The notes beneath the pieces are model-generated. The model was given only the letters and a program-made list of their open reading frames with translations, was not told the DNA's origin and searched no databases. The translations under genes and the position numbers were made by a program. Of a stretch of DNA of 53,620 nt, positions 1 through 53,620 are shown piece by piece (positions within the stretch are counted from its first letter, which is position 1; each line of letters opens with the position of its first letter). The stretch covers positions 1 through 53,620 of the IMG/VR virus record IMGVR_UViG_3300045953_000088, one strand, 5' to 3'. This DNA is from a virus.

Positions 1-769
1 AGCCGTCCTTGTACGTCTGCGGATGCTGGCCGCCGAGCACGTCGATTTCCTGGATGTCATGCCAGACACCGTTGGCCCAAGCGATCCAGTCGTACATGCT
101 GAGCCAGCCGCGAGGATTCTTTGCCTTCATCTCGACGCCCCAATTGCGAAGGTACGCGACGTAACCGCGATCGTCCTTGCTGTTGTGGCGGAACCACTCC
201 TCACGCCTCAGCGGGCGTTTGCCCTCGCGATAGACCAGCGGCCGAATTGGGACAGCAACCTCGCCGGGCTTTTGAAACACGAGAACGTAATCATTGGGCG
301 CCATCGCCCAATCGGTCGCCGTCCGGCTGTGGCCCGTCTTGAATTGAAGGCTGTGCAGATTCAGTTTGTTGGCCAGCGCTTGCGGGTCTTTATTGATGGC
401 GACTTCACCCTTGAACTGGAAACCGGCGGCGCCGAAGATGTCGATAGTCGCCCCGCGGAAATCGCGGCGGCCGCTGAAGCCGTGTTGATTCTTGTAGGCG
501 AGCAGCTGCTGGATATGGCAACACCAGTTGCACCCTGGTGCGATGACGCGAAACAGTTGCTCGGCAAAGAAGCGGAGATTGAGTGCGAATCGTCCCTTAA
601 GAATGTCGATCGTGCTGCCGTTGTTGCCAACGTCCTCGTCTTTCCCCGAGTAAACGAACAAACTCTCGAACGGGATCGAGCTGACGGCAAGGTGCACGGA
701 CGCCGGCGGCATCTCTGCCATGCCGCGGATGCAATCTTGATTCAGTATCGTTGCCTTTGGCGTCATCAT
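1..769 (-). CDS. Site-specific DNA methyltransferase (N4/N6 type), partial, 3' end beyond window
   Basis: Open frame of 256 codons running off the left edge, starting at ATG 769 with GAGG six bases upstream (a second ATG follows at once). The N-terminus reads NQDCIRGMAEMPPASVHLAV then SSIPFESLFVYSG and GNNGS. This matches the opening of phage adenine/N4-cytosine methylases, where the catalytic (D/N/S)PP(Y/F) motif IV comes early and the AdoMet motif I lies near the C-terminus (here off the window). The catalytic tetrapeptide is SIPF rather than SPPF or DPPY, which is unusual. It is the last visible gene of the leftward early operon. Probable role: modifying phage DNA against host restriction. 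Family fairly sure, specificity unknown. Confidence 0.75.
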   Translation of the reverse strand, partial: MMTPKATILNQDCIRGMAEMPPASVHLAVSSIPFESLFVYSGKDEDVGNNGSTIDILKGRFALNLRFFAEQLFRVIAPGCNWCCHIQQLLAYKNQHGFSGRRDFRGATIDIFGAAGFQFKGEVAINKDPQALANKLNLHSLQFKTGHSRTATDWAMAPNDYVLVFQKPGEVAVPIRPLVYREGKRPLRREEWFRHNSKDDRGYVAYLRNWGVEMKAKNPRGWLSMYDWIAWANGVWHDIQEIDVLGGQHPQTYKDG

Positions 770-860
770 CTGACCTCAGATAAAATCGCCGCGCCGCAAC
801 GAGCGGACGCGGCTCTGCTACCACGGCCGGAATTTACAGACAGCCGTGGACACTTGAAAA

Positions 861-1754
861 TCACGCACTCGCCGTGGCCTTGCCGCCACGCTTCCAGAAC
901 TCCTCCGCGGCGTCCGCAATCTCACCGGCAGCCTTGGGGCCCACGCCTTCGAGGTCATTCACCCAAAAGTCGCCTTTCTTCGCTTGGAAGTCGGAGAAGT
1001 CGCCCATGGTACTGATGTCCGCCAGCTCGAACGCCTTGTACGTTCGACTGCCAAGGCCCTGGAGCGCCTCGCCGACCGGAACGGTCCGCCAGTTCTCATC
1101 GATCTTCGCGTGCGAATGGCCGTTGACCTTGCCGTTGTGATTGCCGTTGCTCTCGGCCGTGTTGTCCTCAGTCGGCACTTTTTGCTCATTGGGATTAGTC
1201 GCTGGCGACGCCGGCTCGGGAATCTCCTTGAAGAGTGGCCCCTCGGCGCAGGCCTTGGCGAAACGCTGCAGGTCGCGCTTGTACAAGCCATGGCGCCGGA
1301 TTACCGACTCGAATTCCTCGATGTCGTGTTTCTTGATCCGGTAGACCTTGCGTCCGCGTTCATCGAGGACCTGGTCACCCGATTTCTTGTCCTCCGCCAC
1401 GCCGGCGTGGCACAGCTCGTGATCCATCAAGGCCGCCCGTTGCTTTTCGTTGAACTGTTTCCAAGTCGTCGAGTTCAGAAAGATGACGAAGTCGAACTCG
1501 CGCATTTCGCGATCGAGGTCGGACTGCTTCTTACATTTGCCGAGGACGAGGAACCCATCGACGTTTGCCTTGACGTCGAGCATCCAGGCGACGGCGATTT
1601 TGGCGTCGTCGAGATGTGAATGATGCTTCAGCATCTTGTCGAGGTAACCGTACGGACACTCCGGATCCTTCGACTTTCGTTCTGGCCTAGGTAATAGCTG
1701 GACTTTGACGGCTTTACGTCTTGGCTTGCGAGCGGTTCTTCTTGCGCGGACCAT
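861..1754 (-). CDS. Putative phage metallopeptidase with C-terminal helix-hairpin-helix
   Basis: 297 aa from ATG 1754 (AAGGAA six bases upstream; an in-frame TTG at 1769 is less likely). The N-terminal two thirds resemble the putative phage metallopeptidase family: a basic start, a YGYLDKML segment, and the zinc-site motif ALMDHELCHA near residue 136. A low-complexity Asn/His/Lys linker (about residues 195-225) leads to a C-terminal region containing LEGVGPKAAGEIADAA, a helix-hairpin-helix DNA-binding signature. Inference: a zinc protease-like domain tethered to DNA, possibly acting on host DNA-bound proteins. Substrate unknown. Confidence 0.7.
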   Translation of the reverse strand: MVRARRTARKPRRKAVKVQLLPRPERKSKDPECPYGYLDKMLKHHSHLDDAKIAVAWMLDVKANVDGFLVLGKCKKQSDLDREMREFDFVIFLNSTTWKQFNEKQRAALMDHELCHAGVAEDKKSGDQVLDERGRKVYRIKKHDIEEFESVIRRHGLYKRDLQRFAKACAEGPLFKEIPEPASPATNPNEQKVPTEDNTAESNGNHNGKVNGHSHAKIDENWRTVPVGEALQGLGSRTYKAFELADISTMGDFSDFQAKKGDFWVNDLEGVGPKAAGEIADAAEEFWKRGGKATASA

Positions 1755-1923
1755 GAGAATTCCTTTCAAGTGATTGGTTCTTGTTGGTCAATTCGTTGGC
1801 TGCTCTTATCCACCTTTGCCAAGTCGTAGGATCGACTTCCATTGGAGCGTCGGTGTCGCCTTCATAGGTGGCGTCATATTCCAAGATGGATTGGGCAAGT
1901 TCATGATTGCTCATCGCTGCCAT
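1714..1923 (-). CDS. Small hypothetical protein
   Basis: 69 aa from ATG 1923, with GGAG seven bases upstream. The product is acidic in the middle and Lys/Arg/Asn-rich at the C-terminus. It begins within the last codons of the upstream gene (which stops at 1911) and overlaps the start of the metallopeptidase by 41 bp, so it is tightly packed in the early operon. No family recognised. The long downstream overlap lowers confidence slightly. Confidence 0.5.
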   Translation of the reverse strand: MAAMSNHELAQSILEYDATYEGDTDAPMEVDPTTWQRWIRAANELTNKNQSLERNSHGPRKKNRSQAKT

Positions 1924-2126
1924 GACTCGGCTCCAGTTTGAATGTTGTCGATCGCCACGCATTGAGCGGGGCTGACGTATTCGTTTTCGTCGATCCAGTC
2001 GGCGATGCTTTCAATCGTCTCCGACGCCGAAGCCGCAAAGTCGTCGGCTGCAGACGGCAGGCTTTCGAGGAGATCGAGCAACTCCTCGCACTGAGCCAGC
2101 CGTTTTTCCCACTCAGCTTGCGGCAC
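1911..2126 (-). CDS. Small hypothetical acidic protein
   Basis: 71 aa from GTG 2126, with GGGAG eight bases upstream; the start overlaps the end of the RusA gene. The sequence is helical and acidic (EWEKRLAQCEELLDLLESLP, then IESIADWIDENEY). No family recognised. Longer readings of this frame have no ribosome-binding site and lie wholly inside rusA, so GTG 2126 is preferred. Confidence 0.55.
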   Translation of the reverse strand: MPQAEWEKRLAQCEELLDLLESLPSAADDFAASASETIESIADWIDENEYVSPAQCVAIDNIQTGAESWQR

Positions 2127-2493
2127 GGGCCAACTCCCAAATCGTGACGACGACCTTCCCGTCTTGGCAGGGCTCGCAGCGGATGATCCGCTCATCGTCA
2201 ATCTGCTCGTCATCAACGAATGCCGTCGAGTGTTCGAGGGAATCGAGTAAACACTTCCAGAGGTTATTCAGGTCCCGTCGCCGGCCGTCCGCCGGCGGAT
2301 GAGCCTCGACGTAGACACCAAGACGACCTTTCATCGGTTCTTGACTGATCTTGCACGCGAGACGCATCGCGCGGATTTTCTCGACCACGTGAGACCGATA
2401 TTTCAGTCCGTCGCTGCTGACGATGATCCTGCCGTTGGCCATGGTCCAATAGGAGTTCACGCTCGGCGTCCATGGCAGTTCGAGCTTGATCAT
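2113..2493 (-). CDS. rusA: RusA-type Holliday junction resolvase
   Basis: 126 aa, ATG 2493. It has the family layout: an N-terminal LPWTPSVNSYW segment, then PPADGRRRDLNNLWKCLLDS, then FVDDEQIDDERI. The Asp residues of RRDLNN and of the DDEQIDD cluster are the metal-binding acidic residues expected in RusA. Predicted role: dimeric endonuclease that resolves four-way junctions made during phage recombination or replication. It sits downstream of the exonuclease, annealing protein and ATPase, completing a recombination set. It overlaps the upstream gene by 4 bp. Confidence 0.9.
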   Translation of the reverse strand: MIKLELPWTPSVNSYWTMANGRIIVSSDGLKYRSHVVEKIRAMRLACKISQEPMKGRLGVYVEAHPPADGRRRDLNNLWKCLLDSLEHSTAFVDDEQIDDERIIRCEPCQDGKVVVTIWELARAAS

Positions 2494-2747
2494 TTCCTCG
2501 CGTCCCTCTCCGCGATCGCCTGTCTCAAGTAAACTGCCAAATCTAAGGCTTCCTGGTAGGCATCCATCAGCGCATCGCGGCCGTTGTTCGCCTGGACCGG
2601 AGTGCCGTATTTGGCGATGCCAAACTTTCGCCGTTGCTTCATATCTGTCATGACGAGCTTCCAGACGTCGCCCGCAGATGTCTTTGGTGACGTCTGCACG
2701 TTGGCACCCAGCGATTTCAGAGCTTCCTTAAGCCGCTTTTTGGTCAT
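2490..2747 (-). CDS. Hypothetical protein, possibly MazG-like/nucleotide-hydrolase related
   Basis: 85 aa, ATG 2747, overlapping the methyltransferase stop by 4 bp (ATGA). The C-terminal half, KYGTPVQANNGRDALMDAY followed by QEALDLAVYLRQAI, resembles a helix found in phage MazG-like or dNTP-pyrophosphohydrolase-type small proteins. The full EEXXE...DXXD metal site of MazG is not visible, so this is only a resemblance. The position between the methyltransferase and RusA suggests a DNA-metabolism role. Confidence 0.55.
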   Translation of the reverse strand: MTKKRLKEALKSLGANVQTSPKTSAGDVWKLVMTDMKQRRKFGIAKYGTPVQANNGRDALMDAYQEALDLAVYLRQAIAERDARK

Positions 2748-5701
2748 GACGCCCTCGATTTGCGACGCGCCTTTGCCGGCACGTAGTTCGCCTTGACCAA
2801 GACTTCCGCCATCACCGGACAGACAGAATTTCCGATCCTGGCGACCTGGCTGCTCTTGCTGCCAGTGAGGATGTAAGAATCTGGGAATCCCTGTGCTCTC
2901 GCGAGTTCACGCGGCGACAGCATTCGCATTCCGATATCGACGATGACGTACGGCTCGCCGTTGATCGACACGGTGACCAGGCCGAAGCGGTCTTTGCCTG
3001 TGGCGGTCGGCATCGGTTCGATGAGGCTGGCGCCGATCGCCGTGCCAAAGTATTTCACTAGGAAGCTGTAGACGAGGGCGGCGTGGTTTCCGCTCGTGAC
3101 GGTCGGAAGTGGCTCATCGGCCCCATTCCATTGTTTTTCGCCATGGTTCATTCGGATGATGTTCGCGGCGACAAGGCCAGCGTGATTGCCGCCGGCCATG
3201 ACGGTGTTCATCGGCTCGGACGGCGAACTCGGTTGCGTATTGTTCTTAAGATGAATCAAGTTCGCAGCGACAAGCGAGTGATGATCCTTAGCTGTGACCG
3301 TGGATGTTGGGCCGTCGGCTGGGACGCCAACAACGCCGCCAAAGTGCTTGGCAAGGAACGCGGAAACGAGAGCATGCTTCTGTCCGTTGACGCACGTGCC
3401 GAGCGGTTTTTCAAGATCAAGGCACCGCGGCGACTGGCCTTTGCGTTCGGTGTAACCTGTCTGAACCATAGTTGCAGCGACTACATGACGATGATTTTCG
3501 GTCATCAGCGTCCCGATCGGCTCGTCAACTGGCCGCGGCTTGCCGGCGTTCGATGGTCCACCTGCGCCAACGAGACACGCCGATACCAATGCATGATTGT
3601 TGCCGCCAGCATGAACAGTACCCAGTGGCTGATCAGCGGCATTCACTCGCCCGTCGCCAAACGTTGTGCCGGCTGGTCCGTTGCCGTGAGCTAGTTGTGC
3701 TATCACTACGCCGTAGCCGTGCTTTCCCGTCACTGTCGACAGCGGTTGATCAATCGACTGCCCACGAAAATGATCGCCGCCATGTTCGCACCGAACAATG
3801 AACGGAGTCGGATTTTCAAGTACGTACCTCTTGATACCCATCGCGATTCGACGCAGCGTGTTCTCCGCCAGCGGCCGTTTGCGTTCGAAGATCGACGGGC
3901 AAGCAATCGACCAGTCGATGCATTCAGCGGCTGTGCGCCACGGCTGCAGCGTTCCGAACAATGGTTGTGCGTTGATCTTTTTCGGATCGCCATGCGTCGG
4001 CTCTGGCCAAACAACCTTCTGACCGTCGCAACGGGCAATAAGGAAGAGACGTCGGCGATGTGTTGGCGCTCCAAAGTCACTGGCATTCAGGACGCGCCAT
4101 TGCACTTCGTAGCCGAGATTGCGGAGGCGACCGGCCCATCGCTTGAACGAATGGCCTTTGCGCGTTGGATCGGGGACCAGGACGGGAGAGCCGTCGTCGA
4201 GGACCTGACCGACGCCATCGACTATCTTCTGAACCAGCGGGCCCCAGTCTTCGAATTCACGTACGTTTTCGAGAATAATGACGCGCGGCCTAACTTCTGC
4301 AGCCCATTTCACGACAACCCAGGCAAGCGAGCGAATGTGTTTCTTAACCGGCTTGGCGCCTTTCGCTCTGCTGAAATGGGTGCAATTGTGAACTACTATG
4401 CTTTCTGCAACATAGCTTTCGTCCTCATCGACACTTAGATTGTAAACCTCAGTTTGACCGTCAATCCCTGATTCAATTTCTCTAATCGGCGTGTATCGAT
4501 GGAGGTCGTCGCAACGCGTTTGTTCGTGATCGGCATCGACGTGGTGCCGCCATCTGAGTTTGTAAACGTCGCGACTGTTGATTTTTCTCCCCTCAATTTC
4601 GTTCGAATGTTGGTGCGATTTGTAAACAGCAACGGCGTGACCAAATGACATTGCCAGCGACTTAACGCCGAACGCCAATGCCTTTGAGACCGTTGTGGCT
4701 TCCATGAAGTCTTGAGACTTCCAGCCATCACCTGACATGTATCCAGTGAGGAACGCGGCGCGGATCGTTTCTGGCGCGCCAAGCATCCAGCCGGGAATTC
4801 GTTTTTCGTGTGCCAGATGCCCAAAGTTTGTTCTGAGCCAATCAACAAGACCGCGATGATTCGTCGAAAACTGACACGCAGTTTCAAGCTCTCGGAAATG
4901 CCATTCTAGTTCACCAAACTGAGACCGTGCCGAAGATCTTGGCCAGGACGCCAGTTTTTCTTTGAGTGCATTGACTTCGTCTTTCCCACAGATGATGACC
5001 AACTCGGCACGGGTGTCGGTTAGTCTGGTCCATCCGTCAGCCAAATAGCGGCCAGCTAACCACATCAAACGGTCATCTAAATACATGCCGCGACCACCAA
5101 CTTCTGGGATTGCCAGTGGCTCGAATTTTGTCGGCGATGACCAGTAATGACCGGACTGGCTTGCATCACGTCCGGTCAGGGGAGTGAGTTCGCTGGCTTT
5201 AGTCCACTGTGGAGAGTCAAACGTCGGGACGTATCGGCGCACGCTGTTATCCCAAGTGTTTGTTCGGTGGACTGACAAGAACGGATGCTCGCTCGAAACT
5301 GCCAAACCGAAATGTCCGTGACCACGAATGGTCATCGTGTTTTTCACTGACGACATTGTTTGGTTGACGCGGCGCCATCTGCCGCGGTGAGTAAGAACCA
5401 AATCGCCGACGTGAACTTGTTCAATCGGAATATAGCCATCGGCCGTCAAAACAAGCGTCCCGGCCGGGAAGCAATCGGGGCTAGCCCACAGCAAGCCGAG
5501 GGCGCGGCCTTTCGTTAGGCTCGCCGGCTTGAGACTCCAAATGTCGTTTGGATAATGTGCCGTCTCAGGGTGATTTGCCGTGTGCATGGCGATCGCGTCT
5601 GCGTCGTGATTGATCGCGACATCGACACGGAATCCAGCCTGACCGATGCCGAATGAGGCACCGCCTCCGCCGGCGAAACTGTCGATGATAAGCTCACGCA
5701 T
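2744..5701 (-). CDS. DNA (cytosine-5) methyltransferase with in-frame intein and repeated target-recognition region
   Basis: 985 aa from ATG 5701 (AGGGA eight bases upstream; a TTG at 5734 is possible). Removing a 363-residue intein (residues 77-439) leaves a 622-aa C5 methyltransferase. Motif I is DSFAGGGGASFG; motif IV is SPD-C, split by the intein so that Cys440 is the catalytic nucleophile; motif VI is ENV in VIILENVREF; motif VIII is GAPTHRRRLFLIA; motifs IX/X are ARAQGFPDSY and ARIGNSVCPVM. The region between VIII and IX holds seven or more repeats of the form DEPLxTVTxxxHxALVxAxL, as in other phage C5 methyltransferases. Role: phage DNA modification. Activity should depend on protein splicing. 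Confidence 0.92.
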   Translation of the reverse strand: MRELIIDSFAGGGGASFGIGQAGFRVDVAINHDADAIAMHTANHPETAHYPNDIWSLKPASLTKGRALGLLWASPDCFPAGTLVLTADGYIPIEQVHVGDLVLTHRGRWRRVNQTMSSVKNTMTIRGHGHFGLAVSSEHPFLSVHRTNTWDNSVRRYVPTFDSPQWTKASELTPLTGRDASQSGHYWSSPTKFEPLAIPEVGGRGMYLDDRLMWLAGRYLADGWTRLTDTRAELVIICGKDEVNALKEKLASWPRSSARSQFGELEWHFRELETACQFSTNHRGLVDWLRTNFGHLAHEKRIPGWMLGAPETIRAAFLTGYMSGDGWKSQDFMEATTVSKALAFGVKSLAMSFGHAVAVYKSHQHSNEIEGRKINSRDVYKLRWRHHVDADHEQTRCDDLHRYTPIREIESGIDGQTEVYNLSVDEDESYVAESIVVHNCTHFSRAKGAKPVKKHIRSLAWVVVKWAAEVRPRVIILENVREFEDWGPLVQKIVDGVGQVLDDGSPVLVPDPTRKGHSFKRWAGRLRNLGYEVQWRVLNASDFGAPTHRRRLFLIARCDGQKVVWPEPTHGDPKKINAQPLFGTLQPWRTAAECIDWSIACPSIFERKRPLAENTLRRIAMGIKRYVLENPTPFIVRCEHGGDHFRGQSIDQPLSTVTGKHGYGVVIAQLAHGNGPAGTTFGDGRVNAADQPLGTVHAGGNNHALVSACLVGAGGPSNAGKPRPVDEPIGTLMTENHRHVVAATMVQTGYTERKGQSPRCLDLEKPLGTCVNGQKHALVSAFLAKHFGGVVGVPADGPTSTVTAKDHHSLVAANLIHLKNNTQPSSPSEPMNTVMAGGNHAGLVAANIIRMNHGEKQWNGADEPLPTVTSGNHAALVYSFLVKYFGTAIGASLIEPMPTATGKDRFGLVTVSINGEPYVIVDIGMRMLSPRELARAQGFPDSYILTGSKSSQVARIGNSVCPVMAEVLVKANYVPAKARRKSRAS
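4385..5473 (-). other. Intein with LAGLIDADG homing endonuclease, inserted at the catalytic Cys of the C5 methyltransferase
   Basis: The encoded segment is 363 residues. It starts with Cys (CFPAGTLVLTADG, block A), has a block B-like SSEHPF, two LAGLIDADG-type motifs (WLAGRYLADGW and FLTGYMSGDGW), a block F-like VYNLSVDEDESYVA, and ends VVHN before Cys+1 (block G). It is in frame with both exteins, and joining the exteins gives the expected motif IV (ASPD-CTHFSRAKG). The motif set is that of a full-size, mobile, splicing-competent intein. Boundaries were set from the first Cys codon (5473-5471) and last Asn codon (4387-4385). Confidence 0.93.
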
Positions 5702-5746
5702 TCGAATCGTCCCTGAGTTTCCCTGCCATCTCAAACGGCATTCGGA

Positions 5747-7012
5747 TCACGCCACGTCTACGATCTCTGCTTGCAACGGCTCGCCTTTGGCAACAACCTC
5801 GCACACGAGCTGGACGCCGTGCTCTTTTGCGAATTCGTTGATGGGCGCCATGTCATCGATCAACGACGCATCACGAACGGCAATCAGTCGATGACCGAGT
5901 GCCGCGGCGACGAGAATGTCGAGTCTCATGCGCGCCGCCGTATTGAGCGCCGATAGTTCGACGGGCCCTGTGCCTTGATCGAGAGTGACTGCCTCTCCCT
6001 TGATGCTAAGGCCGTCAATCGGGAGTTTCACGTTCGCGAGTTGGCGGCGCTTGGTGTCGTTGATCCTGTCCAATCTGGCCGACAGGTCATCAGCGAGCTT
6101 TTGTTTGGCCGCGGCAATTTTTTCGAGTAGCGTTTTGTTTGTGCGAGCCTGGGCGGCTTCGCGCATGTTTTGACGCTCGCGAGCGAGTCGAGCGTTCTCT
6201 TCTTTGGCTTGCGCGATTTCGGCGTCAATTGCCGACGTGTCCGGGTCGATCAGGTTTGCCGCCGCATTTTTGGCGATTGTCAATGCGCCGTCCGCTTTGG
6301 CTTGATCACGGTCGGCATTCTCCATTTGCTCTTGTGCGCGTTCGAGGGCGAGGATGCACTCGGCGCGACGCTCGGCGGCAGTTCGAGCGGCACGTTCTGC
6401 ATTCTGGTAGTTTTGGCGAAGTTGATCGTTTTCAAGACGCTTTTTTTCGATGCCCGTTTTCTTCGCGGCGATCGCGACAATATCAATGTCATCCGGCACG
6501 CTCACTGGAGCGTCGATGATGACGACGCCGTTGGCCTGGGCGGTCAGCGTCGCTGCGTCTCGCCGTTCGGCGTAAATGCGTTCGTATTCCGCGTCGAGGG
6601 AGGAAGTATCGATCTCGGGTGCAAGCCGGCGCAAGATCGCTGCCTGCTCTTTCGCTGGCTTTGTCGAGAACGTTTGACGCTCGATGGCGCCAATGAATCC
6701 GCTAAGTAAAGCCGTCGGCGATGGCAGGGCCTTGCCGCCGTTGGCCGGCTTGACCACCAACGACGGAGCGCCTTCACGCTTCTGCTTGCGGGTAACGACG
6801 TACTCACCGAATTCGACGCGTGTCTCGGCAGCGTCGGCGCCGTTGTTGATGACGGTGCCGTCGAGACGTCCACCGAGCCCCCAATACAAGGCATCGACCG
6901 CGCTCGACTTGCCTGCACCGTTCTTGCCCTTGAGCGTCAGGCTTTTACCGTTAGGTTCGGCTTCGAATTCGACGATGCCGCGAAAGCCGCGAATGGAGAA
7001 TCGTAATAGCAT
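5747..7012 (-). CDS. SMC/RecF-like AAA ATPase
   Basis: 421 aa, ATG 7012 with AGAGG upstream. The N-terminus reads RFSIRGFRGIVEF then the Walker A motif GKNGAGKSS (about residues 29-37). A long Ala/Glu/Lys/Arg-rich coiled-coil region spans about residues 180-340, and the C-terminal head contains MRLDILVAAALGHRLIAVRD then ASLIDDMAPI, suggestive of the Walker B/D-loop of SMC, SbcC and RecF ATPases. It lies between the annealing protein and the methyltransferase. Likely a phage recombination or replication ATPase, perhaps a nuclease partner. No nuclease domain is visible in it. Confidence 0.8.
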   Translation of the reverse strand: MLLRFSIRGFRGIVEFEAEPNGKSLTLKGKNGAGKSSAVDALYWGLGGRLDGTVINNGADAAETRVEFGEYVVTRKQKREGAPSLVVKPANGGKALPSPTALLSGFIGAIERQTFSTKPAKEQAAILRRLAPEIDTSSLDAEYERIYAERRDAATLTAQANGVVIIDAPVSVPDDIDIVAIAAKKTGIEKKRLENDQLRQNYQNAERAARTAAERRAECILALERAQEQMENADRDQAKADGALTIAKNAAANLIDPDTSAIDAEIAQAKEENARLARERQNMREAAQARTNKTLLEKIAAAKQKLADDLSARLDRINDTKRRQLANVKLPIDGLSIKGEAVTLDQGTGPVELSALNTAARMRLDILVAAALGHRLIAVRDASLIDDMAPINEFAKEHGVQLVCEVVAKGEPLQAEIVDVA

Positions 7013-7039
7013 AGATAACCTCTTGATTGTCTGACTGTC

Positions 7040-7080
7040 AAAAACCCGCTCCGCTCGGCATCATGCTCTGCGGAGAGGGG
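7040..7080 (-). terminator. Rho-independent terminator candidate
   Basis: On the - strand a stem CTCCGC/GCGGAG, extended by three G-C pairs beyond one mismatch, is followed by TTTTT. It lies in the 231-bp gap between the annealing protein gene and the ATPase gene, so it may attenuate transcription between the two. The rest of the gap shows no convincing gene. Confidence 0.55.
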
Positions 7081-7243
7081 GCGGCTAACGAGCGAACCCA
7101 TCAGCCCATCGTGTCCCACACTCGCGGGGTCGCACCGTACGCTTATGAGGCGGCGATCGTTTACCCTCCCGCACTGTCGATCGCTGGCATGCCTGAGTAC
7201 CGTCACTCATCCAGGACGGCTCGTGGGCTCTAATGGGTAAGCA

Positions 7244-8386
7244 TCAATCTTCGTCTCCTGGTTCGCGCTGCTTTTGCGCCAACGCCGTTTCCAGGTCCTT
7301 AAGGTGAGCCAACGCGTCTTGTTCGAGCAGCTCATTCCATTTCTTGATCTTGATCGTCGCGCGGTAGGTGTTCTCGGCCATGCCGAGTTTCGAGAGTATT
7401 TCTTGAATTTTGGTGAGCGTGGCGGGGCGAAGTGGCATCGGCTTCGGAGGCTGATCTTGCGTCTGCACCTCTGCTTGCTCAGTCGCCTTGGCTTGCTCCT
7501 CGGACGCCGCGGGTTTCATTTCTGGTTGCTCTTGAGACGAATCCGCATCATCCTTCTTGCCGCCCTTGATCTTCTCCGCCAGTGTTTGGGATTTCGTCTG
7601 CAAAGACGGGAAACATTCTTCGATCGTCGTCTGCTTGTCTTTGATCGCCGTCCAGAACCCGAGCAGAAGCTGAATTTCGTCCAGCCCGATATCCTGCAAG
7701 CCTGGCTTGCCGAGGGCCGCGAGCAACCGATCTTGCTTGACCCCTTGTTTCTCCCAGAATGCGACCGCCTCCGAGCGGCGTGCTTCGAGCGACGTCGCGT
7801 CACCAAGAGCAACCTTTGCCGCCTGCGTGCGAATTTTCTCGACGAGTGACTTCGGGATGATTCGAAAGATCGCGTTGCGAAGGATAATCGAGATTGCCGC
7901 GTTTGCCGTGACGATGATCATGTCGTCATTGAACCGGCGATTTTGTTTGTCGGTGATACGACGAGTCGTTTCCTGACTGATGCGGTTGTTTGTTTCCATA
8001 TCCCAAGCCGTGCCTGCGACTTTGACGAACTGATCGCCGATCTCGACGATGCGGCCTTCGACGTGAAGATTGCCCCACGCAAGAACGCAGATTTCAGCCA
8101 GGCGAACGCTCGGCCCGGTGATCGTTTTGCCGCCGCGCGGGACAGCGTAGGTGCAACTGGCGGCAACTTCCTTGTCCTCTGTGGCGTAGGTCAATGCTCG
8201 CTGCATGAACAACTTGATTGAGCGAGGCCGCTTGACTGCCGTGTCGAGTTGAGCCTCGGTGAAAGCTGCCTCGCGCGGGTCGACCTTGGCAGTCGATGCC
8301 TGATCGATGATTTGCTCAAGCAGCTCGCCATCTTCCGTGACATATTCGGATTGCTGGCCACGCGGTTGTTGAAGGGTCGTCGTCAT
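7244..8386 (-). CDS. Putative recombination-associated / ssDNA-annealing protein
   Basis: 380 aa from ATG 8386 (AAAGG upstream). Upstream in-frame sequence lies inside the exonuclease gene and is discounted. The central region has GPSVRLAEICVLAWGNLHVE, a beta-rich stretch, and IIVTANAAISIILRNAIFRI; the C-terminal third is Gln/Glu/Ala-rich, ending in a charged helical tail. Placement directly after a YqaJ-type exonuclease is the classical position of RecT, Bet or Erf annealing proteins. I cannot assign a defined family from sequence alone, so the function is by context. Confidence 0.65.
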   Translation of the reverse strand: MTTTLQQPRGQQSEYVTEDGELLEQIIDQASTAKVDPREAAFTEAQLDTAVKRPRSIKLFMQRALTYATEDKEVAASCTYAVPRGGKTITGPSVRLAEICVLAWGNLHVEGRIVEIGDQFVKVAGTAWDMETNNRISQETTRRITDKQNRRFNDDMIIVTANAAISIILRNAIFRIIPKSLVEKIRTQAAKVALGDATSLEARRSEAVAFWEKQGVKQDRLLAALGKPGLQDIGLDEIQLLLGFWTAIKDKQTTIEECFPSLQTKSQTLAEKIKGGKKDDADSSQEQPEMKPAASEEQAKATEQAEVQTQDQPPKPMPLRPATLTKIQEILSKLGMAENTYRATIKIKKWNELLEQDALAHLKDLETALAQKQREPGDED

Positions 8387-8417
8387 CAAAGTTGCCTTTC
8401 TGGTTTTAACTGGGACA

Positions 8418-9272
8418 TTACTTTTTCGATCGGAGCACGCGATATGAAGTCGGCTTGGCCACGTAGCCTTCGCGGTGCGTTTCGTAATATGTGACCAAGC
8501 CGCCCACGTAAGTCCCGAGTTCGGCGTCGCCAAGCGACGCGATGATTTCGGCCTTCAAGTCTTGCTCGCGTTTCTCCGCGTCCTTGCGAACATCGATTGC
8601 CTCAATCCATGCGCGAACGGTTTCGCCATCGATCTGAGTCTCTTTGGCTGGCACGCGGCGTAGGCGCTTCGCGACGTCGAGCGTCGGCTTGCTCCAATCG
8701 GGCGGAGTGTCGGTGACGATGCAGCGTTCCCAAAAATCAATGATCTTTTCCATGATGGCGTCGATAAGCACCTGGTCGCGTTCGACACGGTAGATAAGGA
8801 ATCCCTTCGGCGGACAGAGGGCGGCAAGGTAGGCGTGATCGAGCGTCGGATCGCACGCCATTTGATGCTGAAGCTGGACGGTGAACCGCTCTGGAAACTC
8901 TTCATCCGTCCAGAAGTCGTGACGTAGCGGCGAAACGATGCCCGAGCTTTTTGCGTCCACGTTGACGCGAACGCCGTTGATACCGAGCACGGCATCCAGG
9001 TTGGCGGCGATGAACTTCACATGAGGGTGAGGAACGAAAACGCTTCGCTCAATCGACGAGGCGTTGAGCCGGTCGGCAGCCCAATCAATTACCACACGCT
9101 CAAGACGATCGCCCGCATCCGTAGCGTCGTTGCCGCCAAAGTTCTCAACGCGGCCAGTTTTTTCGCACCAAATGTCGTAGGACGTGCGGTACGGATCGAT
9201 TTCGCAGACCGCTGCCGCGTCGGAAGCTCCAACGTACCCTTTGCGTTCAGTTATTTGTTGCTGGGTGAGCAT
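8418..9272 (-). CDS. YqaJ/lambda-exonuclease family recombination nuclease
   Basis: 284 aa from ATG 9272 (AGGGGAAA upstream). It has the YqaJ-family layout: YVGASDAAAVCEIDPYRTSY near the N-terminus, DAGDRLERVVIDW, then LDAVLGINGVRVNVDAKSS (catalytic D...DxK) and FTVQLQHQMACD. Predicted role: 5'-3' resection of double-stranded DNA ends for annealing-type recombination with the next gene's product. It starts 26 bp inside the end of the preceding small gene, indicating coupled translation. Confidence 0.88.
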   Translation of the reverse strand: MLTQQQITERKGYVGASDAAAVCEIDPYRTSYDIWCEKTGRVENFGGNDATDAGDRLERVVIDWAADRLNASSIERSVFVPHPHVKFIAANLDAVLGINGVRVNVDAKSSGIVSPLRHDFWTDEEFPERFTVQLQHQMACDPTLDHAYLAALCPPKGFLIYRVERDQVLIDAIMEKIIDFWERCIVTDTPPDWSKPTLDVAKRLRRVPAKETQIDGETVRAWIEAIDVRKDAEKREQDLKAEIIASLGDAELGTYVGGLVTYYETHREGYVAKPTSYRVLRSKK

Positions 9273-9462
9273 CCGCTTTCCCCTTGTAAATAGCCAGCGC
9301 CACGCGCGCATTCGATTTCAACATGGATTCACAATCGCTCGCGATCACTTGCTCCAGGGACCGCACGAGAAACGACCTATGGCGTCGTCGGCGATTTTGA
9401 TGATGGTCATCGATGAACCCTCGTGCCGCTTCCGCCACACTCGACGCACCGCCAGTTTTCAT
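9247..9462 (-). CDS. Small hypothetical protein upstream of the exonuclease
   Basis: 71 aa if started at ATG 9462; a later GTG is also possible. The start lies 56 bp inside the previous gene and the end overlaps the exonuclease start. The product is basic in the middle (a short Arg run after DDHHQN) and helical afterwards. No family recognised. Start uncertain. Confidence 0.4.
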   Translation of the reverse strand: MKTGGASSVAEAARGFIDDHHQNRRRRHRSFLVRSLEQVIASDCESMLKSNARVALAIYKGKADAHPATNN

Positions 9463-9760
9463 CACCGCCAACGCCAAGACACGCTGGGCAATCGTCTGCG
9501 AACCGTCGCAAAATCTCATCGCGGATCATCGAGGTAATTTTTTTCTGCTGGTTTCGGTTCACGACGATTGCCTGGCGAACCTCATTCTTCGAGGACATTT
9601 CCAAGTCGCTCAACAACTCAGACAGCGTTTTTGTCGAGAGGCTCATTTGAAAGTCCAATTGTTTCGATAACCAGGGAGGGCCCCGAATCACAATCGCTCG
9701 AACAAGCGCGGCCAGAACACCCAACAGCGCACACGCACATAATGTGTTGATGACTTCCAT
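9407..9760 (-). CDS. Membrane-anchored protein with DnaJ-like cysteine motif
   Basis: 117 aa from ATG 9760 with a GGAGG site eight bases upstream. One hydrophobic helix (about residues 4-24, including CACALLGVLAALVRAIVI) is followed by a charged helical region and a C-terminal pair of cysteine knuckles, CPACLGVG and CVECGGSG, like half of a DnaJ zinc-finger domain. The frame stays open upstream to 9991, but that extension arises from a 23-bp duplication (see 9872-9917) and has no good start. Function unknown. Confidence 0.6.
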   Translation of the reverse strand: MEVINTLCACALLGVLAALVRAIVIRGPPWLSKQLDFQMSLSTKTLSELLSDLEMSSKNEVRQAIVVNRNQQKKITSMIRDEILRRFADDCPACLGVGGDENWRCVECGGSGTRVHR

Positions 9761-10069
9761 GCAAAGGCCCTCCATAGCCTCAACTCGATCAAACTGCGCG
9801 AGCTCTTTTTGGAACGCGCCACCTTTGTAGGTAGTGATTTGACTCCAAGAGCCGACGCAGACACTTCGGAGCACAACGCGCTCGGCAACGATTGCACAAC
9901 GCGCTCGGCAACGATTGTCCGAAGCCTCAAACATCATCACCGCGGCCCACTTTCCTATTTGCTTCAATTCGGCGTTGGTGAGTGATTGCAATCCTTCCGG
10001 AACTTAATTTTCAACGCACAAGAGCATGTTGGTTATCTGCTCAAGCAAATCAGTTCTGGTAACTGGCAT
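9761..10069 (-). pseudogene. Small early gene apparently broken by an in-frame stop and a 23-bp duplication
   Basis: ATG 10069 has an excellent ribosome-binding site (GGGGAGG) and opens MPVTRTDLLEQITNMLLCVEN, then meets TAA at 10006-10004. The same frame continues sensibly afterwards (LQSLTNAELKQIGKWAAVMM) until a 23-bp tandem duplication shifts it into the frame of the next gene. Collapsing the duplication would end the frame about 80 bp later at a TGA before the next gene's own ribosome-binding site. Either the gene is decayed, or translation restarts at TTG 9991. Function unknown. Confidence 0.5.
9872..9917 (-). repeat. 23-bp perfect tandem duplication
   Basis: Two adjacent identical 23-bp copies, 9872-9894 and 9895-9917. 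The unit is not a multiple of three, so gain or loss of one copy changes the reading frame between the small upstream gene and the membrane-anchored gene. Confidence 0.95.
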
Positions 10070-10088
10070 GGTCAACCTCCCCAACGAA

Positions 10089-10145
10089 TCATCCGGCTCC
10101 ATTTTCTCCGACGTCCTGCCAGTCGCTCCAATCGTCGTCCTTCAT
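10089..10145 (-). CDS. 18-aa micro-ORF in the early operon
   Basis: ATG 10145 overlaps the stop of the previous gene as ATGA and reads MKDDDWSDWQDVGENGAG before TGA. Its only support is the repeated ATGA-overlap pattern of this stretch. It may be a coupling peptide rather than a functional protein. Confidence 0.25.
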   Translation of the reverse strand: MKDDDWSDWQDVGENGAG

Positions 10146-10354
10146 GACTTCTTCGCCTCCATCGATTCCAGCATCCGAGCCGCCGTTTCAGCAGCTTCCT
10201 CGGCGGCGCGAACCAGGCAACGTTTGATGACGTTCAAAATCACCGGGAAGTCAGCTTGCACAAGCTCCTCGATGTTCAACCTGATGATTCGCCACTTGCG
10301 GCTTTCCGCGTCGAAGCGAACAGTGAACGGCCTGTGCGTCCCTGATTTCTTCAT
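10142..10354 (-). CDS. Small hypothetical protein
   Basis: 70 aa from ATG 10354, which overlaps the stop of the preceding 37-codon gene as ATGA. The N-terminal half is basic and beta-like (FTVRFDAESRKWRIIRL); the C-terminal half is an Ala/Glu-rich helix. No family recognised. An in-frame GTG at 10396 is possible but the overlap argues for 10354. Confidence 0.55.
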   Translation of the reverse strand: MKKSGTHRPFTVRFDAESRKWRIIRLNIEELVQADFPVILNVIKRCLVRAAEEAAETAARMLESMEAKKS

Positions 10355-10464
10355 GCCGTCGCCATTGTTTGAAAGCCCCATCCTGGGGCGGTCCACATTC
10401 CTTGCTGAAGCGCGGCCGCGTCAATGTGGCCTTCCCTGCTTAGCGCTTCCGTTGCGTGGTTCAT
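10351..10464 (-). CDS. 37-aa hypothetical protein
   Basis: ATG 10464 overlaps the stop of the upstream gene as ATGA, and its own stop overlaps the next ATG the same way. This double coupling is the main evidence that it is translated. No domain or hydrophobic segment is evident. Confidence 0.45.
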   Translation of the reverse strand: MNHATEALSREGHIDAAALQQGMWTAPGWGFQTMATA

Positions 10465-10811
10465 GCCGGTTCCCAAGTAACCATTCGAGTTCCCTTGACG
10501 GTGCACTTGCGGATCGGGCCTTGCTTGACGCGGCCCTCGTTTTTCAAACCGGACAGCCGGCGCATCAACTCCGTGCTGTCGGAAAGCTGCACGGCCTCTT
10601 CCGCCGTCGTCAATTTCCAAAGCTCCTGGAAGGTCTTGCCAGGACATCGCTTGACGAGGGCGAAGGCGATGTCCGCATGAACGGACAGTTTGCCGGTTCG
10701 CTTGTGCCTTTCGCCAGCTTCGCGAGAAGTTTCGGGATCGGCAGGGCTGGACAGACGCTCGCCATAAGCGTTGATGCCGGAGCCGAACAGATTTTGTTGT
10801 TTAGCGGTCAT
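10461..10811 (-). CDS. Small winged-helix-like early protein
   Basis: 116 aa from ATG 10811 with GGTGAGA upstream. The first third reads SSPADPETSREAGERHKRTG, reminiscent of phage proteins with a DPxTSREAA motif. The remainder (ALVKRCPGKTFQELWKLT, then ELMRRLSGLKNEGRVKQGP) reads like a winged helix with a basic wing (CTVKGTRMVTW). Probably a DNA-binding regulator or replication accessory. It starts 12 bp after the tRNA-like element. Confidence 0.6.
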   Translation of the reverse strand: MTAKQQNLFGSGINAYGERLSSPADPETSREAGERHKRTGKLSVHADIAFALVKRCPGKTFQELWKLTTAEEAVQLSDSTELMRRLSGLKNEGRVKQGPIRKCTVKGTRMVTWEPA

Positions 10812-10823
10812 GTTCTCACCAAT

Positions 10824-10935
10824 CGGATGCCTGAGATTCGAACTCAGATTCCCCTCTGGACTGACGCGGTTTGCCACATTCTTCGAGAATTGGCCACCTT
10901 GAGGTCCAGAGGGTGCGTCCTTTCGCCTGCACCCG
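10824..10935 (-). ncRNA. tRNA-like structured element (canonical T arm and acceptor, 10-bp helix in place of the anticodon arm)
   Basis: On the - strand the 3' end has a T arm, CTGAG-TTCGAAT-CTCAG, with the invariant TTCRANY loop. It is flanked by GCATCCG, which pairs over seven positions (one G-U) with CGGGTGC at 10935-10929. Inside, a short D-like arm (GCG/CGC) is followed by a perfect 10-bp helix, CCCTCTGGAC/GTCCAGAGGG, enclosing about 42 nt with its own hairpin. No normal anticodon arm can be drawn. The topology recalls a tRNA-like domain (as in tmRNA) or a degenerate tRNA. It ends 12 bp before the next start codon. Confidence 0.5.
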
Positions 10936-10944
10936 TCCTTGCAT

Positions 10945-11634
10945 TTACGCAATCGTTGCAATTGGCATCCCCGCCGCTTTCATGTTCTCAATCCAGAGAT
11001 CAACCCATTCGAGGGCGAGTTTGGAAAACTGACTAGTTTCCGGCGTGTCGCCTTTTTTGATTGCCAGAAAGAAGCGTTCGGCTGGTCGCTCTTGGTTTGG
11101 CCGGAGCGATTCGAATGCGTTGAAATCACAGCCGCGCACGTTCGCGAGCGTGCCTACCAGACAAGCGCATTCGCCTTCGTAAGTCGAGCCGTCAACCCGG
11201 CCCTCGGCCAGAGCGGAACGAAGGCCAGGAACTTCTTTCGGCGCCGAGCAAAGGACCGCCCAAAGGTCATCACGAATTGGAGTGAGGCGGGCACCGTCGA
11301 GGCTGGCACCGTCGAGGCTGGCACCGTCGAGGCTGGCACCGTCGAGGCGGGCACCGTCGAGGCGGGCACCGTCGAGGCGGGCACCGTCGAGGCGGGCACC
11401 GTTGAGGCGGGCACCGTTGAGGCGGGCACCGAAGAGGCTGGCACCGTTGAGGCGGGCACCGTCGAGGCGGGCACCGTCGAGGCGGGCACCGTCGAGGCGG
11501 GCACCGTCGAGGCTGGCATAATTCAGGCACGTTTCCGCTTTGACAGCCTGTTGAACGGCGTCAATCAGCGACTCGGCCTCGCAAGCGAAAAGCACCTTGC
11601 CATCCAGCCAGCTTTTGATTTCAAATTTTTGCAT
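10945..11634 (-). CDS. Pentapeptide-repeat protein
   Basis: 229 aa from ATG 11634 (AAGGA upstream). After a short N-terminal region (KFEIKSWLDGKVLFACEAES), residues about 37-120 are a run of pentapeptide units, A(R/S)LDG or A(R/S)LNG, forming a predicted right-handed quadrilateral beta-helix. The C-terminal 110 residues are a separate domain (TPIRDDLWAVL, YEGECACLVGTLANV, WVDLWIENMKAAG). Pentapeptide proteins can mimic DNA (Qnr/MfpA bind gyrase), so an anti-topoisomerase or protective role is possible but unproven. Preceded by two palindromes that could regulate it. Confidence 0.85.
   Translation of the reverse strand: MQKFEIKSWLDGKVLFACEAESLIDAVQQAVKAETCLNYASLDGARLDGARLDGARLDGARLNGASLFGARLNGARLNGARLDGARLDGARLDGARLDGASLDGASLDGASLDGARLTPIRDDLWAVLCSAPKEVPGLRSALAEGRVDGSTYEGECACLVGTLANVRGCDFNAFESLRPNQERPAERFFLAIKKGDTPETSQFSKLALEWVDLWIENMKAAGMPIATIA
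11284..11520 (-). repeat. About sixteen 15-bp tandem repeats encoding the pentapeptide array
   Basis: The 15-bp unit (plus strand GAGGCGGGCACCGTC) recurs head to tail with very few changes (T/C variants; one GAAGAG unit). Identity at third codon positions points to recent slippage or unequal-crossover expansion rather than slow protein-level selection. Confidence 0.95.
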
Positions 11635-11727
11635 TTGGTCATCCTTTTTCTTGGGCAAGCGTCATGAGATTCCCGCGTGTCGTTCGGACACGTTATCAAT
11701 TCGACCCTTTAGACTTCAAGTTGTCAC

Positions 11728-11796
11728 TGTCACCAAAATGCGGTGACACCGGAAAAATGGCTACGAAGTCCACGTGTCACCAGCCGTTTGGTGACA
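11728..11796. promoter_or_regulatory. Two operator-like palindromes, TGTCACC-N7/8-GGTGACA
   Basis: Perfect 7-bp arms at 11728-11734/11742-11748 (7-bp spacer) and 11775-11781/11790-11796 (8-bp spacer), centres 47 bp apart, in the 164-bp gap upstream of the pentapeptide gene. An extra half site (TTGTCAC) abuts the first. Neither is followed by a T tract, so paired repressor operators fit better than terminators. Confidence 0.6.
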
Positions 11797-11798
11797 AC

Positions 11799-12134
11799 CT
11801 AAGCCCCCTTTTTCTTCCGGTATCCCCCCTTGTCGCTGACGATCTTGCCATCTTTCTTGAGTGACGACAGGGCAGTACGAACCTTCGAGTTCGACTTGAT
11901 CCCGGCGGCGGTGGCAATGGCCTTGGCAACCGCTGCCGGCTTGTCATGGTCTGGAACATGAGGCAGTAACAGGGCTTTGAGCATTTCGTCGGGCTTTCTT
12001 GGCTTACCAACCTTGATCCGGCACTCATTTCCACCTTCGGATTCGATGGTTACGACTTTCGCGGAGTCGCCTGGCCACAGTCGATTCACGTACCAGCGAA
12101 CAAATTCCTTCAATCTCTCAGTTCTCTCGTCCAT
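11799..12134 (-). CDS. Small early protein with winged-helix-like C-terminus
   Basis: 111 aa, ATG 12134. The N-terminus is helical (RTERLKEFVRWYVNRLWPGD), with a beta region (VVTIESEGGNECRIKV). The C-terminal half (AAVAKAIATAAGIKSNSKVR, then TALSSLKKDGKIVSDKGGYR) looks like a winged helix with a basic wing. Likely a DNA-binding early regulator or replication accessory protein. No specific family recognised. Confidence 0.6.
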   Translation of the reverse strand: MDERTERLKEFVRWYVNRLWPGDSAKVVTIESEGGNECRIKVGKPRKPDEMLKALLLPHVPDHDKPAAVAKAIATAAGIKSNSKVRTALSSLKKDGKIVSDKGGYRKKKGA

Positions 12135-12163
12135 CTACCGGCCATCCCTGGGCGAAAGTGGCC

Positions 12164-12316
12164 TTAGCTTTTGCGTCCCCAAATCACGTCAAGCATGTCC
12201 GGCAGCATGACGCAACCGAATATCGAGAACGCTGCAATCAGCACGGCATAGGCCGTCAGGGCAATCCGAATGCCGAGGAAGGCGCCGCGCTTCAGGTCCG
12301 TGATAAAGGCGTTCAT
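12164..12316 (-). CDS. 50-aa single-span membrane protein, first gene of the early operon
   Basis: ATG 12316. A charged N-terminus (MNAFITDLKRG) precedes one long hydrophobic helix (about residues 14-42) and a short polar tail ending WGRKS. It is the first coding sequence downstream of a TTGACA/ATAAGA promoter (12360-12388). A small inner-membrane protein expressed early or in lysogeny could act in superinfection exclusion, but nothing in the sequence proves this. Confidence 0.6.
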   Translation of the reverse strand: MNAFITDLKRGAFLGIRIALTAYAVLIAAFSIFGCVMLPDMLDVIWGRKS

Positions 12317-12359
12317 GATCGATCATTTTCTTTCGTTGACTATTCATCTCTGGATGGCA

Positions 12360-12388
12360 TCTTATTCGTGTGGACGACCACATGTCAA
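12360..12388 (-). promoter_or_regulatory. Sigma70-type early promoter with a palindromic operator filling its spacer
   Basis: TTGACA (12388-12383), 17-bp spacer, ATAAGA (12365-12360), reading into the leftward early operon. The spacer contains the palindrome TGTGG-ACGA-CCACA (12369-12382), and a further GTGG half site lies beside the -35. This is where a repressor would block RNA polymerase. The surrounding 164-bp gap is AT-rich and separates divergent genes. Confidence 0.7.
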
Positions 12389-12480
12389 CCACAAATATAC
12401 GAAATATTCAAAAAAAATCCGATTGTGGAACCCAATAGCCGAATATAGAATGACTTGCGTGATACCACGCGGAGGAAACG

Positions 12481-12705
12481 ATGTCTACAATTGCGGTCAT
12501 GGGACGAAAACGCGAAACGAACCAGGCCAAAGCTGACCGCCACAAGCCCCGCAAGATGGTAGCCATCCGGAAGCAGTATCACCATTTGGCCGAGCAACTT
12601 GCCGTTCGCCTCGGCTGCAGCGACTTGACCGAGCTGGCGAATATTGCGTTGCGTGAGCTTTTGGAGAAGCACGAGCTTTGGCCGCCTCCAAAAGAGCAGC
12701 CATGA
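12481..12705 (+). CDS. Ribbon-helix-helix-like small regulator
   Basis: 74 aa, ATG 12481 behind a very strong GGAGGAAACG site. A basic N-terminus (MGRKRETNQAKADRHKPRK) leads to MVAIRKQYHHLAEQLAVRLG and then LTELANIALRELLEKHELWP. This is the beta-helix-helix arrangement of RHH proteins, with a C-terminus I associate with planctomycete RHH-like proteins. It is divergent from the early operon and so is a candidate for binding the palindrome at 12369-12382. Its stop overlaps the next start. Confidence 0.6.
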   Translation: MSTIAVMGRKRETNQAKADRHKPRKMVAIRKQYHHLAEQLAVRLGCSDLTELANIALRELLEKHELWPPPKEQP

Positions 12706-13145
12706 GCCGGTGTATTGTTGCCATTGCGATCGCCCTCTTCTTCATTTCTCACCTCGCCGCACAGCCGACTCCCGAAGCGGACAAGGCCATCAAAGACGCC
12801 ATTGCCACGCTGAAAAAGAAACAGGCCACCACAAAGAACCAGAACGAGAAAGTCAAACTTGGCAAGGCTATCGCGGCCCTTGAGGCAACGCTGAACCCGC
12901 CGATCGTCGCGGACGCCAGCAAAGTTACACGGGCGAATTACGACAAGATCCTCGTCAACATGACATTGAACGACGTTCAGGATCTGCTCGGCCTTGGCAA
13001 AGAACTTCGCCGCGGAGGCGGTCGCATGTCGATGCGATGGACTGGGGAGAAGGTTGCTGGAAAACGAGCGATAGAAATCGAGATTGAATTTGATGCGCGA
13101 GCCGGTTTTGTGGAACAGGTCTTGAGCAAACGTATTGACGATTAG
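12702..13145 (+). CDS. Secreted protein with BamE/SmpA-like (DUF3862-like) domain
   Basis: 147 aa, ATG 12702 overlapping the upstream stop (ATGA). Signal peptide CIVAIAIALFFISHLAA (about residues 4-20), then a Lys/Ala-rich helical segment. The C-terminal domain is ANYDKILVNMTLNDVQDLLG, followed by a Gly-rich turn and short strands (MSMRWTGEKVAGKRAIEIEI). The 'MTLNDVQDLLG' pattern is typical of SmpA/OmlA (BamE)-like folds in envelope proteins. Expressed rightward with the RHH-like gene, away from lytic genes, so possibly a lysogenic-conversion gene. Confidence 0.6.
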   Translation: MSRCIVAIAIALFFISHLAAQPTPEADKAIKDAIATLKKKQATTKNQNEKVKLGKAIAALEATLNPPIVADASKVTRANYDKILVNMTLNDVQDLLGLGKELRRGGGRMSMRWTGEKVAGKRAIEIEIEFDARAGFVEQVLSKRIDD

Positions 13146-13165
13146 CATCGTTGCACCTTGAAGTC

Positions 13166-13186
13166 AAAAAGGCGCATCCTTGCGCC
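13166..13186 (-). terminator. Rho-independent terminator of the integration module
   Basis: On the - strand a perfect GGCGCA/TGCGCC stem with AGGA loop is followed immediately by TTTTT. It lies 61 bp past the excisionase-like gene and ends the integrase-wHTH-excisionase transcript. Confidence 0.75.
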
Positions 13187-13246
13187 AGCGTCCCTACTGC
13201 GGTCCCTCTTGCGGCCATGCCAACGGCCCGCGTCCTTATTGCTGGC

Positions 13247-13522
13247 CTACTTCCTGATTCCGACTTCACGCAACACTCGATCAACTTCGGTGTCTCGTGC
13301 TCGCTTCTCTGATTTTGATTGAACGACCTGGCCTCTCGTGGCCTGGTGCTGTTCCACCTGGGCAAGCACATCCTCACGCGAGACGAATCTTTTCCATCCA
13401 ACGCGCCAGCCGGCGATCTTGCCAATTTTGATCCATCGGCGAATGGTGCCGCTCGAGAGATTGATGAGGCGTCCAGCTTCCTTCAAGCCGATTGCATCGG
13501 CTGGCAAGTCCGTTTTGCTCAT
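13247..13522 (-). CDS. Excisionase-like helix-turn-helix protein
   Basis: 91 aa, ATG 13522. ADAIGLKEAGRLINLSSGTI then RRWIKIGKIAGWRVGWKRF is the HTH_17/MerR-type winged helix of excisionases and DNA-binding adaptors: helix-turn-helix, then a short wing carrying WRVG...FVSREDV. The C-terminal third is charged and helical. It is last of three genes downstream of the integrase, consistent with a recombination directionality factor. Confidence 0.72.
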   Translation of the reverse strand: MSKTDLPADAIGLKEAGRLINLSSGTIRRWIKIGKIAGWRVGWKRFVSREDVLAQVEQHQATRGQVVQSKSEKRARDTEVDRVLREVGIRK

Positions 13523-13577
13523 GCACTAGTTTTCGCAGATTTGCGAATTTGAGAAAGGCCCTTGGCGCCTGCCCTGC

Positions 13578-14033
13578 TCAGGACGCGTTTGCCCTGGAAT
13601 GCCCTGATTCGGGCGTGGGCGGGAGTTCGTAGCCGTAGCCATCGTCGCCTTTTTTCAGCGTGCCGTTTGCGACCATCTCTGCCAGTACACCGCGGAGATT
13701 TCCGTCCGCTCGTTTCTTGCCGATCCGAATGGCAATCCAGTGAGCTTTGCGCGCTGGCTGATTGGCGAGCGCGGCCACGATTTTTTTCATTTGTGGCGTG
13801 AGGCGTATTGACGGAGATTCATCGGCAACTTTCGCGAGAAATTTCTCGAGTGCATCAGCGTTCGCCGTCCACGGCTCGCAACTGGCGATGGTGATTACCA
13901 CCTGCATGCCGTGTTCTGGCGATTTAGCAGACGCGACGATTTCGCCAGGCTCGGTTGGCGCGAGAACACCAAGATCGATGAGTTTGGAAAGGATGGAGTG
14001 AGCACGAGAGGACGCAAAAGAATAAAGAGACAT
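13578..14033 (-). CDS. Hypothetical protein with C-terminal winged-helix-like domain
   Basis: 151 aa from ATG 14033. The ribosome-binding site is weak. The N-terminal half has SRAHSILSKLIDLGVLAPTE and a beta-rich part; the C-terminal half (LTPQMKKIVAALANQPARKA, then GNLRGVLAEMVANGTLKKGD) looks like a winged helix. It lies between the integrase and excisionase-like genes. A regulator of integration or lysogeny is plausible but not shown. Confidence 0.55.
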   Translation of the reverse strand: MSLYSFASSRAHSILSKLIDLGVLAPTEPGEIVASAKSPEHGMQVVITIASCEPWTANADALEKFLAKVADESPSIRLTPQMKKIVAALANQPARKAHWIAIRIGKKRADGNLRGVLAEMVANGTLKKGDDGYGYELPPTPESGHSRANAS

Positions 14034-14233
14034 TGCGCACACCGTAACTGGACGCACACCCTGGATTCACTACAGGGTATGCGTTGAACTGGCCCCCGAT
14101 GCTCATGCGTGGGTTAGCCTGTGGTTCTACTGGTGCGACGCCCTCAGCGTCAGCTGGAGATGTGCTCCGTGCTTAGGACGTAAAAGGGATTTTGCCACGG
14201 CTCGCATTTGAATGCAAACTCCGTTGCAAAAAA

Positions 14234-15355
14234 TTACCCGATTTTTTTGGCCGTCTCGATCGCCAATTTCAATCGCTGTTTGTCGGTGTAAATCTTTGTC
14301 GTCTCGAGCGAGTGATGACCTAACACGGCCGCTGCCGCGGGCAATCCGCCAACTTCTTCCGCTCGATGGCCGGCGGAGTGCCTGAGCTGGTACAGACACC
14401 ATGGCTTGACCTTCGCTGCCTTGATGGCGCGGCGAATGGCCTGGGCGTAGCCGTTCTCGAGATAGTATTGTGCACCGTTGCGGCGCTTCGCCGGCGGGAA
14501 GATATAGCCATCGGGTTCGGCAGCCATGAACCAGGGCGCCAAGGTCTGTTGCGCGATTGGGCCCAGAGCGATTACGAGCGTTTTTTTTCGCCATTTGTTT
14601 TTGTGCTTGCTTGGCCGATAGAGCCAGATCCCGTCCTCGCATTGTTCAATCTCGCATCGACGCATTCGGCAAACATTATCTGGCCTCATGCCCGCGTGGT
14701 ATTGCACGGTGAGCATCGCTCGGACGACCGGCGCCATGAACTTCAAACACGGTTTGACTTGAGCTTCCCAATCAGCCGGCTCGCGATCGGGATGATCGAA
14801 TATCCGCGGATCGTTGATTTCGAGCGGCTTCACCGTTCGAAGATGCTCAGCGATTCCCATCGGCAAGATTTCCGTGGACTCGCCCCAACTGAACACAATG
14901 ATGATTCGTTGCACGGCTTTGTTGATCGTGTTGCGGCACCATGGTCCGCACTTCTCTTTTTCTTCGTCCGTCATCCAGCGTTGGTCAATCATCGCGTCCC
15001 GGGTTGCGCGCAGGCGATTGGCCCGATACTCGCCGGCTTGGGTCGGCCCGAACAGACGAGAAAGCGGCACGCATGCGCGAGCGACGCGTTGCACCTGGGG
15101 ATGATCGAGTCCGCGAGGATCTGCTTTGAGGCAGCCGGCAATTAGTTCGTCAACGGTCATGCCCAGCGAAGACGGCAGCGAGGGCATGGCGAATCCGAGG
15201 GCATGCTCGGCGCGAAGTCGCTCGTATTCCTTATAGCTTTCAGGGCTGCCATACTTGCCAAGGTAGTGAGACTTTCCGTTGATCTTCACCCGAGCGCCGC
15301 CGCCGTGTATAAGCGGTTTGGCAGGATAAATAGGGAATGGCTTTGGTCGAGACAT
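14234..15355 (-). CDS. int: Tyrosine recombinase / phage integrase
   Basis: 373 aa from ATG 15355 (GGAG upstream). The N-terminal arm region includes LGKYGSPESYKEYERLRAEH, a pattern I associate with planctomycete integrases. The catalytic domain has Arg I in AGMRPDNVCRMR, the central block LYQLRHSAGHR (the first His of HxxR is Tyr), LGHHSLETTKIY and the nucleophile Tyr in TKIY. Predicted role: integration and excision at a tRNA-Arg gene. Its start is about 105 bp from the putative attP, the usual arrangement. Confidence 0.92.
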   Translation of the reverse strand: MSRPKPFPIYPAKPLIHGGGARVKINGKSHYLGKYGSPESYKEYERLRAEHALGFAMPSLPSSLGMTVDELIAGCLKADPRGLDHPQVQRVARACVPLSRLFGPTQAGEYRANRLRATRDAMIDQRWMTDEEKEKCGPWCRNTINKAVQRIIIVFSWGESTEILPMGIAEHLRTVKPLEINDPRIFDHPDREPADWEAQVKPCLKFMAPVVRAMLTVQYHAGMRPDNVCRMRRCEIEQCEDGIWLYRPSKHKNKWRKKTLVIALGPIAQQTLAPWFMAAEPDGYIFPPAKRRNGAQYYLENGYAQAIRRAIKAAKVKPWCLYQLRHSAGHRAEEVGGLPAAAAVLGHHSLETTKIYTDKQRLKLAIETAKKIG

Positions 15356-15419
15356 GCGCGACTCCTTTCGCGTGATTGTCGGCGTGTCTTGCGCCGGAAC
15401 AATGCCCTGAAAGTCCTGC

Positions 15420-15459
15420 GGGAGCGCGGCGCTCCCAGAGGACATACAGAAGTACTGTA
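15420..15459. promoter_or_regulatory. Two short palindromes between int and attP
   Basis: GGGAGCG-CGG-CGCTCCC at 15420-15436 and TACAG-AAGTA-CTGTA at 15445-15459. Neither is followed by a T tract on the - strand. Their position between attP and the integrase start suggests binding sites for the excisionase-like protein or a regulator of int. Confidence 0.45.
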
Positions 15460-15460
15460 A

Positions 15461-15550
15461 AAACGTGGGTTTTCTGCGTTAGAAGTGTGATCCGGAGGCC
15501 GACGCTCTATCCAATTGAGCTACGGGGACACACGCGTAAAACCCGCGTTT
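15461..15550. other. Putative phage attachment site attP
   Basis: The core is the 5' half of a tRNA-Arg gene (15491-15529). It is flanked by inverted arms AAACGTGGGTTTT (15461-15473) and AAAACCCGCGTTT (15538-15550), matching at 12 of 13 positions when inverted. Identity to a tRNA stops exactly at the end of the anticodon loop, the usual crossover region of tRNA-targeting integrases. The inverted arms would suit integrase or accessory factor binding. Confidence 0.65.
15491..15529 (-). tRNA. 5' half of tRNA-Arg(CCG), truncated after the anticodon loop
   Basis: Read on the - strand: acceptor 5' strand GTCCCCG, TA, D arm GCTC...GAGC with a GG-containing loop, anticodon stem 5' strand TCGGC, anticodon loop CTCCGGA (CCG). 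The expected GCCGA partner strand, T arm and acceptor 3' strand are absent. It cannot function alone; it should restore one end of the host tRNA gene on integration. Confidence 0.8.
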
Positions 15551-15662
15551 CAGATGAATCTTATCGACTTGCAACTTTTACAACAACGCCAACTTGGGAA
15601 TCAGTCGGGAACCAGTGGAGCGCCGAATGCGCGATGGTGTGCGCAATAATGGGACGTGATTT

Positions 15663-15839
15663 TCACACCATCACCTTCCTACCCCTCGTGCTGCCCTTCC
15701 GCCGATACCTCCCGCGCCGCACAACGAGACACGTCTTGCATCGCGACTTCGATTTGCGATGCCGTTTGCGCCGGCCGCAATCGACGCACAAGCCCGCGAG
15801 CATCTTCTTGACTTGCCAGATTCCTTGGCGTGATTTCAT
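15663..15839 (-). CDS. Small very basic zinc-ribbon protein
   Basis: 58 aa from ATG 15839. Two knuckles, CVDC and CKTC, are separated by a very basic stretch (GRRKRHRKSKSR), and the C-terminus is Arg/Lys/Gly-rich. This looks like a small nucleic-acid-binding zinc protein. The ribosome-binding site is weak. Last gene of the late/exit region before attP. Confidence 0.5.
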   Translation of the reverse strand: MKSRQGIWQVKKMLAGLCVDCGRRKRHRKSKSRCKTCLVVRRGRYRRKGSTRGRKVMV

Positions 15840-15948
15840 GGCGAGAAATTCCGGGCGCACACCGGCGTTAGATGCGTGCCTGATGAATCAGGAGGTTGCC
15901 GTGCAGCAACGAGCTGCGGCGCCCGGCTTCCCGCGGGAAGTTCAATTG

Positions 15949-16191
15949 TCACCACTTCGCCCACCAATACCGCCGCTCGACGACTTGCTTGACCGCCGCA
16001 ATCACCGCCTCGCGAAACGTATCGAGTTTGTCATGGTCGCATGCGACGATGAGGATTGGCGTCCAGTCCTCCGGCGGCAAATGGCGAATATCCACGCCGT
16101 ATTCGTTCAAGACAACGCGGTAGGCACGACGGACATAGCTTGGCGTGTACTTGTTGAAGGTGAGTTTCGGGAGTTGTTTGACTTCGGTCAT
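15949..16191 (-). CDS. Hypothetical protein
   Basis: 80 aa, ATG 16191. MTEVKQLPKLTFNKYTPSYV then VRRAYRVVLNEYGVDIRHLP and a C-terminal helix ending VVERRYWWAKW. No transmembrane segment or known motif. It lies downstream of a large hairpin (16214-16263), so it may be expressed separately from the lipase gene. Confidence 0.5.
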   Translation of the reverse strand: MTEVKQLPKLTFNKYTPSYVRRAYRVVLNEYGVDIRHLPPEDWTPILIVACDHDKLDTFREAVIAAVKQVVERRYWWAKW

Positions 16192-16213
16192 GGCGTCCTC
16201 TGCACAAGTGAAA

Positions 16214-16263
16214 GGAAGCCAGCCCGTCAGTGCCGTTTGGAGTGGTCAAGCGGGCTGGCTTCC
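16214..16263 (-). terminator. Large inverted repeat, possible terminator
   Basis: Perfect 13-bp arms GGAAGCCAGCCCG (16214-16226) and CGGGCTGGCTTCC (16251-16263) separated by 24 bp, within a 262-bp gap. On the - strand only a short TTT follows, so termination may be weak; a structured or binding element is equally possible. The rest of the gap shows nothing convincing. Confidence 0.5.
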
Positions 16264-16453
16264 GACGCGACGAATCGCGAGATTGTGGATCACCTTGCCC
16301 TTTCTTTGTTAGAGAACAGCGAACCCGCCTCGACACTGCGGGTATCGCCGCTATGACGGTCCAACATTCAGCCACGGACGACGCCGACCGGCCATCGCAT
16401 AAATGCCGCCTCTCCTACGGCACCCAACGCTCCGAATCGGCGTCGCCTGGGGC

Positions 16454-16735
16454 TCATTCATCATCGCCGTCGAACAAATCCAAAATAGCCTTGATGAGTG
16501 GCACGAGGATTTGAATCAACGCCGCGAATTCCTTCGGTAGGAACGCCGTCCAATCAATATCGCCGATGCTGGTGAACTTCCCATCCGCGATCAGCTTTTG
16601 CGCCGCCGCGTTCTCGACGTTGCCAAGGATCCGCTTGCGTCGCGGCCGGCTTCGTGGCAGCGCCAAGATGCGGCGCAACTTGCGGTCTTGCGCGGTCAGT
16701 TTCGGTTTGTTCTCAAGGAAATTCGACAATTTCAC
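16454..16735 (-). CDS. Hypothetical protein
   Basis: 93 aa from GTG 16735, directly after the lipase stop. A basic N-terminal half (KLTAQDRKLRRILALPRSRP) and an amphipathic or hydrophobic C-terminal segment (FLPKEFAALIQILVPLIKAI) precede an acidic tail DGDDE. Possibly membrane-associated. Its location right after a lipase suggests a linked exit role, but no family is recognised. Confidence 0.5.
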   Translation of the reverse strand: MKLSNFLENKPKLTAQDRKLRRILALPRSRPRRKRILGNVENAAAQKLIADGKFTSIGDIDWTAFLPKEFAALIQILVPLIKAILDLFDGDDE

Positions 16736-16736
16736 T

Positions 16737-17339
16737 TCAAAAGCTCGGCTCAAGAGGCACCTCCAGTTGTTCAAGGACGGCACGATATGCCGCGAGATAG
16801 TGGTCTTCGATGATGTCGAGGTCCTGAAATCTCCGGCCGATCTGTGTTAGCGGCCGCGGATGAAACCAGCCAAACGGCACACGCGGAACGGGATCGTCGG
16901 CGTTGCAATAGTCGGCGCCGGGAATGTTCTTCAGGAAAGCCGCCAGGCCGCTGCCGGCGAGAAAGCACGATCTTGGCGAGCCGAACGTCGTGAGCTTCGT
17001 CACCTGTCGCCCGCCGGCGGAGAACATGCCCGCGAGGATATGGGCCTCGGCGCCACCTTTGGAATGGCCAGTGATGACAATGGGCCCTTCGCTCGGGATC
17101 TTTGCCCAAACCGATTTGACGGCCGTAAGAAATCCGGCGTGGATCGAACCAAGATGTTCGTGCGTGAATGGAATCTTGACGAAATCTTGCAACCAGTCAC
17201 GCGGCGAATTGGTGCCACGGAAGGAAATGACCTTTGCACCCTTGTAGTCGGTGAGAAGGACGTGGATGCTGCCCGTGTCGATCGTGCAGGGGCCGTAGGC
17301 TTGGGCGGCCAGGTCGCAAAGTTCGATGTCGGAGATCAT
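16737..17339 (-). CDS. Class 3 (alpha/beta-hydrolase) lipase
   Basis: 200 aa, ATG 17339. It has the Lipase_3 motif order: VISFRGTNSPRDWLQD (oxyanion region), HAGFLTAVKSVW, the nucleophile elbow VITGHSKGGAEAHILAG (Ser in GHSKG), NADDPVPRVP (catalytic Asp) and EDHYLAAYR (catalytic His). No signal peptide. Being next to a metalloprotease and not far from a holin-like gene, it may help break host membranes at exit. A virion or entry role is also possible. Confidence 0.85.
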   Translation of the reverse strand: MISDIELCDLAAQAYGPCTIDTGSIHVLLTDYKGAKVISFRGTNSPRDWLQDFVKIPFTHEHLGSIHAGFLTAVKSVWAKIPSEGPIVITGHSKGGAEAHILAGMFSAGGRQVTKLTTFGSPRSCFLAGSGLAAFLKNIPGADYCNADDPVPRVPFGWFHPRPLTQIGRRFQDLDIIEDHYLAAYRAVLEQLEVPLEPSF

Positions 17340-17342
17340 GTC

Positions 17343-17495
17343 TTACTGCTTTCGCTTCTGGTGCTGGTATCGCCTCCAACGTTTCCGCTCGCGACGTTCG
17401 AACGCCGCTTTCAATCGGTCCATGTATGGGTAGTCACCCTTGCGGAAACGATAGCGCGCGTGAAATCGCCGTTTGTATTTTTCGTCAGCGTTCAT
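17343..17495 (-). CDS. 50-aa very basic protein
   Basis: ATG 17495 overlaps the matrixin stop as ATGA; the stop is 4 bp before the lipase ATG. The product is highly basic (YKRRFHARYRFRKGDY, then a C-terminal Arg/Lys/Gln run) and has no hydrophobic segment. Function unknown; nucleic-acid or membrane-surface binding is likely from charge. Confidence 0.55.
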   Translation of the reverse strand: MNADEKYKRRFHARYRFRKGDYPYMDRLKAAFERRERKRWRRYQHQKRKQ

Positions 17496-18370
17496 ACCTT
17501 CTGCAGTTCCACCGTCGTCGGCTTGTACCCCGCCGCCTCGATCTTCACCGCCAACGTGCCCACCGGCGGCGCCGGGGTTGGCGGCGGAGGCACCGGTGTC
17601 TGCGCCGCGCCGTACAATTGACGGATTCTCGGAATGTCGTCGTTGGCTTGCGGGCTGATGATGATTGCCGAATAAAACGGGGCCATCAACGCCGACGACG
17701 TTCGCGAGTGGTCAAGCCCCAAGAGATGGCCGAACTCGTGACAGGCGACGTTGCGAAACAGGATTCCGCCTTGCGGGTTTCCAGCCACCCAACGCTCATC
17801 AATGTCGAACCTCATGAGCAATTGCTGGTCTGAGCCGTTTGGCAAGAATGCCCACGCCAACGTCCCACCGCCTCCGTCCATGCCTTGCGAGGGCCCGCGC
17901 CCAGTCGAAATCACAATGTCAGCCCCTTGCTGGCTCATGACTGGTGTCAACACCACGTCAGCCGCGGCCTGCCAGTCATTCCACGCGAGGCGAATCAAGT
18001 CGTCCTGGTCCGATTGGCTGATCCCTCTGACATAAGCCGCGACGAAATACGTGAGCCGATTCTTGCGCCAGCGAGCTTCCTCGATCGACACGAGAGAACG
18101 CTGCGCATCGGTACAGCCGCACCGTGGCTCGGTCATCTTGGCGAGAGTTTGCACGTCGATTTCGCCGTTCGCGTTGACGCCGGCGATCGACTGGAACAAC
18201 GCCAGTGCTCGCTTGATGTGCTCGATGCGTTCGTGGATGGTGATGCCGACGGCGAGAAATCGCGGATCGATGTAGCCGTAGTGCGTGAGGTATTCCGCCA
18301 CGCGCTTGACTTCGGGGAGATGGCGGCCGAATGCGCCGGCCAGTGCGATGAGGGTCGAGAGGTCGAACAT
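17492..18370 (-). CDS. Matrixin-type zinc metalloprotease with peptidoglycan-binding prodomain
   Basis: 292 aa, ATG 18370. Residues about 50-80 form a PG_binding_1-like helix set (IKRALALFQSIAGVNANGEI). It is followed by PRCGCTD (residues 82-88), which matches the cysteine switch PRCGxxD of matrix metalloprotease prodomains. The catalytic domain has WNDWQAAADVVLTPV, the zinc motif HEFGHLLGLDHS and a Met-turn ALMAPFY. A Pro-rich linker leads to a short beta C-terminus. No signal peptide is evident, so release may depend on the holin. Plausible role: latent protease acting on the host envelope during exit. Confidence 0.85.
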   Translation of the reverse strand: MFDLSTLIALAGAFGRHLPEVKRVAEYLTHYGYIDPRFLAVGITIHERIEHIKRALALFQSIAGVNANGEIDVQTLAKMTEPRCGCTDAQRSLVSIEEARWRKNRLTYFVAAYVRGISQSDQDDLIRLAWNDWQAAADVVLTPVMSQQGADIVISTGRGPSQGMDGGGGTLAWAFLPNGSDQQLLMRFDIDERWVAGNPQGGILFRNVACHEFGHLLGLDHSRTSSALMAPFYSAIIISPQANDDIPRIRQLYGAAQTPVPPPPTPAPPVGTLAVKIEAAGYKPTTVELQKV

Positions 18371-18398
18371 TGCAATTCTCGCATTGGGTGTCTATAAT
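18370..18398 (+). promoter_or_regulatory. Sigma70-like promoter on the + strand
   Basis: TTGCAA (18370-18375), 17-bp spacer, perfect TATAAT (18393-18398). It points away from the matrixin start and towards a terminator only about 40 bp on, with no + strand gene in between. Confidence 0.55.
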
Positions 18399-18404
18399 TC
18401 CAAT

Positions 18405-18467
18405 GCTGAAGTGCTCAGTGGTTTTTCTTCGATATGGCCTGACAGGTCACAACTGTCAGGCTTTTTT
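18405..18467 (+). ncRNA. Candidate small RNA, about 60 nt
   Basis: Bounded by a TTGCAA-17-TATAAT promoter and a rho-independent terminator (GCCTGACAG/CTGTCAGGC at 18437-18461, then TTTTTT). No coding potential. It lies in the 96-bp gap between the Gln/Val-rich gene and the matrixin gene, opposite to their transcription, so it would be antisense to the matrixin leader. The hairpin's T tract lies only on the + side. Confidence 0.5.
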
Positions 18468-18832
18468 CATCTCACTACCGTCCGCGTCCGCACAACCGAC
18501 CTTTGCACTTGCTGGACCTGTTGCACCTGGACGCGCTGCACAACCTGCCGTTGCACTACGACATTTTGCACAACCGGAACATGAACCGCCTGCACATGTT
18601 GGACAACTACTGGTTGAGCATACACTGGCTGCACAACTTGCTGGACAATCTGTTGCTGCACGATCGGCTGCACGGCGACGGCTTGCAACTGCACCACGGG
18701 CGCGGCGGCAACGACGAGACGTTGACGCACGACCGAGAACACGGCGGCGTTGTTGCACGAGTAGCATTGAGCGAACGACGGGGTCGCGAGAGTCGCGAGG
18801 CCAATCAGGGCAAGAGCGGCAATTCGAATCAT
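18467..18832 (-). CDS. Exported Gln/Val-rich low-complexity protein
   Basis: 121 aa from ATG 18832 with GGAG upstream. Signal peptide MIRIAALALIGLATLATPSFA, cleaved before QCYSC. The rest is almost wholly Gln/Val/Ala with His and Pro (a VVQ-type repeat) and a basic end. Its VVRQRLVVAAAPVVQ segment resembles VVRQRVVHQAAAVQ after the signal peptide of the neighbouring cytochrome, suggesting a shared envelope-associating segment. Such exported QV-rich proteins are, to my knowledge, common in planctomycetes. Function unknown. Confidence 0.65.
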   Translation of the reverse strand: MIRIAALALIGLATLATPSFAQCYSCNNAAVFSVVRQRLVVAAAPVVQLQAVAVQPIVQQQIVQQVVQPVYAQPVVVQHVQAVHVPVVQNVVVQRQVVQRVQVQQVQQVQRSVVRTRTVVR

Positions 18833-18869
18833 GGGAAACTCCATTGGGTAAAAGGCGAAACAAGAATTT

Positions 18870-18890
18870 GAGTCTTTGAGTCAAAGACTC
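18870..18890. repeat. 21-bp near-perfect palindrome
   Basis: Arms GAGTCTTTGA and TCAAAGACTC around a single G, just after the small cytochrome gene and before the Gln/Val-rich gene. It could be a hairpin shaping mRNA stability between the two, or a binding site. Confidence 0.6.
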
Positions 18891-18896
18891 ATAATG

Positions 18897-19469
18897 TCAT
18901 TTCAGTGTGTCCAGCCAAGCCATGACCAAACCCACGTCGGCATCCGCGAGCCCCTTGGTCCCCTTGGGCATGCGATTTGAGAACACCTCGCGTGCGATGT
19001 TCAATTTGTCCCTGTCTGTAAACTTCTCAGCGAGCTTGTCACCGTCGAACAGTACAAACCCATTGCCTTTCTGAAACGCCTTGTCGCTGTTGTGGCAACT
19101 CGCGCAGTTCTTGCGAAGGATACCGACGCCTGGATGCTCCTCGACGGCAAGCTTCTTTGGCGGCGCTTGCAATTTCTCCGGCTGTTGCAATTGCAGCTTG
19201 AGCATTTCGAAATCGTTGCGGAGTTTTTGCAGCTCGATTTCCGCGCGAAGGCGTTGCAGTTCACCTTGCGTGTTGTCAGCGTAAGCGACTGAATAAGCTG
19301 GAATCGCAACCGGCACGAATACCGCCTGCACAATTGGAGCGACGTAATCGTAGTGCTGCACGGCGGCGGCTTGATGGACGACACGTTGACGGACGACGCA
19401 GCCGCTGCCGTCGGCGACTGGCGCGATGGTGATGAGGGCGAGCAAGGAAAGGCAGACAAGAAAACGCAT
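18897..19469 (-). CDS. Exported class I c-type cytochrome
   Basis: 190 aa, ATG 19469 with AGGAG upstream. N-terminal signal (RFLVCLSLLALITIAPVA), then GSGC (a weak lipobox-like Cys24), a Val/Gln/Ala-rich stretch (residues 25-62) and a coiled coil (about 68-96). The C-terminal cytochrome c domain has heme-binding CASCH (122-126), and FSNRMPKG supplies Met167 as likely axial ligand; it ends VGLVMAWLDTLK. Predicted periplasmic electron carrier or heme protein. Its stop is followed by a palindrome. c-type cytochromes are rare in phages, so this is probably host-derived. Confidence 0.88.
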   Translation of the reverse strand: MRFLVCLSLLALITIAPVADGSGCVVRQRVVHQAAAVQHYDYVAPIVQAVFVPVAIPAYSVAYADNTQGELQRLRAEIELQKLRNDFEMLKLQLQQPEKLQAPPKKLAVEEHPGVGILRKNCASCHNSDKAFQKGNGFVLFDGDKLAEKFTDRDKLNIAREVFSNRMPKGTKGLADADVGLVMAWLDTLK

Positions 19470-19478
19470 GATGAACTC

Positions 19479-20945
19479 CTATTGTTGGTGTCCTTTGAGG
19501 ATCAACTGAGCCGCGCCGTAAGAATCTTCCCACACTCGCACCGGCACCCGATTTAATCGCGGATTCTGAAGTAGCATCGACGACAAGACGGTATCGCCGC
19601 TCCCACTCCGCACGCTCGCGTCCAGTGCCTTCCACCATCGTTCCACCGAAACGCCAAGGTCCGCTGCGGCCTCGGCAAGCCCGATCTTGGCATCCTCGTA
19701 TCGCTCCCACTCGGCTGCGTAAGCGGCGGCGAATTCCTTTGGCTCCCAGCCGCCCGTAATCTCGCGAACGGCATTCGCGAACACGGCGCGGTCTTTCTCG
19801 ATGAACGGCTCGAGTTTTCTCGCGTACTGCCGGCGCAACTCACGCACGCGGTCAAAATCCGGCGAACGCAATTGCAACGGCGGTGTCAACAGGTTCCGCA
19901 CCCAGCCGTCGAGGTCCTGCAAACCTCCATTCGCATGACACCGAATGCACGAGACATTGACATGCACGCGGCGATCGTTGCTCTTGCTCATGCCGTCGCT
20001 GGCGATATTGTCTGGTGCGCTCGCCTGCACTTTGCCTTGGCGGTCGAACAAACCAGTTGCCCACAGTCCATTGGGCAGGTGTCCGAATTGCTCGCTCGCG
20101 TCGTATTCCTTGTCGATTTCCCGACCGAGCACACGCAACGGATTCTTGTTGCCCTTCACCTGGCCAATGTCAAGCGTCTTCCAGAGTGAGCCTGTCACGG
20201 TGCCAAGCCGCACGATTGCTCGAGGATGGAGCGTCACACCACTATCGGCAACTGCCTCGCGGAGCTCGGCCCCGAGATCCTCGGCACGCTTGACGTCGGC
20301 GCCGATCGCCTTCTGGAACGTCGCCTCATCCTTGACACCGAGAAAATCGTAATAGTTCGGCGATCGATCCGCGGCAGCGGCCGTCTGATTGAACCACCAG
20401 GCCGCATGAACGACTGGCGCCTTGCTCCCCGTCCATTGCACGACTTCGGCAAGCCGCTTTTGTGCCGCGGCCGTGTCGCTCAGCCACGGGGCCAGGGCTT
20501 GGCTCCGAACGGTTTTCTTGTACCTGAACGCACCTTGCGGATAGTAACGTCCATCATCGCGCCACGTTCCACCTTCCCACGGCGTTTCTACTGTCGTCTC
20601 GACCATCGCCGTGAAATACGGGTCGAGCAATTTTTCCCACGTTGCCTTGTCCCATCGGTAATCGCGAAGGTCGATCCTCACGAGCGAGCCTTGCGTGCCT
20701 GGGACGATCGCGACAGGCGTCAGGTCAGGCTCGCGGCTCAGGGCGTTGCAATGGGCGTTGAGAACACGGATGAAACGCTCGCGTTCTTTCGCCGGCGTCG
20801 CGTACAAGCTCAGGTATCGCAGCCTGGTCTTGTCGCCGGCGATCTTCGCCAGGTCTGCATGCGCGGCTGCAATCGCATCGGACGGGGACAACGAGCCCTG
20901 TCCCTGACCTATGGCGAGCAATACGAATGTGGAGAGGGAAACCAA
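19479..20945 (-). CDS. Large exported protein with one CxxCH heme motif
   Basis: 488 aa from TTG 20945, with GGAGG five bases upstream and a stop codon just before it. Short hydrophobic N-terminus (MVSLSTFVLLAIGQGQGS), probably a signal peptide. Residues 30-320 are a mixed domain with WWFNQTAAAADRSPNYYDFL and a Trp-rich middle. CIRCH at 333-337 is a covalent heme site in HVNVSCIRCHANGGLQDLDG, followed by a helical C-terminus. It ends 10 bp before the small cytochrome gene, so the two form a pair. The family resembles planctomycete cytochrome-containing proteins of unknown role. Confidence 0.8.
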   Translation of the reverse strand: MVSLSTFVLLAIGQGQGSLSPSDAIAAAHADLAKIAGDKTRLRYLSLYATPAKERERFIRVLNAHCNALSREPDLTPVAIVPGTQGSLVRIDLRDYRWDKATWEKLLDPYFTAMVETTVETPWEGGTWRDDGRYYPQGAFRYKKTVRSQALAPWLSDTAAAQKRLAEVVQWTGSKAPVVHAAWWFNQTAAAADRSPNYYDFLGVKDEATFQKAIGADVKRAEDLGAELREAVADSGVTLHPRAIVRLGTVTGSLWKTLDIGQVKGNKNPLRVLGREIDKEYDASEQFGHLPNGLWATGLFDRQGKVQASAPDNIASDGMSKSNDRRVHVNVSCIRCHANGGLQDLDGWVRNLLTPPLQLRSPDFDRVRELRRQYARKLEPFIEKDRAVFANAVREITGGWEPKEFAAAYAAEWERYEDAKIGLAEAAADLGVSVERWWKALDASVRSGSGDTVLSSMLLQNPRLNRVPVRVWEDSYGAAQLILKGHQQ

Positions 20946-20960
20946 ATAAGCCTCCGTTGC

Positions 20961-21089
20961 TTACACGCCGTCAAAATGCTTCGCATATCGCGGCCAATAA
21001 ACCGCGTCCCAAATCGTCTCGCCAGTTCGCAACAGAACTTCCGCCAAGAGCAAGGGACAGGCGAGAGCGATGTCGAGCGTCTTGTTCAC
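20961..21089 (-). CDS. 42-aa small protein with hydrophobic N-terminal half
   Basis: GTG 21089 with AAGGG upstream. MNKTLDIALACPLLLAEVLL then RTGETIWDAVYWPRYAKHFD. It fills the gap between the holin-like gene and the cytochrome genes and ends 15 bp before the large cytochrome start. The amphipathic or hydrophobic helix suggests membrane association. No family recognised. Confidence 0.45.
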   Translation of the reverse strand: MNKTLDIALACPLLLAEVLLRTGETIWDAVYWPRYAKHFDGV

Positions 21090-21180
21090 GGATGAGGTCA
21101 ACCCTTACTTTGGTTTTCCGATTTCCCCGATTCACGATTGGCAAACGGCAATTTACAATTCCCACCAAAAGGAGGTTGCC

Positions 21181-21288
21181 ATGCAACAGCACATCCAGCA
21201 ATCAGTCCCCGCTACTTGGTGGACCTGGGAGCGCGTCCTTGCTATCGTCGTTTTCTTTCTGTTCGCCTTTGTCGTCTCGAACTACTAA
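21181..21288 (+). CDS. 35-aa single-span membrane protein on the opposite strand
   Basis: ATG 21181 behind a near-perfect AAAGGAGG site seven bases upstream. A polar, Trp-containing N-terminus (MQQHIQQSVPATWWTWER) is followed by one hydrophobic helix (VLAIVVFFLFAFVV) and SNY. It is antisense to the C-terminal codons of the holin-like gene. The ribosome-binding site and clean transmembrane helix argue for translation; no clear + strand promoter is visible. Confidence 0.45.
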   Translation: MQQHIQQSVPATWWTWERVLAIVVFFLFAFVVSNY

Positions 21289-21621
21289 TTGCTCCGGCCA
21301 ACCTATCGCCCTCTTTCCTGCTCGAATCAGCATCTTTCCCAACGCCGCTGCGCCCTCTTGCTCCGTCGCGTGAACCACCGTCTTGCACGCCAAGAACCCA
21401 ATGAGTCCGATTGCAAAAGCTGTCGCGTGAATCTCATGCTTGTCCGTCCAGTCCCGCCAGGCACAAACGAACGGCGTGAGCCAGAAGGACGCCATCGAGC
21501 CGATGCTCAACGTTCCGGCGCTGCGCCAGAACGACTTCCGATCCGGGCGGATGAAGGCGAACACGAACGCGCCGGCGGCGCCAGCCAGGAACATTGTTAG
21601 CTCTTGCGGTAATCCGTCCAT
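21202..21621 (-). CDS. Holin-like membrane protein
   Basis: 139 aa, ATG 21621. Three hydrophobic helices (about residues 8-25, 36-54, 66-85) separated by short charged loops, then a charged C-terminal tail rich in Lys/Asp/Glu. Size and topology fit a class I holin. It is located after the tail-fibre genes and ahead of the hydrolase genes. Assignment is by topology and context. Confidence 0.6.
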   Translation of the reverse strand: MDGLPQELTMFLAGAAGAFVFAFIRPDRKSFWRSAGTLSIGSMASFWLTPFVCAWRDWTDKHEIHATAFAIGLIGFLACKTVVHATEQEGAAALGKMLIRAGKRAIGWPEQLVVRDDKGEQKENDDSKDALPGPPSSGD

Positions 21622-21630
21622 GAGGGCTTG

Positions 21631-21738
21631 TTACCGTAGTATGTCGTTGATGAGTGCTGCAAGTGCAGCCGACGCCGTGAGCAACGCGGCGATGCGTTGC
21701 CAGCACCAAAAGCAAACTTCTTCGCGGCCCCTTTCCAT
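21631..21738 (-). CDS. 35-aa membrane-active small protein
   Basis: ATG 21738 with GAGGAG upstream. MERGREEVCFWCWQRIAALL then TASAALAALINDILR: a charged start, Cys/Trp-rich centre and one hydrophobic helix. It lies 10 bp upstream of the holin-like gene in the gap after the tail genes. A holin partner, antiholin or spanin-like role is possible from position only. Just upstream a further 13-codon ATG frame (21813-21772) has a ribosome-binding site too close to its start to rate. Confidence 0.5.
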   Translation of the reverse strand: MERGREEVCFWCWQRIAALLTASAALAALINDILR

Positions 21739-21817
21739 CGTTGGCTTGCTCCTCTTGAGTTTTTCCCCGGTTTAGTAAGTGCCCTCGTCTCTGGTCAACA
21801 GTTCGTAAACCATGTCC

Positions 21818-22186
21818 TCAGTCGCGTAGGATTTCGTTCGTGCTGGCGTCTTCAACATTCTTGACAACTTCAAACTGAACGGGCTCGCCCCAAAGTTTGT
21901 TGCCGCTCAAGTCAGTGCAATAAAACTGGTACATCCAAGTTCCAATAGCCGTGAACGTGTGGGACGACACTTTAACGGTGCCGTCTGCCGCAACAACAAT
22001 CGAACCTGTTAGCACGTCGGCTACGGAGTAAGAAGTGCCGCCGAGTTTTAGTTCACACTTAACCTCGTTGACTGAGAAATCAGTTAGCAAATTGATCGGC
22101 AAATTGGTCACCGCATCGCGAAACGCGTAAGGACCGATCGTCACCGGCATGTTTACGCGAACAGGATAATCAAATTTCACTGTCAT
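21818..22186 (-). CDS. Phage tail/fibre accessory protein, beta-rich
   Basis: 122 aa, ATG 22186 overlapping the fibre gene stop (ATGA). MTVKFDYPVRVNMPVTIGPY opens a beta-sandwich-like sequence with VLTGSIVVAADGTVKVSS and TAIGTWMYQFYCTDLSG, typical of small virion accessory or receptor-binding attachment domains. No enzymatic motif. Probably associates with the fibre encoded just upstream. Confidence 0.55.
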   Translation of the reverse strand: MTVKFDYPVRVNMPVTIGPYAFRDAVTNLPINLLTDFSVNEVKCELKLGGTSYSVADVLTGSIVVAADGTVKVSSHTFTAIGTWMYQFYCTDLSGNKLWGEPVQFEVVKNVEDASTNEILRD

Positions 22187-24114
22187 ACGCCGACCTCGAT
22201 TGAGCGAACTGTGTCGCCCGCCGATATGAGCGATGGGACGGTGTTCCCGTTGGCAGAAATCCCCATGGTAGTAAAGCCGACAGCACTAATAAGGAACCGC
22301 GGCGTGCCAGCGACAGCCAAGATCGGGTCCACGCCGGTCAGTGAGTAGGTCCCAGCTTCTGTAGTCAGAATGTAAATTCGAGAGAAGGTCAAATCGTTTC
22401 CGGTCTGGCTGTAGACGCCAGCGTCGATCGACATCGACTTGCCGCGAGACATCGAAGGATCAATGCCAGTGAGCGCGTACGTCCCAATGTCCGGTGAAAC
22501 TACTTGGCCGCGCAGTAACATCGGATCAACACCTGACAGAGCATAGTTGCCAGCGTCTGTCGCCATTACGGCCGCTCGCTGTAAAGCTGGATCGATCCCG
22601 GACAATGTGTAGGCGCCGACATCCACTGCAAGAACACAACCACGCGACAGCGCTGGATCAACTCCAACCATGGTGTAATTGCCAATGTCGGTAGCTACGG
22701 CTCGGTTGAATTCGAGGGAAGGATTGGCACCGGTGAGCGTGTAACTGCCGACGTTGCAATTCAAGACGAACGCACCAGTTGGCGTGTAAATTAATTCAGG
22801 CTCAACGCCGATGACTGAGTAAGAGCCAACATCCACGGCAACGACATGTGCTTGAAGTAAGGCAGGATCGACGCCAGTGAGTGAATAAGCTCCCACATCT
22901 GGAATGATGGTATGGCCGAACAACAACGATGGATCAATGCCAGTCACCGCATAAGAACCAACGTCTGGTGAAACTACGTGCCCATGCAAGAGTGCGGGAT
23001 CAACTCCCGATAGCGTGTATGAACCAACGTCGGGAGAGACTTTCCTGCCGAACGCAAGCGAAGGCTCAACGCCAGACAGCGCATAAACGCCGGCGTCTAT
23101 GTCCATCGTGATGCCGCCGGTGTCGTGAATGAAATCGCCGTAGATGCGACCTGGCACCGCCATCGGCATCATGTCGGTGATAGGTCCAGGTGCAGGTCGA
23201 GGCGTGCCTCCCTCGCTCATGTCCACGTCGATGCCGGTGAGCGTGTAACTTCCAACGGCGAGGACAATTTGTAGTGCTTTCAAAAACGTAGGTTCGACAC
23301 CAGTTAGAGAGTAACTTCCTACATCTGGATCGGTTTTGTAGCCGTGAACGAAGGTAGGATCGACGCCGATTAACGTGTAGCTCCCAACATCCGAATCAGT
23401 TCTGTGACCAAATTGCAAGGATGGTTGAACGCCACTGACAGCGTAACTTCCGACATCGATGTCGAGACGATAATCCTGGAAAATGTCTGTAGAGAATTCA
23501 ATCCACGGATTATTCGCGGCGGTAACGGTCTCGTTCTCAGCGATGTCCGTACCACTGTTGCTTCCCATCGAAAGCGAACCTGTTACGGACGAGCCGCCCG
23601 CACCGCTGACCTGGCCGCCCAACTCGACTACAAGGTAATCTCCGGCAACCGTGGTGTAAGTTGATCCGTGGCTGGCCATCGTGTCGCCGTCGCCAAAGGT
23701 CTTGCTCGTCAGCGTGCCATTTACCCATTCCGTAGTGTTCGGTCCATAGTGCCCAAGCGACTTGAGCGTTGCTTGAAGCGTGGTGCCGTTGTAAATCTTG
23801 ATCGCAATAGGCTGCCGGTTGAGGTTGTCGTTCGTCGCGCTCTCCATGCAACGTATGTAACACTTGAAAGTCGCCGTGGTCAGGAACTGCGTGCCGACTT
23901 TGATGAAAGGTCCGCTAAACTGCACTGCAAGCGCCGTCGCGTCAGCGGCCGGGTTCGTGTTTCCGAAAATGGTCAGACTCGACATGGCCGTGCCGTCTTT
24001 GGTCGTGCGCATAATGCGACGCACGCCGTCCGAGTTCCGCGTCCAACCACCGTCGAACGACGGCGAGTTGGGCGGAGCGGTTGTGGACGACGTAAAGTAG
24101 TAGCGCGTGACCAT
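22183..24114 (-). CDS. Tail fibre with about 18 GSYTLTG-type repeats
   Basis: 643 aa from ATG 24114 (TGATG overlap with the previous stop; GTG at 24117 is possible). The N-terminal 210 residues form a beta-rich virion domain (TRYYFTSSTTAPPNSPSFDG ... WIEFSTDIF). From about 215 to 600 there is an array of roughly 21-residue repeats, DVGSYTLTGVDPALLHGH being a typical unit, in two blocks split by a Pro/Gly/Met-rich insert (DMSEGGTPRPAPGPITDMMP). Repeats of this kind occur in fibrous phage tail proteins. Likely elongated host-recognition fibre. Confidence 0.75.
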   Translation of the reverse strand: MVTRYYFTSSTTAPPNSPSFDGGWTRNSDGVRRIMRTTKDGTAMSSLTIFGNTNPAADATALAVQFSGPFIKVGTQFLTTATFKCYIRCMESATNDNLNRQPIAIKIYNGTTLQATLKSLGHYGPNTTEWVNGTLTSKTFGDGDTMASHGSTYTTVAGDYLVVELGGQVSGAGGSSVTGSLSMGSNSGTDIAENETVTAANNPWIEFSTDIFQDYRLDIDVGSYAVSGVQPSLQFGHRTDSDVGSYTLIGVDPTFVHGYKTDPDVGSYSLTGVEPTFLKALQIVLAVGSYTLTGIDVDMSEGGTPRPAPGPITDMMPMAVPGRIYGDFIHDTGGITMDIDAGVYALSGVEPSLAFGRKVSPDVGSYTLSGVDPALLHGHVVSPDVGSYAVTGIDPSLLFGHTIIPDVGAYSLTGVDPALLQAHVVAVDVGSYSVIGVEPELIYTPTGAFVLNCNVGSYTLTGANPSLEFNRAVATDIGNYTMVGVDPALSRGCVLAVDVGAYTLSGIDPALQRAAVMATDAGNYALSGVDPMLLRGQVVSPDIGTYALTGIDPSMSRGKSMSIDAGVYSQTGNDLTFSRIYILTTEAGTYSLTGVDPILAVAGTPRFLISAVGFTTMGISANGNTVPSLISAGDTVRSIEVGV

Positions 24115-24413
24115 CACTCTTTCTTGCCGCCGACGGTTAAATTCTGACCGAGGACTCCAAGTCGACCAGGCTCGCAGGCCATGACAAAGTGCCGCTTGCC
24201 TTCGCTGTCCACTTCATACGGCGGCGCCGTTTCAAACTTGCCGCTCGCGATGATTTGAGACACAAACGAACGCCCTTCGCGCGGCTTCCCCGTTTCTGTC
24301 CAGATCACTACGCCCGTATCAACGTCGATCCATTCAACCTTGACGCGACCAGGCTCCGGGATCGATATGCGAGGGCGCAGCGTTCCTTGATACTGCTTGG
24401 CGATGTCAGCCAT
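24114..24413 (-). CDS. Hypothetical virion-region protein
   Basis: 99 aa, ATG 24413. MADIAKQYQGTLRPRISIPE then VEWIDVDTGVVIWTETGKPR; short strands throughout and a Lys-rich end (GGKKE). No known family or membrane segment. The stop overlaps the fibre start, so it is translated with it. Confidence 0.5.
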   Translation of the reverse strand: MADIAKQYQGTLRPRISIPEPGRVKVEWIDVDTGVVIWTETGKPREGRSFVSQIIASGKFETAPPYEVDSEGKRHFVMACEPGRLGVLGQNLTVGGKKE

Positions 24414-24429
24414 GCTTCACGCAGTCCTT

Positions 24430-24729
24430 TCATTTGGGAGCGATCTTGGCAATCTGCCGGTTGATTTCTGTTAGGCGCGGCCGCTCGATGGCGGTAATTT
24501 CCGTGTCGAGTGCGCGCATCTTGTCGAGGTCGGGTGCGATCTTCTCGGCCAACTTCTTGCGCTCCTCGCGAAGCGGCGCCGCCTTCGATTCGATCTCGAC
24601 TTTCTCGGCTAGAAGGTTCGCGAGGAGTTTGTCGAGCTCCGGCGTCTTGGATGCCTTAGGTTTCGAATGCAATTTGCTGGCGTCCAGCGTGCCAACATCG
24701 TCGGCGGTGATGGTCTGTTTTTCGGACAT
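24430..24729 (-). CDS. Coiled-coil small protein
   Basis: 99 aa from ATG 24729 with GAGG upstream. Polar N-terminus (MSEKQTITADDVGTLDASKL), then a long Lys/Glu/Leu heptad-like helix (LDKLLANLLAEKVEIESKAA ... RPRLTEINRQIAKI). Likely a trimeric or dimeric coiled coil in the fibre/baseplate group. Confidence 0.55.
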   Translation of the reverse strand: MSEKQTITADDVGTLDASKLHSKPKASKTPELDKLLANLLAEKVEIESKAAPLREERKKLAEKIAPDLDKMRALDTEITAIERPRLTEINRQIAKIAPK

Positions 24730-24779
24730 AGCCGTAATCCTCGGTGATGTTTGGGTGCCATCCAACACGCTCGCGTTGT

Positions 24780-25253
24780 TTACGCCAGCGTGAACAAATC
24801 AGTTGCGAAATTCAAAGTGAACGTCTCACCGTTGGCGAGCGTTACGTCCGAACCATAATCGAAATAACAAATGAGCGGATCGGCCGGCGAGGTTGGATCA
24901 TCGTTGTAAATCGCGACGTGCCGAAACGTCGCAACGGCACCCGAAGCGGTCAATATGAGGTCATCCACGGTGAGATGCACCGTTCCTGTCGTGTGCTCAG
25001 CCGTTACGCCGGTGATGACACGAGAAGAGAGGTTCGTGTAGCTGATCTGCGTCAAGTTGCCGAGGATCGAGTTCGTAGCCACCGGCGCGTTGGCATTCGT
25101 CGTGAGCGCCACCGTGAGCGTACACGTCGAGTCCGAGGTAAAATTGTGGACGCCCTTGCACAGGTCCTCAACGAACTGTTGGAATTTCGAATAAGTAACT
25201 CCAAGAATCAGCAAGGGGATAACAAATCCTAGCAACGAAAAAAACTCAAACAT
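24780..25253 (-). CDS. Virion protein with an unusual hydrophobic N-terminal extension
   Basis: 157 aa from ATG 25253 with AAGGAG upstream. Residues 1-18 (MFEFFSLLGFVIPLLILG) are a hydrophobic helix. From YSKFQQFVEDLCKGVHNF onward it follows a common phage virion domain (beta-rich, LTVALTTNANAPVATNSILG ... FTLNFATDLF) that usually starts near the KF/NQFVEDL segment. The added hydrophobic lead lies directly after an inserted homing endonuclease gene, whose end it overlaps by 8 bp. Confidence 0.6.
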   Translation of the reverse strand: MFEFFSLLGFVIPLLILGVTYSKFQQFVEDLCKGVHNFTSDSTCTLTVALTTNANAPVATNSILGNLTQISYTNLSSRVITGVTAEHTTGTVHLTVDDLILTASGAVATFRHVAIYNDDPTSPADPLICYFDYGSDVTLANGETFTLNFATDLFTLA

Positions 25254-25833
25254 GGTTCGCTCCTTGAATAAGACTCTGCTCGCGCTTTCGCTTAAGTGCG
25301 GCTTTAATGGACTCGGAAAGTCGTTGTCTATGCAAAAGAGAATGTGGGCCCCGTTTTTTACCTTGCTTTGCGAGAGACAAAGCACGTCGGTGAGCATCAG
25401 ATTTTGGGATTCCCTTTAGTGGACTTGATTTCCCAGATTTCTTGTATTTCATCCCAACGCGCAACTTGTTGCTTTCTGATACCCTCATTTTGCCGTGCGC
25501 GGAGAGTGGTTTTCCGGTCATTCTCTTTGAAACGCTTTCGGCGAATTTTCGTCGTTGCCATCCATAAATTTTGTTGTTGTGTCTTTCCCCTTGATTCTTG
25601 TTTCCTCCAGTCATCATGAATGACGCCCAGAGCAAGCCTTCGCTGTGCGGATAAATCTTAACCAACAGCAAATGAGCCACGTAATGCTCCTCTGCTGTCA
25701 ATCGAACGATATTGGAATCGTCATCAGATCCACCGAGACATTTTGGCTGTACGTGATGTCGCTCAGAATATCCATGAAGGATTCTTGACTTTGCTCTCGC
25801 CATCAAACGGTCATAATGCGATTGATAGTTCAT
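25246..25833 (-). CDS. HNH homing endonuclease with NUMOD3 motifs
   Basis: 195 aa, ATG 25833. HNH core: SERHHVQPKCLGGSDDDSNI then VRLTAEEHYVAHLLLVKIYP. The C-terminal half is basic, with SPLKGIPKSDAHRRALSLAK and RLSESIKAALKRKREQ, matching NUMOD3-type DNA-binding repeats of free-standing homing endonucleases. The region is visibly more A+T-rich than the flanking genes, indicating separate origin. Sits between two virion genes and is presumably mobile. Confidence 0.88.
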   Translation of the reverse strand: MNYQSHYDRLMARAKSRILHGYSERHHVQPKCLGGSDDDSNIVRLTAEEHYVAHLLLVKIYPHSEGLLWASFMMTGGNKNQGERHNNKIYGWQRRKFAESVSKRMTGKPLSAHGKMRVSESNKLRVGMKYKKSGKSSPLKGIPKSDAHRRALSLAKQGKKRGPHSLLHRQRLSESIKAALKRKREQSLIQGANHV

Positions 25834-25844
25834 GTAATTTTGTG

Positions 25845-26510
25845 TTAAACAATGACTGCCACATCTCCGCTTGCCGGAGCCTGACTTAATGCATCGGTTA
25901 ATGTTAATTCCCCGCTCCCATCGGTGCTCTCGATTCTAGCGCCCTGACCACGAAGTTCCGCTGAGGTTGTATCGCTCAAGAACAGGAGCACACGCCCGGC
26001 GAACTGGTTAACGTCAGCTTCCGACGGGTCAATTGAACTAGTGTTGATGACCGTCGTTGTGCTGCCGCTCGTTACGGTCACAAGACATATCGTCTTGCCG
26101 GAAGCGTTCAACCTCTGCGCCGCCGAACTGTACATGTCCAGGTTGACCAGCTTGAACTTCTTCGGGGTCGCTGCCGCCAGACCGGACGTGATACAGACGT
26201 AGACAACGACTTCCCACGCACCCGTCGCGAAGCAAGCGTCCGCGATGTCCAGACGGTATAGTCCAGGCGCTAAGGTACTGCTGACCTCCTTCAAACCCCA
26301 CGCATTGAAGCTCGATGTCAGCGCCGCCAGATCGTTGAGGCTGCTCGTTACGTCCGTCACAACAGCATCGTTGTCCGTCTCCATCCGGGTGTACGATGCT
26401 GTAAGATTTGCCGCCACCAGGCCCGTTTTACCGGCACCGACCGTAGAGGCCGGATCGGGGATGAAGATGAGGACGGATTTACTGGTGAAGCCGATCAGGA
26501 TTTCCTCCAC
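25845..26510 (-). CDS. Tail/fibre-region structural protein
   Basis: 221 aa from GTG 26510, which overlaps the stop of the upstream nuclease. MEEILIGFTSKSVLIFIPDP, YTRMETDNDAVVTDV, LAPGLYRLDIADACF and a C-terminal beta part. This pattern is shared by phage virion proteins downstream of fibres. The N-terminus matches the first five residues of the upstream nuclease product (MEEIL); see the findings. Confidence 0.6.
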   Translation of the reverse strand: MEEILIGFTSKSVLIFIPDPASTVGAGKTGLVAANLTASYTRMETDNDAVVTDVTSSLNDLAALTSSFNAWGLKEVSSTLAPGLYRLDIADACFATGAWEVVVYVCITSGLAAATPKKFKLVNLDMYSSAAQRLNASGKTICLVTVTSGSTTTVINTSSIDPSEADVNQFAGRVLLFLSDTTSAELRGQGARIESTDGSGELTLTDALSQAPASGDVAVIV

Positions 26511-26989
26511 TATTCGGCCCCCCCTTCGCGTTCCTTGCCAAGATATCCAATCGCCTTTGAGATTAACGCTGGATCATCGTTAAGAAAGCCGATAGCACTG
26601 TTGCACTTGTAGCACAAAAGACCTCTTACAGTTCCTGTGCAATGATCGTGGTCCACAACGAGAGAATTTCTGTAACGACCGCTGCTCACGCCATTACAAA
26701 TCGCGCATACGCCGCCTTGAGACTGCAAAATCGCCTGATACTGTTCTTCCGTTAGTCCATAAAGGTACTTGCGTTTTTTTGCCTTTTCCTTCTCCAAATC
26801 CAGCTTGCGATATTCCCTCCCTTGCTCACGACATCTTGCGCGTTGGTTTTCTATGTTGGCTGCGTACCATTCGCGTTGCCTTCGCCGTCGTTTCTCCAAG
26901 TAAATCTTCCGATCCGCCTCAGTCAACGACGCCACCCTGTCACGTTCCCTTGCGTTTTTTCGCTGGCTTTTTGTTAGGATTTCTTCCAT
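26510..26989 (-). CDS. Recombination endonuclease VII-type homing nuclease
   Basis: 159 aa, ATG 26989, overlapping the beta-helix gene stop. Basic N-terminal helices (KNARERDRVASLTEADRKIY ...) precede YGLTEEQYQAILQSQGGVCA and LVVDHDHCTGTVRGLLCYKC, then NSAIGFLNDDP. This is the Endonuclease_7 fold: zinc cysteines CAIC/CYKC and the catalytic DHDHCTG. In phages this family acts as a free-standing homing or junction nuclease; the position between fibre genes suggests homing. Confidence 0.88.
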   Translation of the reverse strand: MEEILTKSQRKNARERDRVASLTEADRKIYLEKRRRRQREWYAANIENQRARCREQGREYRKLDLEKEKAKKRKYLYGLTEEQYQAILQSQGGVCAICNGVSSGRYRNSLVVDHDHCTGTVRGLLCYKCNSAIGFLNDDPALISKAIGYLGKEREGGAE

Positions 26990-28422
26990 CAGACCAGCCC
27001 CCCGTTTAGGTTGACGGGGCGCAGTAGAGCGCCGCCTGAGTCTTCGTGTTGCACAGCGCCAATGTCGGGGTAGCCGACCGTGCCACCGTCGTAGGTTGCA
27101 TCGGTCAACGTGAATGCACCTCGCCCCGCGTTCTTAGCCGCTGCGAGCGTAATTCGGAAATCGCCCTCGTCTGGATTTGCCCACGGCGTCACGTCGGAAG
27201 CGTAGGTGACAGTTGCAATCTCTTCAACGACAGAAGTTACTGGAATATTTGTTGTTCCAGATGTGTTTGCTTGTGTCCCAGAACCGAATCCACAATTGCT
27301 CAGAAAAACAATGGCGTTGGCACTGTTAACTTGTAACCCATATCCACCATTCTTTACAAAGTTGCAGTTTTCTAGCAGCACGAAATTTTGAACTGAACCA
27401 TCCACACCGTGAGAAACGTTGTCGTAAAAATCGCATGCTCGCAAAGAAAACAAACCGCTATTATCGCTATAGCCAATACCACTACCGCCATTTTTGAACG
27501 AAGCGCAACTTTCTAAGACTGCCTTGGTTGCGAAGCCCGCCGAAGAAAAACCATGACTCCCGTTATCGTGCGATATGCACCTTCGACAGTAAACGGCACT
27601 TCGTAATTCAAAACCGATGCCAACGTTGTCGTATGCTTCACACTCTATAAAGTTTCCCCCTGCATGAGCAAAAACACCGCTCCCCTTCATTCCTTTGAAC
27701 ACGCACCTTGTAAATGTGGTAATGCTAGAATTTCCTCCATCCCCATTTCGCACTCCTGACTCTGTTCCAGTCGCCCCATTATTCTGAAAAACCAAGTCAA
27801 GGAAACTGATACTAAGGCAGTTAACAATTTGCAAAAGGATATAGCTACTTCCAGAAGTGCCACCGTCTATAGTGGCTTTCCCTAAGTCTCCATAGCTCGA
27901 TGAAAAACCTTGGAAGACAGTAACGCCATTGTAATCGTTTGGAATTTGCATCGCCGCTGTCACATCGTAATTAGCATCGTTCCTAAAATTAACTCGCGTT
28001 CGATGGTCGCTTGAATTACGGAGCGTGCTTTGCACGAAATCGAACGGAAAGTCTTCACTACCATTCGGTCCCTTCCAAGCTCCGCCTATCTTGAGCGTCC
28101 GATTTCCAGTCCCGTCCGTTGGTGCAGATCCAGCCTTAGCAGACAGGCTGACAGTGATCGTTGTCGCATCGCGTGCCGTCACACGACCAACAAACCCAGT
28201 GACCGTCGAGCCGTCCGCGTACACGCTTGCGAAGTCGCCTACCGCAACGCCATCGCTAGAAGGGTTGCCTGATGCGACCGTGAACACGCCGGTCGATTGC
28301 ACCCAATTGCCGCTGGCATACGTGAAATCCGCCGACGTGCCAGGAACGGTGGAATTGCCCGTCCGCGTTCCCGCGTTCAGGTTGCTTCCTCCGGATCGGC
28401 AGCAGAATTCCGTGAATGCCAC
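26989..28422 (-). CDS. Right-handed beta-helix tailspike-like protein
   Basis: 477 aa, ATG 28422. N-terminal virion-attachment part (AFTEFCCRSGGSNLNAGTRT ... GGAWKGPNG), then from about residue 190 a series of parallel beta-helix rungs with short N/G/F/C-rich turns (FTRCVFKGMKGSGVFAHAGG, LESCASFKNGGSGIGYSDNS, LENCNFVKNGGYGLQVNSAN). Typical of pectate-lyase-fold tailspikes that bind or cleave surface glycans. The middle of the gene is A+T-richer than the ends, a mosaic sign. Probable receptor-binding protein; enzymatic residues not identified. Confidence 0.75.
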   Translation of the reverse strand: MAFTEFCCRSGGSNLNAGTRTGNSTVPGTSADFTYASGNWVQSTGVFTVASGNPSSDGVAVGDFASVYADGSTVTGFVGRVTARDATTITVSLSAKAGSAPTDGTGNRTLKIGGAWKGPNGSEDFPFDFVQSTLRNSSDHRTRVNFRNDANYDVTAAMQIPNDYNGVTVFQGFSSSYGDLGKATIDGGTSGSSYILLQIVNCLSISFLDLVFQNNGATGTESGVRNGDGGNSSITTFTRCVFKGMKGSGVFAHAGGNFIECEAYDNVGIGFELRSAVYCRRCISHDNGSHGFSSAGFATKAVLESCASFKNGGSGIGYSDNSGLFSLRACDFYDNVSHGVDGSVQNFVLLENCNFVKNGGYGLQVNSANAIVFLSNCGFGSGTQANTSGTTNIPVTSVVEEIATVTYASDVTPWANPDEGDFRITLAAAKNAGRGAFTLTDATYDGGTVGYPDIGAVQHEDSGGALLRPVNLNGGLV

Positions 28423-28425
28423 GTT

Positions 28426-28782
28426 TTAGACTCCAGGTGCCCGAACGCAGGCGTCCATCAGCGAAGGCCATTGTGTCGCCAGATCGTTCACTGCCGCGAT
28501 GCGTTCGGCGTCGTTGGCGAAGTCATTCTCCACGACCTTGATGAACTGCGAAATCCAGGTGTTGAAAGCGAGAACGTGGTCCGGTGTCAAAAGCGTCGGC
28601 GGCCCGTCCGTCCGGTTATCTGTCCACGTCGCATTTTCCGGAGGATCACAGGCATCGTAAACATCATCAATGGCCTGCTTGTTGTCCAAGGACAGAAGGT
28701 ACAACGCCCTCGCTTTCTCCGCAAAGGGACGGACGCGGTCGTTGACGTAGACCTGAACTTGTTGATCGGTTGCTTGTGGCAT
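28426..28782 (-). CDS. Hypothetical phage protein, fibre region
   Basis: 118 aa, ATG 28782 with GGAGG upstream. MPQATDQQVQVYVNDRVRPF then a helical sequence (KARALYLLSLDNKQAIDDVY ... VLAFNTWISQFIKVVENDF). It resembles small helical proteins found near tail fibres in other phages. It starts just after a strong terminator, so it may have separate transcription. Confidence 0.55.
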   Translation of the reverse strand: MPQATDQQVQVYVNDRVRPFAEKARALYLLSLDNKQAIDDVYDACDPPENATWTDNRTDGPPTLLTPDHVLAFNTWISQFIKVVENDFANDAERIAAVNDLATQWPSLMDACVRAPGV

Positions 28783-28799
28783 ATCGCCTCCAGTGAAAC

Positions 28800-28827
28800 A
28801 AAAAAGGCGGCGCGTTTCCGCGTCGCC
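28800..28827 (-). terminator. Rho-independent terminator after the tail-tip genes
   Basis: On the - strand GGCGACGCG-GAAA-CGCGCCGCC (one mismatch) is followed by TTTTTT. The GAAA tetraloop and T tract make this a strong candidate. It separates the tape-measure/tail-tip operon from the fibre genes. Confidence 0.8.
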
Positions 28828-28925
28828 TCACTGAAGGCCACGAAGGTCAGTGCCTCCCCCAACAATCCATGTTGAGTTTGGCCCTCCCCGAAACGGCGCG
28901 AAATTTCGCACCGCCTTTTCGATTT

Positions 28926-28951
28926 ATCGCAGGTATTTTACCGCCTGCGAT
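28926..28951. repeat. Inverted repeat after the tail-tip gene
   Basis: Perfect 8-bp arms ATCGCAGG/CCTGCGAT with a 10-bp loop, 16 bp past the stop of the 30580-28967 gene. T-rich sequence follows only on the + side. It is part of a 184-bp gap with two hairpins and no gene. Confidence 0.5.
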
Positions 28952-28966
28952 TTGTTTAGTCAAACA

Positions 28967-30580
28967 TCACGCCATCTGCTTCGTCGCTTGCATAACGGCG
29001 CGAAGCGCGGCCAACTGCACCGCAATGCTCGCAAAGTTATCGTTTATGTTTCCGTCATCGCCCGTGCCGCTCACGGCGTTGAGCGTGCCGCCTGGTGTGC
29101 CGCCGGTTGAGTCACCCAAGGCGCCATAATCAGCTTCTTGCACGACCGTCAGCGGGTCGCCTGTGGCCGCTTGAATGACCATGCCCGGGCCGGTTGCCGA
29201 CAAGTCGCTGCCAGTTCCCCCTTCAGCAACTCCAGGTCCAGTCGTCGCACGATCCGCGAGCTCGTCAAGCGCCTCTTGAATTGTTTCTGGCGTGGAATCC
29301 CAATCTCCAGCGTCGCCAGGCACGTAAGCCAATGCCGCGCATCCTTCAAGATATTGCACGCGGTAGGCGATGCTTCCAACAGCCATCTCGTCGCCGATGT
29401 CCGCGCCTTTCTGGATGCCCTTTAGTTGGAGAACAAAATCCGTCCCGTTCGTCACGGAATCCACAACGCCGGATAGATACGCATCATCGCCATGCTCAGT
29501 TGTTGTTCCCAAGATGATGACCGTATCGCCCGCAGTTAGACCTGAAGTGTTTCCAATTTCCACTGTCACAGTGCCGTCCAAGGCCGGAATCGTGAAAGCG
29601 GCAGTCACCGAGCCGTCAACGATTGTAGGTGTAACCGAAGTTGTGATGGCTGCTATTGTAACTGGGTTGATTTCGCGGAAGACGAAAACGGTGTCCGCTG
29701 TGCTCGCGACTTCATCGAGTGGCTTCATCAAACTAAAGTAGCCGCCGCCGCCGAAACGAGGGTCTACGGTATGCTCCACAGAATAGCACGCCAACGGCAA
29801 CTCCGTTATGCCGTGGATGATGCCCGTCTTCCACTCAGTGTCGGATTGTGTATGCGAGATTTGCCAACCAGCGGCTGCGGCCGGCGTCCCGATTTCGGAA
29901 CGCTTTTGACCCTTGCCCGTTTGAACGGAATTGACATTGAGGATACCAGGCGTCGAGGTTGACCAATCGGAGACGCTGCCGCCCGAAGTTTTCGTGACGA
30001 TGTAAATGCCGCCGAGCGGATTCAGCAAGACGTGAACTCGCTCGCCACTGGCAATGGTGCTGGTCGAGGCATTGTAAATGGTTTCTTCACGATGTTCATC
30101 CTCGTTGAGGTCATAGTCCTCATCTGGATTCAACATCGCCTTCGAAATATACGCCGTGCCGCGGCCGAGTGTGAAAACGATCAAATTGACATCCGCATTG
30201 TCGGAATGCGCCGCCGGGGATGTACCGTTGTAGCCCCGTTCAATTTGGATCGTGGAAATGCCTGGTGCCGCGAGCACAAGAATGTCTTCGCTGTCGATGC
30301 GAACAACAAACACGCGGTCCGGAAAATCGGCAATTGAATCGACCGTTATCGTTGTTTGTGAATCGCTGATGGCACCGTTGAGCTGCGTGATCGCCGTCGT
30401 CACTGTCGCCGCCGCACTGATCGTGCTCGTGGTGAGAGCGAGATATGTTTCAATGACGGCTGCGCCGCTGATTGCGCGTGCACCATCTGCAGGCTTCAGT
30501 CGTGATCCGCCTTCGAATTCTTCCAGCATCCGGCGCAAACGGTCAATCTGTTCGCCGGTCAATCCATAAAGATCGTCCAT
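28967..30580 (-). CDS. Large tail-tip / fibre-base protein
   Basis: 537 aa, ATG 30580, overlapping the previous stop. Helical start (MDDLYGLTGEQIDRLRRMLE), then a beta module with VVRIDSEDILVLAAPGIST followed by IQIERGYNGTSPAAHSDN (shared with the tail-completion protein at 35715-36320), two further beta-rich domains (about 230-390) and a low-complexity Gly/Thr-rich C-terminus. No enzymatic motif. Likely part of the distal tail or adsorption apparatus. Confidence 0.65.
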   Translation of the reverse strand: MDDLYGLTGEQIDRLRRMLEEFEGGSRLKPADGARAISGAAVIETYLALTTSTISAAATVTTAITQLNGAISDSQTTITVDSIADFPDRVFVVRIDSEDILVLAAPGISTIQIERGYNGTSPAAHSDNADVNLIVFTLGRGTAYISKAMLNPDEDYDLNEDEHREETIYNASTSTIASGERVHVLLNPLGGIYIVTKTSGGSVSDWSTSTPGILNVNSVQTGKGQKRSEIGTPAAAAGWQISHTQSDTEWKTGIIHGITELPLACYSVEHTVDPRFGGGGYFSLMKPLDEVASTADTVFVFREINPVTIAAITTSVTPTIVDGSVTAAFTIPALDGTVTVEIGNTSGLTAGDTVIILGTTTEHGDDAYLSGVVDSVTNGTDFVLQLKGIQKGADIGDEMAVGSIAYRVQYLEGCAALAYVPGDAGDWDSTPETIQEALDELADRATTGPGVAEGGTGSDLSATGPGMVIQAATGDPLTVVQEADYGALGDSTGGTPGGTLNAVSGTGDDGNINDNFASIAVQLAALRAVMQATKQMA

Positions 30581-31374
30581 CAGTTCTCATATACCTTTGT
30601 GTGAACTTTCGGCGTCCCCGCCGCGGCGATGGCTCGAATCACAACACCAGGGTAAACGCGTTCCACCGCGAACTTGCCAGCATTGACCTTTCCCCATGGC
30701 ATCATCACGCCGCCGATCTCTGGTCCGTAGATCACGTGATTGGCGGATGTGGTATCCAAGTTCTGAATGAACATGAGACCTGCCGTCGAGATGTTGCCCT
30801 GTGAAATCACGGTGCCCGCGGCGCTTTGTTTGAAGTTGATCGCGTCGGTGCCGACGACAGGCGCCGTCGTGTTCGTGACGCTGTAATGTCTCCCCGCATT
30901 GACGGTGCCGCCTTCGATGTAGACGCTGGCGCCTACGTATTCGCCTGTTACATCCATTGCCGTTACGCGCGTGAGAACGAACGGATTTGAGCCGTCGCCA
31001 ACTGTGGTCAACTCGTACAGACCGTTTTGCAATCCCGATGCCTGGTCCTTGACCAACAACTTTTGCATGGCGACGAGCGTGATGCCGTCCTGAGCCGCGA
31101 GCGCGCCATTCGAATTGCCAGTCAACGTGGCGCCAACTCCAGATGATCCGTTGGCGTACGTACATGCGGGAAGCGTTGTCGTCGTCGCTGCAGCAGCTGA
31201 TGGCTTCTGATTCTTGCCGTGTAAAGTTTCGCTGCCTGAAATCGCAGCGAGAGTTGTGATGTTGTCGGCAACGCCTTGAGCCGCCTGGTCCTCGGTGACC
31301 TGGCGACTGAACGGATCCGTGAAGTTCCCATTCGTCAGGTTGAAATTAAGTCCGATGTTGAATTCGTTGGACAT
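30580..31374 (-). CDS. Tail/fibre structural protein
   Basis: 264 aa, ATG 31374. Contains VAMQKLLVKDQASGLQNGLY then ELTTVGDGSNPFVLTRVTAM, a module common in phage fibre and tail-associated proteins (LVKDQ...NGLY...LTR). The C-terminal 80 residues form another beta domain (MMPWGKVNAGKFAVERVYPG). Non-enzymatic virion component. Confidence 0.6.
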   Translation of the reverse strand: MSNEFNIGLNFNLTNGNFTDPFSRQVTEDQAAQGVADNITTLAAISGSETLHGKNQKPSAAAATTTTLPACTYANGSSGVGATLTGNSNGALAAQDGITLVAMQKLLVKDQASGLQNGLYELTTVGDGSNPFVLTRVTAMDVTGEYVGASVYIEGGTVNAGRHYSVTNTTAPVVGTDAINFKQSAAGTVISQGNISTAGLMFIQNLDTTSANHVIYGPEIGGVMMPWGKVNAGKFAVERVYPGVVIRAIAAAGTPKVHTKVYEN

Positions 31375-31383
31375 GTTCTTACC

Positions 31384-32658
31384 TCACTGCACAGCGGCAA
31401 ATGACTGCGGCAATCCCAAAGCCGCGAACGGCAGTCGGTTGTACGGCCTGATCGTGAAAAAGACTCCCGGCGAGTAGGCGTATTGCCAACCAGTCCCTGT
31501 TGTCGTTAATGCGATCCGTGCCCCGCCGGGCGTTGTAGAAACGTCGATCGCTTGTGCGCCGGCCGTGACGGTGTTACTGATCACGTAGTAAACGGTGTTG
31601 AAGCTCAATGGCGCCGGTGCAACAACGCTGCTCGGCGGGCTTCCTGTTGTTGGAATCGCGGTGAATTGAATCAAGTCGCCGACGTTGAACTTTTGAATTG
31701 GCGAAGTCGCGGCGATCGTCACGGCGCCCGGGCCGGCGCCGGTGACTGGAGTCCAGGGAACCCGATCGGGAAGCGGCATGCCGTATCCGTTGAGCGGAGC
31801 TGACGTGTCGTGACCATCTGCCGTCTTGATCTTGATTCGCCGAGCCGGAATTGCTCCAGCCGCTCCACCGGGAGAATTGACAGGCCGTTCCCAATAGTAG
31901 CTGCCGTAATCCAGAAGCTGGATGTCCCAGCCTGCCGGGTTGTACTCAGCGACATAGCTCACGCGCAAAAATGGGAATTTGTAAGGTGCAACTGGAATCT
32001 GCCGGTCCTGGCGTTCTGGGACAATTTCTTTGAATCGCCAGTAACCCGCTGGAAGTCCCCAAAACACGTCCGAATTGATGGCGTTCGTGTATAGCGCCGC
32101 GATGCCAGGCTGATTTGCGGCAATCGACTCGTTTCTCTGAATCTCCAACGTTGCAAACGTTTCAATGAACTTGGGCGGAGGATCGAACACCTCGCCGTTG
32201 CTTGCCGTGCACGGCTTAACAATGCCCGTCGTGTTGTCGTAAATCCGAGTCAACAGCGCCTCACGGCCGCTCGAATGCCACTTGACTGTCGGGATCTCGA
32301 GCAGAGGATTCGTGAATTCACCCGCCGTCCGCCGGCCAGTGCCAGCGCCGGCGTCACGATTGGAACGTCCTTCCTTCGTCTCAGGCGTTTCGTAGATCGC
32401 CTCGACGATCCACGTCAGTGTTTTCGAACTGCCCTGGCGTTTGGATTCGAAACGGGTAAGCACAAGCTCATCATTGCTCTCGCTGCCCCACGCGTAAGTT
32501 GAGTAGATCACTGGCAAACCTGGAGCACTCGCAACTGTGAGCGGGCCGTCGTTCTGGCTGTTGACGATGACACGATAGGGTACGCGCACCATCTGCCGAC
32601 CGAGGCCAAAATTACCCTCGGGCATGTTGATCGGTTCTGCGCTGCCAACCACTGACAT
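31384..32658 (-). CDS. Tail protein downstream of the tape measure (distal tail candidate)
   Basis: 424 aa, ATG 32658 overlapping the tape-measure stop (TAATG). Position fits a distal-tail/hub protein. Contains a beta insert of the form PLSFNTVYYVISNTVTAG ... STTPGGARIALTTTGTG that also occurs in the head-tail connector at 37213-38157. The N-terminal part (RQMVRVPYRVIVNSQNDGPL) is beta-rich. No catalytic motif. Confidence 0.6.
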   Translation of the reverse strand: MSVVGSAEPINMPEGNFGLGRQMVRVPYRVIVNSQNDGPLTVASAPGLPVIYSTYAWGSESNDELVLTRFESKRQGSSKTLTWIVEAIYETPETKEGRSNRDAGAGTGRRTAGEFTNPLLEIPTVKWHSSGREALLTRIYDNTTGIVKPCTASNGEVFDPPPKFIETFATLEIQRNESIAANQPGIAALYTNAINSDVFWGLPAGYWRFKEIVPERQDRQIPVAPYKFPFLRVSYVAEYNPAGWDIQLLDYGSYYWERPVNSPGGAAGAIPARRIKIKTADGHDTSAPLNGYGMPLPDRVPWTPVTGAGPGAVTIAATSPIQKFNVGDLIQFTAIPTTGSPPSSVVAPAPLSFNTVYYVISNTVTAGAQAIDVSTTPGGARIALTTTGTGWQYAYSPGVFFTIRPYNRLPFAALGLPQSFAAVQ

Positions 32659-34520
32659 TACAACCTCGCTCGGCGCATGACCGGTGCTTGTCGAAGTTCC
32701 GCTCGAATGTCTCGCAAGAATTCACCATGCTGCGCGAGTCGCTCGGCCATGGCACGTTGGTAAAAGTCCTGCGTCCCGCGCGTGCTATTGAGCAAAGAGA
32801 AAGCTCGTTCGCTTTCCCGCGTGACGGCGCCGTGATCGGTCTGGGCCTTGAGCAATCCAACCTCAAGCGGTCGAACCGCCTCTTGAACAACTGCCGCCGC
32901 TTGCTGAGCGTGGCGCAACAAACCGCCACCGAGCTCGAAATCCCACTGATGAACCTGAGCACGAATGGCGTCTTGGAAATTACCCAGGCCACGGGCGAGT
33001 GTGTTTTGGAGTCGGCGTATTTGTTGGTCCAGGCCACTGACACCCAAGTCCCGCTGGAACTCAAGCCACTTCAATTTGATGGCATTAATCGCCATATCCC
33101 AAACGTCCCTGATCCTGTCGAGGCTGACCTTGATCGCGGCCAGAACAGTCAGTGCCGCTGTCTTGATGTCATTCCAGCCGACGCCCATTGATCGGAACCA
33201 GTCCGCGAGAAAACTCATGTTAAATGCTTCCGCGATTCCAGTTGCAACTGCACGAAGCGCGTCCGCCGCAAACTCCCAAACGACTACCGCCGTACGTGCG
33301 ATCATGTCGTAAAAACTCGCGGCAATCTCGACTCCGAATTTTAGCCACGTAACGGCGACACGAAAGCCTTCGACAAACGATTGGCCCGTCCCCTCGAATA
33401 GTCGACTGTAAAAACTGAGAGGAGTAAAAACCTTAATCAGTGCACTACCCCACGAAACGATGAGGTTGCCAACCTCTGCGGCCAACGGGATGATCGCCAC
33501 GAACATTCCACCAATCGTTTCGCCGATCCGACTTATGAACCCCCAAAGCGGAGCAAACTTCTCAGCAATATTTGCCCCAAATGCTTCGAGGTATGGCTGC
33601 GCGGTCTGGAACATTGAGACAATTCTTTCTCCGATCGCTGATCCGACTCGTCCGATCGACTCCCAAACCGGCGCCAACATGATAGCCGCCTGACGACCAA
33701 TCCCCTGAATCGCCAGGCCAAATCCGTTCCATTCTTGTTCGGCGGCGCGCAAGGCCTTGGCTTGGGATTCCGACACGTCGAGGCCGAAACGCTGTACCCG
33801 CTCCTGTAACCGATCGAGCCCCGCCGTGCCGCCTTCGAGCAAGTCCATCATCGGCATGCTTCCGCGTCCAAACAGCGCACGCATCGCCTTGACACGCTCG
33901 ACCTGATCGCCGAGGTTCTCGTATCCGGCAGCGAGCATACGAATCTGTTGTTCGGCGGAGGCCAACTTCAATTGCTCTGGGTTGATCTGCATTGATTGCA
34001 GAGCAGCTTGAGCGGCCGGGGGAATTTCGTCGAGCAAACCCTGGAGGCGATAGACGAGATTGCCGACACTTTCAATGCTGTCGATGCCCGGCGCCAGGCT
34101 GTACGCAGTCAGGGCGCCGATCGACAATTCGAGGTTGTTCGCCAAGTCGTAGATGTGTTTGATGTCAGCGGCGCCACGCGAGGCCATCGCATGCAGCGAG
34201 ATACCAAAGGCTACGACGGCCGCGCCGGCAACGGCGATTGCACCGGCAATTGCCGCCGCTCCAAAACCGATAGACGTTGCCAGGCCCGCGAAAACGCTCT
34301 TCACGCTGAGAAGAGTGTCCTTGATTGGGAACCAAATGAAGCCGAATGTTCGCATGCCAGCGAGATCAGCGAGTGAGTTAAATGCGCTCTTGAGACCGTC
34401 ACTTTGCTTGCGAATTTCGTCACTAGTTTGGGCTGTGCGCGAACTCACGCGCTGCATGCCGGCGTCGTACGCCGAAACGTTTGCGTTTACGATGACGTCG
34501 AGATAGCCAGTGATGGCAAT
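32658..34520 (-). CDS. Tail tape measure protein, probable ATT start
   Basis: 620 aa if begun at ATT 34520 (GAGGTGA just upstream, 3 bp after the chaperone stop); the first ATG, 34457, gives 599 aa. The extra 21 residues (IAITGYLDVIVNANVSAYDA) read as real protein. Long helices dominate, with a hydrophobic Ala/Gly-rich stretch (about residues 80-110 from the ATT start) and further hydrophobic segments, as usual for tape measures. At about 1.5 angstrom per residue it predicts a tail near 90 nm. Follows the frameshifted chaperone pair, its standard place. Confidence 0.85.
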   Translation of the reverse strand: MAITGYLDVIVNANVSAYDAGMQRVSSRTAQTSDEIRKQSDGLKSAFNSLADLAGMRTFGFIWFPIKDTLLSVKSVFAGLATSIGFGAAAIAGAIAVAGAAVVAFGISLHAMASRGAADIKHIYDLANNLELSIGALTAYSLAPGIDSIESVGNLVYRLQGLLDEIPPAAQAALQSMQINPEQLKLASAEQQIRMLAAGYENLGDQVERVKAMRALFGRGSMPMMDLLEGGTAGLDRLQERVQRFGLDVSESQAKALRAAEQEWNGFGLAIQGIGRQAAIMLAPVWESIGRVGSAIGERIVSMFQTAQPYLEAFGANIAEKFAPLWGFISRIGETIGGMFVAIIPLAAEVGNLIVSWGSALIKVFTPLSFYSRLFEGTGQSFVEGFRVAVTWLKFGVEIAASFYDMIARTAVVVWEFAADALRAVATGIAEAFNMSFLADWFRSMGVGWNDIKTAALTVLAAIKVSLDRIRDVWDMAINAIKLKWLEFQRDLGVSGLDQQIRRLQNTLARGLGNFQDAIRAQVHQWDFELGGGLLRHAQQAAAVVQEAVRPLEVGLLKAQTDHGAVTRESERAFSLLNSTRGTQDFYQRAMAERLAQHGEFLRDIRAELRQAPVMRRARL

Positions 34521-34523
34521 GAC

Positions 34524-34838
34524 TCACCTCAATCCACACTCGCGCAAAACATCTTCGACAGTCAGGTTTTCCGAGTCCCCTTGGTACGGATCAAGCCACG
34601 GAAGGAAATCCATCGGAATGACTTCAGACGCTCCTATGCCAGCGTTGACGTTCCGGAAATCTGCCAAGGCAATTGCCCAGAACGTGTCTTCTTTTTCCGG
34701 CGACAAATTGAACTGCAACGCGTATTTGACCCATCCCTGATATTGACCTGGTGTCAAGCTATCCTTCATGTGGTCAGGATGGTCCCAACGCTTTAACGCA
34801 TGGCAGAGGTGAAAGTCGATCGCCTCTGCCGGCGTCAG
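34524..34838 (-). CDS. Tail assembly chaperone, T-like part (expressed by -1 frameshift)
   Basis: 104 codons read in the -1 frame after the slippery site: LTPAEAIDFHLCHALKRWDH then PDHMKDSLTPGQYQGWVKYA. No stop lies between the slip site and 34524. An internal ATG (34769) exists but lacks a ribosome-binding site, and the residues upstream of it read as protein. In the lambda G/GT system the fusion chaperones the tape measure during tail assembly. Confidence 0.8.
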   Translation of the reverse strand: MTPAEAIDFHLCHALKRWDHPDHMKDSLTPGQYQGWVKYALQFNLSPEKEDTFWAIALADFRNVNAGIGASEVIPMDFLPWLDPYQGDSENLTVEDVLRECGLR

Positions 34839-35197
34839 TTTTTTGAAAAGTCTCGATCGAGCCCAGACAGACGATTCATCACCGTCATAATTTTCACGAA
34901 GTCACTGGCCGATACGTCAAAATTAGCCTCAACGTCTACCGGATCGTCGAAGAGTTGCGTTCCGTTCTCATCAACCAGGCAGCACGACATGAGGAAGTAG
35001 CCCGCGTTCTTACGATCGCTTTCTGGTATCGATGGGTTTTGGAGGGTCTTAAGGTGCTCGACGTGTCGCTCGCCTTCGGGAACGGTCAGGCCGCGAACAT
35101 AAACGAATGTACTTTCGCCATGCTCCGGACCGAGAACAAATTTCTCTCGCTTGATCTTCGATTTGTCCGGTTTGCTGCCTTTTTGAAAGAGACCCAT
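34835..35197 (-). CDS. Tail assembly chaperone, G-like part
   Basis: 120 aa, ATG 35197. MGLFQKGSKPDKSKIKREKF, then FVLGPEHGESTFVYVRGLTV and a helical C-terminus ending MNRLSGLDRDFSKN. It lies between the tail tube and tape measure genes. The last two sense codons are part of the slippery heptamer A AAA AAC, so most ribosomes stop here and a minority continue to make the G-T fusion (about 224 aa). Confidence 0.8.
   Translation of the reverse strand: MGLFQKGSKPDKSKIKREKFVLGPEHGESTFVYVRGLTVPEGERHVEHLKTLQNPSIPESDRKNAGYFLMSCCLVDENGTQLFDDPVDVEANFDVSASDFVKIMTVMNRLSGLDRDFSKN
34838..34844 (-). other. -1 programmed ribosomal frameshift site A AAA AAC
   Basis: The codons TCA AAA AAC TGA give a perfect X XXY YYZ heptamer immediately before the stop. 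Slipping one base back reads AAA AAA and then CTG ACG, entering the open T frame. Confidence 0.85.
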
Positions 35198-35243
35198 AGC
35201 GAGGATTCCTTTGGTTGGAGAGAACCAAGACGCATCTGCGAGA

Positions 35244-35702
35244 TTATGTTTGCAGGCCCGGATTGCCCGAGATGTCGATCGTCACCGGCACGATGAGCGG
35301 CGACTTGACGTCCAGGTCAACGTCGCCAAGGTCAGTCACCCAGCCCTTGAACGTTTCCGATATGGCGTTGACGGCGCCGACGGCAGGATACGTGATCTGG
35401 AAGTTGGCCTCGGTGCCAGGGGGACCCGTGTCCGCCAGCGCTGCCGATAGCAAGCGGCTGTTATTCGTGTTGGAGGAATCGGACGGATCATAGTAGACGT
35501 TGAATTTTGTCTGCCCGGGCGTGATCTGTCCTTTACCCTTTGGGATGTACGTGTCCGATGCGATCGGACACGGAATTACTTCCGCCTTGCCCGTGCCGCG
35601 TTTGGTTCCACCGATGAGATAACCAAGCGCCGTGAAGTTCGAGCCACCGCTCCGGTCGATGCCGATCGTGATTCCAAGGCCGATGCGTCGTGTGAGTGAC
35701 AT
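35244..35702 (-). CDS. Major tail tube protein
   Basis: 152 aa, ATG 35702. Compact beta-rich protein (TRRIGLGITIGIDRSGGSNF, KFNVYYDPSDSSNTNNSRLL, TFKGWVTDLGDVDLDVKSPL, VPVTIDISG) of the size and layout of siphovirus tail tube subunits. It is placed between the tail-completion protein and the chaperones, the canonical position. Confidence 0.8.
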   Translation of the reverse strand: MSLTRRIGLGITIGIDRSGGSNFTALGYLIGGTKRGTGKAEVIPCPIASDTYIPKGKGQITPGQTKFNVYYDPSDSSNTNNSRLLSAALADTGPPGTEANFQITYPAVGAVNAISETFKGWVTDLGDVDLDVKSPLIVPVTIDISGNPGLQT

Positions 35703-35714
35703 GACAATCTCCCA

Positions 35715-36320
35715 TCAGGAAAGAACGAGCGCTTGAACGGTCGCGACTCGATAGCCGTCATCCTCGTCAAGGAAACGAGGCTGATAATTGTCGGAGTGAT
35801 CCTCGAGGAAAACTCCCAAAGCAGTCGTGTTTCCGAACTCTCCTCGAAAACCATTCAATCCATGAATCGAAACGTTCGCATTGTTCGCGTGGTTCGCCGC
35901 TGTCGTCCCGTTGTATCCACGCGTCACCGTCGCCACGCTACTCGAGATTGCCGTGACCTTCATGTCCTCGGAATCGATCGTGATGACAAACGCTTTGTTC
36001 GTTGGCAAGCCGCTTGCATCGTCCAGGGTGATCGAAGCGACTGAGCTATTAACGGCACCGTCCAGCGTCGTTCGAACAACTCCGTTCTTGATTCGGTCCA
36101 TCAAGTCCTGAGTGTTATCCTCGTCGATCGCGGCTACCTCGATGTCAAAAACGGTTTCCTGCATTCCCAAGGCACCGCCCTGCAGCACTTCGCGATTGCC
36201 CCCGGACAACTCGTAATAGACTCGAGTCGGCAACTGTTCCATGCTGATGTTGCCCTTCTCGATCGGCGTGGCGGCCGGCATCAGCGTTAACAGCAGCGTT
36301 CGGAAGTCTTCGTCGATCAT
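35715..36320 (-). CDS. Tail completion/terminator-like protein with inserted beta module
   Basis: 201 aa, ATG 36320, overlapping the gp10-like stop by 4 bp. The N-terminus (MIDEDFRTLLLTLMPAATPI ... TRVYYELSGG) and the DIEVAA strand follow DUF3168-type tail completion proteins. The middle carries an insert with VITIDSEDMKVTAISSSVAT then VTRGYNGTTAANHANNAN, the same module as in the tail-tip protein at 28967-30580. Predicted role: cap of the tail tube that joins head and tail. Confidence 0.7.
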   Translation of the reverse strand: MIDEDFRTLLLTLMPAATPIEKGNISMEQLPTRVYYELSGGNREVLQGGALGMQETVFDIEVAAIDEDNTQDLMDRIKNGVVRTTLDGAVNSSVASITLDDASGLPTNKAFVITIDSEDMKVTAISSSVATVTRGYNGTTAANHANNANVSIHGLNGFRGEFGNTTALGVFLEDHSDNYQPRFLDEDDGYRVATVQALVLS

Positions 36321-36844
36321 TTGGCTGTTACCGCTGCCTGTTTTTCAAGTTCACGAACGCACGTCGCAAGAATCGTCCGTTCCGCCTCGGCCGCGCTTTC
36401 CTTGAATGCTCGCCGCTGGTAATGCTGAGGCTCGATCCGCCATTTGAGTGCGTGGTACGAGACCGATCTTTCTTCATCTGTGACGCGAACGCCGCGGCCG
36501 CCAACCGTGATCTTCTTCGACGCCTTTCGAACTCGCACGCCTCTCGGCTGAACCTTGACACCGCCTTCAAGGAACATCGTGTAAGGCTGGCCCTCGGGTG
36601 TCTGAGCGAACAACACGACCATGAAACCGATGCGACCGCGTTTTCGTTTGAGTGCTCGAACCTTGATACTGGCAACCGCCTTGCCTGTTCGCCGCGGATA
36701 AATCGCACGAAGGTGATCAGCAACCACCTTGGCGCCAGCACGCAGACCCTTTCGAAAAATCGCCCTTCCTCGCCGGCCTGTGCTGAGCAGCGAGTGAGCC
36801 ATCTCCTGCAGCTCTTCCGAGCCTTCGAGCACGAATTCAGCCAT
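36317..36844 (-). CDS. HK97 gp10-like head-tail protein
   Basis: 175 aa, ATG 36844. Helical start (LEGSEELQEMAHSLLSTGRR), the typical GLRAGAKVVADHLRAIYPRR segment followed by TGKAVASIKVRALKRKRGRI, then YTMFLEGGVKVQPRG, and a C-terminal helix rich in charged residues. Matches the HK97 gp10 neck family, which links connector and tail. Very basic overall. Confidence 0.75.
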   Translation of the reverse strand: MAEFVLEGSEELQEMAHSLLSTGRRGRAIFRKGLRAGAKVVADHLRAIYPRRTGKAVASIKVRALKRKRGRIGFMVVLFAQTPEGQPYTMFLEGGVKVQPRGVRVRKASKKITVGGRGVRVTDEERSVSYHALKWRIEPQHYQRRAFKESAAEAERTILATCVRELEKQAAVTAK

Positions 36845-36847
36845 GAC

Positions 36848-37213
36848 TCAACTCTGCGCGGTCGCGCCTTTCAGTTCGGTCACCGTGAGAATGAGCCGCA
36901 CATGCTGCTCTTCGACATCTTCCTGGTGACCGATGTTGAAAATCCGGCCCCTGTACTTCAGTCGATGCCGCTCAACGTCGAGTTCGCGGTAACGAATCTC
37001 GACGACATGCGTTGCCGTCGGCACAAGCTGGCGCGTCTTCTCGATCTTGCCAGCGTTTGGCGTTTCGATCTTGCACGCCACGTCGACCAGGTACGACTTC
37101 CATTCGCGAATCGGATGCCCGCGGCCATCGACCTCGCCGCTCTCGGTGTATTTCTCAATGTCGATCCGCTTGTCCAGATCTCCGGCGTCAACATGGGCTC
37201 GCTGCGTTGCCAT
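36848..37213 (-). CDS. Head-tail joining (head closure) protein
   Basis: 121 aa from ATG 37213, overlapping the connector stop (TAATG). LDKRIDIEKYTESGEVDGRG and WKSYLVDVACKIETPN then VEIRYRELDVERHRLKYRGR, IFNIGHQEDV: the recognisable pattern of the phage head-tail joining family (lambda FII/SPP1 gp16-like stopper). Confidence 0.85.
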   Translation of the reverse strand: MATQRAHVDAGDLDKRIDIEKYTESGEVDGRGHPIREWKSYLVDVACKIETPNAGKIEKTRQLVPTATHVVEIRYRELDVERHRLKYRGRIFNIGHQEDVEEQHVRLILTVTELKGATAQS

Positions 37214-38157
37214 TAATATGCCCCCCATTCTTCGAGGGCCGCGAGCGATTCAGACACCTTGCGTTCGAAGTCGTCCGCCGAACTCGGCTCGCGATTGCGA
37301 TAGCCGTGAGCAATCTTTCGCAGCAACAGCCCACGAATGTTTGGCGGGACCTGGCCGACGAAGACTTGACTGGATCCGTTGTTCGTCAAGTCGATCACGG
37401 CGCCGCCAGGCGTCAGCGACACCTGGAAAGTCAGGCCACCGTTCGTTGGATTCACCACGTAGTAATTCACACCTGCAACCAACGGCGTTGGCACCTCGCC
37501 GTCCGAGGTCGCTGAGAACGTCACCGTTTGATCTTCCTCAAACGGAATTGCCGCCGACGTAAACGTGTCAGCAGATGACGATGCTCGGACCGGTGTCAAG
37601 ACTCCTGAAACAAACTGAATCAGGATCGGATACGCTCGCTGCGTCGAGAGAGCCGGCCAAACCTGAAACGGTCCGATGTCAACTTCGCCCGGTTGGCGCC
37701 ATGCCGTTCGAACCAAATACCCTGACGTCGAGAGCGTCTGCAGGTTGTCGCTTGAATCGTAGTACTTGATCCAGCTCACCGACTGCAGCGGAGGCCTCGG
37801 TAAACGCAATGATCCGTCACCGTTGATTCGCCCGTAGCTGATACCGGTGATTCCCGGGTAACCAGGGTGCCACTGACCAGACAAACCTCCCCACCACATG
37901 CGCACCGGCATTTGATAAATCGCGGTCAGGATCTGCCGGCCGCCAGTGCGTTTCTCGAACCAGTCGGTTGCTTCATCGATCAGGCCGAGGATCCGGGGAT
38001 CGTCCGCCGTGATGTCGTCATCGGAACGGCAGGCTAGTTTCGCTTCACGAAGGCTGACGGCCCTGCCGATCGGTGATTGAACTTGAATCAGCGGCCCGTC
38101 GAGGTATGCCTTGAAGGCTGGCTGAATCGGAGAGCCGTATGGATTTATCAGCCCCAT
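37213..38157 (-). CDS. Head-tail connector (gp6/phiE125 gp8-like) with inserted beta domain
   Basis: 314 aa, ATG 38157. The N-terminal helical half is typical (AVSLREAKLACRSDDDITAD, LGLIDEATDWFEKRTGGRQI). It has RPPLQSVSWIKYYDSSDNLQ and ends in a helix (IAHGYRNREPSSADDFERKV). Between about residues 200 and 280 there is a beta insert with VAGVNYYVVNPTNGGLTFQV, SLTPGGAVIDLTNNG, similar to one in the distal tail candidate. Ordinary family members lack this, so it is probably surface-exposed decoration. Confidence 0.8.
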   Translation of the reverse strand: MGLINPYGSPIQPAFKAYLDGPLIQVQSPIGRAVSLREAKLACRSDDDITADDPRILGLIDEATDWFEKRTGGRQILTAIYQMPVRMWWGGLSGQWHPGYPGITGISYGRINGDGSLRLPRPPLQSVSWIKYYDSSDNLQTLSTSGYLVRTAWRQPGEVDIGPFQVWPALSTQRAYPILIQFVSGVLTPVRASSSADTFTSAAIPFEEDQTVTFSATSDGEVPTPLVAGVNYYVVNPTNGGLTFQVSLTPGGAVIDLTNNGSSQVFVGQVPPNIRGLLLRKIAHGYRNREPSSADDFERKVSESLAALEEWGAY

Positions 38158-38160
38158 CGA

Positions 38161-38418
38161 TTATCTCTTGCTGCGCTTCGAGGGTTGCAATTGCGGCTGA
38201 GTGATGACGGACTTCTCGACCGCGGCCGCCGGTGCTGGCTGAACGCGTGGCTCCTGGCCTAGCGGCGTGCCATCGTTGGCCCGACCAGGAGCCCATTCGG
38301 CGATACGTCGTCGCACCAGCGCCTCAGCGACGATTAAGCTCAATCCCGGAATGATCATGTTCGCCAGCCGGCCGCGCCACGGATGCAACAGCCGGATCGT
38401 CGTGTCTTGCTTTTCCAT
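38161..38418 (-). CDS. Small hypothetical protein
   Basis: 85 aa from ATG 38418 (AGGA upstream), starting inside the C-terminal codons of the glycosyltransferase. Contains a short hydrophobic helix (MIIPGLSLIVAEALV) followed by a Pro/Ala/Gln-rich basic tail. No family recognised. The 95-bp overlap with the upstream gene is unusual. Confidence 0.45.
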   Translation of the reverse strand: MEKQDTTIRLLHPWRGRLANMIIPGLSLIVAEALVRRRIAEWAPGRANDGTPLGQEPRVQPAPAAAVEKSVITQPQLQPSKRSKR

Positions 38419-39154
38419 TCGTTGGTTCCTGTTTTTCTGGCGATGCCTCGGGTGCGTTTGTTTTGTCGTGATCCCAACCCCATTGCTGTTGGTTATTCCA
38501 ATAGAACGGACCCCAATGATTAATCCGGACTTTCCGCGTCGCTGCGAGTTTGAGCCCAAAGCGGCGAACTTGCCGGCTGAAATCCCAATCCTCAGGAATC
38601 ACTCGATGCTCGAACCGGCCATCCGGTGACTGGAGAATCTTGTCCTGAATCGTGAAACACGTCTTGAAAGCCCACGGGCCTAAGCGGCAAAGCCAAAGAC
38701 CTGTGTTGAGAAGGAGCGGTCCGCCGACGTCCTTCTCCGTGAACGTCTCAGGAAATTTCATCACTTCCTTTGTCGTCAGCCGGCGGACCTTCCACTGATC
38801 GCCCGTGTCGTCAATGGCTGTCGACGTCAAACCGCGTTCGTCCTTGATTGGCACGACGGCCGAGATGATGTCGGCGCCGACCTTTTCCATTTCGGCGAAC
38901 AGGATGTCGAGCCAGTTGACCTCGGCGCCAATGTCCGAGTGCATCATCGCGAACCCGTGAATGTCGCCCTCGGCGAAGTGATTCAGGGCCTGGCACCAGT
39001 GCAGGTTGAAAGCTGCGCCAAGCAAAGAGCCGCCGGCGCTTAGAGAACGTGCAACCTCGATTGAGCCGCCGTCACGACAGGGTTCGAAGAAGGCCTTGGC
39101 GGCTTCGCATTCCATTGTCGTGGTATACCGAGGCATCGCCAAAAATACGCGCAT
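38324..39154 (-). CDS. Glycosyltransferase-like protein in the head operon
   Basis: 276 aa from ATG 39154 (GAGG upstream). MRVFLAMPRYTTTMECEAAK opens a GT-A-like fold: LLGAAFNLHWCQALNHFAEG, then FAMMHSDIGAEVNWLDILFA, where HSDIG stands in the DxD position, and later FKTCFTIQDKILQSPDGRFE, IPEDWDFSRQVRRFGLKLAA and INHWGPFYW. This is the layout of small family-2-like glycosyltransferases. Located between a capsid-associated protein and the connectors, it may glycosylate virion proteins. Confidence 0.75.
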   Translation of the reverse strand: MRVFLAMPRYTTTMECEAAKAFFEPCRDGGSIEVARSLSAGGSLLGAAFNLHWCQALNHFAEGDIHGFAMMHSDIGAEVNWLDILFAEMEKVGADIISAVVPIKDERGLTSTAIDDTGDQWKVRRLTTKEVMKFPETFTEKDVGGPLLLNTGLWLCRLGPWAFKTCFTIQDKILQSPDGRFEHRVIPEDWDFSRQVRRFGLKLAATRKVRINHWGPFYWNNQQQWGWDHDKTNAPEASPEKQEPTNGKARHDDPAVASVARPAGEHDHSGIELNRR

Positions 39155-39215
39155 CCATGAACCTCGTTTGGAGAGTAGGGCGATCACGATTGAACGAGTG
39201 AGCGATCAACGGCGA

Positions 39216-39683
39216 TTAGCCGATCATGCGCTGAGCCGGCGCCGTGCCGGAGCCCGCGGCCGTGTTCGGCGCCTCATGCGGACGGCTGAGTTTGCAGACG
39301 ACGCTGATCAGGCAAGTGTTGTTGGCACTCACCGGCGTCGTGATCGACGGCTTGAGGTAACGTTTCTTGCCGCGGAGATCGACAAGGGTCTGGAACGCCT
39401 TGTTGTCGTCCGTCGCCGATGGCAGCGTGCTGGCCGAACCGGTGTCGTTGTTGTCCGTGCCCATGACCGTGCCGCTGATGTCGGCCGGGCTGGCCATGTT
39501 GGATTGATCCGATTGCTGGATCTTGTGCGCCGACAGTGCGTTTGCCGTGACGCCGATCATGGTGATGAACTCGGCGTATTCGTAGCCGATCGTGTCAACC
39601 GTCGCGCACGTCAATGTCGAGTTGTCCGCCAACGACTGCGGCGGAGATACCACGACCGTTTTTTCCTGAAATTGAGGAAGCAT
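39216..39683 (-). CDS. Capsid-associated (decoration-like) protein
   Basis: 155 aa, ATG 39683, first gene after the major capsid protein. Beta-rich: MLPQFQEKTVVVSPPQSLAD, DTIGYEYAEFITMIGVTANA, FQTLVDLRGKKRYLKPSITT, CLISVVCKLSRPHEAPN. Size, composition and position fit a capsid decoration or auxiliary head protein. Confidence 0.6.
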   Translation of the reverse strand: MLPQFQEKTVVVSPPQSLADNSTLTCATVDTIGYEYAEFITMIGVTANALSAHKIQQSDQSNMASPADISGTVMGTDNNDTGSASTLPSATDDNKAFQTLVDLRGKKRYLKPSITTPVSANNTCLISVVCKLSRPHEAPNTAAGSGTAPAQRMIG

Positions 39684-39746
39684 GGAAATTCCCTCTTGCG
39701 TTGTTGTGAATCCGTATGTGGGCGATGCCGCATTCGCGGCGGTTAG

Positions 39747-41264
39747 TTACGACGCAGCCGTTTGTAAGCCGACAATCGGGCCGGGGTTGGCAGAACGAGC
39801 GTCGCCAATGCCAGAGGCAAAGCCGACATCATGAACGTTGATGTCGATTCGCTCGATGCCGCGAATACCGATCTGGTTGCGTTCCCAGAGCGACTGGCCG
39901 CCGACGCTGGCGTGTTCGGAGAAATCGACTTGCATCGCCTGCCGATCGCCAATCATGGCACCTTGAGAGAAATCGCCAAGCAGGGCGGACACCTGACTGA
40001 CCGCCGTTGTGCCCGGCATGACCTGCACGAACTCGACGGGATAGCCGAGGAAAACCGGACGCTGCTTTCCGCCTGGTGCTTCCGCTGCGGCTTCGCGGGC
40101 TTCGACGCCACCGAGCGCTATCATCACCCGGTGCATGACCGAGTAATAAAACGTCTTGTGGCAAACCCAGCACGCACGCTCGGTATCGGCAAACTTCGGC
40201 AGCAAACCAACGACTGATTCGAAATCGGACATCGAAAGAGTGGCGAAAGTGTGATGGCCGGTTGGGGCCTGAAAAAGTCCGATCGATGGATTCGCACCAT
40301 CCACGAGCAACAACTTCGTGCGGACCCCAACGCATCGGCCGTACGTGCTGGTGCCGTCGCCGTTGAACGCCGCCTGATCTTCGGAGTAGGAAAACGCGTA
40401 GGCGATTTCCTTCGCGAGATCATCGCCCCAATTGATGATCACGTCCGCGTTGACCTGGCGGCTCGCGCGGCTGATGACAGTCAAGTCCTTGGCAACTAGC
40501 TCAACGTCATCCCACGTCTTGTTGCTCTCGGTGTTGGCCGCATTCTCGGCCGTCCAATATGCTGTCAAACCGGAGCGGCGACGCGGCACGCGCTTCGTGT
40601 CGCTCATCATCGGCTCGATCTTGAACAGCCGGCGAGCGTCGCCGAACTGCTCGCGCAGATCGATGATGTCCTGCGAGAACTCGGGCGGAATGAGGAACTG
40701 ATAACCACTCGCATCGGTGGACGACACGGCCGCCATGTTCTTCTTCACCCACTCGGTTGCCTCGGCATAGAACGGCGAGGCCGACATGAGCTTTGGAACG
40801 TCGGCCGCCATGCGAGCGGCCGCCCACATGCCGAAACGGAAGGCCCGCATTTCGGCCGTCAAGCCGTTGCGAGTTCCTTTGAAGTTGCGGATGCTGCCGA
40901 CCTTTTTCGGCTCGGCCCAGATAACCGTCTTGCCATCCCCGGCGTTCGGCACGATGACGCCGTTTTGTGTCGGCGCGTCCGCCGTGGTGATTCGATTGCC
41001 GCCGGTCACCGTCGCGGCCAGACGTTTCTTCTCGGCCTCGCGTTCGGCGGCTTCGCGTTCCAGACGAGCCGTCTCGGCCTCGTTTGCGTCGAGCTGTTTC
41101 TGCCGCTCGATCTTCTGCATCAGCGCGGCACGCTCGCCGCTCCTGCCGTCCGCGCCGACCAGGCGGTCATGCTCGGCTTGTTGATCCGTGGTCATGGCGT
41201 CCGCGCACAAAAGCTCGCGGATTCGCGCGTCCATCGCCTTGAGTTTTTGGATAAGTTCGTGCAC
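39747..41264 (-). CDS. HK97-fold major capsid protein with N-terminal scaffold domain
   Basis: 505 aa from GTG 41264 with GAGGGA upstream; the frame is open further upstream but lacks a start signal. The first 100 residues are a charged coiled coil (delta/scaffold domain), presumably removed by the S49 protease. The capsid body has FLIPPEFSQDIIDLREQFGD, ARRLFKIEPMMSDTKRVPRR, AYAFSYSEDQAAFNGDGTST then YGRCVG, and a C-terminal P-loop region (GDFSQGAMIGDRQAMQVDFS, RGIERIDINVHDVG). Classical HK97 family. Preceded by its own promoter. Confidence 0.92.
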   Translation of the reverse strand: MHELIQKLKAMDARIRELLCADAMTTDQQAEHDRLVGADGRSGERAALMQKIERQKQLDANEAETARLEREAAEREAEKKRLAATVTGGNRITTADAPTQNGVIVPNAGDGKTVIWAEPKKVGSIRNFKGTRNGLTAEMRAFRFGMWAAARMAADVPKLMSASPFYAEATEWVKKNMAAVSSTDASGYQFLIPPEFSQDIIDLREQFGDARRLFKIEPMMSDTKRVPRRRSGLTAYWTAENAANTESNKTWDDVELVAKDLTVISRASRQVNADVIINWGDDLAKEIAYAFSYSEDQAAFNGDGTSTYGRCVGVRTKLLLVDGANPSIGLFQAPTGHHTFATLSMSDFESVVGLLPKFADTERACWVCHKTFYYSVMHRVMIALGGVEAREAAAEAPGGKQRPVFLGYPVEFVQVMPGTTAVSQVSALLGDFSQGAMIGDRQAMQVDFSEHASVGGQSLWERNQIGIRGIERIDINVHDVGFASGIGDARSANPGPIVGLQTAAS

Positions 41265-41469
41265 GGTTTGGTCCCTCGTGTGGGCCGGGGACCGTGAACG
41301 CGCATGAAAAAACGCCGTGCGTTGAGGCCACCGGCAAATGATCGCTTCCGATCTTCGCCAGCAAGCCATCAGTCGCTACAGCGCCCGATGAAATGCTTAC
41401 CTGTCGTTGCGTTCCGTCCGCTACAGCGTCCGGTTGGTTTGGACAGGGTGAGATTTAATTGTTGATGGA

Positions 41470-41499
41470 AGTATAAGAGCGGGCCTGACTGATTGTCAA
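41470..41499 (-). promoter_or_regulatory. Strong sigma70-type promoter for the capsid operon
   Basis: TTGACA (41499-41494), 18-bp spacer, TATACT (41475-41470), about 205 bp upstream of the capsid start. The -35 box lies in the loop of the hairpin at 41477-41507. Confidence 0.7.
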
Positions 41500-41507
41500 G
41501 CCCGCTC
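41477..41507 (+). terminator. Hairpin overlapping the capsid promoter, terminator on the + side
   Basis: GAGCGGGC (41477-41484) pairs with GCCCGCTC (41500-41507) and is followed on the + strand by AGA and seven T. It would stop antisense transcription entering the membrane-protein genes; on the - strand only TTATACTT follows, so termination there would be weaker. Confidence 0.6.
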
Positions 41508-41518
41508 AGATTTTTTTC

Positions 41519-42004
41519 TCAGTCGTTCGCGGCCATCACACTCGCGACCTCGCTGGCCACGAGCCCGTAATCAATGCCGACCGCGAGCAACCCGGAGAGA
41601 ACCAAGCCGCCACCGGTCAGCAGAGCAATCGCGTGAGCACAATGCCAGATCGAGAGAACGAGCAGGGCGACGCCGGCCGCGCCGACCGCGAACGCCAGCG
41701 GGCGCTTGCCGGCTCGGTACGCATGCCCGGCGATCCGTCCGAGCATCCACACGAGTAACGGGACGACCGCGCCAAGGACGCCGGCTGCTGTGCACGCCAA
41801 CACGTTCAACGAGCCGCACATGTCGACGTTGGCCCAAGCGTTCAAGCCGCTCGACAGGATGCACGCCGCCACTACGTAGCGCGTTCCCCATCGCTCGACC
41901 TGGCGAAGATGACTGGAATGATTCGGCGCCTTGGGCTTGCTCGGTTTCTTCGCCGGGCGAGCTTTCGGTAAGTCGATACGCGATCCGTTCAATACGCTGT
42001 CCAT
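41519..42004 (-). CDS. Membrane protein of the 42-kb cassette
   Basis: 161 aa, ATG 42004. A Lys/Pro/Ala-rich N-terminal cytoplasmic segment (KARPAKKPSKPKAPNHSS) is followed by about four hydrophobic helices (VVAACILSSGLNAW, LACTAAGVLGAVVPLLVWML, LAFAVGAAGVALLVLSIWHC, LLTGGGLVLSGLLAVGI). No known family. Placed between the regulator pair and the capsid gene; see the findings on a possible moron. Confidence 0.6.
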   Translation of the reverse strand: MDSVLNGSRIDLPKARPAKKPSKPKAPNHSSHLRQVERWGTRYVVAACILSSGLNAWANVDMCGSLNVLACTAAGVLGAVVPLLVWMLGRIAGHAYRAGKRPLAFAVGAAGVALLVLSIWHCAHAIALLTGGGLVLSGLLAVGIDYGLVASEVASVMAAND

Positions 42005-42111
42005 GATCTACGCTCCTCGAAAGTGTAGGTCCAGCGGGCCGGATGTTTGCAGCATCGCGGCCCGCAATATCCACCAGTGACAAGGGCCGCCTCTTTCGAA
42101 GCCCTGCGTCG

Positions 42112-42387
42112 TTACTTGCTGGCTTCAGCCATGGCGCACAAGATGACGCCGATGAGCTGGAACACGCCCTTGACCATCTCCACCGCGAAGTAGCATCCAA
42201 TGATGCCATCGCCAGCCATGGAGCCGGCCGCGGCCATGCCGCCAACCAGGATCGCCACGCAGCCTACCGTGCCCAGGATCCACATGTACGCGAGCGGCGA
42301 AAGCACGCTCAGGCACATCAGGGCCACCGAGAAGCTGACGAAGCTCACCCAACCACACGTCACCAGAACAGGGTCACGACGGGTCAT
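42112..42387 (-). CDS. Small membrane protein of the 42-kb cassette
   Basis: 91 aa, ATG 42387 with a very strong AAAGGAGG site. Three hydrophobic helices (GWVSFVSFSVALMCLSVL, YMWILGTVGCVAILVGGMAA, YFAVEMVKGVFQLIGVILCA) and almost no soluble part. A candidate -10 (TATAGT) lies upstream in the divergent region. No family recognised. Confidence 0.6.
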   Translation of the reverse strand: MTRRDPVLVTCGWVSFVSFSVALMCLSVLSPLAYMWILGTVGCVAILVGGMAAAGSMAGDGIIGCYFAVEMVKGVFQLIGVILCAMAEASK

Positions 42388-42440
42388 AACGACCTCCTTT
42401 CCTCTACCATACTATACGATTTTTGCCGCCAAATATTGCA

Positions 42441-42468
42441 TTAAATCCAAAATATATTTCGGATTTAA
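42441..42468. promoter_or_regulatory. Operator-like inverted repeat in the divergent region
   Basis: Perfect 8-bp arms TTAAATCC (42441-42448) and GGATTTAA (42461-42468) with a 12-bp AT-rich spacer. It ends 3 bp before the -35 box of the rightward promoter, and another GGATT half site follows its -10. Confidence 0.65.
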
Positions 42469-42471
42469 TGA

Positions 42472-42499
42472 TTGCACACGCCATGCCGTTGCCTATAAT
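42472..42499 (+). promoter_or_regulatory. Rightward promoter of the 42-kb regulators
   Basis: TTGCAC (42472-42477), 16-bp spacer, perfect TATAAT (42494-42499), 23 bp before the GTG start of the RHH-like gene, whose GAGAGG site lies between. Confidence 0.7.
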
Positions 42500-42522
42500 T
42501 CGGATTGAAAGAGAGGTGATTT

Positions 42523-42717
42523 GTGGGCAAGTCAGCAAAACGCGGACGTCCGAAGGTGCACGATACGCCGCGTAAACACCTTGGCATACGTCCGTCTGCC
42601 GAAGTGGCAGCAGCACTTGAGGCGTATTGCAACGCGCAAACGGTCAGACCGTCTGATTCTGCGGTTGCGATGCACGCGCTAGTCGAGTTCTTGAAAAGAG
42701 AGGGTTACTTGAAATGA
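42523..42717 (+). CDS. RHH-like small DNA-binding protein
   Basis: 64 aa from GTG 42523 with GAGAGG upstream. A basic start (GKSAKRGRPKVHDTPRKHLG) leads to IRPSAEVAAALEAYCNAQTV, RPSDSAVAMHALVEFLKREG. This strand-helix-helix layout resembles that of the 12481-12705 product. It probably binds the adjacent palindrome and autoregulates. Its stop overlaps the next ATG. Confidence 0.6.
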   Translation: MGKSAKRGRPKVHDTPRKHLGIRPSAEVAAALEAYCNAQTVRPSDSAVAMHALVEFLKREGYLK

Positions 42718-42923
42718 AACGCCCATGCTGTCGCCCCGCCGCCTCGCACGCCTGGAAGCCACTCCCAGGCGACGGCAACTACGTGACGTGCAGCAAGTGC
42801 GGCCGCCTCGCCGGCTATCAGCGCGGCGGTCTTCTCGCACGACGCGGACGACTCAAGTTGTTCAACTATCCAGAAATTGAAGAATCGATCCGAGAGCGCG
42901 CGGCCAAAAATGTGAATTCTTGA
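42714..42923 (+). CDS. Small zinc-ribbon-like protein
   Basis: 69 aa, ATG 42714 overlapping the previous stop. N-terminal CC and a CSKC knuckle (VTCSKCGRLAGYQRGG) suggest a zinc ribbon, followed by a basic helical C-terminus. Co-transcribed with the RHH-like gene. It ends 5 bp from a converging - strand gene. Confidence 0.55.
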   Translation: MKRPCCRPAASHAWKPLPGDGNYVTCSKCGRLAGYQRGGLLARRGRLKLFNYPEIEESIRERAAKNVNS

Positions 42924-42927
42924 TGGG

Positions 42928-43188
42928 CTATTCGTCTTCGTCTAACGAATCAATCAACTCGGACAACGACTCTTCGTCGAGGTTGCCGCCAACGATTTCA
43001 GCGATCGCAGTAGACTTGTCCTCGATCTCGTGTTCCCCGTTGCCAAGTTCGAGGATCTCATCGTACGTCCAACCCAGAAACGAATCACCTTCGACTATCA
43101 AATGGGAAAGTTGGCCGATAGAATCATTCGCTTCGGCGCTCGCAAGAGCCTGAATTCCGCCATCAACCTTACTCAAGAAAACGGTCAT
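42928..43188 (-). CDS. Acidic small protein coupled to the metallopeptidase gene
   Basis: 86 aa, ATG 43188, overlapping the upstream stop by 4 bp (AATGA). Strongly acidic: HLIVEGDSFLGWTYDEILEL, GNLDEESLSELIDSLDEDE. An acidic protein immediately downstream of a toxin-like protease gene is the usual place for an immunity protein or specific chaperone. That role is inference only. Confidence 0.55.
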   Translation of the reverse strand: MTVFLSKVDGGIQALASAEANDSIGQLSHLIVEGDSFLGWTYDEILELGNGEHEIEDKSTAIAEIVGGNLDEESLSELIDSLDEDE

Positions 43189-44177
43189 TTTTTCTTGCCC
43201 TTTATTAGTCCATCGATCTTTGATTTGATGACGCTGACCGTCCGTGGAAAATGCTTGGCGAGTTCATTATAGGAGCAACCGCCAGTGCCATGTTCATCTT
43301 TCCCTTTGTGAATTTGAGCAAATAATTCGGCAAACGCTTCGCTGCGTGCTCTCGCGTAGGGAATTCCGTCGCCGACATGCGTGAAATACGCGAGCCCTTC
43401 TTTTTCTTTCACAGGAATTGAAGAATTGTCTATGTTGTACGCCTCGATGAAATCGGCGTGCGTTGATGCCCAATTCAACGCCTGGTCAACAGAATGACCG
43501 TACTCATGCCGAGCCGTTCCGACGACGCGATTTGACTGGTACTCTTTTCCACCAACTAAATAATGAGACGCCACGATTGCCCGGTTTCCAGAGGACGTAT
43601 GAACTCCATCAGGCAATGTTCCTGCGCCCCATCCGCCAAATCCTGATTCGTTGAGCGACTCGTAACCGGGTAATTCATCCGTGACCTTGTTGACCACAAC
43701 AACCTTGCCAGGTGAGTCAGCGCCAACAACAGCATCGTGAACGTGATCGGGAATAGTGCTTAGGGCTTTGTGGACTTGGTTCGTGACTTCTTTTGGAGGA
43801 TCGCCCTTCGTTTCCAGTGCGTACGCTTTCGGCACTTTGCTGTAGTCCTTTTCGGGTTTTTCGACTGGAGTCTCTTTTTTCGGCGTCTCCTGCTTTTCCT
43901 TCGCGTACTTTTCCTTCAGCCGGTCTGCCAGTTTCTTGACGAGTTCGGATTTCTTTCCGCTCGCCTTGACGCCGTGATCTTTCTTAAGGCTGTGGAGTTG
44001 CTTGACTGTCATCTTCGACAGGTCACGCAGCAGAGCCTTTGCCTCTTCTTTGCTGCACTTGCCGCCGTTCTCCTTGATCTTCGCAATTCTATCGCGAGCC
44101 TTTTTGTCGTCCTCTTTTCCTTGGGGACATGGACCAGGAACGCCGCTACCAGGGCCGCCACACCCTAAGCGCGGCAT
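43185..44177 (-). CDS. Virion-associated SAP-domain / lethal-factor-like metallopeptidase
   Basis: 330 aa, ATG 44177, overlapping the S49 gene end by 13 bp. Order of parts: CGGPGSGVPGPCPQGKED at residues 6-23 (also in the portal protein), a basic helix, a SAP-like DNA-binding motif (MTVKQLHSLKKDHGVKASGK then KSELVKKLADRL, about 56-90), a Lys/Glu/Pro linker, and a zinc peptidase domain with TARHEYGHSVDQAL (HExxH) and SEAFAELFAQ (third ligand Glu), like anthrax lethal factor-type peptidases. Its place among head genes suggests packaging in the virion and delivery into the cell. Confidence 0.75.
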   Translation of the reverse strand: MPRLGCGGPGSGVPGPCPQGKEDDKKARDRIAKIKENGGKCSKEEAKALLRDLSKMTVKQLHSLKKDHGVKASGKKSELVKKLADRLKEKYAKEKQETPKKETPVEKPEKDYSKVPKAYALETKGDPPKEVTNQVHKALSTIPDHVHDAVVGADSPGKVVVVNKVTDELPGYESLNESGFGGWGAGTLPDGVHTSSGNRAIVASHYLVGGKEYQSNRVVGTARHEYGHSVDQALNWASTHADFIEAYNIDNSSIPVKEKEGLAYFTHVGDGIPYARARSEAFAELFAQIHKGKDEHGTGGCSYNELAKHFPRTVSVIKSKIDGLIKGKKK

Positions 44178-45121
44178 CGGTCGAAAAAATAGGAGCCCTC
44201 GAACAGCAACGCCGCTTCGCGCTCGCGCTGCTCTTGCCGCAGCATCATCATGTTCGTACCGCCGCTACGAGCGTCCGACGCGCCGACGCCCAGGCCACTG
44301 AGAAGTGATTCCAGGGAGCGAATCTGATCGATCATCCCGGCCGCCAGCGCCGTCTGCGCGGAAACGACGGCGCCTTGACCGAACTTCTCGCGCACGTCCG
44401 ATTTGTTCATGTCGTGGCGATTCCGAGCGACGGCAGCAATGAACGCCGTGTAAGTTTCATTGACGCTCGCCTGGATCGCCGCGCGAGCATCGTCGTCAAG
44501 AGGCTCAGTCGGGAAGCCCTCGGCCTTGCGCTTGCCGGCTTTGACGATCGATACCTTGATGCCAGCCTTTTCGAGCGCCTTCGATTGATCGACGTGGATT
44601 TGATAAACGCCGACGCTGCCGACGTCGCCGCTTGGCGTGCAGCAAAACGTTGATGCCGAGGTTGCGAGCCAGTACGCCGCGGAGCACGCGACGCTGTTCG
44701 CAATCGCGTAGCACGGCTTTTTCGCTCGCGCATTGTAAATCTTGTCTGACAGTTCCTGAATGCCGTAGCTCGTTCCGCCTGGGCTGTCAACGTCAAGCAC
44801 GATCGCGCTGACGCTCGGATCGTTCACGGCGGAATCGAATTGAACGCCGATTTCATCGCAGGACGTTCCGCCCATCATGTAACCCATGAAGGACAAATGC
44901 TGCTCAAGGAATCCGTAGACGCCGATCATCGCGACGCGGCCCTTGACGGCGCGGATCGCTTTCGCCGCAACGTGCTTGGCGGCGTCCATTCGCTTCGCTC
45001 GCTCTGCCTCAACGCACTGAGCTGACGGGACCTCGCGGCGCGACGCGGCTTCCAGCATCTGCTTGAATCGCGTCGGCTCGGCGAGCCAAGAAGTGTTGTC
45101 AAGGGCTTTGATGTCGAACAT
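44165..45121 (-). CDS. S49-family head maturation protease
   Basis: 318 aa, ATG 45121. SppA/phage-C-like features: IVLDVDSPGGTSYGIQELSD, NSVACSAAYWLATSAS with the nucleophile Ser, GDVGSVGVYQIHVDQSKALE, and VSIVKAGKRKAEGFPTEPLD supplying the Lys base. The C-terminal 50 residues are Gly/Met/Glu-rich and may act as scaffold. Expected to trim the capsid N-terminal domain and perhaps other head proteins, including the two sharing the GGPGSG motif. Confidence 0.9.
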   Translation of the reverse strand: MFDIKALDNTSWLAEPTRFKQMLEAASRREVPSAQCVEAERAKRMDAAKHVAAKAIRAVKGRVAMIGVYGFLEQHLSFMGYMMGGTSCDEIGVQFDSAVNDPSVSAIVLDVDSPGGTSYGIQELSDKIYNARAKKPCYAIANSVACSAAYWLATSASTFCCTPSGDVGSVGVYQIHVDQSKALEKAGIKVSIVKAGKRKAEGFPTEPLDDDARAAIQASVNETYTAFIAAVARNRHDMNKSDVREKFGQGAVVSAQTALAAGMIDQIRSLESLLSGLGVGASDARSGGTNMMMLRQEQREREAALLFEGSYFFDRCRA

Positions 45122-45125
45122 GGCG

Positions 45126-45455
45126 TCAGTCCTTTTTTGGTGCCTGCACGAATCGCGGTTTCTTCTCGACCTTTTCGTAGGGGATGATTTCTTCGACTTC
45201 CCATTCTTCCGCGCCGTTTTCCTGTTTGACTGGGCCTTTCAGCAATGGAACTTGATCATCACGAATTTCCGGCCGTCCCTTAACCGGCGTGAATCCCCAC
45301 TTGGTGACAAGTGCAGCGATCATCAATTCTGGATCATCGCCTTGCCATGGGATTTGTTCGTCCGGGCTGTCCGGAGTCCGCACAAAAAATTCATTGCCGT
45401 CTTGAAGGGCAATTCGGGCTGGCCCGGCAGCGGCGACGACAATGAAGTTACGCAT
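45126..45455 (-). CDS. Hypothetical head-region protein
   Basis: 109 aa from ATG 45455, 4 bp after the portal stop. MRNFIVVAAAGPARIALQDG, DDPELMIAALVTKWGFTPVK and a Lys/Glu/Pro-rich C-terminal tail. No known family. Its place between portal and protease suggests a head accessory protein. Confidence 0.5.
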   Translation of the reverse strand: MRNFIVVAAAGPARIALQDGNEFFVRTPDSPDEQIPWQGDDPELMIAALVTKWGFTPVKGRPEIRDDQVPLLKGPVKQENGAEEWEVEEIIPYEKVEKKPRFVQAPKKD

Positions 45456-45458
45456 CAA

Positions 45459-48317
45459 CTAACCTCCGGTAATTTTCTTGAGCCAGCCGAACCAGCCTTT
45501 GTTTGCTGCCTTCGCCGCGGCGTCATTAGCCCGCTGTTTGGCGGTTTCGTAGGACATAGTTTCGCCGGTTTCGTCGTGAAAGAAACGAACCGGAATCCCC
45601 GCCTTGGCGGCCAATTCCATGAACTGATCAACGCCGGCCCTGGTAGAGCTCAAGGATGGCATCCGGATTTCTTTCACGTTGTCCTTGTCCAGCGGTACAT
45701 CGCCCCAAATCTGTTGCTCATTATACGCTGCCGGGTTGACGTCCTTCATGCCGCTCGGGTCAATGCCGGCTGCAGCCATAGCCCGGCCGTTGCCAAGCAT
45801 CGCGTGATATGGATCCTGCGGAGTGCCAACGCCGCTATCGTCACGATGACCAAAACTGTTGCCGTTGGTCATCGTTGTGCGATCGTCGAGCTTGTCTTTG
45901 TTGAGCACAATGGTTGCGTCGCCATAGACCGAAGCGGCGCCGTAGAGATTGTTTTCCCAATTGACCGCTGCGTATTTTGGGCGATCGCCGTTCTCGACGT
46001 CCTCGCCGGCACCGAGGGCCTCATTCTCTTGTTTCGCTCTGGCTTTCAAGTAATCAGGACCTTTGGCGCCTGTTTCGAATGCGTTCTTGAGGCTGCCGCT
46101 GCCGAGAATCCTTGCCAGGTCCTCGGGATCGGCGTTGATCGTGACTTCGGCCTTCGCATACGCATTGCTGAGTTGATCCTTGACCGCCTTGGCGCCTTCT
46201 TCGCCCTTTGGCCCCTTCCAGGCGTCGCTGTTCACAAAGTCAGCGACGGCCTTTTCGCTTTTGCTCTTCGCGTCCGTCTGCAATTTTTCGACGGCCTTTG
46301 CGGCCGGCTTTGATAACGGCCTGCTGTTCGACTTTTGCTTGTCGTTTTTTTCCTTGCCGTCTTTATTGCCCTTGGAATCGTCGCCCGACTTTTCGTCCTC
46401 TTTGCCTTCTGGACAAGGGCCTGGCACGCCGCTACCAGGACCGCCGCACGCTTGCTTCGCCTCGCGATCTGCTCTCACCGTCGGCCAATCCGCCAGCATG
46501 CGCGAGAAGCGATCCTTCGTGAGCGTGTTGTACCCGTTGAGCAACAGCTTCTTTGAGTCAGCGCAGAGGCGACTCGCCAGCTTTTTCGTTTTGACTTTGA
46601 TGCCGACGGCTTTCGCCATCTGGCACGCGGTACGAAGTTCCTCGACAGCCAGAGCCTCGTGAGTCGCGTAGAACTGCTCGAGCCAGGCGTCAAAGTCTTT
46701 GCTCGCCGCGGCGCGATCGGCGGCCTTGGCTTCCTTCGTGAGAATGCGAGAAATGGCGTCGCGCAGCACGACTTCAGCCGCCGCCTTTTGTTGCTCGGCT
46801 TTCTTCCTGTCTTCGACCGCCGGCTGCGGAGCTGGCAAAGCCGCTGCGCGATAATCGGCCTTCAGGCTGGCTTCGATCGAATCAAGCCGGCGGTAAAGTT
46901 CCTGGCGATCGAGCGTGAGCATTTTCCGAGTCCAAGCGTCAAACGCCGCGGCGCCGTCGCCGCTCATCGGCGGAAGCGCCATCGGTCCTCCATCGTTTGG
47001 AGCGCCGGTGTGATCGCTGCCGGGCTGGCCAGGTTTCGTGCCTCCTTGTGCACCGCTGACCTTACCCGCGATGAGATCTTCAAGAACCACCATGTTCGCC
47101 GGGAACATCGCCTTGTCGCCAGACGGCCCAAGGCCGTTCATGTTTTCAAGCCGGCGACACTCATTGACCGTTAGTACGCCGATCATGATGCCCGTGCGGT
47201 AGGCATTCATGCGGGCCTGCATGTCGCCACGGAGCAAGCCGTTGAAATCATGCTGGACGAAGAAGCGGCCCCGATCTTCCTTGCGGAAAAGCTTGAGGTT
47301 GTATTGCTCTTCGGCTCTCTTGCACCAAGGGTAAAGACAGTAGATGACGAACTCCAAGCCGAGGGCTTCGACGGTGGCATACTTCGAATCCTTGAGGTCG
47401 GCGAGCATGTGCGGCGGGACACGATACCAACAAGCGATTTGATTGCGGTTGTAGTCAAGCAACTCAAGGAACTGAGCGTCTGCCGCGCTAAAGCTCAACT
47501 GCTCGAGCTTCGCGTCGCGATGCCAGAGGATCGCCAGCTCGCCACTGTCCGGCGATCCGTGCATCGTTTTCCAGTTTTCGCGAAACTCCCGGCGCTGTTC
47601 TTGATCCGCCAAGTCTGGGTCAATCAGGGCCATGCGCGGAGTGTTGCCGTTTCCGAGGTTCGTTGCAACCTGTCGGTCGCCTGCAATGCCGACGCCGAAA
47701 GATTCACGGGCATAGGAGACGACGCTCTTGCCCCAAATGCCATCTTCGGCGTGCGCGCCTGGATAGTGCAGCATGTTCTTCGCGAGTACTGCCACCGTTC
47801 CGCCGTCGTTGTTGCGAACGAGATAAGCGCCCATCGGGATCGGCCGGCCGTCTCTGTATTTGTCACCCGGTTGAACGGGCCGAACACGGCCGGGGTGAAT
47901 CGGCCAAAGTGCGATCGGTTCTTCCGTTTTCGGATCGCGTTCGATCTCCGCGAAGCCGTTGCCCATGTTGACCTGGTGCAACGTGCGGCCAGTTCGGAAT
48001 GCCGTCGAGCCCATCAGCTCGTTGGGGAAATAACGGAGCAGATCGTGGACAGTATTACCGATCGCTTCTTTGCGCGAACTGTCGTCGTCGCTCGTACGTT
48101 GGTAGGTGATGAGATCGCGATCGGCAACACCTTCGTCAAGCACACGCGAGGCACACCAGCACGCAGATAAAGTCAGCGCCAACTCTTCGTTGACGACAAC
48201 GTTTGATTGGGTTTTCGCGCGGCTGTTGTACCACGGACCAATATTCCAGCCGTCAGCCGCGGCGGCGTGTTTGCGAACGCCAGTCGGCACGAGCATGTCG
48301 AGCAGAGCGCCGAACAC
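45459..48317 (-). CDS. Portal protein fused to a toxin-like (DUF3626-like) C-terminal domain
   Basis: 952 aa from GTG 48317 with AAAGGA seven bases upstream, right after the preceding stop. Residues about 20-430 are an HK97-type portal (LLRYFPNELMGSTAFRTGRT, LHQVNMGNGFAEIERD, YARESFGVGIAGDRQVATNL, CWYRVPPHMLADLKDSKYAT). About 480-620 is helical. At residue 624 the motif CGGPGSGVPGPCPEGKED begins, followed by a Lys/Asp/Ser linker and a domain with DPEDLARILGSGSLKNAFET, RPKYAAVNWENNLYGAASVY, DDRTTMTNGNSFGHRDDSG. The last part resembles DUF3626-type proteins. Normal portals are 400-500 aa. Confidence 0.82.
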   Translation of the reverse strand: MFGALLDMLVPTGVRKHAAAADGWNIGPWYNSRAKTQSNVVVNEELALTLSACWCASRVLDEGVADRDLITYQRTSDDDSSRKEAIGNTVHDLLRYFPNELMGSTAFRTGRTLHQVNMGNGFAEIERDPKTEEPIALWPIHPGRVRPVQPGDKYRDGRPIPMGAYLVRNNDGGTVAVLAKNMLHYPGAHAEDGIWGKSVVSYARESFGVGIAGDRQVATNLGNGNTPRMALIDPDLADQEQRREFRENWKTMHGSPDSGELAILWHRDAKLEQLSFSAADAQFLELLDYNRNQIACWYRVPPHMLADLKDSKYATVEALGLEFVIYCLYPWCKRAEEQYNLKLFRKEDRGRFFVQHDFNGLLRGDMQARMNAYRTGIMIGVLTVNECRRLENMNGLGPSGDKAMFPANMVVLEDLIAGKVSGAQGGTKPGQPGSDHTGAPNDGGPMALPPMSGDGAAAFDAWTRKMLTLDRQELYRRLDSIEASLKADYRAAALPAPQPAVEDRKKAEQQKAAAEVVLRDAISRILTKEAKAADRAAASKDFDAWLEQFYATHEALAVEELRTACQMAKAVGIKVKTKKLASRLCADSKKLLLNGYNTLTKDRFSRMLADWPTVRADREAKQACGGPGSGVPGPCPEGKEDEKSGDDSKGNKDGKEKNDKQKSNSRPLSKPAAKAVEKLQTDAKSKSEKAVADFVNSDAWKGPKGEEGAKAVKDQLSNAYAKAEVTINADPEDLARILGSGSLKNAFETGAKGPDYLKARAKQENEALGAGEDVENGDRPKYAAVNWENNLYGAASVYGDATIVLNKDKLDDRTTMTNGNSFGHRDDSGVGTPQDPYHAMLGNGRAMAAAGIDPSGMKDVNPAAYNEQQIWGDVPLDKDNVKEIRMPSLSSTRAGVDQFMELAAKAGIPVRFFHDETGETMSYETAKQRANDAAAKAANKGWFGWLKKITGG

Positions 48318-48319
48318 GT

Positions 48320-48538
48320 CTATTCCTTTCGACGTTGGTTCGCGCTTAGGGAGGAGAGGAAAGCGCGGAGTGACATTAGAATTATTACCAAAGAGCACGG
48401 CACTATCAATGACAAAGGAGGCCAGGCGAAGAAAAGACCAATCGCCAAGCCGATCATCGCAAGAAAGAAAAACAGACCTTGCCCGTTTTTCGACATCCAC
48501 TGACTAAAGGTATTGTGTTCAGTCCGTTGATCATCCAT
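48320..48538 (-). CDS. Small membrane protein between terminase and portal
   Basis: 72 aa, ATG 48538. Polar N-terminus (MDDQRTEHNTFSQWMSKNG), two hydrophobic segments (GLFFFLAMIGLAIGLFFAW and LSLIVPCSLVIILMSLRAF), basic tail. No family recognised; its location suggests expression with late genes. The portal start follows its stop by 2 bp. Confidence 0.6.
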   Translation of the reverse strand: MDDQRTEHNTFSQWMSKNGQGLFFFLAMIGLAIGLFFAWPPLSLIVPCSLVIILMSLRAFLSSLSANQRRKE

Positions 48539-48550
48539 GCTCCACTCCCT

Positions 48551-50320
48551 TTAATTCCAAAGGTCCCCGGGCTTGTATGGCGGCGGCGCCGTCGCCGACC
48601 AGAACAAAGCGCGTCCGATGCTCATGACGGCCGCAGTAACACCGTCGATCTTCTCCGGAGATTTTTCTTTGCTTGGCTTCACGAGGTTGCCGCGACGTTC
48701 AGCTACGACATTAGACACCATCCAACGCATGACAGGATCGCCGGCGTGATGTAGGCGCTCGGCTGACAACAATTCCAAGAACTCCCGGAACGGCGCCGCC
48801 ATACTAAGAATGCCTTGGGGAAATTGAAAGATCTTGCGGTCACCGTACTTCTTCTGCAGGTTGGTGCTCATCTGACCGCCCTGGAAGCCGCGGTCGAGTG
48901 CAAAGTCGCGGAACGTGTACGGCGCCAGCAGTTCTTCAATGTCCACGAGCACCATGTCATAATCGACAGAGGATCCTGGCGTTGCTCGGATGAACCCCTC
49001 TTTGCGCCAACCATCGATGACAGCTTGCATGCGATGATCGCGCTTGACAGGTTCCTCCGGCAGCCAGAATGTCATCAGTGCCGTGAAACTGCGGCGAACG
49101 ATCCGCCGTGATCCGATTGGTTTGCCAACGTCGTCAAAGCTCGGAATCTCGACAGTCACGGCGTCATCATGCGGAAACAGTCGGCAAAGTGCAACGAAGT
49201 CGGACGTGGCGCCGATGTCGAGCGATGGATAGCATTCACGACCTTTCAGGGCCGAGAGGTCGATGTTTCGCTTGCCGGCGTCCCAGAGGTGCATCTGAAT
49301 GAGACGTTCCGCTGTCGAAGTCTTTTGGTTTAGGTTCAGGCGCCGGAACGTGTTCTCGTATGCCGGAATCTCTTGCGCACGTTTGCACTCTCGACGCAGA
49401 TAATCGAGCGAAACAGAAACGCCAAGATTGGGATTTGCCTTGATCCAGTGTTGTTCATCTCGCCAGTCAACGTCGCGCGGAACTTCGTAGATAACCGGCA
49501 AGAACGTTTGGTCGTTAATGATGCCGTCGCGCACCTTGCATGCGTATTCGTATTTCTCATTGCAAATCGACGGTCGATCGTAGTCAGCCGTCGTGATGCA
49601 GATAAACAACGGCTGCTTTCGGTTCGAGCTGGCGAACGAAGTCTGGAAGACGTCGACCAGGTCGCGATTCGGTTGCACATGCAGTTCGTCGATGATCGCA
49701 AGGTGCGTGTTGCCGCCGTGCTTGCCGGGTGCGTCGGCGCTGATGACGCGCAAGTAAGAATGATCTTCTTCTCGGGCGATCGACTTTGACTGTCCGGCGG
49801 TCGCGTTGCCCCCGTAAATCTTGCAGCGAGATTCAAGCTCGGGCTCGGCTTCAACCATTCCCTTGCAATGACGGAACAACGCTCCGGCTTGTTCTTTCTC
49901 GCCGGCGGCGATGAAGTCCTGCTGGCCCTTCTCTTCGTCGGTGAAAAACACCAGCAACGCCAGGCCTGAGACAGTCGGCGTTTTGCCGTTCTTGCGCGCC
50001 ACATACAGCAGCGACTCGCGATAACGACGAACTTTTCGGCCGTGCTCATCACGTCGTTTCCAGCCCATCAAATTCGCGATGAAAGACTTTTGCCACGGCT
50101 CAAGTACAAACGGCTGGTCCGCGACTTCACCTTCGACGTGGCGCAAACACTGGGGAAAGAAATCGAGTGCGAGCTGCGCGGCGCCGGCATCAAACGACGC
50201 GTCGCCGGCCGTGGCGATCGAATCGTAGCCAGGAATAAGCAGCAGGATATCGCGCCACTCTTGCGGAATTTCAGAGGGCCGAAAGATGCCTGTCGGAAGT
50301 TCAGTTGCTGTCGCGACCAT
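48551..50320 (-). CDS. terL: Terminase large subunit
   Basis: 589 aa, ATG 50320. Terminase_1 family: the adenine-binding region VLEPWQKSFIANLMGWKRRD, Walker A-like VARKNGKTPTVSGLA, Walker B LAIIDELH, the coupling motif ITTADYD, and a nuclease domain with CYPSLDIGATSDFVAL, VDIEELLAPYTFRDFALDRG and KIDGVTAAVMSIGRAL supplying the acidic residues. Powers DNA packaging with the portal and cuts DNA. Confidence 0.95.
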   Translation of the reverse strand: MVATATELPTGIFRPSEIPQEWRDILLLIPGYDSIATAGDASFDAGAAQLALDFFPQCLRHVEGEVADQPFVLEPWQKSFIANLMGWKRRDEHGRKVRRYRESLLYVARKNGKTPTVSGLALLVFFTDEEKGQQDFIAAGEKEQAGALFRHCKGMVEAEPELESRCKIYGGNATAGQSKSIAREEDHSYLRVISADAPGKHGGNTHLAIIDELHVQPNRDLVDVFQTSFASSNRKQPLFICITTADYDRPSICNEKYEYACKVRDGIINDQTFLPVIYEVPRDVDWRDEQHWIKANPNLGVSVSLDYLRRECKRAQEIPAYENTFRRLNLNQKTSTAERLIQMHLWDAGKRNIDLSALKGRECYPSLDIGATSDFVALCRLFPHDDAVTVEIPSFDDVGKPIGSRRIVRRSFTALMTFWLPEEPVKRDHRMQAVIDGWRKEGFIRATPGSSVDYDMVLVDIEELLAPYTFRDFALDRGFQGGQMSTNLQKKYGDRKIFQFPQGILSMAAPFREFLELLSAERLHHAGDPVMRWMVSNVVAERRGNLVKPSKEKSPEKIDGVTAAVMSIGRALFWSATAPPPYKPGDLWN

Positions 50321-50335
50321 GCGATAAACGTGTGC

Positions 50336-50860
50336 TCAAAAAATTGTCGAGGATGCCATGCGGTCAGGGCCAATCTCGACAACGGCCGGGAACGATTGCA
50401 GAAACTCCGCGACGCCAGTCATATCGTGATCGTGCCAAATAATTCGGCTGTCTTGGCTCTTCTTGAGAAGCGGCAACACCGCCTCAGTATCGTGTTTCAC
50501 TGATTCGTAATCGTGGGCCCCGTCGATGTAGGCGACGTCGAATTGTTGGCAGGCGAGCAACGGCAACGTCACGTCGAACTTGCCGACGAGCATCGTCACC
50601 TTGTCGCGAACACCGTATCGTTTCAAGTTGCCGTCGAGCAGCGCGAGGGTGTCTTGTTGGCCGATGTGGGCATCACCGCCGTGCCAGTCGCATGAGACGA
50701 CGTGACGCGCAACGCGGGCGATTGAGATTGTGCTCATGCCGGTGTAGCTGCCAAGCTCAATGACGAACTTGCCCTTGCACATCTCGGCGAGGAATTCGCC
50801 CTCGGCCTCGGTGAGCATCCCGGGAAAGTTGTGACGGATGCCCTGGAATTTGAAGTCCAT
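50336..50860 (-). CDS. Class I SAM-dependent methyltransferase
   Basis: 174 aa, ATG 50860. Motif I FVIELGSYTGMSTISIAR, acidic end of strand 2 VVSCDWHGGDAH, DVAYIDGAHDYESVKHDTEA and IIWHDHDMTGVAEFLQSF. This is the compact Methyltransf_24-like fold, often acting on sugars or small molecules rather than DNA. Together with the neighbouring phosphatase-glycosyltransferase fusion it suggests a glycan or surface-modification pathway. Confidence 0.75.
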   Translation of the reverse strand: MDFKFQGIRHNFPGMLTEAEGEFLAEMCKGKFVIELGSYTGMSTISIARVARHVVSCDWHGGDAHIGQQDTLALLDGNLKRYGVRDKVTMLVGKFDVTLPLLACQQFDVAYIDGAHDYESVKHDTEAVLPLLKKSQDSRIIWHDHDMTGVAEFLQSFPAVVEIGPDRMASSTIF

Positions 50861-50872
50861 TTCGGTCCTCGT

Positions 50873-50989
50873 TCAGTTGCCGATCACCCATTGAATTAGT
50901 TGCCATGCGAGCCACGCTGGCAATACGATCACCGCGAGCACAAGTGCGGCGAGCCAAAACCAAATAACGCTGTTTGGAGAAAATCGCAT
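50873..50989 (-). CDS. 38-aa single-span membrane protein
   Basis: ATG 50989, 2 bp after the stop of the preceding gene. MRFSPNSVIWFWLAALVLAV then IVLPAWLAWQLIQWVIGN: one long hydrophobic helix rich in Trp. No family recognised. Spacing and composition argue for a real gene. Confidence 0.55.
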   Translation of the reverse strand: MRFSPNSVIWFWLAALVLAVIVLPAWLAWQLIQWVIGN

Positions 50990-50991
50990 CT

Positions 50992-51963
50992 TCAGTTCTT
51001 AACCAGGAGAGGTCGTTCAACCTTCACCACTCGCCGCGCCTTCGCCGCCAGCCGCTCAACAAATCGTCCGTCTGCAAGGAAGTCCGTACCTTCCCATTTT
51101 ACTTGTCGAATCAAATCCGCCGACGCCAGCCAATTGCCGACGTCCGCGCAGCCAGCTTTCGGCTCGGCCGGGACAACACCATAGCCGCTGTAGCTGTGGA
51201 GCATTTGGCAAATGGCGAAGTCGGCATCGTTTGCTTGGAGAGCGTGAACGAGTTGCTCGAAGTAGCCGGGTGTGAGGTAGTTGTCGTCGTTGTTGAGGCC
51301 GATGAAGTCAGCCTCATTGTCGATACATCGATCGATACCAAGCTGCCGGTACGGATGGCCCCACAGTCCGCAACGCATGCTCGTCTGATGAACCGATATT
51401 CGTTGTGTGACCAACTCATTCGTGCTTACCATCGTGCCATCCGTGACGAGATTGCAAATCCAATTTGTGTATCGTTGTCGCTCCAACGATGAACAGAAAA
51501 GCTTCGCTCGGTCCATTGGATACTTCACGCGCACCGCCAGCGCCACGAGTGGCTCAGCTCGCAATGGCAAGCCGAACTCAAGCGCCAAAAATCGATGCAA
51601 TTTCCGGTTGTAGGTGCCGCCCGCAATGATTACCTCAGCAACCTTCTTGTCGCCGTACCACTCAGCAACCGCGGCGGCAACCGCGGCACTTCGCCCGACG
51701 CCGGCCTCGCACTGAACTATGAGAAAGTCGTTGTCGCCCAGGCCGTGGATAAATTGATAGATTTGTTTCGCTTGCTGTTCGTTCGGGCCAGGCAAATCTG
51801 GCATCACCTCGCGCACATCAAAGCATTCGAGATCGAGTCGGCGCACGCAGCCTGGCGGCGCTTTCACTTCCGGCGTGAGAGGATCGCGAAATGAAATCAG
51901 GTGATAGTCGCCATAGCCCGGACGGGATTCGAGTGCGTGTCGCGAAAGGAAATTCAATCGCAT
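50992..51963 (-). CDS. Fusion of a tyrosine-phosphatase-like domain and a family-2 glycosyltransferase
   Basis: 323 aa from ATG 51963 (AGGGA upstream). Residues about 1-140 resemble a dual-specificity phosphatase: LDLECFDVREVMPDL (general-acid region) and IVQCEAGVGRSAAVAAAVAE (CX5R with the nucleophile Cys). From about 155 the sequence is a GT-A fold: RYTNWICNLVTDGTMVSTNE, then FIGLNNDDNYLTPGYFEQLV with the NNDD metal motif, and LASADLIRQVKWEGTDFLAD. The two domains share one frame without a break. Role unknown; possibly coupled regulation or processing in surface glycosylation. Confidence 0.7.
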   Translation of the reverse strand: MRLNFLSRHALESRPGYGDYHLISFRDPLTPEVKAPPGCVRRLDLECFDVREVMPDLPGPNEQQAKQIYQFIHGLGDNDFLIVQCEAGVGRSAAVAAAVAEWYGDKKVAEVIIAGGTYNRKLHRFLALEFGLPLRAEPLVALAVRVKYPMDRAKLFCSSLERQRYTNWICNLVTDGTMVSTNELVTQRISVHQTSMRCGLWGHPYRQLGIDRCIDNEADFIGLNNDDNYLTPGYFEQLVHALQANDADFAICQMLHSYSGYGVVPAEPKAGCADVGNWLASADLIRQVKWEGTDFLADGRFVERLAAKARRVVKVERPLLVKN

Positions 51964-51979
51964 GTTGTTCGTCCCTGAG

Positions 51980-52414
51980 TTAGCCGGCTTTCTCACGCGC
52001 CGCAAAGAACTTCAACTTTGGATTGTCAGCCTGCTTCGGCTGTGGCTTGACGCCGAGCTTGCGCCGCGCGTCCGGATTGAGCCCGAGCTTGCGGGCCATT
52101 TCATTCATCTGCTTTTGTGCACGGTTCGAGATCGCGAGATATGGATCCTGCGACGCGCCTTTCTTGCCGCGGACAACGAGGCCGCGCTTGAGCTTGGACT
52201 CGGCGTGGCGCCAGCGTTCGAATGCGACACAGTAAAGAGCGATCGCGTCCTGGTCCGCTTCGTGCAACAGATCGTACGTCGCGAGCACGCGCACCACCTC
52301 AGCCCACTTTTTTTTGGCGACGCGGCCGAGGTAAGACGGGCACTCGGGCGCGGCGCCGAGGTCAGCGGTGAGTGGCGACTCAGGTTTTGGTGGTCGGCCT
52401 CGTGGCATGGTCAT
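51980..52414 (-). CDS. terS: Terminase small subunit (P27 family)
   Basis: 144 aa, ATG 52414 with GGAGG upstream. RGRPPKPESPLTADLGAAPE, YLGRVAKKKWAEVVRVLATY then DLLHEADQDAIALYCVAFER, WRHAESKLKRGLVV, AQKQMNEMARKLGLNPDARR. This is the standard P27 terminase small-subunit pattern. Recognises the packaging start on phage DNA. Located between the HNH nuclease and the large-subunit region. Confidence 0.9.
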   Translation of the reverse strand: MTMPRGRPPKPESPLTADLGAAPECPSYLGRVAKKKWAEVVRVLATYDLLHEADQDAIALYCVAFERWRHAESKLKRGLVVRGKKGASQDPYLAISNRAQKQMNEMARKLGLNPDARRKLGVKPQPKQADNPKLKFFAAREKAG

Positions 52415-52500
52415 GGTCCCTCCGTATGAAAACGGTCCCGAAAAATGCGTAACCCTGGGAGCGGTCTAGAAAACTGTTCCACTCCAACATTTTCGACCCC

Positions 52501-52815
52501 CTATCCTAGCCTCCCAAACCCACCGTCTTCAGTTGCTGTCTTGCGGTTGTGGCACGTCTCGCATCTCCATTGTACCCGACCATGATCAAGCCGCCCTGGA
52601 TCGTCAGGTCCTGTCAGTGGTGGATCATGATCCAAATGCATGAGCGAACTCTCTAGTGCGGCTTTGCAATCGACGCAAATCATTGGCACGCGTCGCGCGT
52701 GCTCTTCACGAAAGCAACGCCAATCGTAGCCATAGCCTCGCTCAGCCGATGATGCACGCTTTTCGCCCTCAGGCATTGGAGTCTGCAAACTGTGCGTTTG
52801 TGGTTTTTTTGGCAT
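52501..52815 (-). CDS. Terminase-associated HNH endonuclease
   Basis: 104 aa from ATG 52815. AERGYGYDWRCFREEHARRV, then CVDC, HLDHDPPLTGPDDPGRLDHG and RCETCHNRKTATEDGGFG: a zinc-stabilised HNH nuclease of the type encoded beside terminase in HK97-like phages, where it supports DNA packaging cuts. Confidence 0.88.
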   Translation of the reverse strand: MPKKPQTHSLQTPMPEGEKRASSAERGYGYDWRCFREEHARRVPMICVDCKAALESSLMHLDHDPPLTGPDDPGRLDHGRVQWRCETCHNRKTATEDGGFGRLG

Positions 52816-52819
52816 GCTG

Positions 52820-53434
52820 CTAAGCTTCGACGCTTGCCCATTTTGGTGGGGCTGTATTATAAATGTTCTCAAGTATGGCGGAAAATTCAGGGTGAATTTC
52901 CAAAATCGCCATACGTGCTGCGTCGCGAACCTGCTGGGCAAAATACCCCATTAGCTTGCTCGGATCCTCATAGCCATATCGAAAAGTTATGAAAGCGTTG
53001 CTTGCTTCCTGAATTACGCGATCAAAGTCGTACAAGTGCGGATTCTTTTGATGCGACATTACGGCGTTTGCATGCCGGCTGTTTTTGATGAGTTCTACGT
53101 AGATTTCTTTGATCCGTTGCCGCCGAGGGGCCGAGAGCATGTTGTAAAATGTGAGGAGATGATGACCGTGCGGCGGATTCGCATTACGCTCAATTCGAAA
53201 CAGACATTTCAAATACAACTCGATTGCGAATGCATCATAAACAACTCCAGCAAGGAAACACGGGAATGATGTTTTCGCTGATCCGGAACGAACAGTTATC
53301 GCCGCGCGCTTGTTTGTGTCAACGGACAATACGCGCATCGCGTACTCGAATTGAGCAGCGTAAGTGAATATTTTCTCAGACGAAACAAGGGGGTTGTTTG
53401 TTTGTTTGTTTTCTGTTTTCTTTTTGTTTCTCAT
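52820..53434 (-). CDS. HEPN-like protein, function unknown
   Basis: 204 aa from ATG 53434 (AGGAGA nine bases upstream; ATG 53485 is possible). After a Lys/Asn-rich start, FLAGVVYDAFAIELYLKCLF then HGHHLLTFYNMLSAPRRQRI resembles the first helices of HEPN domains (alpha-helical, with E/K and a GHxL turn). It ends with a helix FAQQVRDAARMAILEIHPEF. HEPN proteins include antiviral and abortive-infection RNases; a clear RxxxxH catalytic motif is not obvious. The reduced G+C of this stretch suggests acquired sequence. Confidence 0.45.
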   Translation of the reverse strand: MRNKKKTENKQTNNPLVSSEKIFTYAAQFEYAMRVLSVDTNKRAAITVRSGSAKTSFPCFLAGVVYDAFAIELYLKCLFRIERNANPPHGHHLLTFYNMLSAPRRQRIKEIYVELIKNSRHANAVMSHQKNPHLYDFDRVIQEASNAFITFRYGYEDPSKLMGYFAQQVRDAARMAILEIHPEFSAILENIYNTAPPKWASVEA

Positions 53435-53535
53435 GGGGTCGATTCTCCTAACAAAGTTGACAGAACGTTTTCCCGGCTGGTTCATTTTTTTTACCGTCAA
53501 GCGGCCCAGCGTCTTTGCATTCGAGTGTAGTTGCA

Positions 53536-53620
53536 TTAGAACAGATTGTCACTCGCCTTCACGCCGCCGCCCTGTGGCGACTCAAGCAACTCCTTCGCTG
53601 CTAACCGGCTGATGTACGCG
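53536..53620 (-). CDS. 3' end of a gene truncated by the window edge
   Basis: A - strand frame open from the right edge ends with TAA at 53538-53536; the visible part reads AYISRLAAKELLESPQGGGV then KASDNLF. The only other clue is a charged helix. Function cannot be assigned. The 101-bp gap downstream of it shows no clear promoter. Confidence 0.5.
   Translation of the reverse strand, partial: AYISRLAAKELLESPQGGGVKASDNLF

Follow-up and report, generated by a model that had tools for sequence, protein, structure and literature searches.

A possible redox arm of the lysis module in phages linked to Planctomycetota: a cytochrome c paired with an unnamed heme-motif protein

Introduction

The closest known relatives of the genes studied here are unnamed bacterial proteins, among them those of Singulisphaera (L056), Afipia (L041) and Nannocystis (L112), in which an N-terminal PSCyt1/Cytochrome_CBB3-like domain and a second domain are encoded by a single chromosomal gene, giving diheme or multiheme products. 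Class I cytochromes c (Cytochrom_C and Cytochrome_CBB3; PF00034 and PF13442) have a CxxCH motif, a Met-Pro pair and a conserved Trp/aromatic C-terminal helix. Phage lysis cassettes have an adjacent holin, interchangeable cytoplasmic hydrolases and a tight same-strand late gene order; c-type cytochromes are not known as components of phage genomes, and we know of no described lysis cassette with one. Cyanophage plastocyanin or ferredoxin are electron-transfer auxiliary metabolic genes (AMGs) that serve photosynthesis, and large phages often carry auxiliary genes. The envelopes of Planctomycetota are unusual and protein-rich, and to our knowledge their lysis by phages is essentially unstudied.

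The window analyzed here is an entire IMG/VR record of 53,620 bases, and three of its genes, OrfA, OrfB and OrfC, form a block that resembles each of these systems in part. OrfA is homologous to the second domain of the fused bacterial proteins and OrfB is of the same kind as their cytochrome domain, whereas the phage form consists of two genes, makes up a clade of its own and is adjoined by lytic-type hydrolases, the fused form lying mainly by OmpA. OrfB shares the CxxCH, the Met-Pro and the C-terminal helix of class I cytochromes c, but is phage-encoded, has a long Val/Gln/Ala-rich helical N-terminal extension and falls just under the Pfam cut-offs. Holin, exchangeable hydrolases and gene order are those of a lysis cassette, and in planctomycete prophages the cassette also lies beside the terminase; in contrast to known cassettes, c-type cytochromes are present and the hydrolases are largely proteases. 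As with electron-transfer AMGs, an electron carrier is encoded by a phage, but here as a pair with predicted covalent heme, one member belonging to an unnamed family, tied to hydrolases and with no pathway genes. The likeness to diheme MauG/CcpA peroxidases, given by the two-heme unit of the fused relatives and by an invariant Tyr and Glu in the heme-motif domain, is a resemblance only. The open papers searched for phage-encoded cytochromes, for lysis by planctomycete phages or for gene transfer agents of planctomycetes contained no prior report, in line with the first-pass annotation of this sequence, which had called phage cytochromes very unusual. We rate the module as new, since the OrfA heme family is not part of any described system, and nor is its association with lysis-type genes.

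Results

Phage genome and gene neighborhood

Between 14 and 53 kb, the minus strand carries most of the genes. Because genes for a large terminase, portal, S49 peptidase, major head protein, head-tail connector, tape measure, holin and integrase were identified, the genome is, judged by its gene content, that of a genuine tailed temperate phage. The features of the window used below are as follows.

48551..50320, minus strand: large terminase; 46-52% identity to its best matches, which lie in Planctomycetota prophages
21202..21621, minus strand: holin (phrog_2359, E=2e-9), immediately upstream of OrfA
20951..20955, minus strand: ribosome-binding site GGAGG, 5 nt ahead of the OrfA TTG start
19479..20945, minus strand: OrfA, 488 aa, predicted exported, one CxxCH, unnamed family
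19935..19949, minus strand: OrfA heme c motif CIRCH, C333-H337; Cys/Cys/His unchanged in 79 aligned sequences
18897..19469, minus strand: OrfB, 190 aa, mono-heme class I cytochrome c (His/Met), predicted exported
19092..19106, minus strand: OrfB heme c motif CASCH, C122-H126, from alignment and sequence
18969..18971, minus strand: OrfB M167, predicted axial ligand, invariant in the alignment
18467..18844, minus strand: OrfC, 125 aa, signal peptide, Val/Gln-rich, low-complexity
17492..18370, minus strand: matrixin (M10) peptidase with a PG_binding_1-like domain, no signal peptide; homologues adjoin OrfA in L258, L259, L260 and L269
16737..17339, minus strand: Lipase_3-type esterase, no signal peptide
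16454..16783, minus strand: small protein whose C-terminal helix is hydrophobic; candidate module member, tentatively assigned by inspection
14234..15445, minus strand: tyrosine integrase (database match), marking the phage as temperate

The host is most likely a planctomycete, because the large terminase is closer to its counterparts in Planctomycetota prophages than to 50,697 phage records, where identity reached about 36% at most among the matches listed. A bacterial contig misread as phage was ruled out for the window by its phage genes and the terminase matches. An assembly chimera was likewise ruled out, because the cassette recurs across numerous independent contigs and genomes and because GC, codon usage and strand run on from the rest of the phage without a break; no signal of foreign origin was found in the codon usage of the block.

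The cytochrome block is a piece of a larger exported and lytic neighborhood at about 16454-21621. OrfA, OrfB and OrfC stand between the holin on one side and the matrixin, lipase and integrase on the other, so that the adjacent holin typical of a lysis cassette is present in the window. The matrixin lies two genes downstream of OrfA, not immediately upstream, and its PG_binding_1 match of 20.1 bits is below the 23-bit Pfam cut-off.

The heme-motif proteins

The CxxCH of OrfA is invariant among 79 sequences at 21-30% identity to it, and Y198, R242, E285 and G340 are invariant in the same alignment. Positions 290-297 lay in the search pattern for most relatives, and conservation there was not counted as evidence. 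No match to OrfA was found in Pfam, NCBIfam or PHROGs. An AlphaFold2 model built from the 79 sequences was confident (mean pLDDT 85.8, pTM 0.86), and a Foldseek search with it returned nothing at E<=0.001 in PDB or BFVD. A cytochrome c fold with a Met or His distal ligand was not found in OrfA, and a diheme MauG/CcpA peroxidase was rejected on the single CxxCH and the lack of a Pfam or fold match. On alignment and model, OrfA is a member of a widespread, unnamed family of predicted heme proteins without a detectable solved fold.

Of the pair, only OrfB is by its sequence a conventional cytochrome c. C122, C125, H126, M167 and P168 are unchanged in all 47 aligned sequences. The PF13442 score is 24.4 bits, just below the cut-off of 27, and a fold search yielded nothing stronger than a match at E=1 to the cytochrome subunit of a sulfite dehydrogenase. 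OrfB follows OrfA after 9 nt and OrfC lies 52 nt further on; in other phages, too, OrfB is then followed by a protein of similar composition.

The first-pass annotation had described two exported c-type cytochromes with a likely axial Met and a third exported protein sharing a segment with the smaller one. All three reading frames lie where it placed them, on the same minus strand as the virion genes. Its two cytochromes hold as far as the CxxCH is concerned, which is invariant in both proteins, but not for OrfA as a conventional member of that class. Similarly, the signal peptide is clear in OrfB but short and weak in OrfA, where a basic start is absent, so that the case for export of OrfA draws in part on relatives whose signal peptides are clear. 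The axial Met applies to OrfB (M167-P168) and not to OrfA, whose alignment contains no conserved Met or other Met/His ligand outside the CxxCH. The VVRQR segment is common to OrfB and OrfC, and OrfC has its signal peptide, but the sequence is too low in complexity to show homology.

Relatives in viruses and prophages

The OrfA-OrfB pair was found in 15 other viral contigs. Single-sequence patterns for OrfA and OrfB and a two-sequence alignment (A1) recovered no relatives, and a tblastn search of OrfA against phage genomes matched a single record, the 595-kb uncultured huge phage LR756511.1. Here the gene order of the window recurs, OrfA being followed by an OrfB-like cytochrome and then by an exported protein rich in Val and Ala; homology of this third protein to OrfC was not demonstrable owing to low complexity. 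LR756511.1 also has a second OrfA paralogue elsewhere, adjoining an exported cysteine-peptidase-like protein (weak C39 match). A further 14 IMG/VR contigs, 19-343 kb in length, were added by a conserved-motif DNA pattern and profile-guided search; the pattern, for LPNGLQ[AG]Y, selects the motif, so the motif columns are no evidence of conservation. Two of these contigs (L150 and L151) come from one sample and are perhaps the same phage. Phage identity was backed by terminase, portal, sheath, baseplate or tape-measure matches in G001 and, pooled, in G003 and G008. G002/L017 was excluded from the phage evidence, its OrfA grouping with Poribacteria and being fused to further domains.

An OrfA relative occurred in 140 of 398 Planctomycetia genomes (profile A10, window included), and the best matches were often short and unfused. 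A profile from the huge phage (A5) had returned only fused proteins from Planctomycetota; the view of chromosomes without the split form was overturned by profile A10. About 18 loci in Planctomycetia had the pair, accompanied in at least 11 of them by portal and terminase genes. In 10 planctomycete loci a common gene set adjoins the cassette and includes a terminase and a lambda-type portal; the one terminase tested matched Terminase_6C at 6.8e-6, and the two portals tested gave 1.7e-15 and 3.5e-20. Homologues of the window's large terminase and portal lie close by in G554, and verified phage genes are absent from L269 and L271. As to the co-occurrence with phage genes raised at first reading, the pair is found in phage contexts, and homologues are not confined to host chromosomes: the split clade occurs in phages, huge phages and prophages.

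Across 34 loci, OrfB lies directly downstream of OrfA in 30 and is fused to it in one (31 of 34 paired), and contig ends cut two of the three misses. In a maximum-likelihood tree the split OrfA genes all cluster together with an SH-aLRT of 100, and the fused bacterial proteins lie outside this cluster. Sub-lineage i holds the window and four planctomycete loci, L258, L259, L260 and L269 (SH-aLRT 99), sub-lineage ii thirteen viral sequences, huge phages among them (SH-aLRT 98), and sub-lineage iii fourteen planctomycete loci (SH-aLRT 100). As these SH-aLRT values come from a brief search and the rows of several viral sequences are long, the finer placements are tentative. G001 and G008 fall with Nannocystis, apart from the split clade, and by this placement are an independent capture of the family by phages.

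This distribution bears on lysogenic conversion, in which the cassette would be a moron expressed from the prophage that alters the host envelope or redox state, for example against superinfection or for fitness. Such a role would suit the integrase of the window phage, the position of the cassette between lysis and integrase genes, the many relatives in prophage-like loci and the predicted export of the proteins. Conversion genes, too, often adjoin lysis and terminase genes, which counts against a lysis module. Proximity to such genes alone would therefore not speak against conversion. However, the cassette is also found in viral contigs of 340-595 kb, which makes a role confined to lysogeny less likely, the accompanying peptidases have no signal peptides in the representatives read, and promoter matches near the cassette were not above chance, with none on the coding strand of the region scanned. 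On balance we consider conversion unlikely, about on a par with an auxiliary metabolic role.

Relatives in bacteria

The OrfA domain was also identified in Planctomycetota, Alphaproteobacteria, Myxococcota, Poribacteria, Verrucomicrobiota, Acidobacteriota and Armatimonadota. In these bacteria it usually forms part of a larger protein with at least one CxxCH domain ahead of it; such a domain directly precedes it in 92 proteins and is sometimes recognised as PSCyt1. Because the two parts are fused into one protein in bacteria, joint function of OrfA and OrfB is well supported as a prediction.

Among the 25 commonest of 66 families, same-strand neighbors of the fused genes were led by OmpA (25 of 99), and peptidases made up 5 of 99, namely four caspases and one subtilase. 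Fused relatives show further fusions to DUF4384 and, in Singulisphaera, to a Ser/Thr kinase. Kinase, DUF4384 and caspase-like neighbors, along with the wide occurrence of OrfA relatives in Planctomycetia, could point to a counter-defence or signaling mimic, the phage pair imitating or intercepting redox sensing by the fused chromosomal homologue. We regard this as very improbable, given that caspase neighbors are rare and that the phages retain the full OrfA-OrfB pair and a peptidase of their own.

Linkage to lytic-type hydrolases

A peptidase adjoins OrfA in 26 of 32 split-clade loci, and belongs to the matrixin, subtilisin and papain-like types in 5, 10 and 11 of them, respectively. The matrixin loci are the window, L258, L259, L260 and L269, in agreement with sub-lineage i. 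A representative subtilisin-type neighbor matched S8 at E=4e-61; the papain-like type comprises ten loci and a weaker match in L263, with a Pfam Peptidase_C1 match below the cut-off. No recognised peptidase was found immediately beside OrfA in L153, L158, L176 and L177. The three families are mutually unrelated and spread over the three sub-lineages, and in nine loci of sub-lineage iii the gene ahead of the peptidase encodes a small membrane protein. No signal peptide was found in representative neighboring peptidases, as in holin-dependent endolysins. In the separate capture, the fused OrfBA of G001 is immediately followed by a VanY-type endolysin, and in G008 an Amidase_2 gene and OrfB share 4 nt. 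Exchange of the hydrolase for unrelated enzymes next to a constant redox pair is what would be expected if both act in one process.

This exchange also weighs on an auxiliary metabolic role, in which an extra periplasmic carrier and a redox enzyme would sustain host respiration or redox balance and the hydrolases would be coincidental. OrfB is a conventional His/Met electron carrier by sequence, the cassette is present in large viral contigs, and ferric-reductase-like genes are sometimes found beside the fused bacterial genes (4 of 99 listed neighbors), all of which would fit. The companion gene, however, is a series of swapped, unrelated peptidases, with endolysins in the second capture, and no known respiratory partner or pathway gene accompanies the pair. 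The virus genome is real and host homologues exist, as for AMGs, yet the split form is a clade of phages and prophages. An auxiliary role is in our judgement unlikely, though a serious candidate.

Discussion

Respiratory AMGs and lysogenic conversion were the roles put forward at first reading; both stay candidates, but the neighborhood better fits lysis or envelope exit. We see an even chance that the block serves as the redox arm of a module for lysis or envelope exit in phages of Planctomycetota. The broader proposal, that phages of Planctomycetota, together with phages that captured Myxococcota-grouping genes separately, use a two-component heme redox device in lysis, with the hydrolase swapped among three peptidase families like classical endolysins, is held tentatively, as somewhat short of evenly balanced.

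From the genes and motifs, the phage setting, the OrfA-OrfB pairing, the single split clade and the hydrolase linkage, we infer heme attachment, electron transfer between OrfB and OrfA, membership in lysis and the chemistry as follows. The cytochrome c maturation system of the host would load covalent heme onto exported OrfA and OrfB. OrfB, as a His/Met cytochrome c, may then shuttle electrons between the periplasmic respiratory chain of the host and OrfA. OrfA, a heme protein of presumably new fold with an invariant Tyr/Arg/Glu set, could carry out envelope redox chemistry, for example on cross-linked envelope proteins; alternatively, it may drain electrons so that the membrane is depolarised and the holin fires. 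The holin would release the cytoplasmic hydrolases, the matrixin with its peptidoglycan-binding-like domain and the lipase, which would finish off the envelope.

The conserved pair occurs in prophages as well as in a phage of 53 kb and in viral contigs of 340-595 kb, and supplies named genes for the study of planctomycete lysis. If the lysis reading is true, some phages would need envelope redox chemistry for their exit, or would time lysis by the respiratory state of the host.

Genes of the window phage and genes accompanying the cassette

Four further genes of the window phage were recorded:
2744-5734, C5 cytosine DNA methylase gene split by an intein (matches to Hint, LAGLIDADG and intein splicing)
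22183-24117, protein of 644 aa rich in "VGSYTLTGVDP" repeats, a short way upstream of the holin region
25246-25833, HNH/homing endonuclease gene inserted amid virion genes (phrog_655, 1.5e-50)
45459-48500, 1013-aa portal protein, the C-terminal half of which matches DUF3626

The repeat protein is probably a tail or fibre protein, and the portal-DUF3626 fusion is unusual.

In other viruses, an exported family with the pattern "FDEGFVTLQA..VKWLV" is kept upstream of the heme-motif gene OrfA in 11 viral loci (L021, 5111-5836; L002, 7565-8320; and nine further loci), and the family had no match in Pfam. In the viral contig G003, the cassette (OrfA and the cytochrome c OrfB) includes a papain-like peptidase gene, which contains an intein with a LAGLIDADG endonuclease (L164, 9156-11138). 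The phage G008, whose cassette represents an independent capture, additionally encodes two proteins beside it: one has a YceI domain, and the other is exported, 345 aa long and has a CISCH motif (L167, 14651-16221).

Compact phage-like elements of Planctomycetia

The cassette also occurs in compact phage-like elements of Planctomycetia (around loci L261-L276) together with TerS, TerL, a portal and a tail-tube-like protein; the element in G664 spans approximately 18 kb. The same chromosomal MoaB-like molybdopterin gene adjoins such cassette-bearing elements in three genomes (L261, 12679-14351; L265; L268). These elements might be domesticated prophages or gene-transfer-agent-like.

Fused diheme relatives

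The contig G002 (IMGVR_UViG_2740892559_000001; loci L017 and L179) encodes a fused diheme protein that is 1426 aa long and also has LRR and further domains. As this protein groups with Poribacteria, the stretch is probably host sequence, either flanking a prophage or mistaken for one.

Chromosomal fused diheme relatives of OrfA were found at L056, L062, L101, L041 and other bacterial loci. The Singulisphaera relative is joined to a Ser/Thr kinase, DUF4384 is present in those of Afipia and Rhizobium, and OmpA or caspase-like genes occur near such relatives. Together, these associations suggest that the chromosomal fused diheme proteins form an undescribed envelope redox-signalling family.
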